From Acidimicrobiia bacterium (lineage in GTDB: Bacteria > Actinomycetota > Acidimicrobiia > IMCC26256 > JAOSJM01), in NCBI GenBank assembly GCA_027494165.1, contig JAOSJM010000005.1, positions 1 through 64,000 on the forward strand: 64,000 bases of DNA, given 5' to 3'. The translations under genes were made by a program, and so were the position numbers. The notes under the pieces are model-generated. The model was not told the DNA's origin. It made no database searches and saw only the letters and a list, made by a program, of their open reading frames with translations. Positions 1-64,000 of the stretch are shown piece after piece; position 1 is the stretch's first letter; each line of letters starts with the position of its first letter.

Positions 1-617
1 GCGACCCCGTTTGGGCCCAAATATTTCCGGAAAAACGGTTTCCTCGCCACCGCTGGCGAACTTGGGTTAGGTGCGAGATCTCAATGGACTGCCCGAAACC
101 ACGCCCCCCCAATTATTCGCATGACTGTTCAGAAATGTTGACTGCAACACTACGCGGAATCACCGAACTGGTCATCGACTGCCACGTCCACCCCCCCGGG
201 CTGTCCCTGGGTTGGGACGTCGTTGCCTCTTCGGTACGGAAACAGGAAATCCACCCAAGTTCCGTCGTGCGATACCTCGGCGAGACGATCGGGGAGCACG
301 GCCGAAGTCCTCCATCGATTCCAAGGTCGCCACGAAGCCTTGCAGGGGTTCATCACCACCTGTCGCTAGTATTGTTGATCGGTCAATTCGCTGCTGAACC
401 TCTCGTTCGCCCCTTGTGTCCCTGGGATCAACGGGAAGAAGGCTGTGCGGAGAGTGTACGCGATTGCCGTAGCCGGCGCTCTGGAGTTGAGTTGTTTGGG
501 AAATCGCTGATTCGCCATACTGCATTGCTCGTCTTGCTGCTGCACTATCGCGGCGGTAAAATACCCTTTGGGACTTTTTTTGTCGTGACTGAACGAGTCC
601 ATCACCATCCAAACCTG
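1..617. other. No supported gene in the first 617 bases
   Basis: An open frame runs through this stretch into the downstream nucleotidyltransferase, but the translated residues look like unselected coding and resemble nothing I know. Coding character appears only from about position 618. I see no RNA gene, repeat or clear promoter here. Confidence 0.4.
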
Positions 618-840
618 ATCTACTCGCCGGGGACCCAAGTGGTCACCCTCAAGGACGTTCTCGGCAGCACCGGGCGGATTCTGCACCCGCGGGGGCGGTC
701 GGCGTCGTCGTGCGCTCACCGGAGACCAACCAGGGCGGTTACCGCGTTCGTTTCCCCGACGAGGTCGAGGCAACTCTGTCCCACCCGGAGATCGTCTCGC
801 TGGCCAGGTACAAGGAAGGGGGAAATCGGTGACGCCGAAA

Positions 841-1565
841 TGGCGGCGAAGCACTGCAACCTGTACGATCGGGTGATCTACCGCTGCGTGGTCGGCTCAC
901 GGGCCTACGGCCTGGACGACGCCGAGTCGGACACCGACCGGCGCGGCGTCTACCTGCCGCCCGCCGAACTGCACTGGTCGCTGTACGGTATCCCTGAGCA
1001 ATTGGAGAACGACGAGACGGAAGAGGTGTACTGGGAACTCAGGAAGTTCCTGATCCTGGCCCTCAAGGCCAATCCCAATGTGCTGGAGTGCCTCTACACG
1101 CCGCTGGTGGAAATGGTGACGCCGCTGGGCGAGGAGCTTCTCCAGATGCGGTCGTCGTTCCTCTCCCGGTTGGTCTATCAGACCTACAACGGCTACGTCA
1201 TGTCGCAGTTCAAGCGGATGCAGGCGCATATCCGCAATCATGGGACCCTCAAATGGAAGCACGTGATGCACTTGGTCCGGCTGTTGATCTCGGGCACGCA
1301 GGTCCTGCGCCACGGCTTCGTGCCGATTCGAGTCGACGAGTATCGAGACCAACTCATCGCGATCAAGAAGGGCGAGGTGCCGTGGGAGGACGTCGAGAAG
1401 TGGCGTCTCAGCCTGCACAAGGATTTCGAGAAGGCCTTCGAAGAAACCAACTTGCCGGAACGGCCCGATTACGAAAGGGCCAACCGGTTCCTCATCAAGG
1501 CGCGGCGAAGTGCCGTTGGGGAGGAACTGCTCCACGAGTTCAGAGGCGAGACGCGAGAAGGCTAA
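841..1565 (+). CDS. RlaP-type nucleotidyltransferase (first of two), with a frameshifted N-terminal extension
   Basis: The protein belongs to the RlaP / DNA polymerase beta-like nucleotidyltransferase family (Pfam PF10127), which in several bacteria sits beside RNA-repair enzymes. The signature GSRAYGLDDAESDTDRRG lies about 17 residues after the ATG chosen here and supplies the G-S and D-x-D residues of the nucleotidyl-transfer site. The real protein probably begins near 618: the frame there reads IYSPGTQVVTLKDVLG, a second frame continues with VGVVVRSPETNQGGY, and the first frame resumes just before this ATG. That implies single-base shifts near 695 and in the G run near 823-827. The next gene overlaps the stop codon (TAATG). 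The 2'-5' or RNA substrate is not known; the family call is firm, the role is inferred. Confidence 0.75.
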
Positions 1566-2355
1566 TGATTCCCGAGCACCAACTGAAGAAGCACGTCGAG
1601 CAGCACCCCTTTCCGCTGCTGTTTACGACGATCAGCGGGGCGCACCTCTATGGGTTCCCATCGCCCGACTCCGACTTCGACCTGCGGGGCGTTCACCTCT
1701 TGCCGCTCGAAAAGGTCGTCGGCATGAAGGTGGGACCGGAAACTGTGGAGAAGTCGGGGGTCTACGACGGTCTCGAAATCGACCTGGTGACCCACGACGC
1801 TCGGAAGTTTTTCGGCTTGATGCTGAAGAAGAACGGATACGTGCTGGAGCAACTCCTGTCGCCGCTTGTGATCCACACGACCCCGGAACACGAGGAATTG
1901 AAGGTCATCGCCGCGGATTGTATCACGCGTCATCACGCCCACCATTACCTCGGCTTTGCGGAGACACAGTGGAAGCTTTTCCAGAAAGAAAACCCGCCGA
2001 AGGTCAAGCCTCTGCTTTACGTCTATCGGGTGTTGCTGACCGGGATTCACCTGATGAGAACGGGCGAAGTCGAAGCCAACCTTGTGCGGCTGAACGAGTC
2101 GGCAAGACTCCCTACCTGCCGGAACTCATCGAACGAAAGGTCAAAGGGACCGAGAAGGGGCGGCGTGGCGGCCGCCGACTTGACGTTTCATCGGGCGGAG
2201 TACGAACGACTGCGTGCCGAGCTTGAACGAGCATGCGAAGAGAGCCGCCTGCCGGACAGGCCTTCCCGGCGGCGAGGCGCTGAATGGTCTGCTGGTGAGA
2301 CTGGAGACTGCGAGAGCGACAAGCAGCAGAAATGTGACCTTTGGACGGAGTGTTC
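1565..2355 (+). pseudogene. RlaP-type nucleotidyltransferase (second of two), frameshifted in the C-terminal third
   Basis: The start ATG overlaps the previous stop. The motif GAHLYGFPSPDSDFDLRG near residue 25 is the same nucleotidyltransferase signature as in the upstream gene, so the two are tandem members of one family. The frame is clean to about residue 175 and then breaks: GKTPYLPELIERKVKGTEKG is read in another frame from about 2,098, the first frame returns near 2,165 with ADLTFHRAEYERLRAELERA, and a third shift follows near 2,260. The shifts could be sequencing errors or decay. Position between another RlaP protein and two P-loop kinase fragments suggests the remains of an RNA-repair cassette. 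Confidence 0.65.
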
Positions 2356-2358
2356 TGG

Positions 2359-2478
2359 ATGGAAGTCGTACTCTTGATCGGTCTGCAAGCCTCGGGAAAG
2401 TCTGCCTTCTTCAAACAGAGATTCTGCGATAGCGATTTCATCCGAGAACTCATTGAGAGAAATGTCCCAGGTAGCTGA
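2359..2478 (+). pseudogene. P-loop kinase fragment (AAA-type, about 39 residues left)
   Basis: The reading frame opens with MEVVLLIGLQASGKSAFF, a Walker A motif (GLQASGKS) at the very N-terminus, as in small ATP-dependent kinases often found beside RlaP and Pnkp genes. After about 24 residues the similarity to that family stops and a stop codon follows, so only the nucleotide-binding start is left. It begins a few bases after the second RlaP gene, in the same direction. Confidence 0.55.
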
Positions 2479-2483
2479 CGACC

Positions 2484-2774
2484 GTGGAAATGCAGATCCC
2501 CAACCTCTCCCTCGTCGTTCTCATCGGTCCCAGCGGCTCGGGCAAGAGCACGTTTGCACGCACACACTTCCTGCCGACCGAGGTGCTCTCTTCCGACGTG
2601 TGCCGGGGAATGGCCTGCGACGACGAAAACGACCAGACCGTGACCAACGAGGCCTTCGAGATACTGCACTTCATCGCCCAGAAGAGGCTGACAACCTTCC
2701 AGAAGGAACTCGATTCCCTCGACGGACGGTCCCCGCCCAGCCCTCACGCGCCCCCGCAGGGCGACGGTCGATGA
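2484..2774 (+). pseudogene. N-terminal fragment of a polynucleotide kinase-phosphatase (Pnkp-like)
   Basis: The start reads IPNLSLVVLIGPSGSGKSTF, followed by LPTEVLSSDVCRG and DDENDQTVTNEAFEILH. This is the characteristic opening of bacterial Pnkp, the RNA end-healing enzyme with kinase, metallophosphatase and ligase-like domains and usually well over 800 residues. GPSGSGKS is the kinase P-loop. Only about 70 residues match; after KRL the sequence becomes unrelated (TTFQKELDSLDGRSPP), so the rest of the kinase, the phosphatase and the ligase domains are absent. Together with the RlaP pair this is the relic of an RNA-repair locus (family knowledge plus inference). Confidence 0.65.
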
Positions 2775-2798
2775 GATTCACCAAGCCGCGTCACGAAA

Positions 2799-2847
2799 TA
2801 CGAGAGACAGGATTTGAACCTGCACGGTTTCACCACTGGATCCTAAG
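2799..2847 (-). pseudogene. 3' half of a tRNA-Leu gene (anticodon loop to 3' end)
   Basis: Read on the minus strand the segment contains an anticodon loop with TAG, a long variable region, a T-arm (GCAGG / TTCAAAT / CCTGT) and a 3' acceptor strand. The 5' half is missing: the bases upstream (AAGTAGT) cannot pair with the anticodon stem. A clean break in the anticodon loop is what integration at tRNA genes often leaves, so this may be an old attachment-site remnant. Confidence 0.6.
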
Positions 2848-2849
2848 AC

Positions 2850-3627
2850 TACTTAACGCCGTTGGATCTGGATCGCCTTCGCGTGGGAAATGTGCTGCAA
2901 GTTCCTTCCATTGTGTTTGATACAGAAAAAACGAAGTGTGATTTGAATTGTAACCCCAAGTTGGTCTTACGTCGCCAACCCTGTCCCCAGTTTGTCCCCA
3001 GGACCGCGAAGGGTAATCTCGACCACCCCCCGAGTGCGAAATTAAGTGCTCAGCCACAGCACGCATCTATCTTGCTGGGATGCGGCCATCACGAGCCACA
3101 TCTCACCGAATCCCGTTTCTATTTCATGCCGTGGCGTTCTCCTTCCCAGTTCACTTAGTACGACAGCGCTAACTCGCGACTTTCATACAATGGGTTGGGT
3201 TGCTGTCGCTGCCGTCACCCCAACATATAGTGGCATTTTGCGACTTGACGCTGTTGTATTACGCCTCGCACCAAAGCGTGGACCTTCGGTTCCGTAGGTC
3301 ATCGGTTGTCGCGGTGTCCAGGGAAGGGCGAGTTGCCTATGATCTTTCTAAAACAGGAGTTGCGGAAACGAGGCACGTCTCTCGGGCTGGCTGTACTTTC
3401 CATATCTTACAGCTTTTCGATGGGTTTGCCAGCGATTCCGTATCGGATTCCGTATCAGGGAATCGCTCACACCAAGTAACGCTCGGCGGTCCGGCCTACG
3501 GCGTGAGTCACCTCTGGCGTTGCCGAAGATGACTCACTTGTCCTTTTCCTGATTACGCTCGGGGTTTGCAGTTGGTAAGCTACACGAGCCGCCGGTCCGA
3601 TCAGGCAGAATAGGTACGGGGCAAGCT
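2850..3627. other. No supported gene
   Basis: About 780 bases of moderate GC with only short, unconvincing open frames on either strand. I see no RNA gene or motif that I can name. It lies between the tRNA-Leu fragment and a frameshifted coding region. Confidence 0.4.
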
Positions 3628-4314
3628 ATGGTCATGACTTGGGACGAACATTACCAATTGTGGCGTCAGGCTTGCGAAAAGCGCGGGCCAAGTGCTCACC
3701 TGCAAATGCAGGAGGCGCGCAAGCGAGTGGCGTTGAACAGTCAGAGGATTGGCGGCATGGCTGGAAGAGGCACTAGCCGACCGACGCAAGAGTTGGTTTG
3801 TCGTTGACCTGTTCAAATTCCAGCAGGTGCCAAAGCGGCTGGCTGCCGCCATGCTGCGTGCGGCGGTGTTGATTCAAGATCCGAGCATGAATCGATACTA
3901 CCTGAAGCCGCTGGTGCGATCATTCGGCATTCAACGAGTTCGCAAGGAAATCTTGCGGTACTTTGAGGAGGGCACCGATGTCGAAAGGCCGGAGCTGCGG
4001 ACGCGCTTTGCTGGATTGGATATGAGCCACAAAGCGAATGCGACATGCTCCGCGAATTTGTCGTCAACACAGACTTGCAGGTCCGCCGTCACCTGATTTC
4101 TTTGCTGAGCCTGAAACCGGAGAGCTACCCTGAGGCGTTTCGCTCCCTGGTGCCTGTTGTCATCCAGATCGCACGTTCGCACCCTGATGAGTACATCCGC
4201 CACCGAGTCGAAATCCAGCTTGGAGCGGCCGGACCTTTTATGCCTATTCCTTCGAGAGCGGCCGCTCAGCCCCCAGTGCAACGATCTCCGGATCCCAAAC
4301 AGGGTGACCGCTGA
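3628..4314 (+). pseudogene. Frameshifted unrecognised protein, helix-rich
   Basis: Coding character moves across three frames. It opens MVMTWDEHYQLWRQACEKRG, continues from about 3,755 in a second frame with GWLEEALADRRKSWFVVDLF and a run of amphipathic helices (RLAAAMLRAAVLIQDPSMNR), then from about 4,045 in a third with LREFVVNTDLQVRRHLISLL and SHPDEYIRHRVEIQLG. The alternation of short helices suggests a HEAT- or ARM-like repeat protein, but I do not recognise a family. The start has a G-rich region just upstream. The two frameshifts are seen directly; the repeat-fold suggestion is inference. Confidence 0.35.
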
Positions 4315-4708
4315 TCTGTGAAAGCAGATCGGCACATCCATGCGTGCATCCTGCCTGCGTGTTGCTCGATCTCGGCAGCTCGCCTCGTCTTCAGGTCGCG
4401 TGAAACGGCTGGCAGATCGCGTTCTCTTCACAGAGATCGCCCATCTTCTGATCGCTCTTGACCGCTCTTCTGCAGGTCACGACATTCTTCGGTTCTTTGG
4501 TAGCTGACTAGCCCTTCGAAGTCCCCTGTTTGACGGAGCAGGGGGCGAAATCCGAGAACGGCTGGCGTCGCCTTCCGCCGCATCCCTCCGTTCCATTTTT
4601 GCTTTGAAAAGCAATCCTGGCGGGCCCCTGGCAAGATTGCTAGTTCAATCTCAGTGACAGTCGCCACTGTGGCGGCTGAGAAGGCAACTTCGCCACAAGG
4701 AGCCCAAG
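4315..4708. other. No supported gene
   Basis: Nearly 400 bases without a convincing open frame on either strand. The only useful element is the Shine-Dalgarno-like AAGGAGC immediately before the next gene. Confidence 0.4.
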
Positions 4709-5044
4709 ATGACTCGACTTCAGCGTACCGAAGCCCTCCGTCCTTTGCACGAGGTCTTTAGTCCTGTGCTTACCGCTCTGGGAAGAGTGGTGAACCAGGT
4801 CAGCCTGAAACGTATGGACGACGGGGAACTGTATGAGTTGCAGGTTCTCCTCGAAACGCTGCCCCTGTCGACCGACCAGTTCGGACTGGCATGCGTTCGT
4901 CTCCAGAACGCCCAACGGTACCTGGTGTCTGAGGAGCACGGCGCCGCCCGTTGGGAATTGAACACGCTGCGACAGCAATTGCGTTTGCAGTTGGAGGCGG
5001 AAGCCGTACCGCGGCCCCGCCGGAAGGCTCCCGGTCAGGGCTGA
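4709..5044 (+). CDS. Hypothetical protein, 111 residues
   Basis: A short intact gene with a good ribosome-binding site (AAGGAG, about 6 bases before ATG). The product is rich in leucine, arginine and glutamine and predicted almost wholly helical (for example LYELQVLLETLPLSTDQFG, then LNTLRQQLRLQLEAEA), with a basic proline-containing tail. It has no signal peptide or membrane segment. I do not recognise the family. It is the only complete-looking gene in the first 6.4 kb apart from the first nucleotidyltransferase. Confidence 0.5.
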   Translation: MTRLQRTEALRPLHEVFSPVLTALGRVVNQVSLKRMDDGELYELQVLLETLPLSTDQFGLACVRLQNAQRYLVSEEHGAARWELNTLRQQLRLQLEAEAVPRPRRKAPGQG

Positions 5045-5238
5045 TTGCCCGGCCCGAGTCGTTGCCATAAGATGTGCCGGTATCGCCCTCTTTCCGTATG
5101 GGATCGGTCAGGAAGAGTGGGACACTCCTGTACGACGGGCAACGACTTGAGCCGGCGTTAAACCGGAAAGGCCGGCTCACTTGCAGTAGACTGGTAGCCC
5201 GAAGGACTCGTCATCTTCTACCTGAACACGGAGCCATC

Positions 5239-5520
5239 ATGCTCGGTGCTATAGCCGGAGACATTATTGGATCCGTTCACGAGGGGGCGGGCACGAAGAC
5301 GAAAGACTTCCCGCTCTTCATCGAAGAAAGCTGCTTTACGGACGATACGGTGCTGACGGTTGCGGTGGCCGACAAGCTTCTCCACGGCGGCTACTACGTC
5401 GACCTGTTTCACGAATATTTCCACGCCTATCCGCACGCGGGCTACGGAGGCAGCTTCATCCGCTGGGCCGGGTACCGGCGGCGAGAGCCCTACAACAGTT
5501 GGGGTAACGGCTCGGCCAGG
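5239..5520 (+). pseudogene. N-terminal fragment of an ADP-ribosylglycohydrolase
   Basis: The start MLGAIAGDIIGSVHEG and the motif CFTDDTVLTVAVADKLL are the hallmark N-terminus of the ADP-ribosylglycohydrolase (DraG/ARH) family; T-D-D-T provides metal ligands. The match continues through GYGGSFIRWAGYRRREPYNS and WGNGSA, then stops abruptly near 5,518. These enzymes are about 260 to 300 residues long, so some two thirds, including the C-terminal metal-binding aspartates, are missing. The following 200 bases contain an open frame (HVTGSHLDAKFSNRTSIAEG, then GGSGKSYIRGGTG) that I cannot assign. Confidence 0.7.
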
Positions 5521-5764
5521 GAACTTCGGCCGCGATCGGGTGCGGACAATGCACGTCACGGGCAGCCATCTCGACGCCAAGTTCTCCAACAGAACGAGCA
5601 TCGCTGAAGGGATCTATCGTGGCGGCGGAACTGCAATTCTTTCCGGCGGAAGCGGCAAGAGCTACATCCGAGGTGGCACGGGGCACGACACGATCAATCG
5701 AAAGGAAGGCATGGCCTGAGGACAACGAACCATGCCCAAGCCACCACTGTGGAGGGGTTGACGG

Positions 5765-5992
5765 GTGTCAAAATCACCTGAGACATTCGGAGTTTGGACG
5801 GCCAATCGGCGCGACCGTGGGAAGTCGCAAGCCGTTTTGTTAACATGTCGAGGAGATCTTGCTGCTCGGTGCGTATCCGAGCGGAGCCTATTTGGGAAAT
5901 CCCGGCTAAAGGTGGGCGGTAGGACGCTGTGGGATGCCAAGGGAATCCGGGAATGGATACGTCAAGGGTGCCCACGATGCGACGTTGAATAA
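5765..5992 (+). CDS. AlpA-like / excisionase-like small DNA-binding protein, possibly 5'-damaged
   Basis: The last 30 residues (KSRLKVGGRTLWDAKGIREW, then IRQGCP) match the second half of AlpA/excisionase-type helix-turn-helix proteins, in which a basic strand is followed by a helix ending W-I-x-x-G-C-P. The first half (SPETFGVWTANRRDRGKSQA) does not show the expected first helix pair and may be out of frame. Such proteins regulate or direct excision of integrated elements. The call rests on the C-terminus only. Confidence 0.4.
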   Translation: MSKSPETFGVWTANRRDRGKSQAVLLTCRGDLAARCVSERSLFGKSRLKVGGRTLWDAKGIREWIRQGCPRCDVE

Positions 5993-6079
5993 CAGCGACC
6001 TTGAGAGCCATACTCCGACTAGTGCAAAACTAGTGAATGCCTATTCGATTAGTCGAAGAAGACGTGAATTGCAGGAAGT

Positions 6080-6480
6080 GTGATGATTAAAGCCACGCTC
6101 ACTGACAGCGTTGACCACAATCTTCAAATTATACACTACGACAAGTGGTGTTCATGCGGAGAGGAGTGCCTGCAACGTAACACAAACGGAAATGACTTTT
6201 TTGAGACGAACAAACAACTTGTCCGCTTTCAATGTGACGAGGAACAAATATGGTGGGGCGAGTTTACTGTTGGGCGTTTGACCGAAGAGCACCTACTCGA
6301 CGGCGACGTGACCTCAAGTTCCTGCGATCATTCCTGCGATTCCCACTCGAAGTTATGCAAGCACGTGGAGATCTTTGATACTTGTACACTAGTATTCATA
6401 TATCTAAATGGTAATATCTATTGGATAGATATCAGTACTAAATTGTGCACCAGTTTTGCTCATATTGAATGCGATGACTA
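6080..6480 (+). other. Open frame of unknown origin, AT-rich, running into the junction
   Basis: An open frame begins MMIKATLTDSVDHNLQIIHY and is rich in cysteine and aspartate (CSCGEECLQRN, SSSCDHSCDSHSKLCKH). GC falls sharply here compared with both sides. The frame runs on into the GC-rich DNA only by chance. It may encode a real cysteine-rich protein truncated by the junction; I do not recognise it. Confidence 0.3.
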
Positions 6481-7780
6481 TGACCGCGATCCACTTGGCC
6501 AGGAACTTCTCGTTGTAGGTCTCGCGGACCTCCGCCCACTCCGGTGCGCTCAGGTAGGAGGCGCTCGGGAAGAAGTACCACGCCCCGGCGGCATGGCGGC
6601 CCGGTGGCGCCTGGCTCCGGTCCCACAGGCTGTTGACCCACGTGCCGCCACCGGGTTCGGGGAGTCGGCCCGTGTACGCGTCACGGATGTTGCGGATCGT
6701 GTCGTCGGGGCCGTCGAAGCCGACCACGGTGTGGTAGCAGCGGTCGATCTCGGGATCCCATCGGGCCGACCGGTACGCCGGCGCGTCGTACAGGCAGAAC
6801 ATCGGGCTGGCCACCGTGTGGCTGGGCCCGTAGCGGAAGGCGTTCGCCCGGCGCGCCCACGCCGGGCTCAGGTGCTCTTCGCCCACCAGGTCCAGCAGGG
6901 TCTGCTTCACGTCCGCGTTGGAGGCCACCAGGCGCTCCGCCCGGAGCTCGCACCCCCGGGCCACCACGCCGACCGCCCGGTCGTCCTCGAGGACGATCCG
7001 CTCGACGGCCGTGTTCTCGAGGAGCTCGACCCCCTCGCGGTAGCACGCCTGGGTGAGCACCTTGGCGATGGTGTGGGTGCCGCCGACGGGGAGCTTCCAG
7101 TTGCCCGTGGTCCACATCATGAAGGTCAGGAACCCGAAGCCCAGCCCCGAGGTGTCGACGGGCAGACCGAACTCCACCGCGTCCTGGTAGAGGAGGGTGC
7201 GCATCTCCGGGCTCTCGAACAGCTCGTCGATGACGACCTTGGCGGTCTTGGCCGCGAAGTCGTTGGTGATGCCGAGGTCGCCGTAGAGACCCTCGAGGGC
7301 CCCGGACTGCCCCTCGACGAAGGCCGGGTCGGGAGGGTTGAAGAAGCCCACGGCGAAGAGCTGCTCCATGCGCTGGGACCGGCGCTTGAGCTCGACGTAC
7401 AGGTCGGCGTCGGACCTCGAGTAGCGGGCGATGCTCGCGTGGGTCCGCTCGAGCAGGTCCGGGCGGTGCAGGATGATCGGGGGCCGGCCGTCGGCGAACG
7501 CGATGCCGTGCTGGGCCTCGGGCATCACCGTGCGCAGCCCGAGGTCCTCGAGACCGAAGTCGGCGATGACGGGCATCAGGTCGATGAACGCCATGTAGTT
7601 GGCGTGCATGTTGTGACGGAAGCCGGGCAGCACCGGCTCCTCGGTGTTCGCGCCACCACCCTCCTCGTGGCGCCGCTCCACGACCACGGTCGAGAGCCCG
7701 GCTCGGGCCAGATAGCACGCGAGGACGAGTCCGTTGTGGCCCGCGCCGACGATGACGGCGTCGTAGGTCCGGGTCTCCAC
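6404..7780 (-). pseudogene. PYROXD2/CrtI-like FAD oxidoreductase, 3' end lost at the junction
   Basis: The protein starts with a Rossmann FAD-binding motif (VIVGAGHNGLVLACYLARAG at residues 8 to 27), followed by ERRHEEGGGANTE, as in phytoene-desaturase-like and PYROXD2-like oxidoreductases that oxidise hydrophobic substrates. The GTG start has GGAGGG upstream. Homology is clear to ETYNEKFLAKW, near position 6,485; then the frame enters AT-rich DNA, reads unrelated residues and stops at 6,404. The longer family member at 55,654-57,438 has about 120 further residues after the equivalent point, including the C-terminal FAD-binding part (LYLCNQTSHPGG), so this copy cannot be complete. A palindromic operator lies 68 bases upstream of the start. 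Confidence 0.8.
6414..6432. repeat. Perfect AT-rich inverted repeat next to the junction
   Basis: The arms ATATCTAT and ATAGATAT are separated by TGG. It lies about 50 bases before the point where base composition changes. Confidence 0.5.
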
Positions 7781-7847
7781 GTGTCCCTCCTGCAAGCCGG
7801 TCCGTCGCCGTGGCCGGGCCCGCACGACCGCAAGCTCGGCCCGGCGA

Positions 7848-7867
7848 CATACTAACCGTTCAATATG
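7848..7867. promoter_or_regulatory. Palindromic operator, copy 1 (probable TetR site)
   Basis: The sequence is CATACTAACCGTTCAATATG, flanked by GCGA on the left and TCGC on the right, which extends the dyad to 28 bases. It lies between the FAD oxidoreductase start and the preceding gene and matches the operator at 14,912-14,931 at 18 of 20 positions. Confidence 0.7.
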
Positions 7868-7905
7868 TCGCTGTCGAGGTGCCGCCAGCCCGCCGTCTCC
7901 TGCGC

Positions 7906-8844
7906 TCAGGTCCGGCGGCCGGTGCCCCGGGCGGCCCCGAACCGCGCGGCCCGGAGGAGCGTCGGGGTCCAGATGTCCTGGTGCTCGCCCCAGGCCTCCA
8001 CCCCGTCGAAGGACCATCGAGTGAGGCTCATCCAGGCGAACGTGCCCGGGTTGGCCTGGAACGCCAGGTGGTTGACGCAGCGGCCGGCCGCCTCGAGGCT
8101 GCGGCCCTCGACGTCCTCGACCACGACCTCGACGCGGACCGGGCGTCCGCGATCGTCCCGCTCGGCCACCCGCCGACGCCCCGACGTGAGCCGGGCGAAG
8201 TGCCCGTCCCTGACCAGGTACCCGGCGACCGCGAGGTCCTCGTCCCCCGCGAACATCGACATGGCGTGGAAGGCGTGGCCGGCCGAGGCGGACGCGTAGC
8301 AGTAGCCGGCCCGCAAACCGGTCGTGTCGGGCCGGTGGCTCCACGAGCGGTCCCGCATGGCCAGGCAGTCCACGACGAGCTCCTCCCCGTGGAGGCGGAG
8401 GGTCCCGGTGACGTGACCGGGCTGGTCGAGGTGGCCGCGCTCGGGGGTGGCAAGCGGGGCGTGGGGCGGGAACAGACCCTCGAAGTGCAGGTCGAGCTCC
8501 ACCTCGTCGCCGTCGGCGTAGCGCAACCGGTAGCGCCGCAGCGGCTCGAGGCACTCGTACGAGAGGCCGTCCGGCAACGACAGCTCCGTGAGGTCGTGCG
8601 AGGGCATGGGCAGGTGCCACAGGCTTCGCGCGTAGGGGACCGCCCAGGGCTCGTCGGCCGTGTCGTCCCAGAGGAAGACCCCGCTCGCGCACACGCCCAG
8701 GTTCGGGCGGAAGAAGGGGTAGAGGGCCCCCGACAGCCGCCGCTGCGGGACCCAGAAACTGAACCAGGAGGTCTCCGTCCACCACGGGTCCGCGTCGGGG
8801 GGCGGGTGGAAGCGGTCGTCGGCGGCGGAGAGGGCGGGACTCAT
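7906..8844 (-). CDS. CrtC/AttH-like beta-rich protein (DUF7064/7065-type), 312 residues
   Basis: The protein is strand-rich with repeated W, G and D residues and carries AMRDRSWSHRP near residue 170, equivalent to the GARDHSWG motif of two larger proteins in this locus. It looks like the lipocalin-type fold of hydroxyneurosporene synthase (CrtC)/AttH relatives that bind hydrophobic molecules; recent databases place such proteins in DUF7064/DUF7065, which I recall but cannot verify here. There is no signal peptide. Its ATG overlaps the stop of the TetR gene upstream (ATGA), so the two are probably translationally coupled. The FAD oxidoreductase follows after 125 bases. Substrate and activity are unknown. 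Confidence 0.6.
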   Translation of the reverse strand: MSPALSAADDRFHPPPDADPWWTETSWFSFWVPQRRLSGALYPFFRPNLGVCASGVFLWDDTADEPWAVPYARSLWHLPMPSHDLTELSLPDGLSYECLEPLRRYRLRYADGDEVELDLHFEGLFPPHAPLATPERGHLDQPGHVTGTLRLHGEELVVDCLAMRDRSWSHRPDTTGLRAGYCYASASAGHAFHAMSMFAGDEDLAVAGYLVRDGHFARLTSGRRRVAERDDRGRPVRVEVVVEDVEGRSLEAAGRCVNHLAFQANPGTFAWMSLTRWSFDGVEAWGEHQDIWTPTLLRAARFGAARGTGRRT

Positions 8845-9485
8845 GACGTCCGGGCGCGGAGCAGGGTCCCCTCGACCAGCCGGCGGAACGCGGCGGTCGT
8901 CTCGGCGTGGGCGCTGAGGTCCTCGACGAAGCCGCCGAAGAGCGCGATGCCCGTCGTCGTGGCCATGAGCATGTCGGCGACGGCCGCGTCGGTGACGTCG
9001 GGCGCGACCTCCCCACGCTCGCGACCCTCCCGGGCGATCTCCTCGAAGAAGCGGAGGGTCTCGAGGAGCGGCCCGGTGGCCAGGTCCTGGAAGTCCTCGT
9101 GGCGACTGATCTCCATCGGGGATGTCGAGACGAACCTGGCCATGGAGCTGTCCTCACGGTGCAGAGCGACGGCCGCGTCGAGGAGCGAGCCGACCTTCTC
9201 GACCACGGTCATGTCGTCGCGCAGCGCGGCCCGGAACCGCTGGAGCACGGTGGCCTGGGTCTCGATCGCCACCGCCCGGAACAGGTCCTGCTTGGACTCG
9301 AAGTAGTGGTAGATGGCCCCGCTGGTGATGCCCGCGCGGCGGGCGATCACCTGGTTCGACGTCTTGTCGTAGCCGTAGCGACCGAAGCAGTCGCGCGCGG
9401 CCCGGATGATCCGCTCGCGTGTCTCGGCGCTCTCCGACGCCGGCGGTCGACCCAGCCGGCGTCGCGCGCCCGCTGACCTCGCCAT
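8841..9485 (-). CDS. TetR/AcrR family transcriptional regulator
   Basis: Residues about 20 to 66 form the TetR DNA-binding domain: TRERIIRAARDCFGRYGYDK, then TSNQVIARRAGITSGAIYHY and FESKQDLF. The remaining 150 residues are a helical ligand-binding domain of typical size (214 residues in all). Such proteins repress neighbouring operons until a small ligand binds. The gene lies inside the locus whose promoters carry the 20-bp palindromes at 7,848 and 14,912, so it is the obvious candidate to bind them (inference). The start ATG was chosen because the basic N-terminal tail MARSAGARRRLGRPPA is typical; no strong ribosome-binding site is evident. Confidence 0.85.
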   Translation of the reverse strand: MARSAGARRRLGRPPASESAETRERIIRAARDCFGRYGYDKTSNQVIARRAGITSGAIYHYFESKQDLFRAVAIETQATVLQRFRAALRDDMTVVEKVGSLLDAAVALHREDSSMARFVSTSPMEISRHEDFQDLATGPLLETLRFFEEIAREGRERGEVAPDVTDAAVADMLMATTTGIALFGGFVEDLSAHAETTAAFRRLVEGTLLRARTS

Positions 9486-9570
9486 CAGGACGTCCTCCGA
9501 CCGCTCGCCTCCGAGGAGGCTACCCTCGCTCCGCCACGCGGGAATGCCCACCCGCGGCACGCACAGGACC

Positions 9571-10624
9571 TCACCGGGGACCACCCGACCCACCGGGGAG
9601 GACGTCCTCGGGGAACACGATGCGCTCGTCGACGATCCGGGCCAGGCGGCTCTGGCGCACGGCGATGCCCCCGGCCAGGTACACGCCGAGGAGCTCCTCG
9701 GTGTTGTCGGGCATCCACTCGCAGTAGTTCCAACTCCTCGCCGTCTCCTTCCCCCCCTCGCTGCGCGACGTCGAGACCACCGGACCGAACGTGTGCGCCG
9801 GCCAGTCGGCGCAGGTGTCCTGCTCCAGGTGGACCACCTGGTCCCCCACCTCCAGGCGCGTCCGCCACACCGTCCCCCGATCGTCATAGGTCGTCTCGGT
9901 CACCCCCACCCGATGCGCCTCGCTACGGCCCCCCACGATCAGGTGCGACGCCGCGAACCCCGTCTCCCCCGCCCCTTCCACACGAACCCCCGTCCAGCTC
10001 CCCGTCCACGTACTCCACCAGCCACATCGACCACTGCTTCTCCAACCTCCGGATCAACGGGAGCTGGAAGTACAGGCGACCCGGGTGGCTGTAGCTCCAG
10101 TCCAGGAAGCAGAACCCCTCCACCGGGTCCCCGTCCACCTCACCGGTCGCCCGGCCGATCTGGCTCCGGTGCTGGATCGGATGCTCGATCCCCTCCTGCT
10201 CGGGAACCCAGAACGTGCACGCCGACCCCCACCTGCTCCACGTGCAGGCGGAACCGGCCCCCGCGTCCGACCAGTCGAACCAGCCCTCCGCCACGTCCAT
10301 CCGCACGTGCTCCCCCACGAAGTGCACCGCCCCCGCCGACTCCGAGTACTCGTAGGCCTCGACCTGGTCGATGGGCAGCTCGGGGTAGAGCTCGGGAGAG
10401 AACTCCGACAGGCTCCCGCGGCTCAGGTCCATGAACATGTAGGTGTGGGCCATGCCGACCGCCAGCTCGTCGAAGCCGCGCATCCCGTGGTAGCGGCGGC
10501 CCGACGCGCCGGTGAGCACCGCCCCCGGCCACATCCCCGCCAGCACGTAGTCCTCCCGCGGGGAGTACCCCCGGCGGTACTCGTCCAGGGTCGGCTCCTC
10601 CAACCACACGTCGTAGCGGATCAT
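9571..10624 (-). CDS. Unrecognised protein of the locus, read in two frames (frameshift)
   Basis: The N-terminal part (MIRYDVWLEEPTLDEYRRGY to FQLPLIRRLEKQWSMWLVEY) is read from 10,624 and the C-terminal part (GFAASHLIVGGRSEAHRVGV to VRQSRLARIVDERIVFPEDV) from about 9,980 in another frame, so there is at least one indel near 9,981. A second pair of compensating shifts may exist near 10,240-10,255. Together they give about 350 residues, strand-rich and tryptophan- and tyrosine-rich, without membrane segments. I do not recognise the family; it may be a divergent relative of the CrtC/AttH-like neighbours. It sits between the small helical protein and TetR on the same strand. Confidence 0.5.
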
Positions 10625-10707
10625 CGGTTCTCCCCGGGCTCGGGCCCGGCGGCCACCCGCCGCCGGGCGCGTTTACGGACGTGCTGCCGGTCGGCTCCCC
10701 TCACGGG

Positions 10708-11208
10708 TCATCGGCGCTCCCCGGTGAAGGCCTCGACCACGAAGGGCATCTCGCGATCGAGGTGGCGGGCGAGGTAGGCGCGCAGGACGCCGAGGGCCAG
10801 GCCCCTCGGGTCGTCGCCGCCCGGCCGGGCCCCACCCGTGTGGAGCGCCCGCAGGGTCCGGTCGACGACCGCGCGCAGGGCGCTCGCCTCCCCGTCGAGG
10901 CCCGCGAGGGTGGGATGCTCGCCGGGCTCCCGCCAGGTCCGGGTGAGCACCGTGTCGATCTCTCCGACGATCTCGGCGCCCTCGGCCTCCCGCAGGAGGT
11001 CCGCGACCTCGGCGAGGGAGCCACGGAGGTCGTGGAGCTCCTCGGCCAGCACGGGACCTTCGCGCTCGAGCCGCACGAGCACGTGCCGCAGGAGGTTCGA
11101 GACCGTCAGCGCCAGGCTCCGGGCGTACGGCTCGGCCACCGCGGGAAGGACCTCCTCGTCGAGGGTCTGGATGGCGCTGCGGAGCACCTCGTCGGCCCGG
11201 GGGCGCAT
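10708..11208 (-). CDS. Small helical protein of the three-part set, copy 1 (166 residues)
   Basis: The product is almost all alpha helix. It shares clear patterns with the protein at 17,180-17,680: both start with a helix containing LDE.V.PAV and ARS, have R.EREG/E.EG followed by VL and DLR, then WRE.G..PT and DR.LRALH, and end in RE.PF/PMF. The pair are therefore paralogues. The C-terminal extension of the kinase-fold protein at 13,483-14,859 looks like the same domain fused on. The ATG lies one base after the stop of the preceding kinase-like gene, so the two are coupled. I do not recognise a named family; a partner or regulatory subunit of the kinase-fold proteins is a reasonable guess. 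Confidence 0.6.
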   Translation of the reverse strand: MRPRADEVLRSAIQTLDEEVLPAVAEPYARSLALTVSNLLRHVLVRLEREGPVLAEELHDLRGSLAEVADLLREAEGAEIVGEIDTVLTRTWREPGEHPTLAGLDGEASALRAVVDRTLRALHTGGARPGGDDPRGLALGVLRAYLARHLDREMPFVVEAFTGERR

Positions 11209-11209
11209 C

Positions 11210-12298
11210 TCACCCTGCTCCTGACGCAGCCACCAGCGCCGACGGCGACGTGACGATGCCCGTCCCCACCGCCAGGACGTACTGGGCCCAGGAGAAGACC
11301 TCGGTCGAGACCCACGCCAGGCGGGCCGACCGGTCGTGCCCACGAACCAGCGGTACCGCGGCGTGGTGCGAGAGCACCGCGGTCTCGAAGGCGGTGAGCA
11401 GCTGGTAGAAGGCGATCCGCTCGTGGGTGACCGGGACGCCTCCGACCTCCTCGTAGAAGGCGAGGGCCTCGTCCAGGCCCCAGCCCTCGACCCCGGCCCA
11501 CGGGACGTCCACGGTGGGGACCAGACCCGGCACGAGGTCTTGGAGGTGGGCGAAGTCGGACGCCGGATCGCCCAGGCTCGCGAGCTCCCAGTCGCTCATC
11601 GCGACGATCCGGCCGTCGCTGAACACCTCTTCACCGAGACCGTTCGTGCCCTTGAGCAGCGCCACGCACGGGGCGTCACGCGGGACGTGCTCGCGGAGCC
11701 AGTGGACCGCCTCGGTGAGGACGGGGAGGGGCTCGACCCGCAGCCGCTCGAGGGTCCGCTCGAGGCGGTCGATCGCGGCGAGCGCGCACGCCTCCGGACT
11801 CGCGGGGACCTCCATGATCTCCCCGAACCCCAGGGCGTCCCAGTCGAGCGAGTGCACCCTGGCGAGCGCCCGGAGGTGCTCCTTGGACACCGCGACCCGC
11901 AGCTCGTCGAAGCGGGGGTCGGGGTCGGTGAGCCCGGGGATCTCCCAGCTCCCGTCGACCTCGTCGCGGACGTAGAGCTCGCGCCCTCCCGGGAGCGCCT
12001 CGGGATCGTCCTCGTACCACCGGACGGGTGCGATCGGCACCCCGGTCCCGGCCAGACGCCGGTAGACCTCGTACTCGAAGCGCAGCGTCGTGGGGCAGAC
12101 GCTCCCCGAGGAGAGGTCGCGGCGGATCACGAGCCGCTCCTCCCTCTCGCCCTCTCGGGTGAGGGCCCGGACGAACCAGGTCTCGCGCGACACGCCGCGG
12201 GGGAACCGGACCAGGTCGGCCACGACGACCTCCCCGTCGTCGGGCAGTCGCCTCGCCAGGTAGGTCGCCAGGACTTCCCGGTCGAGCGCTGGCACCAT
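11210..12298 (-). CDS. APH-like phosphotransferase-fold protein lacking the HGD motif, copy 1
   Basis: The fold is that of the aminoglycoside phosphotransferase/ACAD10-type family: an N-lobe with LVIRRDLSSGS and FEYEVYRRLAGTGVPIAPV, and a C-lobe with the metal-binding aspartate in AMSDWELASLGDP. In the position of the catalytic loop (normally H-G-D-x4-N) it reads LLKGTNGLGEE, so the catalytic Asp and the metal-binding Asn are replaced. The protein may bind nucleotide or substrate without phosphorylating, or use other residues. It is 362 residues long, which is usual for the family. It lies 9 bases after the CrtC/AttH-like gene and directly before the small helical protein. Confidence 0.75.
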   Translation of the reverse strand: MVPALDREVLATYLARRLPDDGEVVVADLVRFPRGVSRETWFVRALTREGEREERLVIRRDLSSGSVCPTTLRFEYEVYRRLAGTGVPIAPVRWYEDDPEALPGGRELYVRDEVDGSWEIPGLTDPDPRFDELRVAVSKEHLRALARVHSLDWDALGFGEIMEVPASPEACALAAIDRLERTLERLRVEPLPVLTEAVHWLREHVPRDAPCVALLKGTNGLGEEVFSDGRIVAMSDWELASLGDPASDFAHLQDLVPGLVPTVDVPWAGVEGWGLDEALAFYEEVGGVPVTHERIAFYQLLTAFETAVLSHHAAVPLVRGHDRSARLAWVSTEVFSWAQYVLAVGTGIVTSPSALVAASGAG

Positions 12299-12307
12299 CT
12301 CCCCCGC

Positions 12308-13474
12308 CTACTCGAAGCCATAGGGCGCGTAGGGGCCCTCGACGAACATCTCGACGTGCCCGAGCCCCTCGGTGACGGTCCCGTCCGGTCCGGTGGTCCG
12401 GACGCGGACCAGGTGCTCAGTCCCGTTCACGCCCTGGAGGACGAACCCGCCGAGGTCGTAGTCGAACGGTTGGCTCGACACGTCGAGCTCGTCGTACTCC
12501 AGGTACACGCCGGGACCGTGGTAGGTCTGGATCGAGCCGCCGTCGTTCCAGGTGCCCTGGTGGTAGCCGATCTCGAGGGGGAACCACGGTGGGTCGGCGA
12601 GCTCGAGCTGCTGCACCCACTCGCGCCCGTGCTCGTCGGCGAGGCGGACGGTCCCCCCGGCGAGGGCACGGGTCCCCGGGAGGAACGCCAGCTCGTGACT
12701 CCCCGAGACGAGGCGGACCCGCGTGCCGAAGCCGTGGTCGATCCCACCCTCGAAGGGGGTGCCGAACATGTCGTTCATCACCACCTGCTCGCCGTCCTCG
12801 TTCTCGTGGAGCTGGTAGAAGCCGCTGCGGGTCGGGTCGGCGAACACGGTCCACAACCTCAGGGCCCGCCGCGCCGCGGGGGGATCGGCGGGCGGCAGCC
12901 ACCGCTGGTGGCCCCCGAACGGCGGCCGCTCGCTGTAGAGGCCCCAGGAGTGGTCGCGGGCGCCGTACCAGCGGGGCGGGCCGCCCACGTCGAACCGCCG
13001 GCCTTCGAGCTCGATCCACCCCCGGGCGGTCCCGGCCTGGACGTAGCGGGTCTGGTCCGTGGTCCGCCGCCCGCGGGTGAGGGAGAGGTGATGGGCCTCC
13101 TCGTGGGCGTCGGCGAGGCCCAGCCAGTGCAGATCGAAGCGCAGGGCCGAGTCGTTCTCCCCCAGCGCGACGTGGACGTCGTGGAACGGCTCGACGAACT
13201 CGTAGCGGAGGGGGCCGATGGCCGTGTCGCAGTCGGGTCGCCACACCCGGCTGAGCCGGACCGTGTACTGCCGCCCGTCGAGGCAGACCGCCGCGTAGCC
13301 TCCGAGGACGTCGGAGTTGGGGCTCACCCGCATCCCCGTGAAGAGGAAGCAGCGCGCCTCGGCGCTGAAGACGCCGAAGTAGTAGCCGTCGTCCCAGTTG
13401 TAGTCGGTGACCGGGATCTCGCTGAACGGGTACGGCGACTGGTGGACCGGGTACTCGTCGTAGCGGGTGAGCAC
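12308..13474 (-). CDS. CrtC/AttH-like beta-rich protein with GARDHSWG motif, copy 1 (388 residues)
   Basis: The GTG start is supported by GGAGG five bases upstream. The sequence is dominated by beta strands and aromatic residues and contains WYGARDHSWGLYSERPP near residue 170 and FDLHWLGLADAHEEAHHLSL near residue 115. The same two signatures occur in the 371-residue protein at 14,982-16,097 (FDLHWEGALPPTEEAHHLDV and WFGARDHSWGVRRG). This spacing and composition fit the two-lipocalin-domain fold of CrtC/AttH relatives, which handle hydrophobic substrates. There is no signal peptide, so it acts in the cytoplasm. It stands between two kinase-fold genes with gaps of under 10 bases, as part of one operon. 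Activity is not known. Confidence 0.65.
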   Translation of the reverse strand: MLTRYDEYPVHQSPYPFSEIPVTDYNWDDGYYFGVFSAEARCFLFTGMRVSPNSDVLGGYAAVCLDGRQYTVRLSRVWRPDCDTAIGPLRYEFVEPFHDVHVALGENDSALRFDLHWLGLADAHEEAHHLSLTRGRRTTDQTRYVQAGTARGWIELEGRRFDVGGPPRWYGARDHSWGLYSERPPFGGHQRWLPPADPPAARRALRLWTVFADPTRSGFYQLHENEDGEQVVMNDMFGTPFEGGIDHGFGTRVRLVSGSHELAFLPGTRALAGGTVRLADEHGREWVQQLELADPPWFPLEIGYHQGTWNDGGSIQTYHGPGVYLEYDELDVSSQPFDYDLGGFVLQGVNGTEHLVRVRTTGPDGTVTEGLGHVEMFVEGPYAPYGFE

Positions 13475-13482
13475 GGCGCCTC

Positions 13483-14859
13483 CTAGGTGCCGACGGGGTC
13501 CACCCGCTTGGCCAGGTAGGGCGCGACGGCGGGCCACAGCGCGCCCGTACGGCCGGCGTGCCGGACGAAGAAGGCGGCGAGCTCGGCGTCGCGTTCGGGA
13601 CCGGCCTCCGCCACGACGGCGTCGAGCTGGGCCAGTCCGGCCGTGACGCTGTCGGGTCGGTGCCCCAGGACCGTCGCCAGGTCGTCCCGCCCCGCCTCCT
13701 CGACGGCCGGGCCGAGGACGTCGTCGGCCTGGAGGTGGTTGAGCATCACCGCCATGCCCATGGCCCGCCGCGCGGCCGCGGGATCCCCGGCCACGGCCGG
13801 GAGGATCGCGGTCGTGAGGTCCCCCATGAGGAGCTCGAGGACCTCCGACCGGTCGCGATCGGGGGTCGGCGTGGGGTCGGGGTCGGTCACGTCCTGACGC
13901 GGCGCGCCCACCAGGTCGGCGAGGACCTCGGCCAGCCACTTCTGCACCGCCACGACGAGGAAGAGGTAGGTGATCCCGGGCATGGTGTGCTCGGTCCGGC
14001 CGTCGAGACCGGCGAGAGACGCGACGAGCCATCGCGTCAGCACGACGGGCTGGTAGTAGCGGATTCGCCCGGGGTCGAGGGGGGCACCGACCAGCTCGGC
14101 GTAGCGGCGGAGGCGTGCGTCGACGTCGCCGAACCGCCCCTCGAAGAGGAGGTTGGCCCGCAGCGCGAAGAAGGCGAGGTCGTCCATCGGGTCACCGAGG
14201 TGGGCCAGCTCCCAGTCGAGGAGCGCGCTCACCCGTCCGTCCCGGTGCAGGAAGTTCCCGGGACCCACGTCGCCCCAGCACAGCACCGTCCGGTCGATCG
14301 AGAGGGGGACGTTGCGGCGCGCCCAGCCCAGCGCGAAGCGCACGATCGGGGCCGGGCGGCGCACGCGCTGCTCGAAGACGCGCTCCCAGAGGTCGAGGTC
14401 GCCGAGCACCGCGTCCCGCGGCGTCGGGGACCGGGGGAAGCCAGGCAGGTCGAGGGCCGCGGGGTCGACGCGGTGCAGCACCGCCAGCTCCTCGACGAAG
14501 CTCGCCGCCACGCGATCCCGCTCGTCGACGTCGGCGATGGCGTCGAAGTCGTCGGAGCCCTCGACCCGCTCGGTGAGCATGGCCTGCCCGTCCGGGGAGA
14601 GCGCGACCAGCCGGGGAACGGCGACCCCGGTGCCGGCCAGGGCCCGGTACACGGTCGCCTCGCGCTCGAGCGTGAGCTCGGTCCCCGTGAACGGCCCGTC
14701 GCCCGAGTCCCGTCGCAGGACCAGACCCAGCCGCTCCCCGCCCGGACGCTCGACGTCGAGGAGCCAGGTGGCCCGGGAGCCACCCTGGGCGGTCCGCTGC
14801 AGGCCGGCGACGGTGCCCCCGGAGACCTCCTCCACCCAGTCGCGATCCGCCTGGTCCAT
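13483..14859 (-). CDS. APH-like phosphotransferase with intact catalytic loop and extra C-terminal helical domain
   Basis: The first 340 residues form a phosphotransferase (APH/ACAD10-type) domain with VLCWGDVGPGNFLHRDG, where G-D and N of the catalytic loop are kept (Trp replaces His), and ALLDWELAHLGDP, the metal-binding Asp. The last 110 residues (LLMGDLTTAILPAVAGDPAA onward) form a helical domain resembling the stand-alone small helical proteins of this locus, giving 458 residues against the usual 340 to 360. It would phosphorylate a hydroxyl group on a small molecule. It is the first gene of the minus-strand operon; the operator at 14,912 lies 53 bases upstream. Confidence 0.75.
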   Translation of the reverse strand: MDQADRDWVEEVSGGTVAGLQRTAQGGSRATWLLDVERPGGERLGLVLRRDSGDGPFTGTELTLEREATVYRALAGTGVAVPRLVALSPDGQAMLTERVEGSDDFDAIADVDERDRVAASFVEELAVLHRVDPAALDLPGFPRSPTPRDAVLGDLDLWERVFEQRVRRPAPIVRFALGWARRNVPLSIDRTVLCWGDVGPGNFLHRDGRVSALLDWELAHLGDPMDDLAFFALRANLLFEGRFGDVDARLRRYAELVGAPLDPGRIRYYQPVVLTRWLVASLAGLDGRTEHTMPGITYLFLVVAVQKWLAEVLADLVGAPRQDVTDPDPTPTPDRDRSEVLELLMGDLTTAILPAVAGDPAAARRAMGMAVMLNHLQADDVLGPAVEEAGRDDLATVLGHRPDSVTAGLAQLDAVVAEAGPERDAELAAFFVRHAGRTGALWPAVAPYLAKRVDPVGT

Positions 14860-14911
14860 CCCGCCCTCCGTCCCGGGGTCCCCGCGGCCGCAGCGGCCTG
14901 CGGTCGACTGG

Positions 14912-14931
14912 CATATTAACGGTTCAATATG
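14912..14931. promoter_or_regulatory. Palindromic operator, copy 2 (probable TetR site)
   Basis: The sequence CATATTAACGGTTCAATATG lies in the middle of the 122-bp divergent intergenic region, so one bound repressor could control both the minus-strand operon and the plus-strand operon. It differs from the site at 7,848-7,867 at only two positions. Confidence 0.7.
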
Positions 14932-14981
14932 CTTCGGGGAAGCGACCCGGGCCGTGGTGACCCGGGTGGGAGGAGTGGGCC

Positions 14982-16097
14982 GTGCTCAGCCACCTCGACG
15001 AGACCCTGCGCCACCAGGTGGCGGCCACGTTCTGCGAGGTGGGCCCCAGCGACCACCGCTTCTTCGACCGCCTGTGGTTCTGCGCCTACCACCCCGAGGG
15101 CGACGTGGCGCTCATCACCGGGATGGGCTGCTACACGAACATGAACGTCCTCGACGGCTTCGCGGCCGTCTCGCACCGGGGGCGCCAGCACAACCTCCGC
15201 CTCTCCCGCTGCCTGCGGCCCCGGATCGACGACCTGGCGGTGGGCCCCCTGCGGGTCGAGGTCCTCGAGCCGCTCCGGGCCCTTCGGCTCGTCCTCGACG
15301 GCGACGCGCCGGGAGGCACCGCCTTCGACCTGCACTGGGAGGGGGCGCTGCCCCCCACCGAGGAAGCCCACCACCTCGACGTGCTCGACGGGCGGCGGGT
15401 CTCGGACTACCGGCGCTTCGACCAGGTCGGGGCCGTCCGGGGGACCCTGCGCGTCGAGGGGGAGACCTTCGACGCCGCCGGGTGGTTCGGGGCCCGCGAC
15501 CACTCGTGGGGCGTGCGGCGCGGCGTCGGTGGGTTCGAGCCCTTCACGGGGTCGCTTCCCCCCGAGGCGGCCGGCTACCTGTTCCTCTGGCTCGCCTTCA
15601 CCACCGACGAGGTCGGCGGGCAGCTCCAGCTGCACGAAGACGGCGAGGGTCGCCGACGGATGCTCGACGGCGCGCTCACCCGGCTCGACCGGCCCGGCGA
15701 GCCGGTGCGGGTCGTGGACGTCGCGCACGAGCTCGACTTCGTCCCCGGGACGCGCGCCTACCGTCACGCTCGCCTCCGGATCGACACCGAGGACGGCGGC
15801 TCCCACGTCCTCGAGGCCGAGCCGCTCGTGACCGCCTGGGCCTACCTGGGTACCGGCTACGACGGCGGCTTCGACGACGGCCGGGGTCTCGGCGCGTTCC
15901 GGGGCGACCTCGTCGTCGAGCACGACGTCTACGACGTCAGCCACCCCGAGGACGTCGGGCTCCCCGACGGGCGGGTCGTGCGGCCGGTGCACCGCGAGCA
16001 GCCGGTCCGCCTCACCTTCGACGGCCGTCCGGGCCTCGGTCACCTCCCGGTGATCAACGTCGGGCGGATCCGCCGCTACGGCCTCGGCGAGGGCTGA
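14982..16097 (+). CDS. CrtC/AttH-like beta-rich protein with GARDHSWG motif, copy 2 (371 residues)
   Basis: The GTG start follows AGGAG by seven bases. It is a paralogue of the protein at 12,308-13,474: shared signatures include FDLHWEGALPPTEEAHHLDV near residue 115 and GWFGARDHSWGVRRG near residue 168, and both have a repeated TGM..Y.NMNVL/NSDVLGGYAAV region near residue 45. No signal peptide or membrane segment is present. It is the first gene of a three-gene plus-strand operon whose second and third members are a kinase-fold protein and the small helical protein, the same three types found in the divergent operon. Confidence 0.65.
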   Translation: MLSHLDETLRHQVAATFCEVGPSDHRFFDRLWFCAYHPEGDVALITGMGCYTNMNVLDGFAAVSHRGRQHNLRLSRCLRPRIDDLAVGPLRVEVLEPLRALRLVLDGDAPGGTAFDLHWEGALPPTEEAHHLDVLDGRRVSDYRRFDQVGAVRGTLRVEGETFDAAGWFGARDHSWGVRRGVGGFEPFTGSLPPEAAGYLFLWLAFTTDEVGGQLQLHEDGEGRRRMLDGALTRLDRPGEPVRVVDVAHELDFVPGTRAYRHARLRIDTEDGGSHVLEAEPLVTAWAYLGTGYDGGFDDGRGLGAFRGDLVVEHDVYDVSHPEDVGLPDGRVVRPVHREQPVRLTFDGRPGLGHLPVINVGRIRRYGLGEG

Positions 16098-17152
16098 TGG
16101 ACCCCGGCGCCGTCTGCCGCTACCTCACCGAGCGCCTCGGCGCCGGCCCCGTCCTCGTCACGTCGCTGCACCAGACGTTCCCGGGACAGTCGCAGGAGAC
16201 GTGGCTCGTCGATGCGACCGTCGACGGCGAGCCCCGTGGGTTCGTGCTGCGCGGCAACCCACCCGGGGGCGGGATCGTGCCGTTCCCCCTACGACGCGAG
16301 TGGGAGGTCTACCGGCGCCTCACGGGGAGCCCGGTGCCGGTGGCCACGCCGTTGTGGTTCGACGAGGGAGCGTGCGGGCTCTTCGGCGGTCGTCCGTTCT
16401 TCGTGCGCGATCTCGTGCCGGGAAGCACCCACGTCCCCGGGCTCCAGGACGATCCCGCGCTCCGCCGAGCGGTGGCGCACGAGCACGCCCGGGCCCTCGC
16501 GGCCGTGCACACCCTCGACTGGGAGGCCCTCGGGCTCGGCGAGGTGCTCGACCCGCCGACGGGGCCCGCCGACGCCGCCCGCCACGAGGTCGAGACGTGG
16601 TGGCGGATCTTCGACGAGGTCCGCCCCGGACCCATGCCCGTGGTCACCGAGGCCCTGTACTGGCTGCACGACCAGCTCCCGAGGGCGGCTCCCTGCGTCG
16701 CCCTGTTGAAGGGCAACAACGGGCTCGGCGAGGAGATCTGGCGCGACGGGCGCATCGTGGCCCTCAGCGACTGGGAGCTGGCGTCGCTGGGGGACCCCGC
16801 CCAGGACTGGGCCTTCTCGCAGGGGATGTTGGCCCTGGCCGACGCCGAGGAGACGCTGCGGTTCTACGAGTCGGTGGCGGGGTTCACGCTCGTCCGCGAG
16901 AACCTCGCCTTCTACCGGGTGTGGACGGTCGTCAAGGCGTTGTGCTGCGTGACGGCAGGCCTCCGGGGGTTCCTCGACGGGCGCGACCCGCGGGTTGCCC
17001 TGCCGGCGATGGGCTTCGGTGGCGTGAAGGTGATGGAGTCGCTGCTGGCCACGATGGTGACGATGGACCTGGCGGCCGCGGCCGAGCTGGTCGCCGCCCT
17101 CGAGGGGTCCCGCCTCTCGGAACCGGCGGCCGGCGGCGAGGGCCGGGGCTGA
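16097..17152 (+). CDS. APH-like phosphotransferase-fold protein lacking the HGD motif, copy 2
   Basis: The ATG overlaps the stop of the preceding gene (TGATG). The protein (351 residues) is closely related to the one at 11,210-12,298: both read VALLKG(N/T)NGLGEE where active phosphotransferases have H-G-D-x4-N, and both keep SDWELASLGDP, the metal-binding Asp. The N-lobe has GFVLRGNPPGG and REWEVYRRLTGSPVPVATPL. Loss of the catalytic Asp in two independent copies with the same replacement pattern suggests a conserved subfamily rather than decay. Role unknown; a substrate-binding or regulatory pseudo-kinase is the main alternative to an enzyme with a changed mechanism. Confidence 0.75.
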   Translation: MDPGAVCRYLTERLGAGPVLVTSLHQTFPGQSQETWLVDATVDGEPRGFVLRGNPPGGGIVPFPLRREWEVYRRLTGSPVPVATPLWFDEGACGLFGGRPFFVRDLVPGSTHVPGLQDDPALRRAVAHEHARALAAVHTLDWEALGLGEVLDPPTGPADAARHEVETWWRIFDEVRPGPMPVVTEALYWLHDQLPRAAPCVALLKGNNGLGEEIWRDGRIVALSDWELASLGDPAQDWAFSQGMLALADAEETLRFYESVAGFTLVRENLAFYRVWTVVKALCCVTAGLRGFLDGRDPRVALPAMGFGGVKVMESLLATMVTMDLAAAAELVAALEGSRLSEPAAGGEGRG

Positions 17153-17179
17153 TCCCGGCCAGGACCCGGGAGGGAACCC

Positions 17180-17680
17180 ATGGATCCGACGGCACGCCAG
17201 CTTCTCGAGGCGATCCGACGGGCGCTTGACGAGAAGGTGGAGCCGGCCGTCGAAGACCGTTGGGCGCGCAGCTCCCTGCGGAGCATCCGCGTGCTGCTCG
17301 ACCACCTCGCCCAGCGGGTGGAGCTCGAAGGGAGCGTGCTCCACGACGACGTCGCCGATCTGCGGGTCGTCCTCCCCGACCTCGCCGACCTCGTGGTCGG
17401 AGCGCACGCCGAGCCGTGGCCGGCGTGGCGCGCCGACCTGGAGCACGCCCTCGACCACCCCTGGCGGGAATCGGGGGCGTACCCGACGGTCGCGTCGCTG
17501 GCCGCCGAGCGCGAGGCCCTGCGGGACTTGGCCGACCGTGCCCTGCGGGCCCTCCACGGCGCCGACGTCGACCCGGCCGTCCGGGCCGAGGGGCTCGACC
17601 GCCTCGGCACCTACCTGCGCCGCCAGCTCGCCCGCGAGCAGCCCATGTTCCTCCCCGCCTTCCTGGCCCCGAGCTTCTGA
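17180..17680 (+). CDS. Small helical protein of the three-part set, copy 2 (166 residues)
   Basis: The start ATG follows GGGAGGG by six bases. The product has exactly the same length as the minus-strand copy at 10,708-11,208 and the same helix pattern (LLEAIRRALDEKVEPAV, then ARSSLRSIRVLLDHL, WRESGAYPT and LRALHGADVDPAV). No cysteine or histidine cluster is present, so it is unlikely to be a metal enzyme. It closes the plus-strand operon, 27 bases after the kinase-fold gene. Family not recognised. Confidence 0.6.
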   Translation: MDPTARQLLEAIRRALDEKVEPAVEDRWARSSLRSIRVLLDHLAQRVELEGSVLHDDVADLRVVLPDLADLVVGAHAEPWPAWRADLEHALDHPWRESGAYPTVASLAAEREALRDLADRALRALHGADVDPAVRAEGLDRLGTYLRRQLAREQPMFLPAFLAPSF

Positions 17681-17750
17681 GCCCCGCCCGGGGACCGGGA
17701 TGGGAGGCGGGAGCCGGTACACTGCCGCCGAGCGCCTCCGGCGAGGTCGA

Positions 17751-17824
17751 GCGCCCGTAGCTCAGCTGGACAGAGCGGCTGCCTTCTAAGCAGCGGGTCG
17801 GGGGTTCGAGTCCTCCCGGGCGCG
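17751..17824 (+). tRNA. tRNA-Arg (anticodon TCT)
   Basis: A full cloverleaf can be drawn: acceptor GCGCCCG/CGGGCGC, anticodon stem GCTGC/GCAGC with loop CTTCTAA, and T-loop TTCGAGT. CCA is not encoded. Confidence 0.92.
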
Positions 17825-17867
17825 CGGGGCCGCACCGTGGTGTCCCACCCTGGTGCCGGCCCGTGTG

Positions 17868-17941
17868 GTGACCGTAGCTCAGGTGGTTAGAGCGTCAGGT
17901 TGTGGTCCTGAAAGTCGGGGGTTCGAGTCCCCTCGGTCACC
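17868..17941 (+). tRNA. tRNA-His (anticodon GTG)
   Basis: Acceptor GTGACCG/CGGTCAC, anticodon stem TCAGG/CCTGA with loop TTGTGGT, T-loop TTCGAGT. The base before the gene (17,867) is G and the discriminator is C, the G-1:C73 pair typical of tRNA-His. CCA is not encoded. Confidence 0.92.
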
Positions 17942-18022
17942 CGGATCGGCGGCGCAGGCGGACGGCCTGCGCCGCCGTCGCGTCCGGACCGGGCCGTGAC
18001 CAGGCCATCGCCCGACCCGGCC

Positions 18023-18778
18023 TCACCGGGCCAGGAGGTCCAGGATCCGGCCCAGGGCGGCGTCGCGGTCCACGCCGACGACCAGGGCGTGCTCGGGCGC
18101 GTCGGGTCGCTCGACCAGACGGCCGTCGGGGAGGACGGCCAGCCGGCGGGGCTCGACCGTCACGACCGGCTCACCGGCCAGGGCCAGGAGGGCGAGGGGA
18201 TCGTGCAGGCAGAGCTGCGCCTCGTCGGCCGGGACGCCCGCGCCGCGCTGGGCCGAGGTCCAGGCGTCGACGGCCGGCGCCAGGACCGGAGCGGCTCCCA
18301 CCAGCACCTCCTGCTCGCCGGCCGTGAGCCGGAGCGCCACCGTCACGTCGAGCGGCACCACCCGTGCCCCGGGGCATCGCGCCAGCACGGTCGCCGCGGC
18401 CGCCGGGTCGGTCCCCAGGTTGTGCTCGACGGCCCGCACGGCCCCGCGGTGGCGGACGGGCCGGAGCACCCCGCCCATGAGCGCGAGCCGGGGCGGCAAC
18501 CCGCCGACCTCCAGCAGGGACGCGACGTTCGTGAGGGGACCGATGGCGAGCAGGGCGTCGGGGCGGGCGGTGTCCAGCCCCTCCCGCAGCGCGTGGACGT
18601 CCCCGCCGGCCACGACGGGGACGTCGACGAGCTCCCGTGCGACCTCGGCCCGGCGCGCCGCGTCGGAACCGACGGTGCTCACTCCCCCGAGCACGACCTC
18701 GGGGTGGGCGGCCGCGACGAGCAGGGCTACGGCGTCGTCGGGGTCGGTACCGACGTCGGTGTCGACCCAGAGGCGCAC
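18023..18778 (-). CDS. Inosine-uridine preferring nucleoside hydrolase family protein
   Basis: The N-terminus carries VDTDVGTDPDDAVALLVA, the calcium-binding D-x-D-x4-D-D motif that defines nucleoside hydrolases, which cleave the N-glycosidic bond of ribonucleosides for salvage. Further family features are IGPLTNVA near residue 80 and LMGGVLRP near residue 98. At 251 residues it is shorter than the usual 300 to 320, lacking part of the C-terminal lid. It is cytoplasmic. The next gene downstream in the same direction ends only three bases before its start, so the two may be cotranscribed. Confidence 0.8.
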   Translation of the reverse strand: MRLWVDTDVGTDPDDAVALLVAAAHPEVVLGGVSTVGSDAARRAEVARELVDVPVVAGGDVHALREGLDTARPDALLAIGPLTNVASLLEVGGLPPRLALMGGVLRPVRHRGAVRAVEHNLGTDPAAAATVLARCPGARVVPLDVTVALRLTAGEQEVLVGAAPVLAPAVDAWTSAQRGAGVPADEAQLCLHDPLALLALAGEPVVTVEPRRLAVLPDGRLVERPDAPEHALVVGVDRDAALGRILDLLAR

Positions 18779-18781
18779 CGC

Positions 18782-19693
18782 TCAGCCGGCCCGCTTCCCG
18801 AGCACGGCCCGCAGGGCCCCCTCGATCTCCGGCTCGGCGAAGCGGAAGCCGCTCGCCTCGATCCGGGTGGGGAGCACGCGCTGCCCGGCCAGCGAGAGCG
18901 TCTCGACCAGCTCCGGGCCGTAGACGAGCTTGAGCGGGAAGAGGGGCGTGGGGATGAGCGTGGGCCGCCCGAGAACCCGGCCGAGCGCCTCGACGAACTC
19001 GCGGTTGGTGACCGGGTTCGGGGTCGTGAGGTTCACGGGGCCGGCGACGTCGGACCGTTCGAGCAGGTGGAGGACGGCCGCGACCTCGTCGTCGATCGTG
19101 ATCCAGCTCATGTACTGGCGGCCCGACCCCAGGCGCCCGCCGAGCCCGAGCTTGAACGGCAGGAGGAGCCGGCCCAGCAGCCCCCCGCGGGCCGAGAGGA
19201 CCACGCCGGAGCGGGTGTGCACGACGCGAATCCCCGCGGCGGCGGCGGGCGACGCGGCGTCCTCCCACCTCCGGCAGAGGTCGGCGAGGAAGTCGTCTCC
19301 CGGCTCGCTGCCCTCGGTGACGACGTCGTCGCCCCGGTCCCCGTAGATGCCGACGGCCGAGGCCGACACCATCACCGCGGGCGTCGGGTCCAGGGTGGCC
19401 AGGGTCCGGGCGAGGAGGCCGGTGGAGAGGGTGCGGCTCTCCACGAGGACGCGCTTTCGCTCCTCGTTCCAGCGCTTGTCGCCCAGACCCGCGCCGGCCA
19501 GGTTCACGACGGCGTCCACACCCTCGAGGGCAGCCGGGTCGAGGACGCCCCGGGCCGGCTCCCAGGGCACGCCACCGTCGACCTCCGACGAGTCGGGCCG
19601 GACCAGGCGCCGTACCCGATGGCCGGCGCGCTCCAGCGCGGGGACGAGCGCGGAGCCGATGAGCCCGGTGGATCCGCTGACGAGCACGTCCAT
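18782..19693 (-). CDS. TIGR01777 family epimerase-like protein (extended SDR)
   Basis: The protein starts LVSGSTGLIGSALVPALE, an NAD(P)-binding Rossmann motif, and has VNLAGAGLGDKRWNEERK and SASAVGIYGDRGDD, which together identify the TIGR01777/YfcH family of sugar-epimerase-like proteins. The C-terminal extra domain with LVETLSLAGQRVLPTRIEAS, then FRFAEPEIEGALR, is also family-typical. The ATG chosen has GGAGG eight bases upstream. Length (303) is normal. These proteins are widespread but their substrate is unknown. Confidence 0.85.
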   Translation of the reverse strand: MDVLVSGSTGLIGSALVPALERAGHRVRRLVRPDSSEVDGGVPWEPARGVLDPAALEGVDAVVNLAGAGLGDKRWNEERKRVLVESRTLSTGLLARTLATLDPTPAVMVSASAVGIYGDRGDDVVTEGSEPGDDFLADLCRRWEDAASPAAAAGIRVVHTRSGVVLSARGGLLGRLLLPFKLGLGGRLGSGRQYMSWITIDDEVAAVLHLLERSDVAGPVNLTTPNPVTNREFVEALGRVLGRPTLIPTPLFPLKLVYGPELVETLSLAGQRVLPTRIEASGFRFAEPEIEGALRAVLGKRAG

Positions 19694-19783
19694 GAGGCCC
19701 TCCCGCTCGTTGTTCGGTGCGGCGGCGCCCTCCGGACGACGCTGGGCGGGTGGCGTGCGCCACCGGATAGCATGAGGCTTCAC

Positions 19784-19857
19784 GCGCCCCTAGCTCAACT
19801 GGCTAGAGCAGCGGACTCTTAATCCGCGGGTTCAGGGTTCGAGTCCCTGGGGGCGTA
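19784..19857 (+). tRNA. tRNA-Lys (anticodon CTT), target of the integrated element
   Basis: Acceptor GCGCCCC/GGGGCGT (G-T at the first pair), anticodon stem GCGGA/TCCGC with loop CTCTTAA, T-loop TTCGAGT. The 3' part from the anticodon stem onward belongs to the attachment core, so the integrated element restores an intact gene. Confidence 0.93.
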
Positions 19858-19859
19858 CC
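19813..19859. repeat. attL core (47 bp), within tRNA-Lys
   Basis: From the anticodon stem of tRNA-Lys to two bases beyond the gene. The identical 47 bases recur at 33,107-33,153; the flanking bases differ on both sides, so the repeat has sharp ends. Confidence 0.9.
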
Positions 19860-19885
19860 GGCGTGACCAGCAGAAACGCCGTGAG

Positions 19886-19919
19886 AGAGGCCCCCGGGAC
19901 GACCGTCTCGGGGGCCTCT
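19886..19919. terminator. Hairpin between tRNA-Lys and the integrase gene
   Basis: The arms AGAGGCCCCCG and CGGGGGCCTCT pair perfectly over 11 bases around a 12-base loop, followed by TT. It can end transcription from both convergent sides. Confidence 0.7.
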
Positions 19920-19944
19920 TGCAAACGGATTGCAAACGAACGGG

Positions 19945-21159
19945 TCAGCGGGCGGCGTCGAGGACCGTCTCGAGAGCGGCGGCGGCCCGGTCGGCCTGAT
20001 GGTCCATGACGTGCTGGTAGGCGCTCATGGTGAACGCCGGGCTGGCGTGGCCGAGCACCGCGGATGCGACCCCGGGATGCACCCCGCCTTCGAGGAGCGC
20101 CGTCGCGTAGGCGTGGCGCAGGTCGTGGAGGCGAACCCCGGCGAGGCCGGCCTTGCGGGCGATGCGGACGAACGCATGACCGTAGGTGCCGGGGTCGACA
20201 GGCTGGCCGTCGCCCCGTTCGACGATCAGGTCGAGATCCGTCCAGTCCTCCCCCGCAGGCGAGGCGACGCCGGGCCTGGGCGGTCCGGTGGGCGCGCAGG
20301 GCATCGACGACGAAGCCGGGGACGGCGACCTCACGTCGGGCTCTCGGGGTCTTCGGTTCGGTGAACCGTGACTCGCCGTCGATGCGCTGCAGCGATCGGG
20401 TGATGCGCAGCCGGGCCCGGTCGGGGTCGAAGTCGGCCCAGCGCAGCCCGAGGATCTCGCCGCGCCGTGCCCCGGTCGTTGCCGACAGCAGCACCGGGAT
20501 CGCCCACTCGTCGTCGACCTTCGCGGCGTCGATCAGGACGAGGATCTGCGCCGCGTCAGGGACCTTCAACTCGGGCCGTTCGATCCGGGGACGCTTGACG
20601 GCCCGGACCGGGTTCGCGGGGATGAGTCCCCATGCGACCGCCTGGTTCAGCGCGGCGCCGAGACAGGCCCGAAGCTGCACGATCGTCGCCGGCTTCCGTC
20701 CGGCCTCACGGGCCGCGTCGAAGCACGCCTGGACATGCGCGGGACGGAGCGCGGTGAGCTGCAAGGTCCCGATCGTCGACCGGACGTAGCCATCGAGCAA
20801 CTGCCGGTACCGGGCGAGCGTCCGGGGTCGCACCCGGGCCCCGTGATGGTCCAACCAGCGGTCCAGGTAGGCGGTGAGGGTGATCTGTTCGGGGAACGGG
20901 TCGCCGCCGGTGTCGAGGCCCCGCAGGTAGACCCGCAGGGCCTCCTCCGCCGCCTTCCGCGTCCGGTAGCCGGACTGCCAGCGTTGCCGCCGTTCCGGAT
21001 GCACCGGTCCGAGCGGACCGCCGCAGCCGCACCGCTCGACGGGGCCCGCCCGGTCGACGAACCGGCGCTTGGCGCACTCCTGGCACCGCTGGCAGGGCTG
21101 GGGGCGACATCAGTCACGAACGCCCAGGAGCGGCCCCGCCGGCGCACATGGCCGATCAC
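19945..21159 (-). CDS. int: Tyrosine-type site-specific integrase (two frameshifts)
   Basis: The catalytic domain has GARRGEILGLRWADF (first Arg), HDLRHAYATALLEGG (H-x-x-R-H) and LGHASPAFTMSAYQHV (His and the Tyr nucleophile), all needed for strand exchange. The SAM-like core-binding domain (LTAYLDRWLDHHGARVRPRT) precedes it. The first 50 residues contain a possible zinc ribbon (CQRCQEC, then ERCGCGGPLGP). The reading frame changes near 21,105 and near 20,270; both sides match the family, so these are probably sequence errors. The GTG start has GAGGAGGAG upstream and overlaps the stop of the preceding gene. It would integrate the element at tRNA-Lys. Confidence 0.88.
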
Positions 21160-21515
21160 GACTCCTCCTCGGCGGCGTCGCGGAGCGTCTGTGCGGTGTC
21201 GGTGATCTTCTGGTCGAAGCCGACCGGGGTGTTGGCCTCGAAGCCCTTGCAGAGCGCCTCCAGACGCTCGACAGCGGCCCACAGGGCATCGGAGCCGCAC
21301 AGGCACCGGAGCGTCTCGGCGATGCCGTCCTGCTGTCCCGTGGGGGCCTCTGTGGCGGCCCGGCCGGCCAGTTCCTCGACCGCGAGCACGACCTCATGGG
21401 CACGGCCGATCGCGTCGGTGATCTTCGGCTCTAGGGCCTCCAGCCCGGCGAGCGCCTCGACAGCCTTGGCGTGGAGCTCGTCGACCTCGGCCCGGTCGAT
21501 CGGGATGGTCTGCAT
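21156..21515 (-). CDS. Hypothetical element protein, 119 residues
   Basis: The protein is helical and acidic (RAEVDELHAKAVEALAGLEA, then ITDAIGRAHEVVLAVEELAG), with one CLCGSDALW segment near the middle. It has a strong ribosome-binding site (GAGGAGGAGG). Its stop overlaps the integrase GTG, so it is coupled to the integrase. The 27-base leader before its ATG is almost identical to that of the next gene upstream. Family not recognised. Confidence 0.6.
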   Translation of the reverse strand: MQTIPIDRAEVDELHAKAVEALAGLEALEPKITDAIGRAHEVVLAVEELAGRAATEAPTGQQDGIAETLRCLCGSDALWAAVERLEALCKGFEANTPVGFDQKITDTAQTLRDAAEEES

Positions 21516-21552
21516 GGTCCTGCCTCCTCCTCGGGGGGAACTCCCGTCTTGG

Positions 21553-21768
21553 TCACCGGCCTTCGGGCGGCAGCTCGAACGGGATAGCGCAGATACGGAC
21601 GACTTGATCGATGGGAAGCGCGGTCTCCTCGGCGAGCAACTCCTCGAACGGCCGCCCATGAAGCCGGGAGACGTCGTTCAGGTTCTGTGCCCCTGGCGTG
21701 CTGTGGATCAGTCGAACGGCCGCGTCGTGGAGCATCGCTTCAGCCGTCCAGTCGTCGTGTTCGTGCAT
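21553..21768 (-). CDS. Hypothetical element protein, 71 residues
   Basis: A short protein with MHEHDDWTAEAMLHDAAVRL at the start and FELPPEGR at the end, and the same strong GAGGAGGAGG leader as the next gene. It is the first gene of the leftward operon that ends with the integrase, immediately downstream of the operator pair at 21,794-21,837. I do not recognise it; its position suits an early regulatory or excision role. Confidence 0.55.
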   Translation of the reverse strand: MHEHDDWTAEAMLHDAAVRLIHSTPGAQNLNDVSRLHGRPFEELLAEETALPIDQVVRICAIPFELPPEGR

Positions 21769-21793
21769 GGTCCTGCCTCCTCCTCGGGGGAAC

Positions 21794-21837
21794 GTCTACG
21801 ATTGTAGACCTCTCGGGCCGGGTCCGTCTACAATCGT
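21794..21837. promoter_or_regulatory. Paired operators between the integrase operon and the AlpA-like gene
   Basis: GTCTACGATTGTAGAC at 21,794-21,809 is a near-perfect 16-bp dyad. GTCTACAATCGT at 21,826-21,837 repeats 12 bases of its complement. They lie in the divergent promoter region, as expected for a phage-type repressor or the AlpA-like protein. Confidence 0.65.
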
Positions 21838-21863
21838 CGTCGTACGGGTAGGCTCCGCTCTCG

Positions 21864-22067
21864 ATGGGAAGGAGGATCGACGTGGACCAGCTCGTCGGTA
21901 GCCATGAGATCGCGCAGCGTCTCGGTCTCTCCCATCCTCAGAGCGTCCACCTGTGGCGCCGCCGGTACCCCGACTTCCCCGAACCGGTCGCGAAGCTCAC
22001 TCAGGGGTTCGTGTGGGACTGGCGGGACGTTCAGCGGTGGGCCCGCAAGACCTCACGGCTCGACTGA
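21864..22067 (+). CDS. AlpA/MerR-like helix-turn-helix protein (excisionase candidate)
   Basis: The 67-residue protein has a winged-helix DNA-binding layout: VGSHEIAQRLGLSHPQSVHL, then WRRRYPDFPEPVAKLTQGFV and WDWRDVQRWARK. The final W-x-x-x-D-V-x-x-W pattern is typical of AlpA and excisionase proteins. These either activate integrase expression or bend DNA during excision. The ATG lies only 27 bases after the second operator half. It is transcribed away from the integrase operon. Confidence 0.7.
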   Translation: MGRRIDVDQLVGSHEIAQRLGLSHPQSVHLWRRRYPDFPEPVAKLTQGFVWDWRDVQRWARKTSRLD

Positions 22068-22080
22068 TCCCGAACCGGCA

Positions 22081-23529
22081 TCAGAACTTGCCTCCGGGCC
22101 GGTACTCGGTGGTGGGATCGTAGGTGGGGGCAGGGGGTGCGATCATCCGGGTCGGACGACGGCCGGGGGTCCAACGGTTGGTGCGGACCGGCCGGTAGGC
22201 GCGTGTCGCGGTGGTCACCACGACGATGCTGTCCCCCATGCCGATTGTGTCGTGGAAGCCGGGGGTGAGGTCCTGTTCGCCTTCGAGACTGTCGGTGATA
22301 CCGAGGTCGTCGATGAGGTCGATCTCGTTCCAGGTGCTGATCCCCGGGTCGGTGATGCCGACATCGTCGGTGATGATGCGTTCGTGGGCGACCGACCCGA
22401 TGGTGTAGGTGACGACGAGCTCGGCGGCAGAGGCGGGAGCTTGGTCGTAGGTGTAGGCGTGGATGGCGTCGTCGGCGACGCCGGTGCCGCGGTTGCGGTG
22501 CGCGATGACAACGGCGTGGCCGGAGGCCCATCCGGCCCGGTTGACGATCTCCTGGATGATCGTGGCGATGTTCGGTGAGGTGCGCCGGTCGAAGGTGGCC
22601 CATCCGGTGGGGTCCCAGTTGACCGTCGCGGTGGTGAGGGGACGGGAGGTGTAGTCGGAGAGGCTGGTCGGCGCCGCGGGGTCGTCCTGGGCGAAGGCGC
22701 GGAGTTCGGTGAACGGGGTGCCGACTTGCTTGGCGACGGGTCGGTAGTAGGCGCTGACGATGGTGGCGCCTTGGGGGATGGTGAGCCCGTCGAAGCGGGC
22801 CCAGGTCTGCCAGTCGCCGACGTTCGCGCTGTCGCGGCCGGTGAGCATGACGGTTTCGGTCGCGGTGTAGTAGCCGGCAGTGTCGATGTAGCCGTCGTCG
22901 GGTGAGCTGGCGACGGTGATGGTCTGCTCGTCGGAGGTAGAGAGCGGCAACGCCGTGTCGGTCTCGACGGCTTGGCCGACCGGGATGGTCTTCCTGGCCG
23001 TGATCGGCTGCGCCGTGTCGGTCTCTACGGCCTGGCCGACCGCGATGGTCTGGGGAGATCCCGTCCCGTCGTCAACCGCGATCTCGTCGAGGTTGAACTG
23101 CTCGCTACCGGCCGACGGGCTGATGTCGACCTTGAGCGTGTAGCTCGCGGCGGTCCCGGGGGATGTGACAGCACCCTCGTACAGCCCGTAGCTGCCGTTG
23201 TTGCAGTTGCCCTGGTCGATGACATCAGAGGAGATCCACGCGCCACCCGACGTGTACCACTCGACGGTGAAGGTGACCCATCGGCTGACGCCGTTACCGC
23301 GGACCGGCAACGAGAAGTCGTACTCCGTCGACGCGTCGCAGTCCTGACGGTCCGCGTACGGCACCGCGAAGGTGAACGGTGACGAGTCGTCGGAGACGAC
23401 CCGTAGCGACTTGCTGCCCGTCCGGGCGTACTCGGCCTCGTTCGAGAGCGTGCATGAACCCCAGGTGTTCGACCATGCCGCGGATGCTCCCTCGTTGTCC
23501 GCGTAGACAGCATCGAGGATGTTCGCCAT
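22081..23529 (-). CDS. Fibre- or adhesin-like virion protein (482 residues)
   Basis: The protein is made of beta-rich segments. The N-terminal 170 residues look like a carbohydrate-binding jelly-roll (SKSLRVVSDDSSPFTFAVPY, then YSLYEG-type strands ending FNLDEIAVDDG). A linker holds two similar units (QTIAVGQAVETDTAQPI and KTIPVGQAVETDTALPL), and a second jelly-roll follows (WQTWARFDGLTIPQGATIVS, GHAVVIAHRNRG). The tail is proline- and arginine-rich. It directly follows the tape-measure gene, the usual place for minor tail or host-recognition proteins. The ATG at 23,529 was chosen because MANILDAVYADNEG opens the first domain. Function is inferred from position and composition. Confidence 0.6.
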   Translation of the reverse strand: MANILDAVYADNEGASAAWSNTWGSCTLSNEAEYARTGSKSLRVVSDDSSPFTFAVPYADRQDCDASTEYDFSLPVRGNGVSRWVTFTVEWYTSGGAWISSDVIDQGNCNNGSYGLYEGAVTSPGTAASYTLKVDISPSAGSEQFNLDEIAVDDGTGSPQTIAVGQAVETDTAQPITARKTIPVGQAVETDTALPLSTSDEQTITVASSPDDGYIDTAGYYTATETVMLTGRDSANVGDWQTWARFDGLTIPQGATIVSAYYRPVAKQVGTPFTELRAFAQDDPAAPTSLSDYTSRPLTTATVNWDPTGWATFDRRTSPNIATIIQEIVNRAGWASGHAVVIAHRNRGTGVADDAIHAYTYDQAPASAAELVVTYTIGSVAHERIITDDVGITDPGISTWNEIDLIDDLGITDSLEGEQDLTPGFHDTIGMGDSIVVVTTATRAYRPVRTNRWTPGRRPTRMIAPPAPTYDPTTEYRPGGKF

Positions 23530-23557
23530 CAGTCGGGCGACGACGGATTGAAGCTCA

Positions 23558-26500
23558 TCACAGCGCCCTGATCTGGGTGCGGATGAGACCGGCACGGCTG
23601 ATCTCGGCGGCGGCACCACGGCCGATCTCGCGGCCGAGCGTGCGGGCCTGCCCGGCGGTCATCCCTTCGGGCACGTTGACGGTGATGGGGCCGATGTTGA
23701 CGTCGCCGTAGGTGTCACCGACGTTCGGGATCGGTGGGGTGACGGTCGGGGTTGTCGCGGCGGTCGCGACGACCCGGCCGATACTGTCGTCGACCATCGT
23801 CGAGGACCGGTCGATCCCGGATGCGAGACCAGCCATCCAGTCTTCACCCAACCCGGCGAACAGCAGCGACGGGCTACGAGACCGCGACGCCCGTCGCGCT
23901 TCCAGGTAGGCCGCATCGACGGTCGCGGAGACGGTCGCCAGGAGTCCTTCCAACGCCAACGCCATCCCGGCCGAGATGCCTTCGGTGAACGTCCGGCCCA
24001 CATCCCGGCCCCTAGCCGATGCCTGTTCGTCGACCGCCCGGTTCTCGGCCAGAACCTGCGCGGCCAACCCCAACCCGTAGGTCGTCGCCGCATCCAAGTT
24101 CAGGTTGTACGCGTACGCCTGGGTTGCGGCCCGGGCAAGGTCACCTTCGGCGCCGATCAGCCCCGGCGTCGCAACCTCACGGATGTAGACCTCCGCGGCG
24201 GTGAGCGTCTCCCGGGTCGCCGCGGCCTGCTCCTCGAACTGGGCCCGAACCTCCGGGGTCGCCGCGACCAGTTCCTTCGCGAGTGTCCCGCCGATCACCG
24301 GGCCTTTCTCCAGGGCGATCCGTGCCGCTTCGGTGTACCCCTGGTCCAACAACACCCCGACGTTGAACACGTAGGTTTGGATCGTGTCCTGCTGCTCCTG
24401 CAGGTTCGCGATGATGGTGAGCGGATCGGTGGCTTCCTCGATCCCTCCAACGCATCCGCGACCGACGGCAACTGCGATGCTGCCGTCGAGGCGAACTCGT
24501 CGATCGCCTGACCGATCGTCTCCGCGAACGACTCCACGTTGCCGATCTCGGTTCCCAACGCCGCCGCCGCGAGCGTGTAATCGTCCGTTGCGACTTCACC
24601 GGCGACGATCGCCCGGGCCAACTCATCCCAAGTCGTTGCCTGTCCTCGCAGCGACTCGGACAGCACCGGTGTCTGCGCCCCGAGCGCCCCCTGGTGTTCC
24701 AGGACCGCTTCGAGCGCCACGACGTACCCGCCGGTCTCCGATGTGGCACCCGCAACCGCGACGGCTTCGTCACGGGCCGCCGCGGTGATCTCCCCCGCAG
24801 GACAAGCTGATCCAACTGTTCGCGGGCCACATCCTCGAGCGCGGCCTGTTCCTTCTCGAAGGATCGGATGAGGTCCCGGTTGCCGCCGGTCAGCTCGTAA
24901 CCGGCCTTCGTCAGGCGGCCCTGCACCTCGCCGGCTTCGATCGCTTCACGGGTGAAGTCCCGCAAGCCTTCCTCGCCGTCACGCAACTGGCGGCCCAACT
25001 CCTCGTAGCTGGTGCCCAGCCGGGCCAGATCGTCGATCTGATGGCGGGACTCGAACCGCGACTCGGTCTCCAGATAGGCGCTCAGGGCACCGTCCGCGTC
25101 GGTCAACGCGGCGGCGACCTCCCCGGCGCCTTCCGCGGCGCCGAACAGCGCCTCACCGAGCCGTTCCGCCCGCTGTTCCGCATCCGACGCGCCGAACCCG
25201 AACAGATCGAGGGCCTTCGTGGCGAGGCTGAACGGGTTCGTCCACTCCAACACCACCGCAGTGACGTCCGCCAGCACACCGATCAGCGGGGTCAGCACCT
25301 CCAACAGCCTGGCGAGCAGACTGATCAGCGGGCCGACCACTTCGGCGGCCGCACCGAACCCCTCGATCACCGTGGTGAGCAGCGGCGCGAGCGCCACCAC
25401 CACCCCACCGACCGCCTCCGCCAACTCCCCCAACGGCGCGCCGAGCGGCTCGATCGCGTCGGCGAGACCGACGAAGCCGGGGGTGAGACTGTCGAGCACC
25501 GTCGCCGAGAGCGACGCGAGGGGTCCCCGACCGTCTCGAGGATCGGCAGCAACGAGTCGGCGGTGATGGTCACGAACGACTTCATCACCGGCAGCAACTC
25601 GTCGCCGAGCCGTTCCTGCACGTCGCCGAACAAGCCGGCGAGAGTCCGCTGCGCGTTCGCGAGGCTGTCGCTCGTCCGGGCGAAGTCGCCTTGCGCGGGG
25701 ACGGTCTGTTCCAGGATGAGAGCCCAGCGGGCCTGCACCTTCGCGGCTTCGGACACCGCGCCGGACGCGTCGGTCAGTCCGAGCTCGAACGCTTTGGCTT
25801 CGACCTGCGCCGCGTTGAAGTTCACCCCCAACCGGCGGAGCGGTTCGATCTCGCCGACCAACCCGGACCGGAGCCGTTCCAGCACCTCGGTGGGGTCGAC
25901 GTCGTTGAAGCTCCCGAGGTCCGCGGCGAGCTGCAGGACATCCTCGGAGAGCGCCGCGGCTTCGCCCTGGGGTAGTTCGAGGGCGACGAACAGGTTCCCG
26001 AACGTCCCTGCGGCTTCGAGGGCGGCACGGGAGGAGAGACCAAGGTTGACCGCCGCGTCTTGCGCGAACAGTTCGACGGCCTGACCGGAGTCGCCGAAGA
26101 CCTGCTGCACCTTGTTCGCGGCTTCTTCGGCGGCGGACGCCGCTTCGATCGCGTCGCGGCCGAAGTCGACGATCGCGGCGCCGCCAAGCGCGACACCCGC
26201 ACCCTTGACGATCCCCCAGGTTCCCCAGCCCCCGCCAACGCCCCGGCACCCGCCGCGGCGCCCCCAACCCGTCGCTCAACTCGCCGGTCGCCTGAACCGC
26301 CCGGTCCAACCCGGACGTGTCCGCGGTGACCGTCACATGGGTGTTCGCGGCTTGGACCGCGGCGTCGATCGAACCGGTGACCTGGCCGGCTTCACCGGTG
26401 ACCTCCACTCCGGTATCCGCCGCGTCAACCGCGGCGTCGACCGCACCGGTGACCTGCGCGGCTTCGCCGGTCACCTCCACCGCGGTGTCGGCCGCGTCGA

Positions 26501-26762
26501 CCGCGGCGTCGATGCTGCCGGTGACCTCCGAAGCTTCCGCGGTCGCTTCGACCGCGGTGTCGGCGGTTTGTACCGCCGCGTCGATCGCGGAGGTGACCTG
26601 GCGGGCGTCGACATCCCGGACGACGACGCCGGAGAGGGCTTCCAGGGCGCGGGACAGCCCGGTCTTGAACGCGGAGGCGACCTGTTCGAGCGCGCGGTCG
26701 AGCCGATCGACGGCGGACAGCGCCGGCCGTAGATCGAGCTCGAGGTCTTCGCGGATACTCAC
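23558..26762 (-). CDS. Phage tape-measure protein (frameshifted in this sequence)
   Basis: Read across frames the product has about 1,070 residues. The middle part (GQAVELFAQDAAVNLGLSSR, FNDVDPTEVLERLRSGLVGE, LRRLGVNFNAAQVEAKAFEL) is highly characteristic of tape-measure proteins, and a hydrophobic stretch (LGELAEAVGGVVVALAPLLT) is also typical. Frames change near 26,230, 25,530, 24,800 and 24,450; both sides of every change continue the same protein, so indel errors are more likely than decay. The N-terminus has four 24-residue repeats. Tape-measure proteins set tail length and need a tail tube, which is not visible in this element. The capsid gene ends 18 bases before its ATG. Confidence 0.8.
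26307..26594 (-). repeat. Four 72-bp coding repeats in the tape-measure gene
   Basis: Residues 57 to 152 consist of four copies of a 24-residue unit built around TG-SIDAAVDAADTAVEVTGEA. The repeats are close but not identical. Confidence 0.75.
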
Positions 26763-26780
26763 CGCGCTACCCCTCTCGGG

Positions 26781-28426
26781 TCAGGAGCCGATCCCGCCGC
26801 ACACGTTCACGTCCGCCGGCAGTTGCGCGATGCCGCTCACACAGACGGCGGTGCGGACCCTGAGCGACTCGACACCGACGAACGCGACGTTCTCGAACGT
26901 CTCCGCGAACGTCTCGAAGTCGTTCGTCGTGTTCAACGTCGAGTCGCGGACCACACCGAGATCGAGCGTCCCACCATCCAGGAACAACCAGGACCCTTCC
27001 GGGAACAGGTACCAGACGACCTCCTGGGGGAAGTCCAGGCCGGCCCCGTCGACCGGCTGCGCACCGAACGTCCCGCCCGCCTCGACATCCAACGTCTCGG
27101 TGAGCGTCACGTTGCCGTGCGCTCGGAGCCATGACGTGATCTCGGCGCGGGTCGCCGCGAGCGTCCCGTCACCCGGCGCCTGCCACGCCACGTCGACATG
27201 GCCGGCTTCGATCGCCCACCGGGGCAGCAGCATCCGCAGCGGCTGCTCGGACGGGATGCGGTGCCGGTCGCGCATCCCGGCGGCGAGGACCGCGACCTCG
27301 CCGACCAACGACCGCAGGAACCCCATGCCCGCGGGCGCCGCCGCGTTGTTCACCGGCGTGGACCCGGCCGCGATGCCGGTGAGCAGGGTCGCCTCGGCGG
27401 TCCGGGCATGCGCCGCGCCGGTCAACTCGAGCCAGGTCTGGACCTGCTCGGGGTAGAAGCGGCCGGCCATGTTCCCGAACCGCAACCGCTGCACGATCGC
27501 GGAGACCAGCACCTCGGTCTCGGTACCGCAGGACACGGTCTGGACGGTCTTCGTCGGGCCGGCCTCGTCCTCCGCCTCGGTGACCACGGTGATCGCGGCG
27601 CCCACCTGGTTCGCCAGCACGTCGGACAGCACCGGGGGCGGCACGTACCTGATCCCCCCGTGGTCGGCCTGGAAGCCCACCAGGGCGTCACGGACCGGCC
27701 GTGCCTGCGACGACACCTGCTCCAACGCGTAGCGGGCCGCGATCGGCGCGCACACACCACCTGAGGCGACGATCGCCTCCGGCGACGTGATCTCCCCGAT
27801 CCGGCGGCTCGTCTCGGTCGGGTCCTGACCGAGCCGCCGCTCCTCCGGAAAGACGCTATGGATCGTCGCGAACGACCGCCGCCCCGACCACGGCGACCCC
27901 TGCATCGACCGGAGCTGCTCGACGAACTCCTGGGCGAGACCGGACCGGTCGACCTCCCGACCCGACGCGGTGACGATCCTCGCCCCGGCCGAGGGTCGGG
28001 GTGCGTGACGGGCCGGACGGCGCGCCTGGAGCTGCGCGAGCGACGAACGCCCCGGAGGACTGGACGAGAGACCCTCCGGGGCGCCGCCACCGTCCCCGCC
28101 GCCATTGTGCACAGCCTCGGATTGACCGGCAGGCGGGGGAGATCCGGGACATGATCGACGAGACCATCTCGGCGAGGTCCGGCCGGCCGGCACGCTCCGC
28201 CCGGACCGCCTCGACCGCATCCGCGACCGCCTCCAGGACCGCGACCCGCTCGGGGTCCTGCGACTCCTCGAACGCGGCGGTCTGCGCCTCCCCCCACCTC
28301 GACCAGACGCGCTTCGAGCCCGTCGAGCTCGCCGTCAGGAAGATCGGCGAGCCCTTCGAGGGCCGAGAACGTCTCGGCCTCCAGCAGACCGAACCGGCGA
28401 AGCAGAGCGAGCATCTCGGGATTCAC
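26781..28426 (-). CDS. Major capsid protein with N-terminal helical region (two frameshifts)
   Basis: The main part carries features of actinophage major capsid proteins: RRSFATIHSVFPEERRLG, SPEAIVASGGVCAPIAARYA, FQADHGGIRYVPPPVLSDVL, and at the end WYLFPEGSWLFLDGGTLDLG, then VVRDSTLNTTNDFETFAE. The upstream part (VNPEMLALLRRFGLLEAETF, FEESQDPERVAVLEAVADAV) is coiled-coil-like, as in the scaffolding (delta) region of HK97-type capsid precursors. It joins the main part through single-base insertions in a G run near 28,295 and a C run near 28,140. The GTG start at 28,426 was chosen for this full-length reading (about 548 residues). No separate protease gene is visible. It would form the shell of a particle. 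Confidence 0.75.
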
Positions 28427-28601
28427 AGGACCCTCCAGGGGCGCGGCAGGCTCGGATGATCCCTGATCGGGTCGATACGCCTGCGGCCACCGGGCCACCC
28501 TGGTCGGGCCCCTCCGGTCCGCCGTGCCGGTCACCCTGGTCGGGGCCGGCGGCTACTTGTCGCGCGTACGAAGCCCGCGCGCTGGCATCTCGTCGTGCAG
28601 T

Positions 28602-28850
28602 CTACCCGCGGGCACTGACCGCGATGGTGGACCGACGCCGGTACCGCGGCCCACCCGCCAGCATCGCCCCCTCACAGTCCGCACGGCCGCACCGCCCACA
28701 CGACCGATCCACCTCCACGATCCCCTCCTCGGCGAGACGACCAAGGTGGTACCGGACCGTCCGCCGGCGAACCCCCGACCGCCGCCACACCTCATCGACC
28801 GTCCGCCAGTCGTCGAGCACCGCGAGCACCGCGTCCACGTAACCGGCCAT
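28602..28850 (-). CDS. Winged helix-turn-helix protein with a cysteine cluster (82 residues)
   Basis: YVDAVLAVLDDWRTVDEVWR and RSGVRRRTVRYHLGRLAEEG form an ArsR/MarR-like winged helix, followed by CGRCGRADC, which could hold a zinc or other metal ion. The ATG has GGAGGGG upstream and overlaps the stop of the preceding gene (TGATG). Position between TerS-like and capsid genes suggests a regulator of the structural operon; this is inference. Confidence 0.65.
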   Translation of the reverse strand: MAGYVDAVLAVLDDWRTVDEVWRRSGVRRRTVRYHLGRLAEEGIVEVDRSCGRCGRADCEGAMLAGGPRYRRRSTIAVSARG

Positions 28851-29235
28851 CACCCCTCCCGGCCGAAGCACGCGAGTGAACACCGGGCCGGCCTGCACCC
28901 CGGGAAACACCGCACCAACGCCTCGACCGCCATGTCCGCCGACGCGGCCAACTCCGGCCCCGGACACACCCCTCATCCGCCGTCGTATCGAGCCAGAGGG
29001 ATGCCGGGTCGCGAGGGTCCGCCCGCACCGGCACCCCCGACTCGTCGAGCCGCACCACCGCGATCCCGAGCGCCAACAGGCACCGGGCGTACAGGCCGTC
29101 CACGCCGCCCAACCACCGCTCGACGATGCACCACTCGCCAGGATCGTCCCGGGCCGCGACCCCGAGCGCCCGGGCCTCGTCGAGCACCGCCCGCAACGCC
29201 GGGAACTCGACCAGCAACGACTCGACCGTGGTCAT
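28850..29235 (-). CDS. Hypothetical element protein, about 128 residues (one frameshift)
   Basis: The N-terminus (SLLVEFPALRAVLDEARALG, then WCIVERWLGGVDGLYARCLL) is helical. The frame shifts near 28,978 in a G run; the continuation (VCPGPELAASADMAVEALVR, then CFPGCRPARCSLACFGREG) ends exactly at the start of the next gene, which supports the shifted reading. The C-terminus has five cysteines and may bind metal. Its start overlaps the stop of the small gene upstream (ATGA). Family not recognised. Confidence 0.5.
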
Positions 29236-29390
29236 GACCCCGGCCTGCCATCCGGATCACCGACCGGGAGGCCGAACCACTCCGCGGCGTCGAGCGCCGC
29301 CAACTCGGCGATCCAGCGGTACTCGTCCGGGCTCATGCCGGCCCACTCGCAGATCTCCTCGATGCCGTCGATCCCCCACGGCTCGTCCAT
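29232..29390 (-). CDS. Small hypothetical element protein, 52 residues
   Basis: The product starts MDEPWGIDGIEEICEWAGMS and continues PDEYRWIAELAALDAAEWFG. It is acidic and rich in tryptophan. The ATG overlaps the TerS-like stop (TGATG) and its own stop overlaps the next start (ATGA), so three genes are joined by translational coupling; this arrangement is the main reason to accept it. Function unknown. Confidence 0.55.
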   Translation of the reverse strand: MDEPWGIDGIEEICEWAGMSPDEYRWIAELAALDAAEWFGLPVGDPDGRPGS

Positions 29391-30304
29391 CAGCTCACCC
29401 CTTCGTCGATGCCGGGTCGTCGCCCGGCGATCCGTCCGTACACGTCCCTGGAGTAGGCCCGTGGGAGTGCCCGGCGCGGCGGGGACAGCACCACCGCGCG
29501 CTCCGGCACCGGCACCGGTTCGTCCTCGACGATCTCCGCGTCCTCGACGATCTCGTCGGGCTCGACGACCTCGACCGGCACGACCTCGACCGCCGGCACC
29601 GCCGGCTCCCCATACCGGTCGGCCCGCACCCGCTCGTAACGCTGCTCCAACGCAGCCCGGGGACGCTCCACCGGCTCGGGACCCGGCTCAGGCTCGGGCT
29701 CGACTGCCCGGGCTGCACGCCGGGCCGACAGTTCGTCCTCGACTGCCGGGTCGGGCTTCTCCCCGCGGACCCGCGCGAGATGCCGGCGGACGAGTGACGG
29801 GCCGAGCTGGCGCTGCTCCGCGGTGAGGTCGAGATCCGGGTCGCCGAACACCCCGCCGAACACCTCGGCGATCAAGGCACCCTGGGCCTGGGCGACCCGG
29901 GGAGCACGAATCGCGGCCTCCTCGGCGTCCGCCTGGAGCTTCGACAGCTTGTCGATCAAGATGCCGAGGACGACCGCAAGGTTCCGGGCCTCCGTGCCCC
30001 GTCCCTCGTCGAGCGCCCGAGTCAGCTCCCCGAGGGCCTGGCGGGCCGAAGCGCCGATCTCCTCAGGCAGGATCGGTACCTCAGGCGTCGCCTCCGGCTC
30101 GACAGCACCCGGGCCGGTGTCCGGGACCGGCACGGGCGTCTCCGGGCCGGCCGCCCGGGCACGGGCCCGCCATGACCGGATCGTCGCCGCCCCGATCCCC
30201 AACTTCCGGCCGGCGTCCGCCGCGCCGATCCGGGCGGCCAGCTCGACCGCCGCCCGCTTCTCTGACGCGCTGTACCGCGGTCGACGTCGTGGCCGAGCAC
30301 TCAC
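29390..30304 (-). CDS. TerS-like DNA-binding protein (small terminase candidate), 304 residues
   Basis: The first 50 residues hold a helix-turn-helix (YSASEKRAAVELAARIGAAD, then AGRKLGIGAATIRSWRARAR), followed by a proline-rich linker and a helical pair (LGELTRALDEGRGTEARNLA, VVLGILIDKLSKLQADAEEA) like the oligomerisation core of phage small terminases. The acidic C-terminal third (residues 230 to 280) is rich in E, V and P. The GTG start has GGAGG nine bases upstream. Small terminases recognise the packaging site and hand DNA to the large subunit, which is missing here. Satellites commonly carry only TerS and use a helper's large subunit. A plain regulator is the alternative. Confidence 0.5.
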   Translation of the reverse strand: MSARPRRRPRYSASEKRAAVELAARIGAADAGRKLGIGAATIRSWRARARAAGPETPVPVPDTGPGAVEPEATPEVPILPEEIGASARQALGELTRALDEGRGTEARNLAVVLGILIDKLSKLQADAEEAAIRAPRVAQAQGALIAEVFGGVFGDPDLDLTAEQRQLGPSLVRRHLARVRGEKPDPAVEDELSARRAARAVEPEPEPGPEPVERPRAALEQRYERVRADRYGEPAVPAVEVVPVEVVEPDEIVEDAEIVEDEPVPVPERAVVLSPPRRALPRAYSRDVYGRIAGRRPGIDEGVS

Positions 30305-30573
30305 CGACCGTGACCTCCCGTGGCGTGACGTGGCATCACGCCCGGCCCGCCACGATCCCGCCACGCCCCCCGCCACGCCCCGGGCGTTTGCAGGCCGTTA
30401 CCGGCATGGCCTCTGACCTGCGACGATGCGGCCCCGGGCGGATTCGGAATCCGGAGGTCCCCCCGGGCCCGGCTCGAGGACCTGGAAGGATTTTCCAGCC
30501 CGGCACCTACACGGACGCGCCCGGCAGGTCCCCGATGCTGGCGTCCGCGAGCGTTACGGTCGCGGTGGTGAGC

Positions 30574-30912
30574 ATGCCTGCCGAGGTGCTGGAGGAAGAC
30601 CTGCCAGAGCTGGCGCTGCTCGGATGGCGTCCGAGATGGCAGGTGCAGGCCGCATGTCGTGGTCGTGATCGTCGGCTGTGGTTCCCTGACCGTGGCGACT
30701 CGGGGAGCGAGGCCAAGCAGGTCTGTCGGACGTGTCCGGTGAGGCTGGAGTGCCTCCGGTACGCCATGACGTTCCCGCCGCAGACTCTGGATGGGATCTG
30801 GGGTGGTGCGGGTGGTGGGACTCGTCGTCGTGCCGGCCGTCTCCGACTCACGGCTGAGCAGGTGATCGCCGAGGATGAGGCCCGGCATCACGACGCCTCC
30901 TCGGCCCGGTAG
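30574..30912 (+). CDS. WhiB-family iron-sulfur regulator of phage type
   Basis: Cysteines in VQAACRGRD and QVCRTCPVRLECL give the C, C-x-x-C and C-x5-C pattern that binds a [4Fe-4S] cluster, and GIWGG with the basic tail GTRRRAGRLRL is the WhiB DNA- or sigma-binding turn. WhiB proteins are restricted to actinobacteria and their phages; phage copies can interfere with host WhiB function. An alternative start is ATG at 30,535; the later ATG gives a normal N-terminus. It is transcribed against the surrounding operon and overlaps the next gene tail-to-tail by 25 bases. Confidence 0.85.
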   Translation: MPAEVLEEDLPELALLGWRPRWQVQAACRGRDRRLWFPDRGDSGSEAKQVCRTCPVRLECLRYAMTFPPQTLDGIWGGAGGGTRRRAGRLRLTAEQVIAEDEARHHDASSAR

Positions 30913-31304
30913 AGCCGGGAGCGCCAGACCCGGAGCGGGCTGGAGTGCCGTCGCCGTGAGGGGGCGTACCGGTCGGTCGACTCGATGAGCCCGCGTCGTG
31001 CCGCGCGTTGGAGGACGGCGCCGAGCGCCCGGAGGTCGTACCCGTCGTGCTGCCCGGCCCGTTCGAGCTCGTCGCGCACGTCGTCGACGGTGAGGCGCTC
31101 ATGCCGACGTGCGACCCGTTCGACCGCCGCGTGAGCATCGGCCAAGAACTCGTCGGGGACGCGCCGAGCCGACCGCTCGATCACGTCGGTGGTCTCATCC
31201 GGCGACGGGTCGGCGAGGCCGGGGAGTCGGCTGGCCCGGTCGGCATCCCGCTCGGCACGCCACTCAGCGAGCCACGCCCGCGTATCGTCGAGGCGCCGGC
31301 TCAC
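30888..31304 (-). CDS. Hypothetical element protein, winged-helix-like (138 residues)
   Basis: The middle contains VARRHERLTVDDVRDELERA and YDLRALGAVLQRAARRGLIE, which read as a winged helix, followed by a very basic end (YAPSRRRHSSPLRVWRSRLY). Proteins of this layout occur in actinophage replication regions. Start and stop overlap neighbours by four bases, so it belongs to the replication-initiator operon. Exact role unknown. Confidence 0.55.
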   Translation of the reverse strand: MSRRLDDTRAWLAEWRAERDADRASRLPGLADPSPDETTDVIERSARRVPDEFLADAHAAVERVARRHERLTVDDVRDELERAGQHDGYDLRALGAVLQRAARRGLIESTDRYAPSRRRHSSPLRVWRSRLYRAEEAS

Positions 31305-31534
31305 CGGAGACTCTCCGACGCCCAGGTGATCCCGACGGACTGGAGCTGCTGCTCGATTGTGGCCGCGCCTCGCGACGTCGCGAGAGACGCGATCTGGAGG
31401 GCGACGCCGGTGAGCCGCCGGGCCAGGTGACGGGTGTCGACCTCGTCGAGGATCGCGTCGACGGATGCCTCATCCATCCACAAGTAGGCGGTCATCAACG
31501 CGATGACGTCGCGAGGCTCAGAGCGTCGACTCAT
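31301..31534 (-). CDS. Hypothetical element protein, 77 residues
   Basis: A short helical protein (PRDVIALMTAYLWMDEASVD, then LARRLTGVALQIASLATSRG). Its start overlaps the stop of the replication-initiator-like gene and its stop overlaps the next gene by four bases (ATGA), so all three are coupled. Not recognised. Confidence 0.5.
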   Translation of the reverse strand: MSRRSEPRDVIALMTAYLWMDEASVDAILDEVDTRHLARRLTGVALQIASLATSRGAATIEQQLQSVGITWASESLR

Positions 31535-32295
31535 GTGGACAGCTCCGTCCTCCCGAATCGCACCCCGACGGCCCGCGGTGGTGGATCACGCCGCCAGGAG
31601 CCGTCTCGGGCCGCGGTGACGACGAGGCCGAGACCATGTGCTCGCGCTTCGACGGCCCGGTGGAGCGCGGCCGCGATGGACGCGGTGGAGATCCCCTCCG
31701 CGTTGAGCCGCTCGATGCACTGTTCGACCGCGGTCGCGTCGCCGAAGTAGTCCACGGCCTTCGACAGGGTGTTGTCATCGATGAGGGGCCGCGCGCGCGT
31801 TGGTTCTGTTGCTTTTGGTTCGGGCCGCACTGGTGCGGACTCACCTAGCCGCACGGGTGCGGACTCACCGGGCTCATGAGTCGGCACGGGTGCGGACTCA
31901 CCGGGCTCATGACTCCGCACCGGTGCGGAGTCACTCTCGTCGGTGACCAGCAGCCGGTACCGGTTCGCGAGGCGGCGGCCACGACGTACCCGCTCGATCA
32001 TGCCGGCCGTCTCGAGGTCGCGGAGCGCCCGGTCGATCGAGTCGGTCGAGCAGCGCGCCCCCTGGGCGAGCCGCTCCCGGGATGGCCAGCAGATCCCGTC
32101 CCGATCCGCGTACGTGGCGAGGAGGCCGTAGACCCGGATCGCCCGGTCGGAGACGTCGCCGGCGAGAAGCGACGCCGGGATCTGCGCGTACCGGCGCGGG
32201 CCCGCCGACCGGATCGGCTCACGCTGTCGGCTACCGTTGGGGGCGACTGGGATGGTCGTGGTCTGGGCGCCCTTCGGGGCGCTCAGCCGCGTCAT
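31531..32295 (-). CDS. Helix-turn-helix replication-initiator-like protein (254 residues)
   Basis: Residues 35 to 105 (YAQIPASLLAGDVSDRAIRV, then YGLLATYADRDGICWPSRER and CSTDSIDRALRDLETAGMIE) form the HTH_36/RepA-type winged helix found in plasmid and phage initiators. A linker with repeated ESAPV units follows, then a C-terminal helical domain (VEQCIERLNAEGISTASIAA). It may start replication of the excised element or act as a transcription factor. It is second in an operon with the excisionase-like gene upstream (four-base overlap). Confidence 0.6.
   Translation of the reverse strand: MTRLSAPKGAQTTTIPVAPNGSRQREPIRSAGPRRYAQIPASLLAGDVSDRAIRVYGLLATYADRDGICWPSRERLAQGARCSTDSIDRALRDLETAGMIERVRRGRRLANRYRLLVTDESDSAPVRSHEPGESAPVPTHEPGESAPVRLGESAPVRPEPKATEPTRARPLIDDNTLSKAVDYFGDATAVEQCIERLNAEGISTASIAAALHRAVEARAHGLGLVVTAARDGSWRRDPPPRAVGVRFGRTELST
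31827..31934. repeat. 33-bp coding tandem repeat in the initiator-like gene
   Basis: Two full 33-bp copies at 31,851-31,883 and 31,884-31,916 with partial copies on each side. They encode the 11-residue unit ESAPVPTHEPG. Confidence 0.75.
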
Positions 32296-32510
32296 GGCGT
32301 CCTCCCGGCGAGAAGCTCGGCGAGCGCCCCGAGAGGGACGAGATGCTTCCGGCCGATCACGATGGTCGGGATCTGCCCCCGGTTCGCGGCGGCGTAGGCG
32401 GCGCTCCGGCCGATCCCGAGGATCTGGCCCGCCTCCACGATGGTGATGGTCGAGCGACCGGTGTACGGGCGTAGCGCCTCACCGATGATGTCGGCCGCAG
32501 GCGTGGACAC
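32292..32510 (-). CDS. Small helix-turn-helix protein, excisionase-like (72 residues)
   Basis: ITIVEAGQILGIGRSAAYAA, then ANRGQIPTIVIGRKHLVPLG, is the typical excisionase/AlpA-like winged helix with the R-K-H-L-V-P wing. It is the first gene of the leftward replication operon and overlaps the initiator-like gene by four bases. It could be the excision factor, the operon's autoregulator, or both. Confidence 0.7.
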   Translation of the reverse strand: MSTPAADIIGEALRPYTGRSTITIVEAGQILGIGRSAAYAAANRGQIPTIVIGRKHLVPLGALAELLAGRTP

Positions 32511-32623
32511 GGCTCCTCCTGACCGGCCACCACGCGGCGGCCGTGACTAGGGGTACCGGTCCTACGCGTCACCCGTTGCTGTCGATCTTACACGGTCGTA
32601 ATTCTTGGCGCTACGATTCCCTC

Positions 32624-32881
32624 ATGTCCTGGCCCACGATCCGGCAGATTGTCGCCGCCACCAACCTCATCACCATCGGCGGCGGCCTGGTCCTCGCGTC
32701 GGTCCTGTGCGAGTCGGAGGGGTGCCGGGACGTCGCTCGGTCGCTCGCCACGACATCGATGCTCGACGGCCCCGAGATCCCGACGCTCCACGTCGTCCCG
32801 ATCGCCGGCTCGACCGCGGTGGCCACCGGGGACACGATCATGGGCGGCATGGCCGGCGGGTACCCGCTCCCCCTCGCCTGA
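32624..32881 (+). CDS. Small hypothetical protein, 85 residues
   Basis: The product starts MSWPTIRQIVAATNLITIGG, continues with a hydrophobic stretch (LITIGGGLVLASVLC) that could be a membrane segment or signal, and has two cysteines soon after. No good ribosome-binding site is visible. It is divergent from the excisionase-like gene. It could be a small secreted or membrane protein of the element, or not coding at all. Confidence 0.35.
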   Translation: MSWPTIRQIVAATNLITIGGGLVLASVLCESEGCRDVARSLATTSMLDGPEIPTLHVVPIAGSTAVATGDTIMGGMAGGYPLPLA

Positions 32882-32903
32882 CCGTCGATCGCCCCCCGTT
32901 GAT

Positions 32904-33004
32904 GGAACGTTCCTTCGTCGTTCCATCGGCCGTTCCTTCGTCGTTCCTACGTACCCCTTCCCGGGCCCCGACGTGTAACGCCCTGCAAACGCCCGCCGTT
33001 ACAC
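32904..33004. repeat. Repeats near attR (possible integrase arm sites)
   Basis: CGTTCCTTCGTCGTTCC occurs twice about 26 bases apart between 32,905 and 32,950. GTGTAACG (32,973-32,980) and CGTTACAC (32,997-33,004) are perfect inverted arms. No gene lies between 32,882 and attR. Confidence 0.5.
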
Positions 33005-33106
33005 GGCCTGCACAGGAGGCACCAGAGTCCGTATCGTCCCGGGCCGTTTCGGTAGGTCAGAGGCCAGATCGGCCGTCTACCAGCATGTTCGCCGAGGGCC
33101 TATGGG

Positions 33107-33153
33107 GGACTCTTAATCCGCGGGTTCAGGGTTCGAGTCCCTGGGGGCGTACC
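33107..33153. repeat. attR core (47 bp)
   Basis: Identical to 19,813-19,859. It contains only the 3' part of tRNA-Lys; the preceding bases do not restore the 5' half, so it is not a second tRNA gene. Confidence 0.9.
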
Positions 33154-33156
33154 CCT

Positions 33157-33190
33157 GACGGGCCGGCCGGACACCCCGCGCCGGCCCGTC
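33157..33190. terminator. Hairpin just outside attR, probably the original tRNA-Lys terminator
   Basis: GACGGGCCGGC (33,157-33,167) and GCCGGCCCGTC (33,180-33,190) form an 11-bp stem around a 12-base loop. Before integration it would have stood directly after tRNA-Lys. Confidence 0.55.
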
Positions 33191-33231
33191 CTCGCGCCGA
33201 ATGGTCGACGGTCGCCGGGGCCCGGCCGGTG

Positions 33232-33626
33232 TCACGCGGGGGCGGCGACCGCGAGCCCGAGACCGGTGGCGGCGTCCTGCATCCGCTCGTCGTACGTGAC
33301 CAGGACGCCGAGGCGCGCCCGGACGGCGAGCGCCGTGGCGAGGTGGACCGCGTCGAGCGTGCGGAGCCACGGTGGCTCGAGGCCACCGGCCGCCACGAGG
33401 ATGTCGTCGGTCACCGCGACGACGACGAGGCGGTCGAGAGCCTCGTGCACCCGGGGTACGGCGAGCGGCTGGGAACGGCGGACCGCCCGGAGCGCCTCGC
33501 GCGCGTGAGCGCCGAGGCAACCCGGACCGGGTAGCGGCGGAGCATGCGCCGCAGCGCCGCGGACTCCGGCTCGCGCACGACGAGCTTCACGAAGGCCGAC
33601 GTGTCGACGTAGGCGGTGTCGGCCAC
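33232..33626 (-). CDS. PIN-domain toxin (VapC-like), one frameshift
   Basis: The N-terminus AYVDTSAFVKLVVREPES contains the first acidic residue of the PIN nuclease site, and LRTLDAVHLATALAVRARLG, then VLVTYDERM, contain the later ones. The frame breaks near 33,510; the continuation REALRAVRRSQPLAVPRVHE fits the expected middle helix. VapC toxins cut RNA, often tRNA. The GTG start follows the antitoxin stop by three bases. A damaged copy of this toxin-antitoxin junction lies at 37,302-37,356. Confidence 0.75.
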
Positions 33627-33629
33627 CCG

Positions 33630-33908
33630 TCAGCGCTCGTGGGCTCGCATCTCCGCGAGCACGGCCGACGGCGGCGGCCGGTCCCGCGCCGGCTCCATCG
33701 GAGCCGGAAGCGCGGCAAGATCGCCGGAGGGCTCGGTGGCGGCCCCCGTCTCGACGAGGCGTGCGATCGGATCCGCGGGCTCACGAATGGGCACGAGCAG
33801 CGCCACCGCCCGTCCACGGTCGGTGACCTCGAGGGCCTCGCCGCGCTGGACACGGCGCAGGACCGCGCTCGCGTGCTGCTTCAGCTCACGGATCCCGACC
33901 CGCTCCAT
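33630..33908 (-). CDS. Phd/YefM-type antitoxin
   Basis: VGIRELKQHASAVLRRVQRG and EALEVTDRGRAVALLVPI make the ribbon-helix DNA-binding fold of Phd/YefM antitoxins; the longer C-terminal tail (residues 50 to 92) would wrap the PIN toxin. It normally neutralises the toxin and represses the operon. Near 33,914-33,925 the promoter region reads CTACATCGTAGC, a small dyad with TACGATG on the coding strand that may be the operator. It precedes the toxin by three bases. Confidence 0.8.
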   Translation of the reverse strand: MERVGIRELKQHASAVLRRVQRGEALEVTDRGRAVALLVPIREPADPIARLVETGAATEPSGDLAALPAPMEPARDRPPPSAVLAEMRAHER

Positions 33909-33950
33909 GTGCTACATCGTAGCACTTCGAGCCGAGGACGCTCGCACGGC

Positions 33951-34170
33951 TCACCGAGAAGAGTCCACCGGCGCTCGTCGGATGGGCTGTCGGGACCACA
34001 GACCGCCATCGCCGTCACGTACGACGAGACCATCGGCCAGGAGCCGGGCCGGGATCCGCCGGATGCCGCCGGGATGCAGCCCGGTCGCCCGGGCGATCTC
34101 GCCGACCGTGACCGGACCCTCGGTACCCCGCGACCAGTCAGTAGACCGCCAGCCGGCCGGACCATCGTTA
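33951..34170 (-). pseudogene. C-terminal fragment of a winged-helix protein
   Basis: VTVGEIARATGLHPGGIRRI, then PARLLADGLVVRDGDGGLWS, is a winged-helix segment. There is no start codon in this frame, and upstream the sequence becomes tandem repeats, so only the DNA-binding C-terminus is left. Confidence 0.4.
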
Positions 34171-34203
34171 CCGGTCGTGCGCGGGGTCGGTGAGCGTGCC
34201 GCG

Positions 34204-34290
34204 GACGGGGCGCGCGTCCGTGGACAGACCGGCACACCCGGACGGGGCGCGCGTCCGTGGACAGACCGGCACACCCGCACGGGGCGCGCC
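34204..34290. repeat. 37-bp tandem repeat, 2.3 copies
   Basis: Full copies at 34,204-34,240 and 34,241-34,277, then 13 bases of a third. Each unit contains GGGGCGCGCGTCCGTGGACA. It lies before the acyl-CoA synthetase gene. Confidence 0.85.
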
Positions 34291-34379
34291 AGGCGCGCGG
34301 GCCCGGGCCGTGCTGGACGACCGGGCACGTCGAGAACCAGGATTGACGAGCTCGAGGAACCGAACGCGGGAGGACCGAG

Positions 34380-35969
34380 ATGTCCCCGTCGATCATCGAG
34401 TGGTTCGAGGAGCAGGTGGCGAGTCGCCCCGACGCACCCGCGCTGACGTCGGAAGGCCAGCGCTGGACGTACCGCGAGCTCCATCGCGACCTCGAGCGGG
34501 TCGCGGCGTCGTTCCGGGACCTCGGGATCCGCAAGGGCGACACGATCGCCATCTACTGCAAGAACCATCCGACGACCATCGTCAACTACCTCGCGGCCGC
34601 CCGGATCGGGGCGGTGCCGAGCGCGATCAACTTCATGTTCAAGCAGGCCGAGCTGAGCTGGGTGGTCGGGCAGCTCGCCGCCAAGGTCGTCGTGACCGAC
34701 CAGGAGCACCTCGAGGTCGCGAAGGCCTCGGTCGACGCGGTCGGCCTCGACGTCCCCGTCTTCCTCGTCGACGGCGAGGCCGAGGGGACCCGCCCGTGGA
34801 GCGACCTGCTCCGGGGTGAGGGCGATCCCGGGCCGCGGCCGGGCCGCGACGACGACTTCGAGATCCTCTACACGTCCGGCACGACGGGCAACCCGAAGGG
34901 CGCGGTGTTCGACAACGCGTCGATGCTCTACCAGCTCCAGTCGTGGCGCGACTACTGCCGGCTGGTACCCGAGGAGACCTGGTACGTCACGACGCCGCTC
35001 TTCCACACCGCCGGCATGCGCTACGGGGCACTCGTCGCGCTCCTCACCGGCGCCCATGTGGTCCTGCCCGACGGCTTCCACCCGGCCACGTTCTGGAAGG
35101 AGATCGTCGAGAACGAGGTGACGTTCTTCGTGATCGTCGAGACGATCGGCATCATCCTGCTCCAGATGCCCGAGTCCGACGAGGAGCGCCGGCACCGCGT
35201 GCCGCGCATCCTCACGGCCGGTCACCGTGAGCTCCTCAAGCAGCTCGAGGAGCGCTTCGGGTTCGTGACGATCCAGGCGTACGGCATGACCGAGATCGGG
35301 ATCGTGCTCGCCACGGACCCGTTCGGAGACACCCACGTCGAACAACGAAGGCGCGATTGGAACCCGGGCTGGAACTACGTCGGCTTCCCGATGGCGCCGC
35401 GCACCGAGATCCGGATCGTCGACGACGACGGCGACGACGTCCCCGACGGGCAGCTCGGCGAGATCGCGGTCCGGTCGCCGGGAACGATGAAGGACTACCT
35501 GGGGACCCCAGAGGGTGGACGCCCGATCATCGACGGGTGGCTGCGAACCGGGGACCTCGGGGCGCGTGCACCCGACGGCGCGTTCTACTTCGCCGACCGC
35601 GCGAAGGACATGATCCGGCGGAGCGGCGAGAACATCGCCTCCAAGCAGATCGAGGAGGCGATCGAGGACCACTCGGGGATCGTCGACGTGGCGGTGTACC
35701 CGGTACCGGACCCGGTTCGCGTGCAGGAGGTCAAGGCGCTCTGCGTGCGGGCGCCGGACTCGAACGTGACGGCCGACGAGATCTGGGCCTGGTGCGCCGA
35801 GCGGCTGGCCGAGTTCAAGGTCCCGCGCTACGTCGAGTTCCGCGACCAGATCCCGAAGAACCCGGTGGGCCGCTTCCTCAAGGCGACGCTGCGCGAGGAG
35901 CCGATAGCCGGCCAGGGCGAGACCTACGACCGCATGACGGGCGAGCGCGTCGAGCCGGCGCGCTCATGA
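34380..35969 (+). CDS. AMP-forming acyl-CoA synthetase (class I adenylate-forming enzyme)
   Basis: The AMP-binding signature YTSGTTGNPKGAV lies near residue 165, AYGMTEIGIVLATDPFG near 300, LRTGDLGARAPDGAFYFADR near 390, and the catalytic C-terminal lysine in KNPVGRFLKATLRE near 508. The enzyme activates a carboxylic acid with ATP and CoA; the substrate cannot be told from sequence, although the arrangement resembles fatty- or carnitine-type CoA ligases (CaiC-like). Length is 529 residues, normal for the family. The ATG has GGGAGG upstream. The phosphotransferase gene overlaps its stop (ATGA), so the two are cotranslated. Confidence 0.88.
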   Translation: MSPSIIEWFEEQVASRPDAPALTSEGQRWTYRELHRDLERVAASFRDLGIRKGDTIAIYCKNHPTTIVNYLAAARIGAVPSAINFMFKQAELSWVVGQLAAKVVVTDQEHLEVAKASVDAVGLDVPVFLVDGEAEGTRPWSDLLRGEGDPGPRPGRDDDFEILYTSGTTGNPKGAVFDNASMLYQLQSWRDYCRLVPEETWYVTTPLFHTAGMRYGALVALLTGAHVVLPDGFHPATFWKEIVENEVTFFVIVETIGIILLQMPESDEERRHRVPRILTAGHRELLKQLEERFGFVTIQAYGMTEIGIVLATDPFGDTHVEQRRRDWNPGWNYVGFPMAPRTEIRIVDDDGDDVPDGQLGEIAVRSPGTMKDYLGTPEGGRPIIDGWLRTGDLGARAPDGAFYFADRAKDMIRRSGENIASKQIEEAIEDHSGIVDVAVYPVPDPVRVQEVKALCVRAPDSNVTADEIWAWCAERLAEFKVPRYVEFRDQIPKNPVGRFLKATLREEPIAGQGETYDRMTGERVEPARS

Positions 35970-37165
35970 CCGGCGGCGCACCGGTCGAACGCGCCCAGAC
36001 CGTCGGGCGGCAGGCGATCGACGTCGCGAGGTCACTCCTCAAGACCGCGCTCTCCTACTCCCCGTGGGTGCCGACACGAGGACCGCATCGGGCCGACGAG
36101 ATCGACGCCGCGTTCCTCTCGAGGGTGTTCCGCGAGCGGGCTCCGGGCGCCGTCGCCGAGGCGGCCGAGGACGTGGGCGGGCACGCGGGCACGACGAACC
36201 GGCGCCGGATCGAGGTGACGTGGAACGCGAGTGGTCGCGACGCGGGGCTCCCGGAGATGCTCTTCGTCAAGAGCACGCCACTGTCCGCGAAGAACCGCAC
36301 CATGGTCGGCGCCCTCGACATGGCGGTCCACGAGGTCGACTTCTACCGGACCGCGCGAGCGGACCTCGGGGAGATCGCACCGACGTGCTACTTCGCCTCG
36401 GCCGACCCGGGCGCCCGTTTCACGCTCGTGCTCCAGAACCTCGGCGACGGGTTCGAGCACCCCCCGTTCCGTGGCGAGCGTGGCGTCCGGCACGCCCGCG
36501 GGATGATGCACACGCTGGCCGAGCTGCACGCCACCTTCTGGGAGAGCCCGCGCTTCCGGAACGACCTGAGGTGGGCGAAGGTCCAGACCCGACGCTCCGG
36601 GCTCGCCTACCTCGCGTACACACAGCGGCGAGCCCGGGTGAAGATCCTGCGGTCGCAGGAGTACGAGCTGCCACCGGCGGCCCGCCGGCTCGGCGAGATC
36701 CTCAACGGACGGCAGAGGGAGATCTACAAGCTGTTCGAGCAGGGGCCCCTGACGCTCCTCCACGGCGACTGCCACGTCGGCAACAGCTACGCGCACGCCG
36801 ACGGACGCGCCGCGCTGCTCGACTGGCAGGTCGCCTTTCGCGGCCCGCACATTCGCGAGCTCTCGTACTTCATCTGCTCCGCCCTCGCACCCGAGCTGCG
36901 GCGCGAGCACGAGGAGCCGCTCGTCCGCCTCTACCTCGACGCGCTGCGCGACCGCGGCGTCGAGCCGCCGAACTTCGACCAGGCCTGGGAGCGGTATCGC
37001 TTCTTCCTCCTCGAGGCGTGGGACGCGAACGTCATCACGGTCCTCTGGCCGGGCCTGCAGAAGCAGCACCACATCGAGCGGACGCTCGGGTACGCGAACG
37101 CGGCGGTGGCCGACCACGCCACCGACGAGGTCGTGGCCCGCGCGTTGAACCGCGGCTGCATCTGA
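35966..37165 (+). CDS. Phosphotransferase (ecdysteroid kinase/APH-like), intact active site
   Basis: The C-lobe has LTLLHGDCHVGNSYAHADG (catalytic His-Gly-Asp and Asn) and ALLDWQVAFRGPHIRELSYF (metal-binding Asp), so unlike two proteins of the 10-17 kb locus this one should be an active kinase. The N-lobe has FVKSTPLSAKNR and an E-V-D-F-Y-R helix. The pattern ISRELSYF/PHIRELSYFICSAL and the spacing resemble EcKinase-like/DUF1679 proteins that phosphorylate hydrophobic alcohols such as steroids; this is inference. It overlaps the acyl-CoA synthetase gene by four bases. Confidence 0.75.
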   Translation: MTGGAPVERAQTVGRQAIDVARSLLKTALSYSPWVPTRGPHRADEIDAAFLSRVFRERAPGAVAEAAEDVGGHAGTTNRRRIEVTWNASGRDAGLPEMLFVKSTPLSAKNRTMVGALDMAVHEVDFYRTARADLGEIAPTCYFASADPGARFTLVLQNLGDGFEHPPFRGERGVRHARGMMHTLAELHATFWESPRFRNDLRWAKVQTRRSGLAYLAYTQRRARVKILRSQEYELPPAARRLGEILNGRQREIYKLFEQGPLTLLHGDCHVGNSYAHADGRAALLDWQVAFRGPHIRELSYFICSALAPELRREHEEPLVRLYLDALRDRGVEPPNFDQAWERYRFFLLEAWDANVITVLWPGLQKQHHIERTLGYANAAVADHATDEVVARALNRGCI

Positions 37166-37275
37166 GGCCTCCGGCCCGACGACGAAGCGGCTCGCCCAGC
37201 CCCTCGGAGCCCGAGCACGCGTTCGGCGAGGATGCTCATCACGACCTCCGTGGTGCCGGCGGCGATGGTCGTGCT
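37166..37275 (-). pseudogene. C-terminal fragment of an acyl-CoA dehydrogenase
   Basis: The minus strand reads TTIAAGTTEVVMSILAERVL, then GLRGAG. The G-T-T-E-V...I-L-A-E-R-V-L-G-L pattern is the highly conserved end of acyl-CoA dehydrogenases. No more of the gene is present on either side. Confidence 0.6.
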
Positions 37276-37301
37276 CGGAGGAAGGCCTGGGTCACCTCCT
37301 C

Positions 37302-37356
37302 ACGAAGGCCGACGTGGGCGGTGTCGGCCACCTGTGAGCGCTCGTGGGCTCGCACT
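37302..37356 (-). pseudogene. Remnant of a toxin-antitoxin junction
   Basis: This segment resembles 33,582-33,640, the end of the Phd-like antitoxin and the start of the PIN toxin: 15 identical bases, then a 9-base gap, then about 40 bases with few mismatches. The antitoxin stop codon is lost. It is a degraded second copy. Confidence 0.65.
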
Positions 37357-37424
37357 TCACGGAGGTCGCCGGCCGGGCCGCCGGCGGGAATAGAGTGGCC
37401 TCTATCCCTCCCGAAGGAGACGCG

Positions 37425-38288
37425 ATGACCGGCCTGCCTGCCCCGCCGCCGCTCGGCACCGCCATGCTGCCGCCGGGCACCTTCGAGGACCGGGTCGTGC
37501 TGATCACCGGAGGTGGCACCGGCATCGGCAAGGCCATCGCCGTCGAGTTCGCCCGCCTCGGCGCGACGGTGGCCGTCGTCAGCCGCCGGCCCGAGCACCT
37601 GCAGGCCGGCGTCGAGGCCGTCGAGGCCGCCGGCGGCCGGGCCGTCGTCGCCCGCTGCGACGTGCGCGAGCCCGACTCCGTCGGCGAGGCCTTCGACGCG
37701 GTCGAGGAGGCCGCAGGGCCCGTCGACGCGCTCGTGAACAACGCCGCCGGGAACTTCCCCGGCCTGGCCGAGGAGCTGAGCCCCAGGGCCTGGCGGGCCG
37801 TGACCCAGATCGTGCTGGACGGCACGTTCTTCTGCTCGACCGAGCTGGCCCGTCGCTCGATCCCGGCCGGACGGCCCGGCGCGATCGTGAACATCGGCGC
37901 GACGTACTCCTGGACCGGCGGTCCGGGGACGAGCCACTCCGCCGCGGCGAAGGCGGCCGTCTGGAACCTGACGATGTCGCTCGCGGTGGAGTGGGCACCC
38001 CACGCCATCCGGGTCAACGGGCTCGCCCCCGGCCTGTTCCCGCACGACGACCTGCCCGCGGCGCTGCGCGGGAGGAACGCTCCCGGGGACGACCCGGGCC
38101 GGCGCATCCCCGCGGGCCGGGTGGGCCAGCTCCACGAGCTCGGATGGGCGGCGACGTACCTCTGCTCGCCGTTCGCGGCGTACCTGACCGGGCACACGCT
38201 CGTGCTCGACGGGGCGAACTGGCTCCGTCGCGGCCTGCAGATGCCGGAGTTCGTCCCCGTCGCCGAGCAGCTCGGCCCGCGGTCGTGA
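37425..38288 (+). CDS. SDR oxidoreductase of 2,4-dienoyl-CoA reductase type
   Basis: The NADP-binding motif LITGGGTGIGKAIAVEFARL lies near residue 26, followed by NNAAGNFPGLAEELSPRAWR near 105. The usual Y-x3-K is replaced by SHSAAAKAAVWNLTMSLAVE, where only the lysine remains; this is what 2,4-dienoyl-CoA reductases show. Such enzymes reduce unsaturated acyl-CoA intermediates in beta-oxidation. The ATG has GAAGGAG seven bases upstream. Length (287) is normal. It follows an acyl-CoA synthetase, a dehydrogenase fragment and a kinase, in keeping with acyl-CoA metabolism. Confidence 0.8.
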   Translation: MTGLPAPPPLGTAMLPPGTFEDRVVLITGGGTGIGKAIAVEFARLGATVAVVSRRPEHLQAGVEAVEAAGGRAVVARCDVREPDSVGEAFDAVEEAAGPVDALVNNAAGNFPGLAEELSPRAWRAVTQIVLDGTFFCSTELARRSIPAGRPGAIVNIGATYSWTGGPGTSHSAAAKAAVWNLTMSLAVEWAPHAIRVNGLAPGLFPHDDLPAALRGRNAPGDDPGRRIPAGRVGQLHELGWAATYLCSPFAAYLTGHTLVLDGANWLRRGLQMPEFVPVAEQLGPRS

Positions 38289-38429
38289 GCGCACGCCCCG
38301 ACGACGCCCTCCGGGCCCTCGCCGGCGTCCCGGTGACCGGCGCCTCGCCGCACCGGCACCGGGGGCCCTCGTGAACGACCGGTACTGTTCGGCGCGAGTC
38401 GACGACCGGCGTCACCGGATGGAGCAGCG

Positions 38430-39305
38430 ATGAACGAGCGACGGCTACGCGGCGACGGCATCGAGCTGACCGCCACCGAGTACGGCGACCCCACCGACCC
38501 TCCCATCCTGCTCTTGCACGGCGGCGGCCAGACCCGCCACGCCTGGGGCACGGCGGGCGAGGCGTTCGCCCGGCGCGGCCGCTACGCCCTCTCGGTCGAC
38601 CTGCGGGGTCACGGCGACAGCGACTGGGCGCCCGACGGCGACTACGGGATCGATGCGTTCGCCCGTGACGTGCGTGCCGTCGCCGAAGCGTTGACGCAGC
38701 TCCCCGTGGTCGTCGGCGCGTCCCTCGGCGGGCTGGCGTCCCTCATCGCCATCGGCGAGTCGGCCGAGCCCGTGGCGAGCGCGCTCGTGCTCGTCGACGT
38801 GACGCCCACGATCGAGATGGACGGCGCCCTGCGCATCCGGCGCTTCATGCTCGGGGGCATGGACGGGTTCGCGTCGCTGGATGAGGCCGCCGACGCGATC
38901 GCCGCCTTCAACCCGAACCGGCCGCGCCCGAGCGACCTGTCCGGCCTCCGGAAGAACCTGCGCCTGCGTGACGGCCGCTGGCACTGGCACTGGGACCCTC
39001 GCTTCATCAGGAGCCGGATCGGGATCGACGGTCAGCAGGGCCCCGTCAACCACGACCGCCTCGCGGCCGCCGCGGCCCGGATCACGGTCCCGACCCTGCT
39101 GGTGCGGGGGCGGATGAGCGACATCGTCAGCGAGGAAGGGGTGGCCGAGTTGCGCGAGCTCGTCCCCCACGCCGAGGTGGTCGACGTCGCCGGCGCCGGC
39201 CACATGGTCGCCGGCGACCGCAACGACGTGTTCAACGAGTCCGTGATCGAGTTCGTCGACCGCACGATCCCGGTCCCTCCCCGTCCCGGCTCCGGTAGCA
39301 CCTGA
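38430..39305 (+). CDS. Alpha/beta hydrolase
   Basis: ILLLHGGGQTRHAWG near residue 26 gives the oxyanion-hole region, VVGASLGGLASLIAIG near residue 95 the nucleophile elbow (Ser), and AGHMVAGDRND near residue 255 the catalytic His. This is the general fold of esterases and C-C bond hydrolases (MhpC-like); the substrate is not evident. Length is 291 residues; there is no signal peptide, so it is cytoplasmic. A clear hairpin terminator follows. Confidence 0.82.
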   Translation: MNERRLRGDGIELTATEYGDPTDPPILLLHGGGQTRHAWGTAGEAFARRGRYALSVDLRGHGDSDWAPDGDYGIDAFARDVRAVAEALTQLPVVVGASLGGLASLIAIGESAEPVASALVLVDVTPTIEMDGALRIRRFMLGGMDGFASLDEAADAIAAFNPNRPRPSDLSGLRKNLRLRDGRWHWHWDPRFIRSRIGIDGQQGPVNHDRLAAAAARITVPTLLVRGRMSDIVSEEGVAELRELVPHAEVVDVAGAGHMVAGDRNDVFNESVIEFVDRTIPVPPRPGSGST

Positions 39306-39322
39306 TCGTCGCGCCGAGCCGA

Positions 39323-39346
39323 GGACCCGGGAGCTCGTCCGGGTCC
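39323..39346 (+). terminator. Hairpin after the alpha/beta hydrolase
   Basis: GGACCCGG and CCGGGTCC pair over eight bases around an 8-base loop. Confidence 0.55.
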
Positions 39347-39404
39347 GTCGGCGGACCCACGACGACGTCGCGGGACCTTCGCCTCTGGCGCCCGCGCGCT
39401 GCGC

Positions 39405-39905
39405 GTGCCCAAATGGCAGGGGCCGATCCGACGTCCGGGGAGCCACGCCGTGGGCAGGCCAGACCGAGCCGATGAGGGGTTCGCCGGGGCGGTGGAGCGG
39501 GGCACCGTCCTCGTCGACGTCCCCGTCGAGGGCGCCGAGGCCCTCCGGGCCCTGCTCGGCGACGCTCATGACGTGGTCGTCTGCCACGGCCCGGGGATCG
39601 GGTTCCTCTGCCCGGTCCTCGGCGAGACCGGGTGCCGGCGGTTCGAGCGGGCCCACGGCATCGTCTTCGCGCTCGACCTCGACCGGCCCCAGCATCGGGC
39701 GATCCTGCTCCGCTACCGGACCCTGGCCGGGCCGAACCTCCCCATCAGGGTGCGGTGCCGACCGGACCAGGCCCGGAGGCACGCGGGGATCCTCGGGGAG
39801 GTCGAGGTCTGGGAGGAGGAGCCGTGCCCGGCCGACCTCGACCGCTTCACGCGCGACGTCCGGGCCGGGCCCGGGCCGACGCCGCGCCGGGCCCACGCCG
39901 GCTGA
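39405..39905 (+). CDS. Hypothetical protein, about 150 residues
   Basis: The product is a single compact domain (GTVLVDVPVEGAEALRALLG, then VVVCHGPGIGFLCPVLGETG and CRRFERAHGIVFALDLDRPQ, ending CPADLDRFTRDV). GTG at 39,450 is an equally good start. Five cysteines are present in the mature part. There are no membrane segments. I do not recognise a family. It lies convergently to the next gene. Confidence 0.4.
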   Translation: MPKWQGPIRRPGSHAVGRPDRADEGFAGAVERGTVLVDVPVEGAEALRALLGDAHDVVVCHGPGIGFLCPVLGETGCRRFERAHGIVFALDLDRPQHRAILLRYRTLAGPNLPIRVRCRPDQARRHAGILGEVEVWEEEPCPADLDRFTRDVRAGPGPTPRRAHAG

Positions 39906-39926
39906 CCGCCGGGACGGCGGTCGGGG

Positions 39927-40283
39927 TCAGCGCCCGGTGGGGCCGGGGTGCCGCTCGGCGACGGAGAGGTCGGCCCGACCGGTGAAGGACCGCGACAGCT
40001 CCCCGTCGAGGAGGTCGAGCGCCGCGCCCTCGTCGCCCGCGTCGAGGAGCCGGAGCACCATCTCCAGGCCCCGCACCTGGGCTCGCGTCCTGGGGTTGAG
40101 ATCCAGGGCGTCGCGGGCGACCTCGTCCCGGACCGCCGCCACGGCCGCGTCGAGATCAGCGCGGTCCTCGGCGCGCAAGGCGGCCGAGAGCACATCCGCG
40201 ACGCCGCGCAGCCGCTCCTCCGCATGCGGATCGCCCACGGCGGTGTGGCTGCACCCCGATCCGAACGACTGGTGCGTCGTCAT
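39927..40283 (-). CDS. Hypothetical protein, 118 residues
   Basis: The product starts MTTHQSFGSGCSHTAVGDPH and is then helical (DVLSAALRAEDRADLDAAVA, ALDLNPRTRAQVRGLEMVLR). It follows the TIGR03084-like gene on the same strand after 29 bases and could be part of that operon. Not recognised. Confidence 0.45.
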   Translation of the reverse strand: MTTHQSFGSGCSHTAVGDPHAEERLRGVADVLSAALRAEDRADLDAAVAAVRDEVARDALDLNPRTRAQVRGLEMVLRLLDAGDEGAALDLLDGELSRSFTGRADLSVAERHPGPTGR

Positions 40284-40312
40284 CGCTCCCCCTCTGGCTC
40301 CCTCGGACCCGG

Positions 40313-41094
40313 TCAGACGAAGGCCCGGGCCACCTCGAGCGCCTGCTCGGCCAGCGGCCCCGTCGCCTCCAGGGTACGGGCCGCCGACGCCGGCATGCGC
40401 TGCACGGCCACCCGGGCCCACTCCCCGCCGACCCCGTGATCCGCTGGGGAGCGTCCTCGGGCCCGTAGCCCCAGGGCTCGCCACCACCCGGCGGCTCCAC
40501 GTCGATCCGTAGCTCCTCGAGCGGTGCCGGCATCGGGCGCCCGGCGACGCGGAAGGCGTAGGGCAGGGCCCGGTAGGCGAGGTGGCAGACGTGGCGGAGG
40601 CGGTCGGTCTCGGCCGGCTCGACCTCCACGGCGGCGAAGCAGTCGAGGCCGTGGGCCCAGCACTCCATGATCCGGGCGGTGGCGAAGGACCGGGCGGCCA
40701 TCGGCCCCGCGCCCCAGACCACCCGGTCGGCCGGGTCGAGGGCGAGGAGCGCGTCGCTCAGGCGCTCACGGGCGGCCCGCCACCACGCCAGCACCTCCTC
40801 GGGCGAGCGGCTGCGGCCGGGCTCGATCAGCGCCTCGCCGAACGCCTCGGGGCTCTCCGCCGCTCCGGCCCGGGCGAAGGCGGCCTCGTGACGCCCTTCC
40901 ACGCACTCGAGCGCGAGCTCGTCGATCGCGGCCAGGTGGCTCACGGAGTCGCGCACGTCCCAGCCCGGCGCCGGGGTGGACAGGAGCCACTGGTCCGGAG
41001 CGAGCCCCGCCACGAGCTCGTCGAGCACCGCCTGCTCCGCCCTCAGCTCGGCGACGATCGGCACCATCCCTCCCGCTTCCATCCCTGCTCCCAT
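40313..41094 (-). CDS. TIGR03084/mycothiol-dependent maleylpyruvate isomerase-like metalloprotein (one frameshift)
   Basis: The protein belongs to the DinB-like metalloenzyme group: WDVRDSVSHLAAIDELALEC near residue 45 has the first histidine, and RIMECWAHGLDCFAAVEV near residue 145 the H-x3-D typical of the metal site. LPYAFRVAGRP near residue 180 matches the TIGR03084 subfamily. The frame is lost near 40,435, in a C run one base too short; the correct end (EWARVAVQRMPASAARTLEA, then TGPLAEQALEVARAFV) is in another frame. Members act in mycothiol- or small-thiol-linked isomerisation or are uncharacterised. The MaoC-like gene directly upstream suggests acyl-CoA metabolism. Confidence 0.7.
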
Positions 41095-41101
41095 CTCGCG
41101 C

Positions 41102-41541
41102 TCAACCCTCGGCCGGACGGCGGGCCACGAGCACCTGGATCGTCGCGCTGCACACCACCTCGCCCTGCTGGTTCCTGATGGTCTCCTCCACGGTGACGAC
41201 CCCGCCGGGCTCGCGGTCCTTCTTGGCCACCACCTCCATCTCCGGCCGGATGGTGTCGCCGATGAACGTGGGGGCCGTGAAGCGCACCTGGTCCATGCCG
41301 AGGAAGGCGACGACCCTCCCGGGCTCGAGCGGGATCAGCCCCGCCCCGCAGGAGAGGACGAGGAGCCCGTGGGCGATCCGGCGGCCGAACGGGGTGGTCT
41401 TCGCGTACTCCTCGTCGGTGTGCAGGACGTAGTGGTCGCCGGTGACCCCGGCGAACCCGAGGATGTGGGCGTCGGTGATCGTGACCCCCGGAACACCCGC
41501 CGGTCCCCGACCTCCATCTCGTCGTAGTAGCGGTCGAACAT
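41102..41541 (-). CDS. MaoC-like hot-dog dehydratase/thioesterase (one frameshift)
   Basis: Read across a shift in the C run at 41,486-41,490, the protein starts MFDRYYDEMEVGDRRVF and continues GVTITDAHILGFAGVTGDHY, then HGLLVLSCGAGLIPLEPGRV and VRFTAPTFIGDTIRPEMEVV. The G-D-H-Y and the T-D-x-H region are the catalytic face of R-hydratase/MaoC-type hot-dog proteins that hydrate enoyl-CoA. Length is 146 residues, normal. The ATG has GGAG upstream. It shares a divergent promoter region with the PNPOx-like gene and an imperfect dyad at 41,590. Confidence 0.75.
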
Positions 41542-41589
41542 GGGCTCCTCCCTCGGACGCACCCGGGTGCGCGTGCGCGCGTATACCTC

Positions 41590-41607
41590 ACGTCTTACGA
41601 TAGATGT
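41590..41607. promoter_or_regulatory. Imperfect palindrome in the divergent MaoC/PNPOx-like promoter region
   Basis: ACGTCTTACGATAGATGT has symmetric outer bases (AC.TCT...AGA.GT) over 18 positions, which suits a TetR-family operator. It lies 49 bases upstream of the MaoC-like ATG. Confidence 0.5.
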
Positions 41608-41760
41608 CAGCAACCGGGGTGAGCGCCGCCGCTCCCCAGGGTCGGGGCGTCGGAAGCCCCCAGGTGCGCCCCGCCGGGCCGGCGCTCCCCCGGCTGCGCC
41701 CGGCGGTCGCGCGCGAGAGACTCCGGGGACGCGAGGGACCCGGACGTGGGAGGAAGGGTG

Positions 41761-42270
41761 ATGGCCGGAAGGTTCGACGCCTACGAGCACCTCGAGCAGT
41801 TCCCGCTCGACGACGAGGTCCGGGAGCGGCTCTGCCGCGAGCAGCTCGAGTGCGTCGTGGCCTGGACCAACCGCGACGGCTGGCCCGTGGCCGTCACGCA
41901 CTGGTTCGTGTGGCACGACGGGAGGTTCTGGGTCACGAGCACCCCCCAACGCAAGCGGGTGCCGGCCCTGCGGTCCCGGCCCGAGAGCTGCGTGGTCGTC
42001 TCGAGCGCGGGGACCGAGCTCGGCCCCGCCCGCACCGCGACCGCGAAGACGCGGGCGACCGTGCACGACGACGACGCCACGAAGGCGTGGTTCTTCCCCG
42101 CGCTGGCCGAGCGGGCCTGGGGCCACGACCCGGCGGAGAAGGCCCGGTTCGAGGAGATGCTCTTCGGCACCGACCGGGTGGTGATCGAGCTGGAGCCCCT
42201 CATGTGGATCACCTACGACGCCATGAAGATGTGGCAGGCGGTCCAGGAGCCCGGGACCGTCGGTGGGTGA
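41761..42270 (+). CDS. Pyridoxamine 5'-phosphate oxidase-like flavin/F420-binding protein
   Basis: The split-barrel signature is visible in QLECVVAWTNRDGWPVAVTH, WFVWHDGRFWVTSTPQRKRV, then ALRSRPESCVVVSSAG, followed by the dimer-forming FEEMLFGTDRVVIELEPLMW. Proteins of this class bind FMN, heme or F420 and reduce small molecules; actinobacteria have many. At 169 residues it is of usual size. The ATG follows GAGGAAGG. The next gene starts seven bases before its stop, so they are coupled. Confidence 0.72.
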   Translation: MAGRFDAYEHLEQFPLDDEVRERLCREQLECVVAWTNRDGWPVAVTHWFVWHDGRFWVTSTPQRKRVPALRSRPESCVVVSSAGTELGPARTATAKTRATVHDDDATKAWFFPALAERAWGHDPAEKARFEEMLFGTDRVVIELEPLMWITYDAMKMWQAVQEPGTVGG

Positions 42271-43183
42271 GGCCGTCGTCCACGGCACCGCCGTCCCCGA
42301 CGAGATCGAGCTCGGACGGGTCCGCGTCCTCGTCGGGCCCGACCGGGGCCGGTACCCGAACGGCAACTCGCTCCTCGTCGTCGGCGAGCGCGAGACCCTC
42401 CTGGTCGACCCCTCGCTGCCCCTCGCCACGCCGGACCGGGAGCTCCCGCGCGTCGACCGGGTCGTGCTGAGCCACGTCCACGAGGACCACTTCGCCGGCC
42501 TGGCCCGCTTCCCGGATCGGCCCGTGCACGTGCCCTCGGCCGACCGCCTCGGGCTGGTCTCGCTCGAAGGGCTCCTCACCATCTACGGGATGCCACCCGA
42601 CGTCGAGGAGGCGTGGGTCCCGGTGCTGCAGGACGAGTTCCACTACCGGCCCCGACCCGACGCGCTCGGGTTCGACGACGGGCACGAGTGGGACCTCGGC
42701 GGCGTCGTCGTGCGGGCGGTGCACCTGCCCGGCCACACCCGCGGGCACTCCGGCTTCCTCGTGGAGCCCGACGGGGTCTGCTACCTCGGCGACATCGACC
42801 TCACGGGCTTCGGGCCCTACTACGGCGACGCGTGGTCGAGCCTCGAGGACTGGGCCCGCTCCCTGGAGCGCTGCCGGCGGATCGAGGCCCGGTGGTACGC
42901 CACCTTCCACCAGAAGCTGGTCGTCGAGGGTCGCGAGCGGTTCCTCGACCTGCTCGACGTCTACGAGGCCGTGATCGGCCGCCGCGAGGTGGCCCTGCTC
43001 GAACACCTCGCCGAGCCCCGCACCACGGCCGAGATCGTGGCCCACCGCTTCGTCTACCGCCCCGGGGTCGAGCTGCCCTGGGTCGACTACGTGGAGGAAC
43101 GCTCCATGACCCAGCACCTCGAGCGGCTCCGCCGCCAGGGCCGGGTCCGGGAGGTCGAGCCCGGCCGCTTCCGGGCCACGTGA
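42263..43183 (+). CDS. Metallo-beta-lactamase-fold hydrolase
   Basis: VVLSHVHEDHFAGLARF holds the H-x-H-x-D-H zinc motif near residue 74, HLPGHTRGHSGFLVEPDG the next histidine near 160, and CYLGDIDLTGFGPYYGD the bridging Asp near 178. The C-terminal 90 residues form a winged helix (TTAEIVAHRFVYRPGVELPW, then TQHLERLRRQGRVREV), as in glyoxalase-II-like and LACTB2-like proteins. It probably hydrolyses a thioester or lactone. The GTG start overlaps the previous gene. The thioesterase follows after ten bases. Confidence 0.82.
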   Translation: MGEAVVHGTAVPDEIELGRVRVLVGPDRGRYPNGNSLLVVGERETLLVDPSLPLATPDRELPRVDRVVLSHVHEDHFAGLARFPDRPVHVPSADRLGLVSLEGLLTIYGMPPDVEEAWVPVLQDEFHYRPRPDALGFDDGHEWDLGGVVVRAVHLPGHTRGHSGFLVEPDGVCYLGDIDLTGFGPYYGDAWSSLEDWARSLERCRRIEARWYATFHQKLVVEGRERFLDLLDVYEAVIGRREVALLEHLAEPRTTAEIVAHRFVYRPGVELPWVDYVEERSMTQHLERLRRQGRVREVEPGRFRAT

Positions 43184-43193
43184 GAGGACGGAC

Positions 43194-43637
43194 ATGAGCC
43201 ATCACCCGGCCCCCACGACCGAGGAGCTCCGCGCGCTCATCTTCCAGTCGCCGATCGCCCGGACCCACGGCTTCGTGATCGAGGAGGCGGTCGACGGCAC
43301 CTCGGTGGTGCGGCTCCCCTACGCCGAGCACCTCACCCGCGTCGGCGGCGTGATCTCGGGACCGGCCATGGCCGGACTCGCGGACGCGGCGGTGAGCATC
43401 GCCATCCTGTCGCACCTGCGCACCGCCACCAGCGGGTTCGTGACGACGAGCATGACCCTGAACTTCCTGCGCCCCGCGCCCCCCACCGACCTCGTCGGGA
43501 AGGGGATCGTCCTGCGGGTCGGTCGCCGCCTGGCCATCGGCGAGGCCCGCATCCACCCCGCGGGCGACGAGGACCTGGTGGCCCACGCCGTGCTCTCGTT
43601 CACCGTGCCCTCGGTCCCCGACGCCCCCATCGGCTGA
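43194..43637 (+). CDS. PaaI-type acyl-CoA thioesterase
   Basis: A single hot-dog domain: PIARTHGFVIEEAVDGTSVV, then GGVISGPAMAGLADAAVSIA, TTSMTLNFLRPAPPTDLVGK and AVLSFTVPSVP. The G-G-V-I-S-G-P helix corresponds to the catalytic H-G-G-x-x-x-x-L-A-D region of PaaI, with serine in place of histidine. It would hydrolyse small acyl- or aryl-CoA thioesters. The length of 147 residues is normal. It is the last gene of the plus-strand operon. Confidence 0.78.
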   Translation: MSHHPAPTTEELRALIFQSPIARTHGFVIEEAVDGTSVVRLPYAEHLTRVGGVISGPAMAGLADAAVSIAILSHLRTATSGFVTTSMTLNFLRPAPPTDLVGKGIVLRVGRRLAIGEARIHPAGDEDLVAHAVLSFTVPSVPDAPIG

Positions 43638-43662
43638 GCGCGCCGCCTTCGCCCGGTCGCCC

Positions 43663-44538
43663 TCAGCGCCCCTCGAGCGGCGCGGTCAGGGTGGCGAGCT
43701 GGCGGGATCGGAGGAGGAGCTGCCCGTCGCGGCTCCAGACCTCGCCGTCCTCCTCCACGAACCCGCCGGCCGCCACCGGCGAGTAGAAGCGGCAGAGGAC
43801 GAAGTCCCCGCCGCCGTCGGCCCCGGGCGGGGGCAGGGGGGCGCAGTACCAGACCGAGAGCTGGAGGGTCGGGGCCATCACCGGCTCCCGCACCCGCGCC
43901 AGCACCGAGGGCATCCAGATGTCGGCGAGCACCGCTCCGAGGAGGTGGTCGACCGGCTGGGGCTCGACGAAGCGCGCCCAGCCGACGGTGTCGGCCCGGT
44001 CCCCGCCCGCGAGCGGAGCCCCGGCGGCGAGCCTCCACTCGAACCTCCGGTTGAGGGGGAGCCGGCGCCAGGCCCCGAAGATCTCGCCGAAGTCGAGCGG
44101 GGGGCACTCCTCGGGCGGGGGCACGTCGGGCATCTCCGGGTCCCGGAACTCGACCCGGGGGCGCGCCGCGGAGAAGGTCGCCGTCGCCAGCGCGACCGGG
44201 CGGGCCTCCTGGACCAGACGGGCGGTCGCGACGGAGACCGATCGGCCCTGGCGCTCGACCGTGACGTCCACCCGGTACGGCGCCGGGGCCCGAGGCGGCT
44301 CGAGGTAGCTGGCGGTGAGGAACACGGGCCGGCGCTGCGGGTCCGCCACCGCCTCGCGCATGGCCCGGAGCATCACGGCGGCGACGAAACCGCCGTGGGG
44401 GCCGCGGTCGCCGATCCAGCCGGTCCCGAAGGCGCCCTCGAAGGCGCCTCCCTCGACCGGGACGACCGCGGTCTCCCGCTCGAGCGGGTACCGCCCCGGA
44501 GACCCGGAGGCCCCGGGCGCGGTGGGCGCAGCGGTCAC
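43663..44538 (-). CDS. TesB-like acyl-CoA thioesterase (double hot-dog)
   Basis: The N-terminal hot-dog (GAFGTGWIGDRGPHGGFVAA, then VMLRAMREAVADPQRRPVFL and TASYLEPPRAPAPYRVDVTV) and the C-terminal hot-dog (GWARFVEPQPVDHLLGAVLA, DIWMPSVLARVREPVMAPTL, QLSVWYCAPLPP) match the actinobacterial 'thioesterase family' proteins of about 280 residues. It cleaves acyl-CoA. It lies 16 bases downstream of the thiolase, on the same strand, so both may be cotranscribed. Confidence 0.78.
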   Translation of the reverse strand: MTAAPTAPGASGSPGRYPLERETAVVPVEGGAFEGAFGTGWIGDRGPHGGFVAAVMLRAMREAVADPQRRPVFLTASYLEPPRAPAPYRVDVTVERQGRSVSVATARLVQEARPVALATATFSAARPRVEFRDPEMPDVPPPEECPPLDFGEIFGAWRRLPLNRRFEWRLAAGAPLAGGDRADTVGWARFVEPQPVDHLLGAVLADIWMPSVLARVREPVMAPTLQLSVWYCAPLPPPGADGGGDFVLCRFYSPVAAGGFVEEDGEVWSRDGQLLLRSRQLATLTAPLEGR

Positions 44539-44554
44539 GTCGCGGTGGGGGCGG

Positions 44555-45703
44555 TCAGAGCCGCTCGATGATCGTGCCGTTGGCCATGCCGCCGCCCTCG
44601 CACATGGTCTGGAACCCGTAGCGGCCGCCGGTCCGCTCGAGCTCGTGGAGGAGCGTGATCATGAGCCGCGTCCCGGTCGCCCCGAGGGGGTGACCGAGGG
44701 CGATCGCGCCTCCGTTGACGTTGGTCTTCTCGAGGGGAGCGCCCGTCTCCCTGGACCAGGCGAGCACCACGGAGGCGAAGGCCTCGTTGACCTCGAACAG
44801 GTCGATGTCGTCGAGACCCAGGCCCGACCGGCGCAGGGCCTTCTCGGTGGCCGGGATCGGGCCGGTGAGCATGAAGACGGGGTCCGCGCCGGCCATGACC
44901 ATGGTGTGGACCCGGGCCCTCGGCGTCAGGCCGTGGCGCTTCACCGCGTCCTCGGAGGCGATCAGCATCGCGGTGGCGGCATCGGAGATCTGGCTCGAGA
45001 CCGCGGCGGTGAGCCGGCCACCCTCGACCAGGGTCGGCAGCGAGGCCATCTTCTCGAGGCTGGTGTCGGGCCGGACGCCCTCGTCGCGGGTCACGTCGCC
45101 GAGCGGGACGATCTCGCGGTCGAAGCGCCCCTCCTCCCGGGCCCTCGCCGCACGCCGGTGGCTCTCGAGCGCGAAGCGCTCCATGTCCTCGCGGCTGACG
45201 TCCCACTTCTGGGCGATGAGCTCGGCCCCGCGGAACTGGGAGATCTCCTGGTCCCCGTACCGGGCCCGCCAGCCCTCGCCCCCCATGGGGTCGCCGTAGC
45301 CGAGCTGCATGCCTCCGATGCCGCCGCTGCCGATGGGGACCATGCTCATGTTCTCCACCCCGCCGGCGACGACGAGGTCGTCGACGCCCGCGAGGACGGC
45401 CTGCGCGGCGAAGTGGACGGCCTGCTGGGACGAGCCGCACTGGCGGTCGATCGTGACGCCGGTGACGTCCTCGGAGAGCCCGGCCGACAGCCAGGCCGTG
45501 CGGGCGATGCACCCGGCCTGGGCGCCGATCTGGTCGACGCACCCGAAGATGACGTCGTCGACCTCCGCGGAGTCGATCCCGCTGCGCTCCACGAGCGCCT
45601 TCAGCACGTGCGCGCCGAGGTCGGCGGGGTGGACCTGGCTCAGCCCGCCGTTGCGACGGCCGACCGGCGTGCGGATCGCGTCGACGATGTAGGCCTCGGC
45701 CAT
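44555..45703 (-). CDS. Thiolase (acetyl-CoA C-acyltransferase)
   Basis: Cys89 in TIDRQCGSSQQAVHFAAQ is the acyl-accepting nucleophile, NGGAIALGHPLGATGTRLM has the catalytic His, and FQTMCEGGGMANGTIIERL the second cysteine. These enzymes cleave 3-ketoacyl-CoA at the end of beta-oxidation or degradation of side chains and aromatic rings. The length is 382 residues, normal. A TGACGTCA palindrome at 45,760-45,767 stands upstream of its start. The thioesterase follows directly. Confidence 0.9.
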   Translation of the reverse strand: MAEAYIVDAIRTPVGRRNGGLSQVHPADLGAHVLKALVERSGIDSAEVDDVIFGCVDQIGAQAGCIARTAWLSAGLSEDVTGVTIDRQCGSSQQAVHFAAQAVLAGVDDLVVAGGVENMSMVPIGSGGIGGMQLGYGDPMGGEGWRARYGDQEISQFRGAELIAQKWDVSREDMERFALESHRRAARAREEGRFDREIVPLGDVTRDEGVRPDTSLEKMASLPTLVEGGRLTAAVSSQISDAATAMLIASEDAVKRHGLTPRARVHTMVMAGADPVFMLTGPIPATEKALRRSGLGLDDIDLFEVNEAFASVVLAWSRETGAPLEKTNVNGGAIALGHPLGATGTRLMITLLHELERTGGRYGFQTMCEGGGMANGTIIERL

Positions 45704-45811
45704 GGGTGCCTCCCTCCGTCCTCCCGGGCCGGCGGCGTCGGGGCCACCGCGGGGAAACCTGACGTCAAACGGGAGGTTATCGGATCGGGCGCGGCCGGGG
45801 AGATCGCGCGC

Positions 45812-46792
45812 TCAGGCCATCACCACGATGGTGCGGCCGATCGAGCGGCGCTCGGCCAGGAACCGGTGCGCGTCGGCCACCCGGTCGGCGGGGAAGACAC
45901 CGCCCACCACCGGGCGCGCCTCGCCCCGCTCCAGCGCGCCGAGCACCCGCTCGGCCGAGGGCCGCACGAGCTCGGGGTGGTGCAGGACCCACTGCCCCAG
46001 GGTGAAGCCCGCCACCGAGACCCCCTTCTCGAAGAGGGTGTGGAGCCGGAAGCGGTCGCTGCTGCGCCCCGACGACGCCCCCACGCTGACCAGGCGCCCC
46101 AGCGGGGCCATGCAGTCGAAGCTCCGCCCGAGCACGTCGCCGCCGACCGACTCGAGGACGAGGTCGACCCCCGCGCCGTCGGTGGCCTCGAGAGCGGCGG
46201 CCACGAAGTCGTCGTAGCCCACCGCCACGTCGGCCCCCCACTCGCGCACCCGGGCGAGCTTCTCCTCGCTCCCCGCGGTGGCCACGATCGTGCCGGCGCC
46301 GTAGGCCCGGCAGAGCTGCACCGCCGCGCTGCCGAACCCGCCGGCGGCCGCGTGCACGAGGACCGTCTCGCCCGGGGCCAGCCGCCCGAAGGTGACGATC
46401 GCCGCGTCGGCGGTGAGGTAGGGAGCCGCCGCCCCCGCGGCCTCCTCGTCGGTGAGGCCGTTGGGGACCCGGTACAGCCGTTCCACCGGTGCGGTCACGA
46501 GCTCGGCGCAGGCCCCCGGGTGCCCGAGCACGCCGAACACCCGGGTACCGACCGGTGGGGAGTCGACGCCGGACCCGTGGCCGACGACCTCGCCGACGAG
46601 GTCGTGACCCCCCACGAACGGAGGCTCGGGGGCGCCGGGGTACCGTCCCTCGCGCATCAGCAGGTCGGCCCAGTTCACCGCGAAGGCGTGCACCCGCACG
46701 AGCAGCTCGCCGGGGCCGGGGACGGGATCGTCGACCTCCTGCCACTGGAGGACCTCGGGACCACCGACGCCGGTGACGACGAGCGCCCTCAC
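45812..46792 (-). CDS. Zinc-free NADPH:quinone reductase-like medium-chain oxidoreductase
   Basis: The GroES-like N-terminus (VHAFAVNWADLLMREGRYPG, then FVGGHDLVGEVVGHGSGVDS) lacks the zinc-binding cysteines of alcohol dehydrogenases. The cofactor motif is VLVHAAAGGFGSAAVQLCRA near residue 140, typical of NADPH-binding quinone oxidoreductases (crotonyl-CoA reductase-like superfamily). It would reduce quinones or enones. The GTG start at 46,792 is supported by RALVVTGVGGPEVLQWQEV at the beginning. Length is 326 residues. It is divergent from the alcohol dehydrogenase gene. Confidence 0.82.
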   Translation of the reverse strand: MRALVVTGVGGPEVLQWQEVDDPVPGPGELLVRVHAFAVNWADLLMREGRYPGAPEPPFVGGHDLVGEVVGHGSGVDSPPVGTRVFGVLGHPGACAELVTAPVERLYRVPNGLTDEEAAGAAAPYLTADAAIVTFGRLAPGETVLVHAAAGGFGSAAVQLCRAYGAGTIVATAGSEEKLARVREWGADVAVGYDDFVAAALEATDGAGVDLVLESVGGDVLGRSFDCMAPLGRLVSVGASSGRSSDRFRLHTLFEKGVSVAGFTLGQWVLHHPELVRPSAERVLGALERGEARPVVGGVFPADRVADAHRFLAERRSIGRTIVVMA

Positions 46793-47041
46793 GGACGCGT
46801 CCTCGCGAGCGGGGGGAGGGGGTGCCGGGCGATCACGCCCGACAATCTGATGCCTGGCCCACCCCCTCCACAAGTCAGGGCCGGCGGGGTGCGCCGCGAC
46901 CCGCGCGGCCCGGTGGAGAGGGACCGGCCGTGACCACCCGGTCCGGGCGGGCGGCGGGCGACCGTTGATCAGGGGCGGGACGGTTCTGTACGTTGGACGT
47001 GGAACTGCCGATCCTGGGCGGCCCCCACGGAGAGGAGCACC

Positions 47042-48079
47042 ATGCAGGCGTACCAGCTCGTCGGATGGCAGCAGCCGCCCGAGCTGCGCGACGTCCCCAC
47101 CCCCGAGCCCGGGCCGGGCGAGGTGCTCGTGCGCGTCGGCGGCGCCGGTGTCTGCCACTCGGACCTGCACATCATGGAGTTCCCCGAGGGCCAGCTCCCC
47201 TACCCCCTGCCCTTCACGCTCGGCCACGAGAACGCCGGCTGGATCGAGGCGCTCGGCCCCGGCGTCACCGGCTGGGAGGTCGGCGCCCCGGTGGCGGTGT
47301 ACGGGCCCTGGGGCTGCGCCCGCTGCCGGACCTGCCGGTCGGGCGAGGAGAACTACTGCGAGCGGGCCGCCGAGCTCGCCGCGGCCGGGGCCGGGCTCGG
47401 CCACGACGGCGGGATGGCCCCCTTCATGTCCGTGGCCGTCCGCCGCCTCGTCCCGCTCGGGGACCTCGACCCGGTGCAGGCCGCCCCGCTGACCGACGCC
47501 GGCCTCACCCCCTACCACGCCGTCCGCCGGTCGCTCCCCCTGCTCGTCCCGGGGTCGAGCGCGGTCGTCATCGGGGCCGGCGGCCTCGGCCACATGGCCG
47601 TGCAGATCCTGTCGGCGCTCGCCCCCAGCCGGGTCATCGCGGTCGACGTCTCCGAGGACCGCCTCGACCAGGCCCGCCGTCTCGGCGCCGAGGCCGGCGT
47701 CCGGGCCGGCGACACCGCCGCGGCCGAGATCCTCGACCACACCAAGGGCCGGGGTGCCGAGCTCGTCCTCGACATCGTCGGCTCCGACGACACGATCGCC
47801 CTGGGGGCCTCGGTGGTACGGGCCAAGGGGAACCTCACCGTCGTCGGTCTCGGCTTCGGCACCTTCCCCTGGAACTTCTTCGGCGTCCCCTACGAGGCGT
47901 CGCTCGCCACCACCTACTGGGGCAGCGTCGTCGAGCTGATGGACGTGCTGGCCCTGGCCGAGCACGGCCACCTGAGGGCCGAGGTCGAGACGTTCCCGCT
48001 CGAGCGGGTCGCCGACGCCTACGACCGGATGCGCCGGGGGACGCTCTCGGGACGTGCGGTGATCACACCGGCGGGCTGA
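47042..48079 (+). CDS. Zinc-dependent, NAD(P)-dependent alcohol dehydrogenase
   Basis: Catalytic zinc ligands are Cys38 (GAGVCHSDLH) and His62-Glu63 (LGHENAGWIEALGPGVTG). Structural zinc cysteines are in GPWGCARCRTCRSGEENYC. The cofactor motif is VVIGAGGLGHMAVQIL near residue 172. The enzyme oxidises alcohols to ketones or aldehydes. It starts an operon with the two hydantoinase/oxoprolinase genes (29 bases to the next), so the product may be a ketone for a carboxylase-like step. The ATG has GGAGAGGAG upstream. Length is 345 residues. Confidence 0.88.
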   Translation: MQAYQLVGWQQPPELRDVPTPEPGPGEVLVRVGGAGVCHSDLHIMEFPEGQLPYPLPFTLGHENAGWIEALGPGVTGWEVGAPVAVYGPWGCARCRTCRSGEENYCERAAELAAAGAGLGHDGGMAPFMSVAVRRLVPLGDLDPVQAAPLTDAGLTPYHAVRRSLPLLVPGSSAVVIGAGGLGHMAVQILSALAPSRVIAVDVSEDRLDQARRLGAEAGVRAGDTAAAEILDHTKGRGAELVLDIVGSDDTIALGASVVRAKGNLTVVGLGFGTFPWNFFGVPYEASLATTYWGSVVELMDVLALAEHGHLRAEVETFPLERVADAYDRMRRGTLSGRAVITPAG

Positions 48080-48108
48080 CCGCCACGGACAGGACGACAG
48101 GGGGGCCG

Positions 48109-50310
48109 ATGCCCGTCACCGACGACGCCACGACCTACACCGCCGAGGGCGAGGTGGAGCTGCGCAACACCATCTCCATCGACATCGGCGGGACGTTCAC
48201 CGACTGCTTCGTCGCCTACGACAGGCGGACCGCGTCGGGCAAGGCGCCCACGACCCGCCACCGGCTGGCGGTCGGCTTCAACCAGGCCATCGCCGACTGC
48301 GCGGACAAGCTCGGGGTCGACCCCGGCGACCTCGTGGCCCGGACGGACATGGTCCGCTACGCGACGACCCTCGCCATGAACGCGCTCATCGAGCGCAAGG
48401 GCCCCCGCCTCGGGCTCATCACGACCGCCGGCTTCGAGGACACGATCTTCATCGGTCGCGGCGCCCAGTGGCACGACGGCACCCCGGTGGAGCTCAAGCG
48501 GCTCACCGCCCGGGGCCGGCGACCCGAGCCGGTGATCCCCCGGTCCATGGTCGTCGGCCTGCGGGAGCGGATCGACGACGACGGCGACGAGATCATCCCC
48601 GTCGACGTCGACGAGGTCCGGGAGAAGGTCCGGCTGCTCGTCGACCGCAGGGCGATGGGCTTCGTGGTCGCGCTCCTCCAGAGCCACCGCGACCCGAGCC
48701 ACGAGCGGACCGTGCGAGACGTCATCGCCGACGAGTTCCCCGACACCTACCTCGGCAGCCAGCCGGTCCTGCTGTCCTCGGAGGTGCTCCCCAAGCAGAA
48801 CGAGTACCAGCGGGACATGACCGCCATCCTCGCCGCGTACCTCCACCGCACCATGGCCGAGGAGCTCACCGAGCTCGGCAACGAGCTCCACGAGCACGGC
48901 TACAAGCGACCGCTGTTCATCGTGAACAGCGGCGGCGGCGTGAACCCCCTGCAGCGGACCAGCGCGGTCGAGACGTACAACGCCGGCCCCGTCGCCGGGG
49001 TGATCGGCGGAGCGCACGTCGCCGACCTCTACGGGATCGACAACATCATCCTCACCGACATGGGCGGCACCTCCTTCGACATCGGCACGGTCGTCGAGGC
49101 CGGGAGCCGGGTCGACGAGTTCCGGGGCCGCCACTTCTACTCCCACATCCCGATGATCGACCGGTTCCGGGTCGGCATCTCGATGATCGAGACCAAGTCC
49201 ATCGGCGCCGGGGGCGGGTCCATCGCCCGCTACGACGACCTGCTCAACCTGGTCGAGGTCGGCCCGCAGTCCGCGGGGTCGAACCCCGGCCCGGCGTGCT
49301 TCGACCTGGGCGGGGAGCAGCCGACGGTCACCGACGCCGACGTCGTGCTCGGGTACGTGAACCCGGAGTGGTTCCTCGGCGGGCGGATGCAGCTGAACCC
49401 CGAGGCGGCCGCCGAGGCCGTGCGGACCCACCTGGCCGAGCCGCTGGGCGTGAGCGTCGAGGAGGCCGCCTTCCTCGTGAAGACGCTCATCGACGCCAAG
49501 ATGGGCAACGAGGTCTTCAAGGAGACCAACCTCAAGGGCTACGACCCCCGCGACTTCGTGCTCTTCGCCTTCGGCGGCGCGGGTCCGACCCACGCCTGCG
49601 GCTACGGCACGTACGTCGACGCCCGGGCGGTGATGACCTTCCCGGTCGCCTCGGTCTTCAGCGCCTTCGGGATCGCCAACACCGACTTCGTCCGCAGCTA
49701 CGAGCAGAGCCGGCCCCTCAAGCTCTACGAGGCCCACTCGGACCACTGGCTCGACGACTACGACGCCTACAACGACGTCGTCGCCGGCCTCCAGGCCGAG
49801 GCGCTGCGCGACGCCGGCGAGCTCGGGGCCCGCCACATCACCTGGGGGCTCGAGCTCGAGCTCCGCTACGGCCTCCAGCCCCACGTCACCCGCATCCGCT
49901 CCCCCCGCCTCGCCCTGGCCGGGCCCGAGGACGTCCGGGCGGTCTACGACGCCTTCGAGGGCGAGTACGGGCGCATCTACAGCCCGTCGGCCACGTTCAT
50001 CGAGGGCGGGGTCGAGGTGGTCGGCTTCACGCTGTGGAGCCTCGTCCGCACCCAGAAGCTCGACCTCCCCGTGCACCCCCTCGAGGGCGCCGACCCGTCG
50101 GCCGCGGCCAAGGGCCGCCGACCGACCTTCTGGGGGCCGGAGCGGGGCTGGCTCGACACCGCGCTGTTCGACCTCGACCTGCTGAAGCCCGGCAACGTCG
50201 TGGCCGGCCCGGCGGTGGTGGAGGCCCTCGACACCACGATCGTCGTCGACCCCGACCGCACCTTCCGGATCGACGAGCGCGCCAGCGGCGTCGTCGAGCT
50301 CAAGGCCTGA
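48109..50310 (+). CDS. Hydantoinase/oxoprolinase family protein, subunit A
   Basis: ISIDIGGTFTDCFVAYD near residue 22 and DMGGTSFDIGTVVEAG near residue 322 are ATP-binding motifs of the ASKHA fold, as in HyuA, 5-oxoprolinase and acetone carboxylase beta subunits; SAGSNPGPACFDLGGEQPTV and FGGAGPTHACGYGTY are also family-typical. The enzyme hydrolyses or carboxylates cyclic amides or ketones with ATP. Length is 733 residues, within the usual 680 to 770. The ATG has a G-rich stretch but no strong Shine-Dalgarno. It follows alcohol dehydrogenase and precedes subunit B by 11 bases. Confidence 0.85.
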   Translation: MPVTDDATTYTAEGEVELRNTISIDIGGTFTDCFVAYDRRTASGKAPTTRHRLAVGFNQAIADCADKLGVDPGDLVARTDMVRYATTLAMNALIERKGPRLGLITTAGFEDTIFIGRGAQWHDGTPVELKRLTARGRRPEPVIPRSMVVGLRERIDDDGDEIIPVDVDEVREKVRLLVDRRAMGFVVALLQSHRDPSHERTVRDVIADEFPDTYLGSQPVLLSSEVLPKQNEYQRDMTAILAAYLHRTMAEELTELGNELHEHGYKRPLFIVNSGGGVNPLQRTSAVETYNAGPVAGVIGGAHVADLYGIDNIILTDMGGTSFDIGTVVEAGSRVDEFRGRHFYSHIPMIDRFRVGISMIETKSIGAGGGSIARYDDLLNLVEVGPQSAGSNPGPACFDLGGEQPTVTDADVVLGYVNPEWFLGGRMQLNPEAAAEAVRTHLAEPLGVSVEEAAFLVKTLIDAKMGNEVFKETNLKGYDPRDFVLFAFGGAGPTHACGYGTYVDARAVMTFPVASVFSAFGIANTDFVRSYEQSRPLKLYEAHSDHWLDDYDAYNDVVAGLQAEALRDAGELGARHITWGLELELRYGLQPHVTRIRSPRLALAGPEDVRAVYDAFEGEYGRIYSPSATFIEGGVEVVGFTLWSLVRTQKLDLPVHPLEGADPSAAAKGRRPTFWGPERGWLDTALFDLDLLKPGNVVAGPAVVEALDTTIVVDPDRTFRIDERASGVVELKA

Positions 50311-50321
50311 GGAGGACCCAG

Positions 50322-52434
50322 ATGCCTCGCGACTTCCCGCTCCTGCGACACTGGCGCCCCGAGCCCGCCACGAACCGGGAGACCCGGGCCATGGAGGGAC
50401 TCGAGCGGGGCGACTTCGAGATCTACCGCAACAAGATGGAGCTGTCCTGCTGGGAGGCCTACCAGACGTTCTCCCGCATGGGGATCAGCCCCATGATCGA
50501 GGCCGGCGACGCCGCGGTGGGGATCTACACCCGCCAGGGCGACCTGGCCGTGGGGATCATGGGCACCCAGCTCCACCTCATCAACGCCTCGATCGGCATC
50601 AAGTGGATGATGCGCCACTTCTACGAGGAGCCCTCGGTGGGGATCCGCGAGGGCGACATGTTCTACGCCAACGACCCCCTCTACGGCGGCATCCACAACT
50701 CCGACCAGATCCTCTTCCTCCCGGTGTTCTGGGAGGGGGAGCTCGTGGGGTGGGTGGCCGCCGCCAGCCACGAGACCGAGACCGGCGCCAAGGAGGCGGG
50801 CGGGAACCCCCTCGGCCGAGAGCCGCTACGACGAGGGCCTCCTCCTCTCCCCCATCAGGATCGGGGAGGACTACCGCCTCAAGGCCGACCTCATCGAGAT
50901 GATGGAGAACCGCGTGCGCGACCCGCGCATGCAGACCCTCGACATCAAGGCCCGGGCCGCGGCCTGCCACATCCTCGAGCGCCGCGTCCACGAGATCATC
51001 GCCAAGAAGGGCGTCGACTTCTTCGTCGGCTCGATGCGGAGGATGATCGACGAGGGGATCGCCTCGGCCCGCCAGAAGCTCGCCTCGATGAACGACGGGA
51101 TCTACCGCCAGTCCCTGTTCCTCGACAACGCGGGAGCCAACAAGTACGGGCTCCTCGGCTGCCTGGTGGAGATCGAGAAGCGGGGCGACGAGTGCTGGGT
51201 CCGCTTCCACGGGAGCCCCAGGGTGATCATGGGGAACTTCAACATGTTCCCCCACATGATGATCGCCATGTTCGCCTGCTACCTCTTCCAGTTCTTCTTC
51301 TGGGAGCTGCCGGCGACCACGGGCTACTACGAGCCGTTCCACTTCGAGTTCCAGGACGGGTCGTTCTTCATGGCCGACCCCGAGGACGCCACCTGCCTCG
51401 GGGTGGCCACCCAGGCCCAGATCATCACCGGGGTCCAGGTGGCGATGGAGAAGATGAAGTTCGCCTCCCCCTTCCACGACCACGTGGCCGGGGCCTGGCC
51501 CGGGTGCAGCGCCAGCGTCCTCGCCGCCGGCGTCGACAAGCACGGCATGCCGTTCGCGGCCTGGGACCAGGGCCAGCCCAACGGCGTGGGCACGGGGGCC
51601 CGGTGGGACTCCGACGGCACCGACACCGCCGGGTTCGTCTGGTGCGCCATCGGGGAGTTCCTCGACTCCGAGCAGATCGAGCACAACTACCCGCTGCTGC
51701 CGATCTTCCGCTCCGTCTACTGGAAGGACGCGGTCGGCTTCGGGAAGTTCCGCGGCGGCCGCTCGATGAACGCCATGTACCGCGTGCACGGCGTGCCGTT
51801 CGTGGCCGCGGTCTCCATGGGCGCCAACTCGGGCCGGCCCGTGGTCCCGGGCCTGTTCGGCGGCTACCCGTCACGGCCGGTCGCGACCGCGTTCGTCCAG
51901 GGCCACAACCTCGACGAGCTCATCGCCGCCGGTCGGACGCCGAGCAACGTCCGCGAGGCGGCCGAGCGGCTCGAGGGGAGCTGGACCGTCGTCCACCAGA
52001 ACTCGGGGCTCTTCCCCCTCCAGGAGGGTGACCTCTACATCGGCGTCGCCCCGTCGGGTCCCGGTTACGGCGACGTGCTCGAGCGCGACCCCGAGATGGT
52101 GATGGACGACCTCCGGGAGGACACGATCAGCCACCGGACGGCTCGCGACGTCTACAAGGTCGTGTACCGCGAGGACAACCTGGTCGTGGACCACGAGGCC
52201 ACCGAGCTGGCCCGCAAGGAGGAGCGCCGGGCCCGCCTCGCCCGGGCGACGCCCTACGCCGAGTGGGTCGACGGGTGGCTGGCCCGCCGGCCTCCCGAGG
52301 CGCTCCTGGAGTGGTACGGCGAGTGGCCGGACCGGCTCGACACCCCGCTCGTCGACTGGGAGCCGACCGACGAGCTGCTCGACGAGCACGTCCGGGAGGG
52401 CGGCGCGCCGAGGGCCCGGTCGGGGAGGATCTGA
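50322..52434 (+). CDS. Hydantoinase/oxoprolinase family protein, subunit B (one frameshift)
   Basis: The family signature is in FYANDPLYGGIHNSDQILFL (metal- or substrate-binding region), then GWVAAASHETETGAKEAGG, and later FFVGSMRRMIDEGIASARQK and DGTDTAGFVWCAIGEFLDSE. The frame changes in the C run at 50,807-50,811, one base too long: the shortened reading gives GGNPSAESRYDEGLLLSPI, as expected for HyuB/acetone carboxylase alpha proteins. After correction it has about 703 residues. GGAGG precedes the ATG by about six bases. The third (gamma) subunit of acetone carboxylase is not present. Confidence 0.82.
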
Positions 52435-52463
52435 GCCGCCGACCCGAGCGACCGGATCCGCCC

Positions 52464-53270
52464 GTGCCCCGGTTCGCCGTCGACGGCGCCGAGCTCCACC
52501 ACGAGGTCACCGGGACCGGCCGTCCCGTCCTCCTCGTGCACGGGGCGACCGGGGACGCGGCGGGGTACTGGGGGAGCCTGGCCCCGGTGCTGGCCACCCG
52601 CTCCACGGTCGTGACCTACGACCAGCGGGGCTTCGGGCGCTCGACCCCGGCGCCCTCGATCGAGGTGCCGGTCCTGGCCCTCGACGCCGCCGCCCTGCTC
52701 GACCACCTCGGCCTCGGCCCGGCCGCGGTCGTCGGCGCCAGCCTCGGGGGCATGGTGGCCCAGCAGCTCGCGGTCGACCGCCCCGACCTCGTGGAGCGCC
52801 TCGTCCTGGTGGGGACCGGTCCCCGGATCGGTCCCCGGCTGCGCCTGATGGGCGAGGTCCTCGGCCGGGTCACCGAGCTCGGCGACCCGGCCCTGCTCTT
52901 CGACCTCAACACGGTCCTGGCCACCGGCGAGCTGCACCTCGCCGCGCACGCCGGGGAGATCGCCGGAGCCCGGCGGGAGCTGGAGGAGCGGGGCCGGGCC
53001 TGGTTCGGCCGGGCCCTGGCGACGCCTCCGGCATGGGACGGCGTCGAGCTGGAGCGGGTGGAGGTGCCGACGCTCGTGGTCGCCGGCGACGAGGACGCCG
53101 AGATGCCCCTCCGCTACGCCCGCGAGCTGGCCCACCGGCTGCCCGGCGCGCGCCTGCTGGTCCTCGAGGGAGCCGGGCACAAGTGCTTCCTGGAGCAACC
53201 CGACGCGTTCGCCCGCGCGGTCGGGGCGTTCCTCGCCGGTGAGTGGCCCGAGCGTTCGGTGCCGGGCTGA
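52464..53270 (+). CDS. Alpha/beta hydrolase
   Basis: PVLLVHGATGDAAGYWG near residue 20, VVTYDQRGFGRSTP near 45, AAVVGASLGGMVAQQLAVDR near 87 (nucleophile Ser), VAGDEDAEMP near 205 (acid) and EGAGHKCFLEQPD near 235 (His) give a full catalytic set. The family is the 3-oxoadipate enol-lactonase/esterase type. The GTG start was chosen because RFAVDGAELHHEVTGTGRP is the normal beginning. It follows the oxoprolinase B gene by 29 bases and may be the last gene of that operon. Length is 268 residues. Confidence 0.82.
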   Translation: MPRFAVDGAELHHEVTGTGRPVLLVHGATGDAAGYWGSLAPVLATRSTVVTYDQRGFGRSTPAPSIEVPVLALDAAALLDHLGLGPAAVVGASLGGMVAQQLAVDRPDLVERLVLVGTGPRIGPRLRLMGEVLGRVTELGDPALLFDLNTVLATGELHLAAHAGEIAGARRELEERGRAWFGRALATPPAWDGVELERVEVPTLVVAGDEDAEMPLRYARELAHRLPGARLLVLEGAGHKCFLEQPDAFARAVGAFLAGEWPERSVPG

Positions 53271-54144
53271 CCCGCCTCACCGACGCCGGGCCTGCGGAGG
53301 CCTCCGCTCACGGCCTCTCCGCTCCCCAGCTCGCGACCTGATGGGCAGGGAATCCCCGCGCGTCGCGTAGGTACATCACCAGTCGAGCACCCGGTGACAC
53401 CATGGTCATGCCGAGTGCTCGTCGGCCAACTCGTGTGGCGTGCACTTGTCCGACGTCCTCTCGACGAAAGAGGAAACCTTGCGCGCCTCCTTCCGACGCA
53501 GAAGACCGAGGTTGCCAGCACGCATGATCGTCCGAGACCGTCAACACCCCTCGACCGCCAGCAGCGAGGGGAAGGCCGCGACGAGACGCCCGATCAGCGG
53601 CCGTGACAGCTCGACCTGCCGCTCCCGTGGATCGCCGGAGCAGTACGCGACCATGAGGTCGGCAGCGGCCCACCACTTCCCGTCCTCTTGTCTCGGCCGC
53701 TTACCCGATCGTTCGCCGTCCAAGCCGACCGAGACCCCCGCATCGGTCAGGAGAGCGGCGCCGAGCAGCAGTCCCCCGACGGGGAGACGGAGTACCGAGC
53801 GGAGCCGTCCGAGGAGACGGACTCGTCTCCACGGGACATCCCTGTCGTCATCCGTCGCGGACATGCGTCGCAGGGTCCGAGGCCTTCGGCGGGTGTCGAC
53901 GCCCGCCGTCGCGCACGAGTTGGGGGATCACGGTCCCGATCGACGCGTAGACGATCATCGCGAACATCGCGCCGACGGACAGGCGCCACGGCCAAAGGGG
54001 CCACTCGAGGACGCCGGCAAAGGTAGCCAGCGCCGAGAAGAAACCCAGTGTCCAGCGACGCAGATCATCGTCCGACGGATCATGCTCCTCACTCTACGGT
54101 CGAGCGCCGATGAGGTCGAGATTTGACGAAACGCCGAATCCTAC
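53271..54144. other. Weakly coding region with two short minus-strand frames
   Basis: A perfect 14-bp palindrome GCGGAGGCCTCCGC (53,294-53,307) may end the preceding operon. On the minus strand a frame from about 54,085 to 53,857 encodes two hydrophobic stretches (FFSALATFAGVLEW, VGAMFAMIVYASIGTVI) without a clear start codon, and the frame at 53,541-53,864 follows it. Base composition is lower in GC than in neighbouring genes. Confidence 0.4.
53541..53864 (-). CDS. Possible small membrane-linked protein, 107 residues
   Basis: The product starts MSATDDDRDVPWRRVRLLGR, has one hydrophobic stretch (LPVGGLLLGAALLTDAG) and a polar second half (GKWWAAADLMVAYCSGDPRE, then RPLIGRLVAAFPSLLAVEGC). The ATG overlaps the end of the two-segment membrane frame upstream. 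I do not recognise it; the overlap suggests a pair of membrane proteins of one operon, but coding strength is weak. Confidence 0.35.
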   Translation of the reverse strand: MSATDDDRDVPWRRVRLLGRLRSVLRLPVGGLLLGAALLTDAGVSVGLDGERSGKRPRQEDGKWWAAADLMVAYCSGDPRERQVELSRPLIGRLVAAFPSLLAVEGC

Positions 54145-54171
54145 TTGACTACGAACAGGTGTTCGTATAGG
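54145..54171 (+). promoter_or_regulatory. Promoter with LexA-type SOS box before the DUF222 gene
   Basis: TTGACT (54,145-54,150) and TATAGG (54,166-54,171) are separated by 15 bases. Between them lies CGAACAGGTGTTCG (54,152-54,165), which fits the GAAC-N4-GTTC box bound by LexA in actinobacteria and Firmicutes. Confidence 0.7.
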
Positions 54172-54266
54172 CTGAGCGCAGCCTCGTGGCCGGGCGTGCA
54201 CGGCCTCCTCGCATCCGAAGGCACCCGCCGCCCGTGCGCGGCGGGGATGCTCGTGAGGAAGGTCCG

Positions 54267-55504
54267 ATGCGCCGAGCCGCTGCTCCTCGCTCCACCACCG
54301 GCGAGACGTCACGCGCCGGGTCGACGGCGGTGTCGAGTGATCTGGCCGAGCTGGCCGCCCGCGCCGAGGAGTTGCTGGGCCGGGTGGACCCCGAGCGACT
54401 CGACGGCGACGAGGTGCTGGCGGTGCTGGGGTGGTTCTCCCGGCTGCGGCGCGCCGGTGCGGCCGGTGAGGTGCTCCTGGCCCGGCGGGTCGAGGAGGTC
54501 GGGGCCTACCGCCGTGGAGGGCACCGCTCGACCGCGGCGCTGATCGCGGCGAGGACCGGCACGTCGCCGGCCCGGGCCGGGGAGCCGGTCGAGACGGCCA
54601 AGCGGCTCGGCACCTGCCCCCGGACGAAGCAGGCCCTCGTCTCGGGGGTGGTGTCGGTGGAACAGGCCCACGCCATCACCGCCGCCGCCCGGGTGGTACC
54701 CGAAGCCGAGGCCCACCTGCTGGAGCTGGCCGACCGCGAGACCTTGCGGACCCTGCAGGAGCGGGCCCGCGACGTGCGCCTCGAGGCCGAGGTCGACCGG
54801 CTCGGCTGGTACCGCCGACAGCGCGCGGCGCGAAGCCTCACCCACGGCCGGGACGACGAGGGGATGGTCTGGGGACGGTTCCGCCTGCCCCCGATCTGGG
54901 CGCGGCGGTGGTCAACCGGCTCGAGCACCAGACCGACGGCGAGTACCGCGCCGCCGACCGGGAAGGCCGGCCCGAGGGCCACGACCGCTACCTCGCCGAC
55001 GCGCTCGTCACGCTCGTGACGGCAGCTTCCGGCGGGCGTGGAATGAGCACGACCGGCGGAGCCGAACGCCAGCCGGCGCTCCTCGGACCCGGCGGGACGG
55101 CCGGGAGCAGCGGGCCGGGCGAGGCGGACGGGGCGGGTCGATCGACGGTCGCCGTGCGGCCGGCGCCCCGGGTCGACGTCGTCGTCCACGTCTCCCGGGA
55201 GGCGCTGCGGCGGGGGTCGGTCGAGCCCGGCGAGCTGTGCACGGTCCAGGGCGTCGGCCCGATCCCCCTGGAGCGGGCCCGGGAGCTCCTGGACGACGCC
55301 TTCCTCAAGGCCGTCCTCGTCGACGGGACCCGGGTCGAGACCGTCCGCCACCTCGGGCGGCGCATCCCCGCCGAGCTGCGCACCGCCCTGGAGGTCCGCT
55401 CGGTGCTCGCCGACGGCGACGTCGTCTGCTCGGTGGAGGGTTGCGACCGCCGGACCGGCCTCCCCTGCGGCCCGGGTGTCCCTACCCCCGCCCAGCGGGG
55501 GTGA
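54267..55504 (+). CDS. DUF222/13E12-type protein with truncated HNH domain (one frameshift)
   Basis: The DUF222 domain is clear: GRVDPERLDGDEVLAVLGWF, then VEEVGAYRRGGHRSTAALIA, VVSVEQAHAITAAARVVPEA and RQRAARSLTHGRDDEGMVWG. A base is missing in the C run at 54,888-54,892; the continuation is LGAAVVNRLEHQTDGEYRAA. The end (DGDVVCSVEGCDRRTGL) is the start of the HNH endonuclease motif, but the expected D-H-x-x-P and the later His are absent and the protein stops 16 residues on. Such 13E12-family genes are DNA-damage-inducible in mycobacteria, and a LexA-like box stands upstream here. The ATG has GAGGAAGG before it. Confidence 0.78.
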
Positions 55505-55653
55505 TCACACCCGGGAACCGGAACGGAAGAAGGCGGCTGCGGGCGTCGCCGCCGACGACCGTCGCGAACGCGCCGGGAGGAGGCGGCGCACCCCGCAGCC
55601 GCCACCACCCCACAGCCGTTCCCGCCCCGACGAGGTCCGACGCGCGAGCAGCG

Positions 55654-57438
55654 CTACCGCGTGCCGGCGTCCTTGTCGGTGATGTGCCAGGGCGACGGGT
55701 ACCACCAGTCGGGCGTGGTGGACGCCACCTCCTCGTAGTCCTCGTGGAGGATGTGCATGAGGTTGTAGGGCACGGCCATGAGGCACAGGCCACCGGGGTG
55801 CGAGGTCTGGTTGCAGAGGTACAGGCCGTCGATCGGGGTGCGGTAGCGGGCCAGCTCGGGGAGCGGCTTGCGCGGGCCCCACTCGTTCTCCGACTCCCGC
55901 AGGCCCATCCAGTTGCCCCCGACGAACCCCAGGTTGCGGAACGACGAGTCGTAGGGGGTGTTCACGAACGTGTGGACGAACTTGTCCGGGGTCATGTTCG
56001 GCGCGTACTGGCGGACCAGCTCCTTGATGTTGGCGACGATCTCGTCGCTCGCCCGGTTCACGGCGTCGGGGCCGTCGCGGTGCTCCTCGGGGGCGGGCAC
56101 CTGGAGGTTCATCCCGATGACGTGGTACTCACCGCCCCGGACCCGCGACCGGTCGTGCACCCCGTTGTTGAGGAACCACACGCCCGCGTAGTGGTCGAGG
56201 CTCGTCGGGTGGGTCCGGAAGGTGTGGATGTCCCGCATGAGCCCGTCGATGAGCGAGGGCGTGTCGCAGTTGAGGACGAAGACCGTCGGCTCGGCGGTGT
56301 CCTTGAAGGCGTCGGGGGCGGCCGCGAAGACCGGGGTCTCGGTGGTCAGGAAGTTGGCCACGTACAGGCCCCCGCCCTTGAGGCTGAGGTCCTCGATCCG
56401 CTGCACGAACTCGGGGGCGAGGGCGCCGGACCCGACGAGGCCGGGGAGCTGCTTGACGTGGGTCCCCATGATCACGCCGAGGTTGGCGTGGATCGTCTTC
56501 TCCTCGAGGACGCCCTCGTCGGCGACCCGCACGCCCACCGCCTGGCCGTCGCGGACGATGACCTCGCTCACCGGCGCGTTGACGTAGACGCGGGCACCGG
56601 CGGCCAGGGCGCTGCGGACCAGGGCGTGGGCCAGGGAGTGCATCCCGCCCACGGGCGACGCGTTGGTCACCGACATCAGCTGGCTGACGCCGAAGCACGG
56701 GATGAGCATCCCCTTGAAGAACGGGTGCGGCCCGTTGCCCCAGGATCCGATCATCATCCCGCAGCGGATGGGGTCGGGGAGTCCGATCTCCTCGGCCCAC
56801 TCGTACAGCGACATCTCGAGGAGGGCGTCGTCCCAGATCGGGACGAACTCCTTGAAGATCTTCACCTCGGGGAGGTCGGCCTTGCCGACGCCCCACCGGT
56901 GGTCGTAGGGCGGCGTCCAGTAGATCGAGCGCAGGAAGTCGATCTTGTGCGGACCCAGGTTCGTCATGAACTCGATGTAGAACTTCGCCGCGTCGGGCGA
57001 CGCGCCCAGGCCCTCGAGGAGGGACTCGGGCGACATGGAGCCGTCGAACAGCTCCCGCCGCTGGTACATGGCGACCCCGTCGGGCCGGATGCTGATGTTC
57101 TCGGTCAGCGGCGACAGCCGGAACCCGTACTTGCCGAGCTCGAGCTGCTCCACGCCCGGCGCCGCGCCGCCGTAGAAGAACACCGCGTGGGGGTCGATGG
57201 AGTACCCGGGGACGGGCTCGGCGTTCTCGGCGCCGCCACCGATCTCGGGGCGGGCCTCGAGCACGCACACCGAGAACCCCCAGCGCGACAGGTAGGCGGC
57301 GATGCCCAGGCCGTTGGGCCCGGCTCCCACCACGACGTAGTCGTAGACGCTCCTGCGGGCCAGGCCGTCGCCGCTGCCCGCCTCACGGGTGCGCCGCGAG
57401 CGCTCCTCGAGGGCCGATCCCTGTGCTCCCGCTGCCAT
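55654..57438 (-). CDS. PYROXD2/CrtI-like FAD oxidoreductase (594 residues)
   Basis: YDYVVVGAGPNGLGIAAYLS near residue 32 is the dinucleotide-binding motif, followed by VLEARPEIGGGAENAE. The C-terminus LYLCNQTSHPGGLCLMAVPY completes the FAD site. The protein is longer than phytoene desaturase but fits PYROXD2-like proteins, which oxidise hydrophobic substrates. A 30-residue N-terminal tail before the motif is unusual; a later start is possible. The truncated homologue at 6,404-7,780 is a distant relative. It is divergent from an EthD protein; the 452-bp gap between them contains two dyads. Confidence 0.83.
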   Translation of the reverse strand: MAAGAQGSALEERSRRTREAGSGDGLARRSVYDYVVVGAGPNGLGIAAYLSRWGFSVCVLEARPEIGGGAENAEPVPGYSIDPHAVFFYGGAAPGVEQLELGKYGFRLSPLTENISIRPDGVAMYQRRELFDGSMSPESLLEGLGASPDAAKFYIEFMTNLGPHKIDFLRSIYWTPPYDHRWGVGKADLPEVKIFKEFVPIWDDALLEMSLYEWAEEIGLPDPIRCGMMIGSWGNGPHPFFKGMLIPCFGVSQLMSVTNASPVGGMHSLAHALVRSALAAGARVYVNAPVSEVIVRDGQAVGVRVADEGVLEEKTIHANLGVIMGTHVKQLPGLVGSGALAPEFVQRIEDLSLKGGGLYVANFLTTETPVFAAAPDAFKDTAEPTVFVLNCDTPSLIDGLMRDIHTFRTHPTSLDHYAGVWFLNNGVHDRSRVRGGEYHVIGMNLQVPAPEEHRDGPDAVNRASDEIVANIKELVRQYAPNMTPDKFVHTFVNTPYDSSFRNLGFVGGNWMGLRESENEWGPRKPLPELARYRTPIDGLYLCNQTSHPGGLCLMAVPYNLMHILHEDYEEVASTTPDWWYPSPWHITDKDAGTR

Positions 57439-57890
57439 GTGGGGCTCCTCTCCGCTCGGGTCCCGTGATCACGCGGACGACGTGACGGCTCGCGGAGGGT
57501 CGAAGACGCGGCCCGGCCGCTCCCCTTCATCGAGTTTCCCGATACAGGAACGCTACGACGGCCTCCCGACCGGGTCAAGAACCGGTTCCAGTTCCGGCTC
57601 CTCGGGCCATCCCCCGGGGCGGCCCGTGTCGGTCGTCGCCGGGCAGCCGGGCGCTGTCTCGGGATGAGCGCGGGCCGTGCTCCCCCACCCACGCGAAGTA
57701 GACGCCGTTCTACTCACGTCACGACCCGGCCGCCGTCGGAACGGGGCGCGCCCGCCGGGAGCACCCTGGCGGCGCCCGGGCCCTCAGATCTCACGTAATC
57801 CGTCAAACTGCTTGACGCTCACGCACTCGCCGGGTATCCAGGGCAGGGAACGCGTCGTCACGAGGACGCGGATGCGGGAAGGCAGGGACC
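57439..57890. promoter_or_regulatory. Divergent promoter region with two palindromes
   Basis: GAACCGGTTC at 57,579-57,588 lies next to a possible minus-strand promoter (TTGACC, 17 bases, TAGCGT). CGTCAAACTGCTTGACG at 57,801-57,817 is a perfect 6-bp dyad with a 5-base spacer, 74 bases before the EthD gene, and suits a repressor site. No gene is visible in this region. Confidence 0.5.
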
Positions 57891-58604
57891 ATGCGCAAGC
57901 TCCAGCTCCTGCTCGTACCGGCGGAGGGCCAGTCGCTCAACCTCCTGGAGGCCCGGCTGGTCGCCGAGGGCCAGGCCCTCCGGAGCCGGCTGGACGTCCC
58001 GGGCCGGCTCCACCGGCGTGCCATCCGTCTCCCCGACGACCCCTTCGCGACCACGGCCCACGGCGCCGAGGTGGTGACCGGGTTCGCGGCGATGATGGAG
58101 CTGGCCGTCCCCGACGAGGCGGGGGCCCAACCGCTGATCGACGCGGTCGAGGGCTGCGCGGAGCGCCTCGAGGGCCTCGGGGCCCGGATCGACGCGACCG
58201 CCTCGGCCGCCCTGATCGGCACGGAGCACGTGATCGTGCCCGGTGAGGAGCCCGTGGCCCTCTTCTACGCCCTGCGGCGCCTCCCGACCCTGGACCCGGA
58301 GGGCTTCCGGGACCACTGGCTCCACCGGCACGCCGAGCTCGGACGGGCCGTCCCGGGGCTGCGGGGCTACCGGCAGGTCCACGCCGACCCCGAGGCGTCC
58401 AAGGCCGCCGCCGCGGCCGCCGGCGTCGGGGTGCACGACTTCGACGGCGTGGCCGAGGCGTACTACGCCGACGTCGAGGACTTCCTCGGGATCATGGCGA
58501 AGCCCGAGGTGACGGCCGACGCCCTCGAGGACGAGAAGCGGTTCATCGACCACTCCCGGTCGACGGGCATGCTCACCCGGATCGCCTACCGGGTCCGCGA
58601 CTGA
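57891..58604 (+). CDS. EthD-domain protein
   Basis: The C-terminal half shows the dimeric alpha/beta-barrel of EthD: FYALRRLPTLDPEGFRDHWL, HRHAELGRAVPGLRGYRQVH, then FDGVAEAYYADVEDFLGIMA and EKRFIDHSRSTG. The N-terminal half resembles a second, degenerate copy of the same fold. EthD-like proteins accompany oxygenases and may bind or process hydrophobic intermediates. It is the first gene of an operon with the AhpD-like gene (38 bases). Length is 237 residues. Confidence 0.8.
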   Translation: MRKLQLLLVPAEGQSLNLLEARLVAEGQALRSRLDVPGRLHRRAIRLPDDPFATTAHGAEVVTGFAAMMELAVPDEAGAQPLIDAVEGCAERLEGLGARIDATASAALIGTEHVIVPGEEPVALFYALRRLPTLDPEGFRDHWLHRHAELGRAVPGLRGYRQVHADPEASKAAAAAAGVGVHDFDGVAEAYYADVEDFLGIMAKPEVTADALEDEKRFIDHSRSTGMLTRIAYRVRD

Positions 58605-58642
58605 CAGCACGACGGACAGCACGACGGACAGAGGAGACGCAC

Positions 58643-59200
58643 ATGGCACGGATCCCGCTCGCCGAGCTCGGCGGCGTCGAGCCCGACATCGCCGAGATGA
58701 TCACCGGCATCGAGGAGGCCACCGGCGACTCGACCGCCATGCGGGTGCTCGCCCACCGGCCCGACATCGTCCGGGGCTTCGTCCAGTTCTACTGGCCGCT
58801 CCAGACCGAGGGGCTGCTGGGCCGCAAGGAGGTCGAGCTCGTCCGGCTCGGCATCGCCCAGATCAACCAGTGCGCCAACTGCCTCAACGGGCGCTACCAG
58901 GACTCCATCGACGAGGGCCTCACCGAGGAGATGGTCGCCCAACTCCCGCTCGTCGAGCGCTCCGACCTGTTCACCGAGCGGGAGAAGGCGGGCATCCGCT
59001 TCGGCCAGAAGATGGCCTCCGACCACTGGTCGGTGGGCGACGAGGACTTCGCCCGGCTCGCGCAGCACTACAGCGTCCCGGAGATGGTCGAGCTGTGCGT
59101 CCTCGTCGCGCAGTTCATCGGGATCGGCCGCATGTTCGCGGTGATCGACGCCATGAACGTCGACTGCGAGATCCCGACGCTGGCCGCCGCCGAGGCCTGA
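58643..59200 (+). CDS. Carboxymuconolactone decarboxylase/AhpD-like protein
   Basis: INQCANCLNGRYQDSIDEGL holds the C-x-x-C pair used by AhpD-type alkyl hydroperoxidases, and the C-terminal part (GIRFGQKMASDHWSVGDEDF, then HYSVPEMVELCVLVAQFIGI) is the usual helical bundle. It may act as a peroxidase or decarboxylase. The ATG has GAGGAG upstream; the leader includes a short direct repeat (GACAGCACGACG twice). Length is 185 residues. It ends 50 bases before the convergent acyl-CoA synthetase. Confidence 0.83.
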   Translation: MARIPLAELGGVEPDIAEMITGIEEATGDSTAMRVLAHRPDIVRGFVQFYWPLQTEGLLGRKEVELVRLGIAQINQCANCLNGRYQDSIDEGLTEEMVAQLPLVERSDLFTEREKAGIRFGQKMASDHWSVGDEDFARLAQHYSVPEMVELCVLVAQFIGIGRMFAVIDAMNVDCEIPTLAAAEA

Positions 59201-59220
59201 CCGGCGCGACCCGGACGACC

Positions 59221-59246
59221 GCCGGGCCGGGAGGTCCCGGCCCGGC
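59221..59246. terminator. Bidirectional hairpin terminator
   Basis: GCCGGGCCGGGA and TCCCGGCCCGGC pair perfectly over 12 bases with only two bases between them. It separates two convergent genes. Confidence 0.75.
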
Positions 59247-59249
59247 GGG

Positions 59250-60761
59250 TCAGAGCTCCAGGCCGCTGCGCAGCTCCCGCTTGAGGATCTTGCCGAGGGC
59301 GTTGCGGGGGAACTCCTCGACGAAGCGCACCCCCTCGAGGTGCTTGAACCTCGCCGTGCGCTCGTTGACGATCGCCTTCACGTCGTCCTCGGTGAGCTCG
59401 GCCCCCGGCGCCGGGCGGACGAACGCGAACGGGATCTCGCCGTACCGGGGGTGCATGGCCCCCACGACCGCGCACTCGGCGATGCGGTCGTCCTCGTAGA
59501 GGAGCGCCTCGAGCTCCTTGGGGTACACGTTCATCCCGCCCCGGATGATCATGTCCTTCTTGCGGTCGACCAGGTACAGGAAGCCGTCCTCGTCGAAGTA
59601 GCCGATGTCCCCCCAGTGGAGCCTCCCTCCCCGGAGGGCCTCCTCGCTCTCCTCGGGCATCCCCCAGTAGCAGCGGATCGGCTCGTAGAGCCCGGCGTAG
59701 GGCCCCTCCTCGTACGGCCCGGTGCAGATCTCGCCGATCTCGCCCACCGGGACGTCACGGTCCTGGTCGTCGACGATCGTCACCTTGATGTGGGCCATCG
59801 GGACGCCCACCGAGTCGAACTTCCGCGGCCGGTCGAAGGGATCGGTGGACACCATGGCCGGGCCCTCGGTCCCCCCGTAGGCGTGGATGAAGCGGAAGTC
59901 GTAGCGCTCCTCGAAGGCCTTGCGGATCTCGGGGGGCATGGGGGAGCCGCCGCAGCTCGCGACCCGGATGCTCGACAGGTCCACCCGCTCGGCCTCCTCC
60001 GGGGGGAGGTCGAGCAGGTCCGAGAACATCATCGGGATGCTGGCGCCGATCATGGTCGTGCGGTCCTCGCGCACGAACGTGGCGAAGGTCGACGGGTCGT
60101 ACTTCGAGAGGAGCCGGCACGTGCTCCCGGCGAGCAGCGACGACAGCGGCCCGAGGATGAGGATCGACAGGAGGTAGATGGGCAGCACGGACAGGAAGAC
60201 GTCGTCCTCGGTGACCCGGTAGTGCTCCCGCACCATGTCGAGCTGCACGAGCAGCGCGCGGTGGGTGTGGGTGGCGCCCTTGGGGAGCCCGGTGGTGCCC
60301 GACGTGTAGAAGATGGTGGCGTCGGCGCCGGGGTCGAGGTCGACCGCCCGGACCGGCTCGCCCGACGGCTCACCGATCGATACCACGTGCGCGAGGTCCG
60401 GCGCCGACGCGGCGACCTCGTCGATCACCTCGCGGCTGCGGCCGGGATCGGCCAGGACGACCCGGGCCCCGGAGCTCCGGAGCTGGTAGAGGACCTCCTC
60501 GGGGCCGAGCTGGGCGTTGACGGCCACGACGATGGCCCCCAGCTTCCAGGTGCCGACCACGCTGGCCACGAACTCGGGGTGGCTCCCGGCCATGATGGCC
60601 ACGCGATCCCCCGGCCCCACCCCGAGGGCCCGCAGGCCACCGGCGGCCCGGGAGGCCAGCTCGTCGAGCTCGGCGAAGGTGAGCTCCCGGTCCTCGGTCC
60701 GGAGGGCCACCTTGTCGGGCACCCGGGCCACGACCTCCTCGATCCGCCGAGCCAGGCTCAT
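59250..60761 (-). CDS. AMP-forming acyl-CoA synthetase
   Basis: TIFYTSGTTGLPKGATHTHR near residue 155 is the AMP-binding loop, FIHAYGGTEGPAMVSTDPFD near 300 and RLHWGDIGYFDEDGFLYLVD near 390 are the second and third core motifs, and FPRNALGKILKRELR gives the catalytic lysine near residue 493. It activates a fatty or aromatic acid as its CoA thioester. It is divergent from a LivK-type transporter operon, so the acid may be the imported compound (inference). Length is 503 residues, usual for the family. Confidence 0.88.
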   Translation of the reverse strand: MSLARRIEEVVARVPDKVALRTEDRELTFAELDELASRAAGGLRALGVGPGDRVAIMAGSHPEFVASVVGTWKLGAIVVAVNAQLGPEEVLYQLRSSGARVVLADPGRSREVIDEVAASAPDLAHVVSIGEPSGEPVRAVDLDPGADATIFYTSGTTGLPKGATHTHRALLVQLDMVREHYRVTEDDVFLSVLPIYLLSILILGPLSSLLAGSTCRLLSKYDPSTFATFVREDRTTMIGASIPMMFSDLLDLPPEEAERVDLSSIRVASCGGSPMPPEIRKAFEERYDFRFIHAYGGTEGPAMVSTDPFDRPRKFDSVGVPMAHIKVTIVDDQDRDVPVGEIGEICTGPYEEGPYAGLYEPIRCYWGMPEESEEALRGGRLHWGDIGYFDEDGFLYLVDRKKDMIIRGGMNVYPKELEALLYEDDRIAECAVVGAMHPRYGEIPFAFVRPAPGAELTEDDVKAIVNERTARFKHLEGVRFVEEFPRNALGKILKRELRSGLEL

Positions 60762-60829
60762 CGCTCCACCACCTCCCGTACCGGGACCGCTCGCGTCCCG
60801 CTTCGCGACGTTGCTTGCCGCCTTACTTC

Positions 60830-60844
60830 TGACGTTGTACGTTA
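60830..60844. promoter_or_regulatory. Dyad in the acyl-CoA synthetase/ABC transporter divergent region
   Basis: TGACGTTGTACGTTA is an inverted repeat (TGACGT / ACGTTA, one mismatch) with a 3-base centre. ACTTCTG occurs on both sides of it as a direct repeat. Confidence 0.5.
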
Positions 60845-60932
60845 ACTTCTGCCTGATGGCGTGTCACCCCGGCGGCCCGGCGGCACGGGAGGTTGCCCCT
60901 GCCGCCGTGTCCCCGAGCCCGAGGAGGTCGTG

Positions 60933-62192
60933 GTGCGAAGGTTCCATCCGCTCTTGATCCTGCTTCTCGTCCTGGCTCTCGTGGCCGTGGCGTGCGGCGA
61001 CGACGACGACGACGGCGACGGTGCCGCCCCGGCGACCACGGCGGCGGCCGACGGTGACGGTGACGGTGCCGCCGAGTGCGACGACAGCGACCCGGTGAAG
61101 GCCGGCGCATCGCTGAGCATCTCCGGGCCCGCGGCCGACATCGGCGCCCTGGCCCAGGACGGCGCCGAGATGGCGATCGAGGACATCAACGCCGAGGGCG
61201 GGATCCTCGGGCGGTGCGTCGAGCTGGTCCTCAGGGACGACACCGGCGACCCGACCCGGGCCGCGCAGGTCATGCGCGAGCTCGTCGACCAGGAGGAGGT
61301 CGACTTCGTCGTCGGCCCGTTCCTGAGCTCCCCGATCGGCGCCGCGATCGAGGTGACGGCTCCCGCCAACGTGCTGCACGTCGTGGCCGGGGTGCTCCCC
61401 ACCGCGGGTGACGCGGCCACGTTCCCGCACGTGTTCCGGTCCGAGGTCGTGGCGACCCTCCAGGGTCAGACCTTCGCCGAGTACATGAAGGCCAGCGGCT
61501 GGACCTCGGCGGCGATCATCGCCGTGAACAACGCGCTCGGCACCTCCGTGGTCGACGCCTTCACGCCCGTGGCCGAGGCCGAGGGGCTCGAGATCACGGC
61601 CACCGAGTTCCACGAGAGCGGCGCCGTCGACCAGACGACCCAGCTCCGGAACCTCATGGGCACCGACCCCGACGTGCTCCTGGTGTTCAACACCGCGGGG
61701 CCCGACACGGTGGCCACGATCAGCGGGCGCAACTCGCTCAACTGGGACGTCCCGGCGCTCGGGTTCTCCTCGATCGCCAACACGTCCATCACCGACGCCT
61801 TCGAGCCCGGCGAGATGGACCTGGTCTATGGCGGCCAGGCCTACCGGCTCCTCAACCGGGAGCCCGGCAGCGACGAGCCCATCGGCGAGGCGGCCGCCGC
61901 CTTCAAGGACCGGTACAAGGAGTTCCTGGGCGCCGACCCGCTGGAGGTCAACATCCAGCAGGCCTCGGGAATCTACGACTCGTACCGGATGATGGCCCTG
62001 GCCATCAACGAGGTCGGCGAGATCGACCCCGACGGGGTGAAGGACTACCTCGAGTCCAACGGCTACGACGGGGTCAAGGCGACCTACGAGTACGACGCCG
62101 AGCGCCACGACGGCATCGGCCTCGACGACCTCGTGTTCATCGTCGCCGACTCCTTCGAGGACGGAACCCTCGAGCTGGCGCCGAACCAGTAG
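60933..62192 (+). CDS. ABC transporter substrate-binding lipoprotein (LivK-type)
   Basis: The N-terminus (RRFHPLLILLLVLALVAVAC) is a lipoprotein signal with the cysteine for lipid attachment, followed by an acidic linker rich in D, G and A. The mature part (SLSISGPAADIGALAQDGAE, then MAIEDINAEGGILGRCVELV and LVDQEEVDFVVGPFLSSPIG) is a class I periplasmic-binding protein of the branched-chain amino acid (LivK) type. GTG at 60,933 was chosen for its spacing to GAGGAGG. Members of this family also import aromatic acids and short-chain acids. The two permeases follow after a strong hairpin. Confidence 0.87.
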   Translation: MRRFHPLLILLLVLALVAVACGDDDDDGDGAAPATTAAADGDGDGAAECDDSDPVKAGASLSISGPAADIGALAQDGAEMAIEDINAEGGILGRCVELVLRDDTGDPTRAAQVMRELVDQEEVDFVVGPFLSSPIGAAIEVTAPANVLHVVAGVLPTAGDAATFPHVFRSEVVATLQGQTFAEYMKASGWTSAAIIAVNNALGTSVVDAFTPVAEAEGLEITATEFHESGAVDQTTQLRNLMGTDPDVLLVFNTAGPDTVATISGRNSLNWDVPALGFSSIANTSITDAFEPGEMDLVYGGQAYRLLNREPGSDEPIGEAAAAFKDRYKEFLGADPLEVNIQQASGIYDSYRMMALAINEVGEIDPDGVKDYLESNGYDGVKATYEYDAERHDGIGLDDLVFIVADSFEDGTLELAPNQ

Positions 62193-62199
62193 CGGGCCG

Positions 62200-62233
62200 G
62201 GTGGGCTCCCCCGGGCGACCGGGGGAGCCCACC
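62200..62233 (+). terminator. Hairpin between the binding-protein and permease genes
   Basis: GGTGGGCTCCCCCGG and CCGGGGGAGCCCACC form a perfect 15-bp stem closed by the GNRA tetraloop GCGA. It may stop part of the transcripts or protect the upstream mRNA, so that binding protein is made in excess. Confidence 0.75.
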
Positions 62234-62282
62234 GCCCTCCTGACCCCCACCGGCCTCACAGGAGCCCCCGGGCCGCCTCGCC

Positions 62283-63170
62283 ATGGACCTCACCGAAGCG
62301 ATCAACATCGCCCTCGCCGGCCTCACCGCCGGGGCCATCTACGCCCTGCTCGCGATGGGCTACGACGTCATCTTCGCCACCACCGGCGTGCTCAACTTCG
62401 CCCACGGCGAGCTGATGATGGTGGGCACGATGGTCGGCGTCGGCCTCTTCGGGGACCGGGGCTGGCCCGTCCTGATCGCCCTCACGGCCACCGTCCTCTT
62501 CGCCGGTGCGCTCGGGGCCGTCGAGGAGCGCACCGCGGTGCGCCCGGCGACCTCCCGGGGCCACGGCGCGCTCGGGTGGGTGCTGGCCACGCTCGGCTTC
62601 GCCATCATCCTCCGGTCGGCGTTCGCGCTGATCATGGGACCCGACATCCGGGTCTTCCCGTCGTTCGTGTCCGACGACCCCGTCGACGTCGGCGGCGTGC
62701 TGCTGAACCCCCAGCAGCTCCTCGTGATCGGGGTCGCGCTGGCGATGGCCGTCCTCCTCCACGTGCTCTACCGCCGGACCCTCCTGGGCCAGGCCCTGAG
62801 CGCCGTGGCCGCCGACCCGGAGGCCGCGGCCATGCGGGGGATCCCGGTGGGCCGGCTCTCCACCATCTCGTTCGCGCTGGGCTCGGCCATCGCCGGCCTC
62901 ACCGGCTTCGTCGCCGGGCCCATCACCGCCGCCTTCCCCACCATCGGCTTCGGCTTCGCGCTCAAGGGCTTCATCGCCGCGGCCGTCGGCGGCATCCCCG
63001 AGATCCGCGGCGCGCTCGTCGGCGGTCTCCTGCTGGGGCTCATCGAGGCGTTCGGCGTCCACTGGATCGGCGCCGGGTTCCGGGACGCGGTCGTCTTCGT
63101 CGCCCTGCTGGCCATGCTGGCCGTGCGCCCCGGCGGCCTGCTCGGCCGGGCCGCGGTGAGGTCGGTCTGA
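62283..63170 (+). CDS. Branched-chain amino acid-type ABC permease (LivH-like)
   Basis: The protein starts INIALAGLTAGAIYALLAMG, which is the conserved first membrane span of LivH, followed by VLNFAHGELMMVGTMVGVGL. About eight hydrophobic segments follow, and VGGIPEIRGALVGGLLLGLI near residue 240 is the LivH signature. The length of 295 residues is normal. The stop codon overlaps the ATG of the next permease gene (TGATG arrangement), so translation is coupled. Substrate is not known. Confidence 0.88.
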   Translation: MDLTEAINIALAGLTAGAIYALLAMGYDVIFATTGVLNFAHGELMMVGTMVGVGLFGDRGWPVLIALTATVLFAGALGAVEERTAVRPATSRGHGALGWVLATLGFAIILRSAFALIMGPDIRVFPSFVSDDPVDVGGVLLNPQQLLVIGVALAMAVLLHVLYRRTLLGQALSAVAADPEAAAMRGIPVGRLSTISFALGSAIAGLTGFVAGPITAAFPTIGFGFALKGFIAAAVGGIPEIRGALVGGLLLGLIEAFGVHWIGAGFRDAVVFVALLAMLAVRPGGLLGRAAVRSV

Positions 63171-64000
63171 TGGAGCCGCTGACGTCGGTCGGGAGCTCAC
63201 GGCGGACCTGGGCCCCCACCTCATCACGCTCGGCGTGCTGCTGCTCGGCCCCGAGACGGTGGCCAAGGTCATCAGCCTGCTCACGAGCATCGTGACCTGG
63301 CCGTTCACCCGCGAGCTGCGGACCGCGAGCAACCGCTTCGAGATCTTCAACGCCGAGCTGCTGCTCATCTACCTGATCGCCGTGATCGGCCTGAACCTGC
63401 TCTTCCAGAGCGGCCTCATGTCGATCGGGCACAGCGCCCTGTTCGGCCTCGGTGGCTACTTCGTCGCCATCGCCATGGTCGAGCACGGCTGGAGCCTCTG
63501 GGTCGCGCTCCCCGCCGCCGGCCTGCTCGCGGGGGTGGTCGGCCTGGCCCTCGGCGTCCCCGCCCTGCGCCTCGGCCTCTTCACCCTGGCCATGGTCACC
63601 GTCGGCTACGCGTTCGTGTTCGAGGACATGGCCATCGAGTTCCGCAGCATCACGGGCGGGGGCGACGGCTTCCGCGGGGTCCGCCAGCCGGCCCCGTTCG
63701 ACACCCTCGAGTCCTACTACTGGCTGGTCCTGATCGTGGTCGTCGTCGCCTACGTCGTCGGCCACAACCTCCTGCGCTCCCCCGCCGGGCGGGCGTCGAA
63801 GGCCGTGGCCTCGAACCCGGTCGCGGCCCAGTCGCTCGGCATCAGCCTCTACGTCACCAAGCTGCGGGCCTTCAGCATCTCGAGCGTGTTCGCCGGGATC
63901 GCCGGTGGGCTCTTCGCCCCGCTCATCGGCTTCGTCGCCCCCGACTCGTTCACGGTCAACCTGGCCATCCTGCTCCTCCTCATGGTGCTCTTCGGCGGGG
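63170..64000 (+). CDS. Branched-chain amino acid-type ABC permease (LivM-like), partial, one frameshift
   Basis: The ATG overlaps the LivH stop, but this frame soon fails. From 63,193 another frame gives LTADLGPHLITLGVLLLGPE, then AELLLIYLIAVIGLNLLFQS, SIGHSALFGLGGYFVAIAMV and YVTKLRAFSISSVFAGIAGG, clear LivM sequence with its SxGHxAxFGLG motif. One missing G in the run at 63,191-63,193 explains the break and gives the start MEPLTSVGELTADLG. The gene continues beyond the window; the ATP-binding subunits should lie further on. Confidence 0.83.

Follow-up and report, generated by a model that had tools for sequence, protein, structure and literature searches.

What is encoded by a locus at which genes for a lyase-like protein (C), a kinase-fold protein (K) and a small helical protein (H) occur together twice, once on each strand? 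The initial annotation of the window, the 64,000-nucleotide stretch of DNA analysed here, described this arrangement as paralogous sets of unknown function, the minus-strand copy carrying an extra kinase with a fused helical domain. The gene coordinates bear out this layout, and the features in and around the two sets are as follows.

6500-7780, minus strand: FAD enzyme of the CrtI/CrtO type, broken off at about 6495, where lower-GC DNA starts
7909-8844, minus strand: C3, a further lyase-family paralogue with the motif AMRDRSWS (DUF7064 above cut-off)
8844-9485, minus strand: TetR-type regulator (Pfam TetR_N, 65 bits), its stop overlapping the C3 start
9574-10624, minus strand: frame-broken gene between H1 and the TetR gene, in two pieces (9926-10624 and 9574-10053)
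10711-11208, minus strand: H1, small helical protein, assigned to the LvaB/DUF6285 superfamily by profile comparison, putative kinase partner
11213-12298, minus strand: K2, APH-fold protein with the non-canonical loop KGTNGLGEE (Pfam APH, loop alignment)
12311-13474, minus strand: C1, Rv3169-family, 25-PSL-like predicted phospholyase (NCBIfam NF053593, 25-PSL match)
13486-14859, minus strand: K1, APH-type kinase with a C-terminal helical domain (Pfam APH, fold model, domain test)
14982-16094, plus strand: C4, Rv3169-family, 25-PSL-like predicted phospholyase (NF053593, 25-PSL match)
16097-17149, plus strand: K3, APH-fold protein with the non-canonical loop KGNNGLGEE (Pfam APH, homologue motif count)
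17180-17677, plus strand: H2, small helical protein, assigned to the LvaB/DUF6285 superfamily by profile comparison and a predicted helical bundle, putative kinase partner

The minus-strand order is the fused kinase K1 followed by C1-K2-H1, with intergenic gaps of 8 (K1-C1), 9 (C1-K2) and 1 (K2-H1) bases, and the plus-strand order is C4-K3-H2, with a one-base overlap between C4 and K3 and 27 bases between K3 and H2; the gene ends thus overlap or nearly do so, as had been stated. K1 and C4 are divergent and lie 122 bases apart. The motifs on which paralogy had been based are present (GARDHSWG in C1 and C4, VALLKG-NGLGEE in K2 and K3, LDE.V.PAV in H1 and H2), and paralogy is further supported by identities of 39% for H1/H2 and 40% for C1/C4 over full-length alignments and of 46% over 298 residues for K2/K3 (BLASTP). 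The range originally assigned to the sets, 9571-17680, holds for the C, K and H genes but not for 9571-10624, which is occupied by the frame-broken gene. This gene was left out of the set because neither piece fits the lyase family (0.3 bits at most) or any Pfam model (no match at E <= 0.1). C3 runs in the same direction as the minus-strand set, downstream of it and just outside that range.

By sequence, C1 and C4 are members of the Rv3169 family. The NCBIfam model NF053593, whose family includes relatives of 25-phosphosteroid lyase (25-PSL), gives 321 bits for C4 and 225 bits for C1, both above the curated cut-off of 150 bits; C3 scores 51.8 bits, under this cut-off, and passes that of DUF7064. 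The solved 25-PSL (probably of Sterolibacterium, given 92% identity with a genome of that genus) matches C4 over residues 2-354 (E 1.6e-38, 34% identity) and also matches C1 (E 4.5e-27, 27% identity). The Asp of the motif GxRDxSWG, which may be catalytic, is kept in C1, C4, C3 and the trio lyases of loci L023, L161-L164 and L166, and is Asn in a second 25-PSL sequence (PDB 9g4c). Carotenoid 1,2-hydratases are textbook members of CrtC, and a CrtC/AttH-like fold had been read from the sequence in the initial annotation. It could therefore be argued that the lyase relatives are hydratases or isomerases like CrtC that convert an alkene to an alcohol, while the kinases act elsewhere. However, among solved structures it is a phosphosteroid lyase that is most closely related, which explains the kinase neighbour at once, and we consider a hydratase quite improbable. 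The Pfam CrtC model (PF07143) had no match in the window's own genome, nor did it have one in any control genome, so that its silence here carries little weight.

APH-type kinases carry a catalytic loop HGDxxxxN, in which Asp is the base and Asn belongs to the metal site. K1 retains both residues (WGDVGPGN), scores 88.7 bits to Pfam APH (PF01636; cut-off 23.2 bits) and has an extra C-terminal helical domain at about residues 333-458. The five best PDB chains for its predicted model (pLDDT 95.1) belong to 3dxp, 25-HSK and Rv3168. Because the nearest solved relatives of both the lyase and the K1 fold act on 25-hydroxy or 25-phospho steroids, a hydrophobic alcohol, as first proposed, is a likely substrate. 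Its oxidation by the FAD enzyme, which had been proposed along with it, is not supported: phosphorylation followed by elimination is the chemistry predicted here, and the gene for the FAD enzyme, related to the CrtI/CrtO type, breaks off at about 6495. K2 and K3 also score above the Pfam APH cut-off (42.2 and 42.6 bits), and such matches, together with the automatic names of homologues, would suit APH-type drug resistance genes adjoining unrelated lipid genes. This explanation is scarcely credible, as K1 and K3 fall far under the cut-off of every resistance family listed, none is listed for K2, H is paired with kinases throughout the genomes surveyed, and the trio recurs. It ranks low, as does a plain hydratase of the CrtC type.

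Profile comparison places H and the extra domain of K1 in one superfamily with DUF6285/LvaB: H and the DUF6285/LvaB profiles align with an hhalign probability of 91.7-92.1%, with 0 of 200 permutations as good, and a DUF6285 protein is matched directly by the H profile (best E 2.4e-6). The fusion of a helical domain in K1 was correctly recognised at the outset, and this domain is H-related by the same kind of comparison, which none of 200 column permutations equalled. The Pfam DUF6285 model (PF19802) itself had no match in H1, H2 or K1 at E <= 0.1. H2 is predicted to form a helical bundle (pLDDT 83.7), and the fold yields no name because the best Foldseek match to the PDB reached only E 0.41. 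Among 198 genomes of the class, H matches adjoin or sit within an APH-type kinase in 29 of 29 cases, the two lying no more than 140 bases apart on one strand or sharing a reading frame; 27 of these came from a kinase-domain scan, and L172 and L193 were established separately. A literature search found no papers on DUF7064, DUF7065 or DUF6285.

LvaB is described as a kinase partner in levulinate degradation (PMC6692424), and LvaAB with LvaC, like ACAD10/11, is reported to carry out phosphorylation and then elimination on a 4-hydroxyacyl-CoA. These systems resemble the present sets in that a small partner of the LvaB superfamily accompanies an APH-type kinase and a phosphorylated intermediate is eliminated. 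In LvaABC, however, the substrate is a CoA thioester and an acyl-CoA dehydrogenase performs the elimination, LvaA keeps the Asp and Asn that K2 and K3 have replaced (HRDYRTGN), and LvaB differs from H in that H has no DUF6285 match in Pfam. It is possible to imagine the module acting on CoA-bound hydroxy acids in the same way, with the lyase in place of LvaC; the helical partner and the position of trios L161 and L162 near acyl-CoA ligase or CoA-transferase genes are in keeping with this. Yet the sole lyase relative characterised by name uses a free steroid phosphoester, and neither an acyl-CoA dehydrogenase nor a ligase was found among the genes of the two sets in the window, so we regard CoA-bound substrates as unlikely. 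Nor was an LvaC-type acyl-CoA dehydrogenase seen in any gene called from 6.4 to 17.7 kb.

The C-K-H trio is complete in five of the six best-scoring kinase loci from outside this genome, and an independent genome carries it in the same order with tight spacing. More distant APH kinases are often alone, H and lyase being absent from 5 of 10 scanned loci (flanks of about 1.5 kb). The possibility that the three families are rarely neighbours elsewhere is thus contradicted for the closest kinases, if less clearly for the distant ones. Since order and spacing are kept, the trio recurs and a helical domain is fused to a kinase, we agree with the initial annotation that the three products belong together. 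Its statement that their function was unknown no longer applies to all of the parts (a 25-PSL-like lyase, a K1 fold like that of 25-HSK and Rv3168, and H in the LvaB superfamily). Published pathways cover the set in part: kinase with phosphosteroid lyase and kinase with LvaB have each been described.

We favour the view that each set uses ATP to dehydrate a hydrophobic alcohol, which would probably be isoprenoid or steroid-like. We infer that a kinase with its LvaB-like helical partner, in complex, would phosphorylate a lipid hydroxyl; the 25-PSL-like lyase would then eliminate the phosphate, leaving a carbon-carbon double bond. Several paralogous sets may serve different alcohols. The step assigned to K2 and K3 is the least certain, as it could consist of phosphorylation by a rearranged site or of non-catalytic substrate holding, with a canonical kinase such as K1 performing the chemistry.

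K2 (KGTNGLGEE) and K3 (KGNNGLGEE) do not carry the usual kinase loop: the base Asp has given way to Asn or Thr, and the Asn five residues on to Glu. The initial annotation had not mentioned this replacement. KGxNGxGEE is kept in 120 of the 120 K3 homologues among the matches listed, which have also replaced the base Asp and the metal-site Asn, and the proteins bearing it form one clade; K205, G206, G209, E212 and E213 are invariant in 23 of 23 aligned rows. From their sequences, K2 and K3 may be either rewired kinases or pseudokinases. As pseudokinases they would, together with H, serve as a non-catalytic scaffold on which the lipid or its phosphoester is kept for the lyase, phosphorylation being left to K1 or another canonical kinase. 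The shared replacement of both residues is consistent with this, as is the canonical K1 at the head of the minus-strand run, divergent from C4. In ACAD10/11, exchange of the catalytic Asp for Ala is reported to have abolished kinase activity. On the other hand, the motif found instead is invariant in its turn, a pattern that points more to chemistry than to decay, and no canonical kinase was detected in the 19.5 kb analysed around the G028 trio, whose kinase loop is KGTNGLGEE (in the rest of that genome, the search covered matches at E 1e-40 or stronger). We rate a scaffold as a serious possibility, somewhat short of even. No described APH-type pseudokinase was found in the literature search. 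It is also conceivable, though on balance doubtful, that KGxNGxGEE proteins are rewired working kinases in which the carboxylate has shifted from the base to the metal position and an LvaB-like partner acts as a gate; they would phosphorylate sterol-like alcohols and pass the unstable phosphoester directly to the lyase in a three-protein dehydratase complex.

A plasmid search with K3 (E <= 1e-20) returned one distant record only. K3-clade kinases (E <= 1e-70) were found neither among 148 genomes from the class to which G149 belongs (14 candidates scored per genome) nor among 395 from its phylum (5 per genome), and this indicates rarity at most because both scans were limited to these candidates and run without a positive control.

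If each set is a dehydratase, two known and separate chemistries, those of LvaAB-type kinases and of steroid phospholyases, would be united in one recurring module, and DUF6285-like helical proteins and clustered Rv3169-family genes would gain a likely role. The exchange of the usual catalytic loop for another invariant motif in a kinase-fold clade raises the question of whether phosphate can be transferred without the base Asp. Should the chemistry be true, it would provide an oxygen-independent route from lipid alcohol to alkene, useful in sterol or isoprenoid breakdown.

One report states that 25-HSK forms a C25 phosphoester en route to ATP-dependent dehydration and that the kinase and lyase genes lie apart in Sterolibacterium (PMC8449060), whereas they are adjacent here. 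Both systems share the lyase family with GxRDxSWG, an APH-fold kinase and, probably, phosphorylation followed by phosphate elimination, but 25-HSK belongs to another kinase clade, and an orthologue has the canonical loop WGDARPGN where K2 and K3 have KGxNGxGEE. In Mycobacterium tuberculosis, the APH kinase gene Rv3168 adjoins Rv3169 much as at this locus, with a TetR regulator nearby, the repressor Rv3167c, as described in PMC5340868. Rv3168 is close to 25-HSK (E 1.9e-74) and, unlike K2 and K3, has a canonical loop (LLWGDARVGN). Among the 80 loci nearest 25-PSL, 36 of which are shortened by contig ends, an APH-type kinase lies in the flanks examined of 5 and an H gene in none; the clade close to 25-PSL thus differs from the trio in its gene organisation. 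25-HSK was not among the phmmer matches listed for K2 or K3. In the kinase tree, 25-HSK, on a long branch, lies outside the trio-kinase clade and clusters with three kinases that adjoin close 25-PSL genes, and K1, K2 and K3 are placed elsewhere. The one paper from 2024 on found for 25-HSK and 25-PSL calls the lyase putative.

The two gene sets in the window, in each of which lyase-like (C), kinase-fold (K) and small helical (H) genes form a trio, are most economically read as members of a family of ATP-dependent lipid-alcohol dehydratases, expanded in this genome, for which we infer both reaction and substrate. Such a dehydratase would be built from a kinase pair like LvaAB and a lyase like 25-phosphosteroid lyase (25-PSL). 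The genes, with a further lyase paralogue, are as follows.

7909-8844, minus strand: C3, further lyase paralogue
10711-11208, minus strand: H1, small helical protein
11213-12298, minus strand: K2, kinase-fold (APH) protein
12311-13474, minus strand: C1, lyase-like protein
13486-14859, minus strand: K1, kinase-fold protein with a fused helical domain
14982-16094, plus strand: C4, lyase-like protein
16097-17149, plus strand: K3, kinase-fold protein
17180-17677, plus strand: H2, small helical protein

The window is the initial 64 kb of contig 5 in an assembly of 4.4 Mb and 12 contigs (completeness 85.9%, contamination 5.2%). Its class is probably Acidimicrobiia, as four of six K1 homologues with an organism name belong to the Acidimicrobiales. 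Gaps of 8, 9 and 1 bases separate K1, C1, K2 and H1; the plus-strand genes C4 and K3 have 1 base in common, 27 bases lie between K3 and H2, and the divergent K1 and C4 are 122 bases apart. A TetR gene is present in the minus-strand run, and likewise the Rv3168-Rv3169 operon of M. tuberculosis adjoins, and is repressed by the product of, the TetR gene Rv3167c (PMC5340868). Between H1 and the TetR gene, an ORF at 9574-10624 is frame-shifted at about 10050, which may reflect either an assembly error or a pseudogene; a family was sought for this split gene and none was detectable.

C1 and C4 exceed the curated 150-bit cut-off of the NCBI Rv3169 family (225 and 321 bits, respectively) and match the solved 25-PSL with E values of 4.5e-27 and 1.6e-38. 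As described in PMC8449060, the tertiary C25 alcohol of steroids is phosphorylated by 25-hydroxysteroid kinase (25-HSK) and the alkene then arises via phosphate elimination; the lyase gene was not identified in that paper, nor was a candidate seen near the kinase gene. The lyase is still termed putative in a 2024 paper (PMC11061730), and is named as 25-PSL in PDB entries. The PDB matches comprised two different 25-PSL sequences, and in 9g4c the motif GSRDRSWG has Asn for Asp. We infer that the Asp of this type of motif is catalytic; it is conserved in C1, C3, C4 and the lyases of trios elsewhere. The motifs by which the initial annotation had judged the two sets paralogous were indeed found in the window proteins.

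No Pfam model matched H1 or H2 above its cut-off, and a first H search returned four proteins, the window's own H2 included. As a 10-sequence profile, H matched DUF6285 plus LvaB, the kinase partner family of levulinate degradation, at a probability of 91.7% (92.1% swapped) and the extra domain of K1 at 93.0%, and that domain matched DUF6285 plus LvaB at 95.2%; 0 of 200 column permutations scored as high in any of the three comparisons. A six-sequence H profile against DUF6285 alone scored weakly (36%, or 70% swapped), although none of 100 permutations equalled it. According to PMC6692424, citing Rand 2017, growth on levulinate requires LvaB, and pull-down experiments show it binding to LvaA.

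When 198 genomes from the class were scanned, the 10-sequence H profile gave 29 matches in 22 genomes (E <= 0.01), of which four are from the window's own genome and several others are rows of the profile itself; DUF6285 proteins are among them (best E 2.4e-6). By a kinase-domain profile, an APH-type kinase lies on the same strand within 140 bases at 27 of the 29, six of these kinases sharing one open frame with the H match; the position filter of that scan excluded the remaining pair, L172 and L193, whose kinases lie 45 and 126 bases away on separate inspection. Of 100 genomes from the class, 31 encode DUF6285 itself, with an APH-type kinase at 29 of 30 fetched loci (L147 is the exception). 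A DUF6285 query also matched, at E 1e-5, a Pseudomonas plasmid protein annotated 'lvaB, 4-hydroxypentanoyl-CoA kinase subunit', whose gene is flanked by phosphotransferase and acyl-CoA dehydrogenase genes. On a Thermus thermophilus HB8 plasmid (L214:1871-4998), genes for an acyl-CoA dehydrogenase, a kinase, DUF6285 and a histidine phosphatase follow in order, an lva-like set with an extra phosphatase.

The trio recurs beyond this genome. Six kinase loci, the best matches from other genomes, were fetched with wide flanks (all three from the class survey and the best three of 17 from seven named-locus genomes), and five, L161-L164 and L166, hold kinase, H and lyase, the H match at L166 being weak (27 bits); at L165 only kinase and H are present, the contig stopping 878 bases further on. 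At L161, from a different family of the class (genome G028), the C-K-H order is that of the window and the loop reads KGTNGLGEE. With flanks of about 1.5 kb, ten loci from the seven named-locus genomes, including the three also fetched with wide flanks, gave two complete trios, one kinase with H, one kinase with DUF6285, one kinase with lyase, and five kinases with neither H nor lyase. In the window's own genome the Rv3169 family model matched 15 times, five of them above the cut-off; loci L016-L024 there show a marked expansion of paralogues, several beside kinases. One set (L023) comprises a lyase, an unnamed gene, H and a canonical kinase, the unnamed gene (L023:8292-9041) encoding a 250-residue protein without a Pfam match; a weaker set (L024) has a lyase (59 bits), H (18 bits) and a kinase, and at L020 and L021 fused kinases adjoin lyase-profile matches.

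Some results weigh against this reading. Among the best 80 of 507 confirmed 25-PSL relatives, whose fetched loci exceed 14 kb in 44 cases and otherwise end at contig ends, an APH-type kinase lies in the flanks of five, a count that did not change when 25-HSK was added to the kinase profile; none has an H-like gene. An orthologue of 25-HSK was found in a Sterolibacterium genome (E 7.8e-248 to PDB 9fsg), and 25-HSK falls outside the trio kinases in a 43-kinase tree. The window set is therefore not the sterol pathway as such, and is a module related to it.

All three kinases pass the Pfam APH cut-off. K1 has a canonical loop, WGDVGPGN, and the five PDB chains that best match its AlphaFold2 model (73 sequences, pLDDT 95.1, pTM 0.94) belong to 3dxp, 25-HSK and Rv3168. 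Among the best 120 of 340 proteins in the K1 search, 111 have at least 430 residues, as expected of a fused kinase-helical form, and 110 of these 111 carry the canonical loop. K2 (KGTNGLGEE) and K3 (KGNNGLGEE) lack this loop, which in ACAD11, Rv3168 and the 25-HSK orthologue supplies GD and N. According to PMC12440821, N225 of ACAD11 hydrogen-bonds the base Asp D220; in KGxNGxGEE proteins D220 is replaced by Asn, Gln or Thr and N225 by Glu. In the same paper, ACAD10/11 lost all kinase activity when this Asp was replaced, and thus the activity of K3 is the weakest link in the dehydratase reading.

Among the best 120 of 168 K3 homologues, KG[N/Q][N/S/T]GxxEE is present in all 120 and the canonical loop in none, in a set that is biased to K3's own clade by ranking on shared words and from which the L023 kinase, a canonical sister with 34% identity, is absent. 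K205, G206, G209, E212, E213 and the later Asp of DWELA are invariant in a 23-row alignment. In the 43-kinase tree, which is midpoint-rooted and has a few other rows on long branches, the 17 KGxNGxGEE rows form a single clade (support 100/98) with the L023 kinase as sister (99/95), which would fit a loop that arose once and was then conserved. The clade is rare, being found among 148 genomes of the class in G000 and G028 only. We would not have predicted this invariant replacement from either known system, and no description of it was found in the open-access papers searched.

Finally, within positions 1-6500 of the window, the initial 6 kb have 56-59% GC in 2-kb windows versus mostly 70-75% past 8 kb, and the 100 bases preceding the break at about 6495 have 38%. 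This stretch truncates the FAD gene and contains two RlaP-type matches as well as broken ORFs; it looks like either a recent insertion or a product of chimeric assembly. At 19784-24370, a phage-type integrase gene with Pfam integrase domains overlaps tRNA-Lys (19784-19859), and the long minus-strand ORFs after it may be a prophage.
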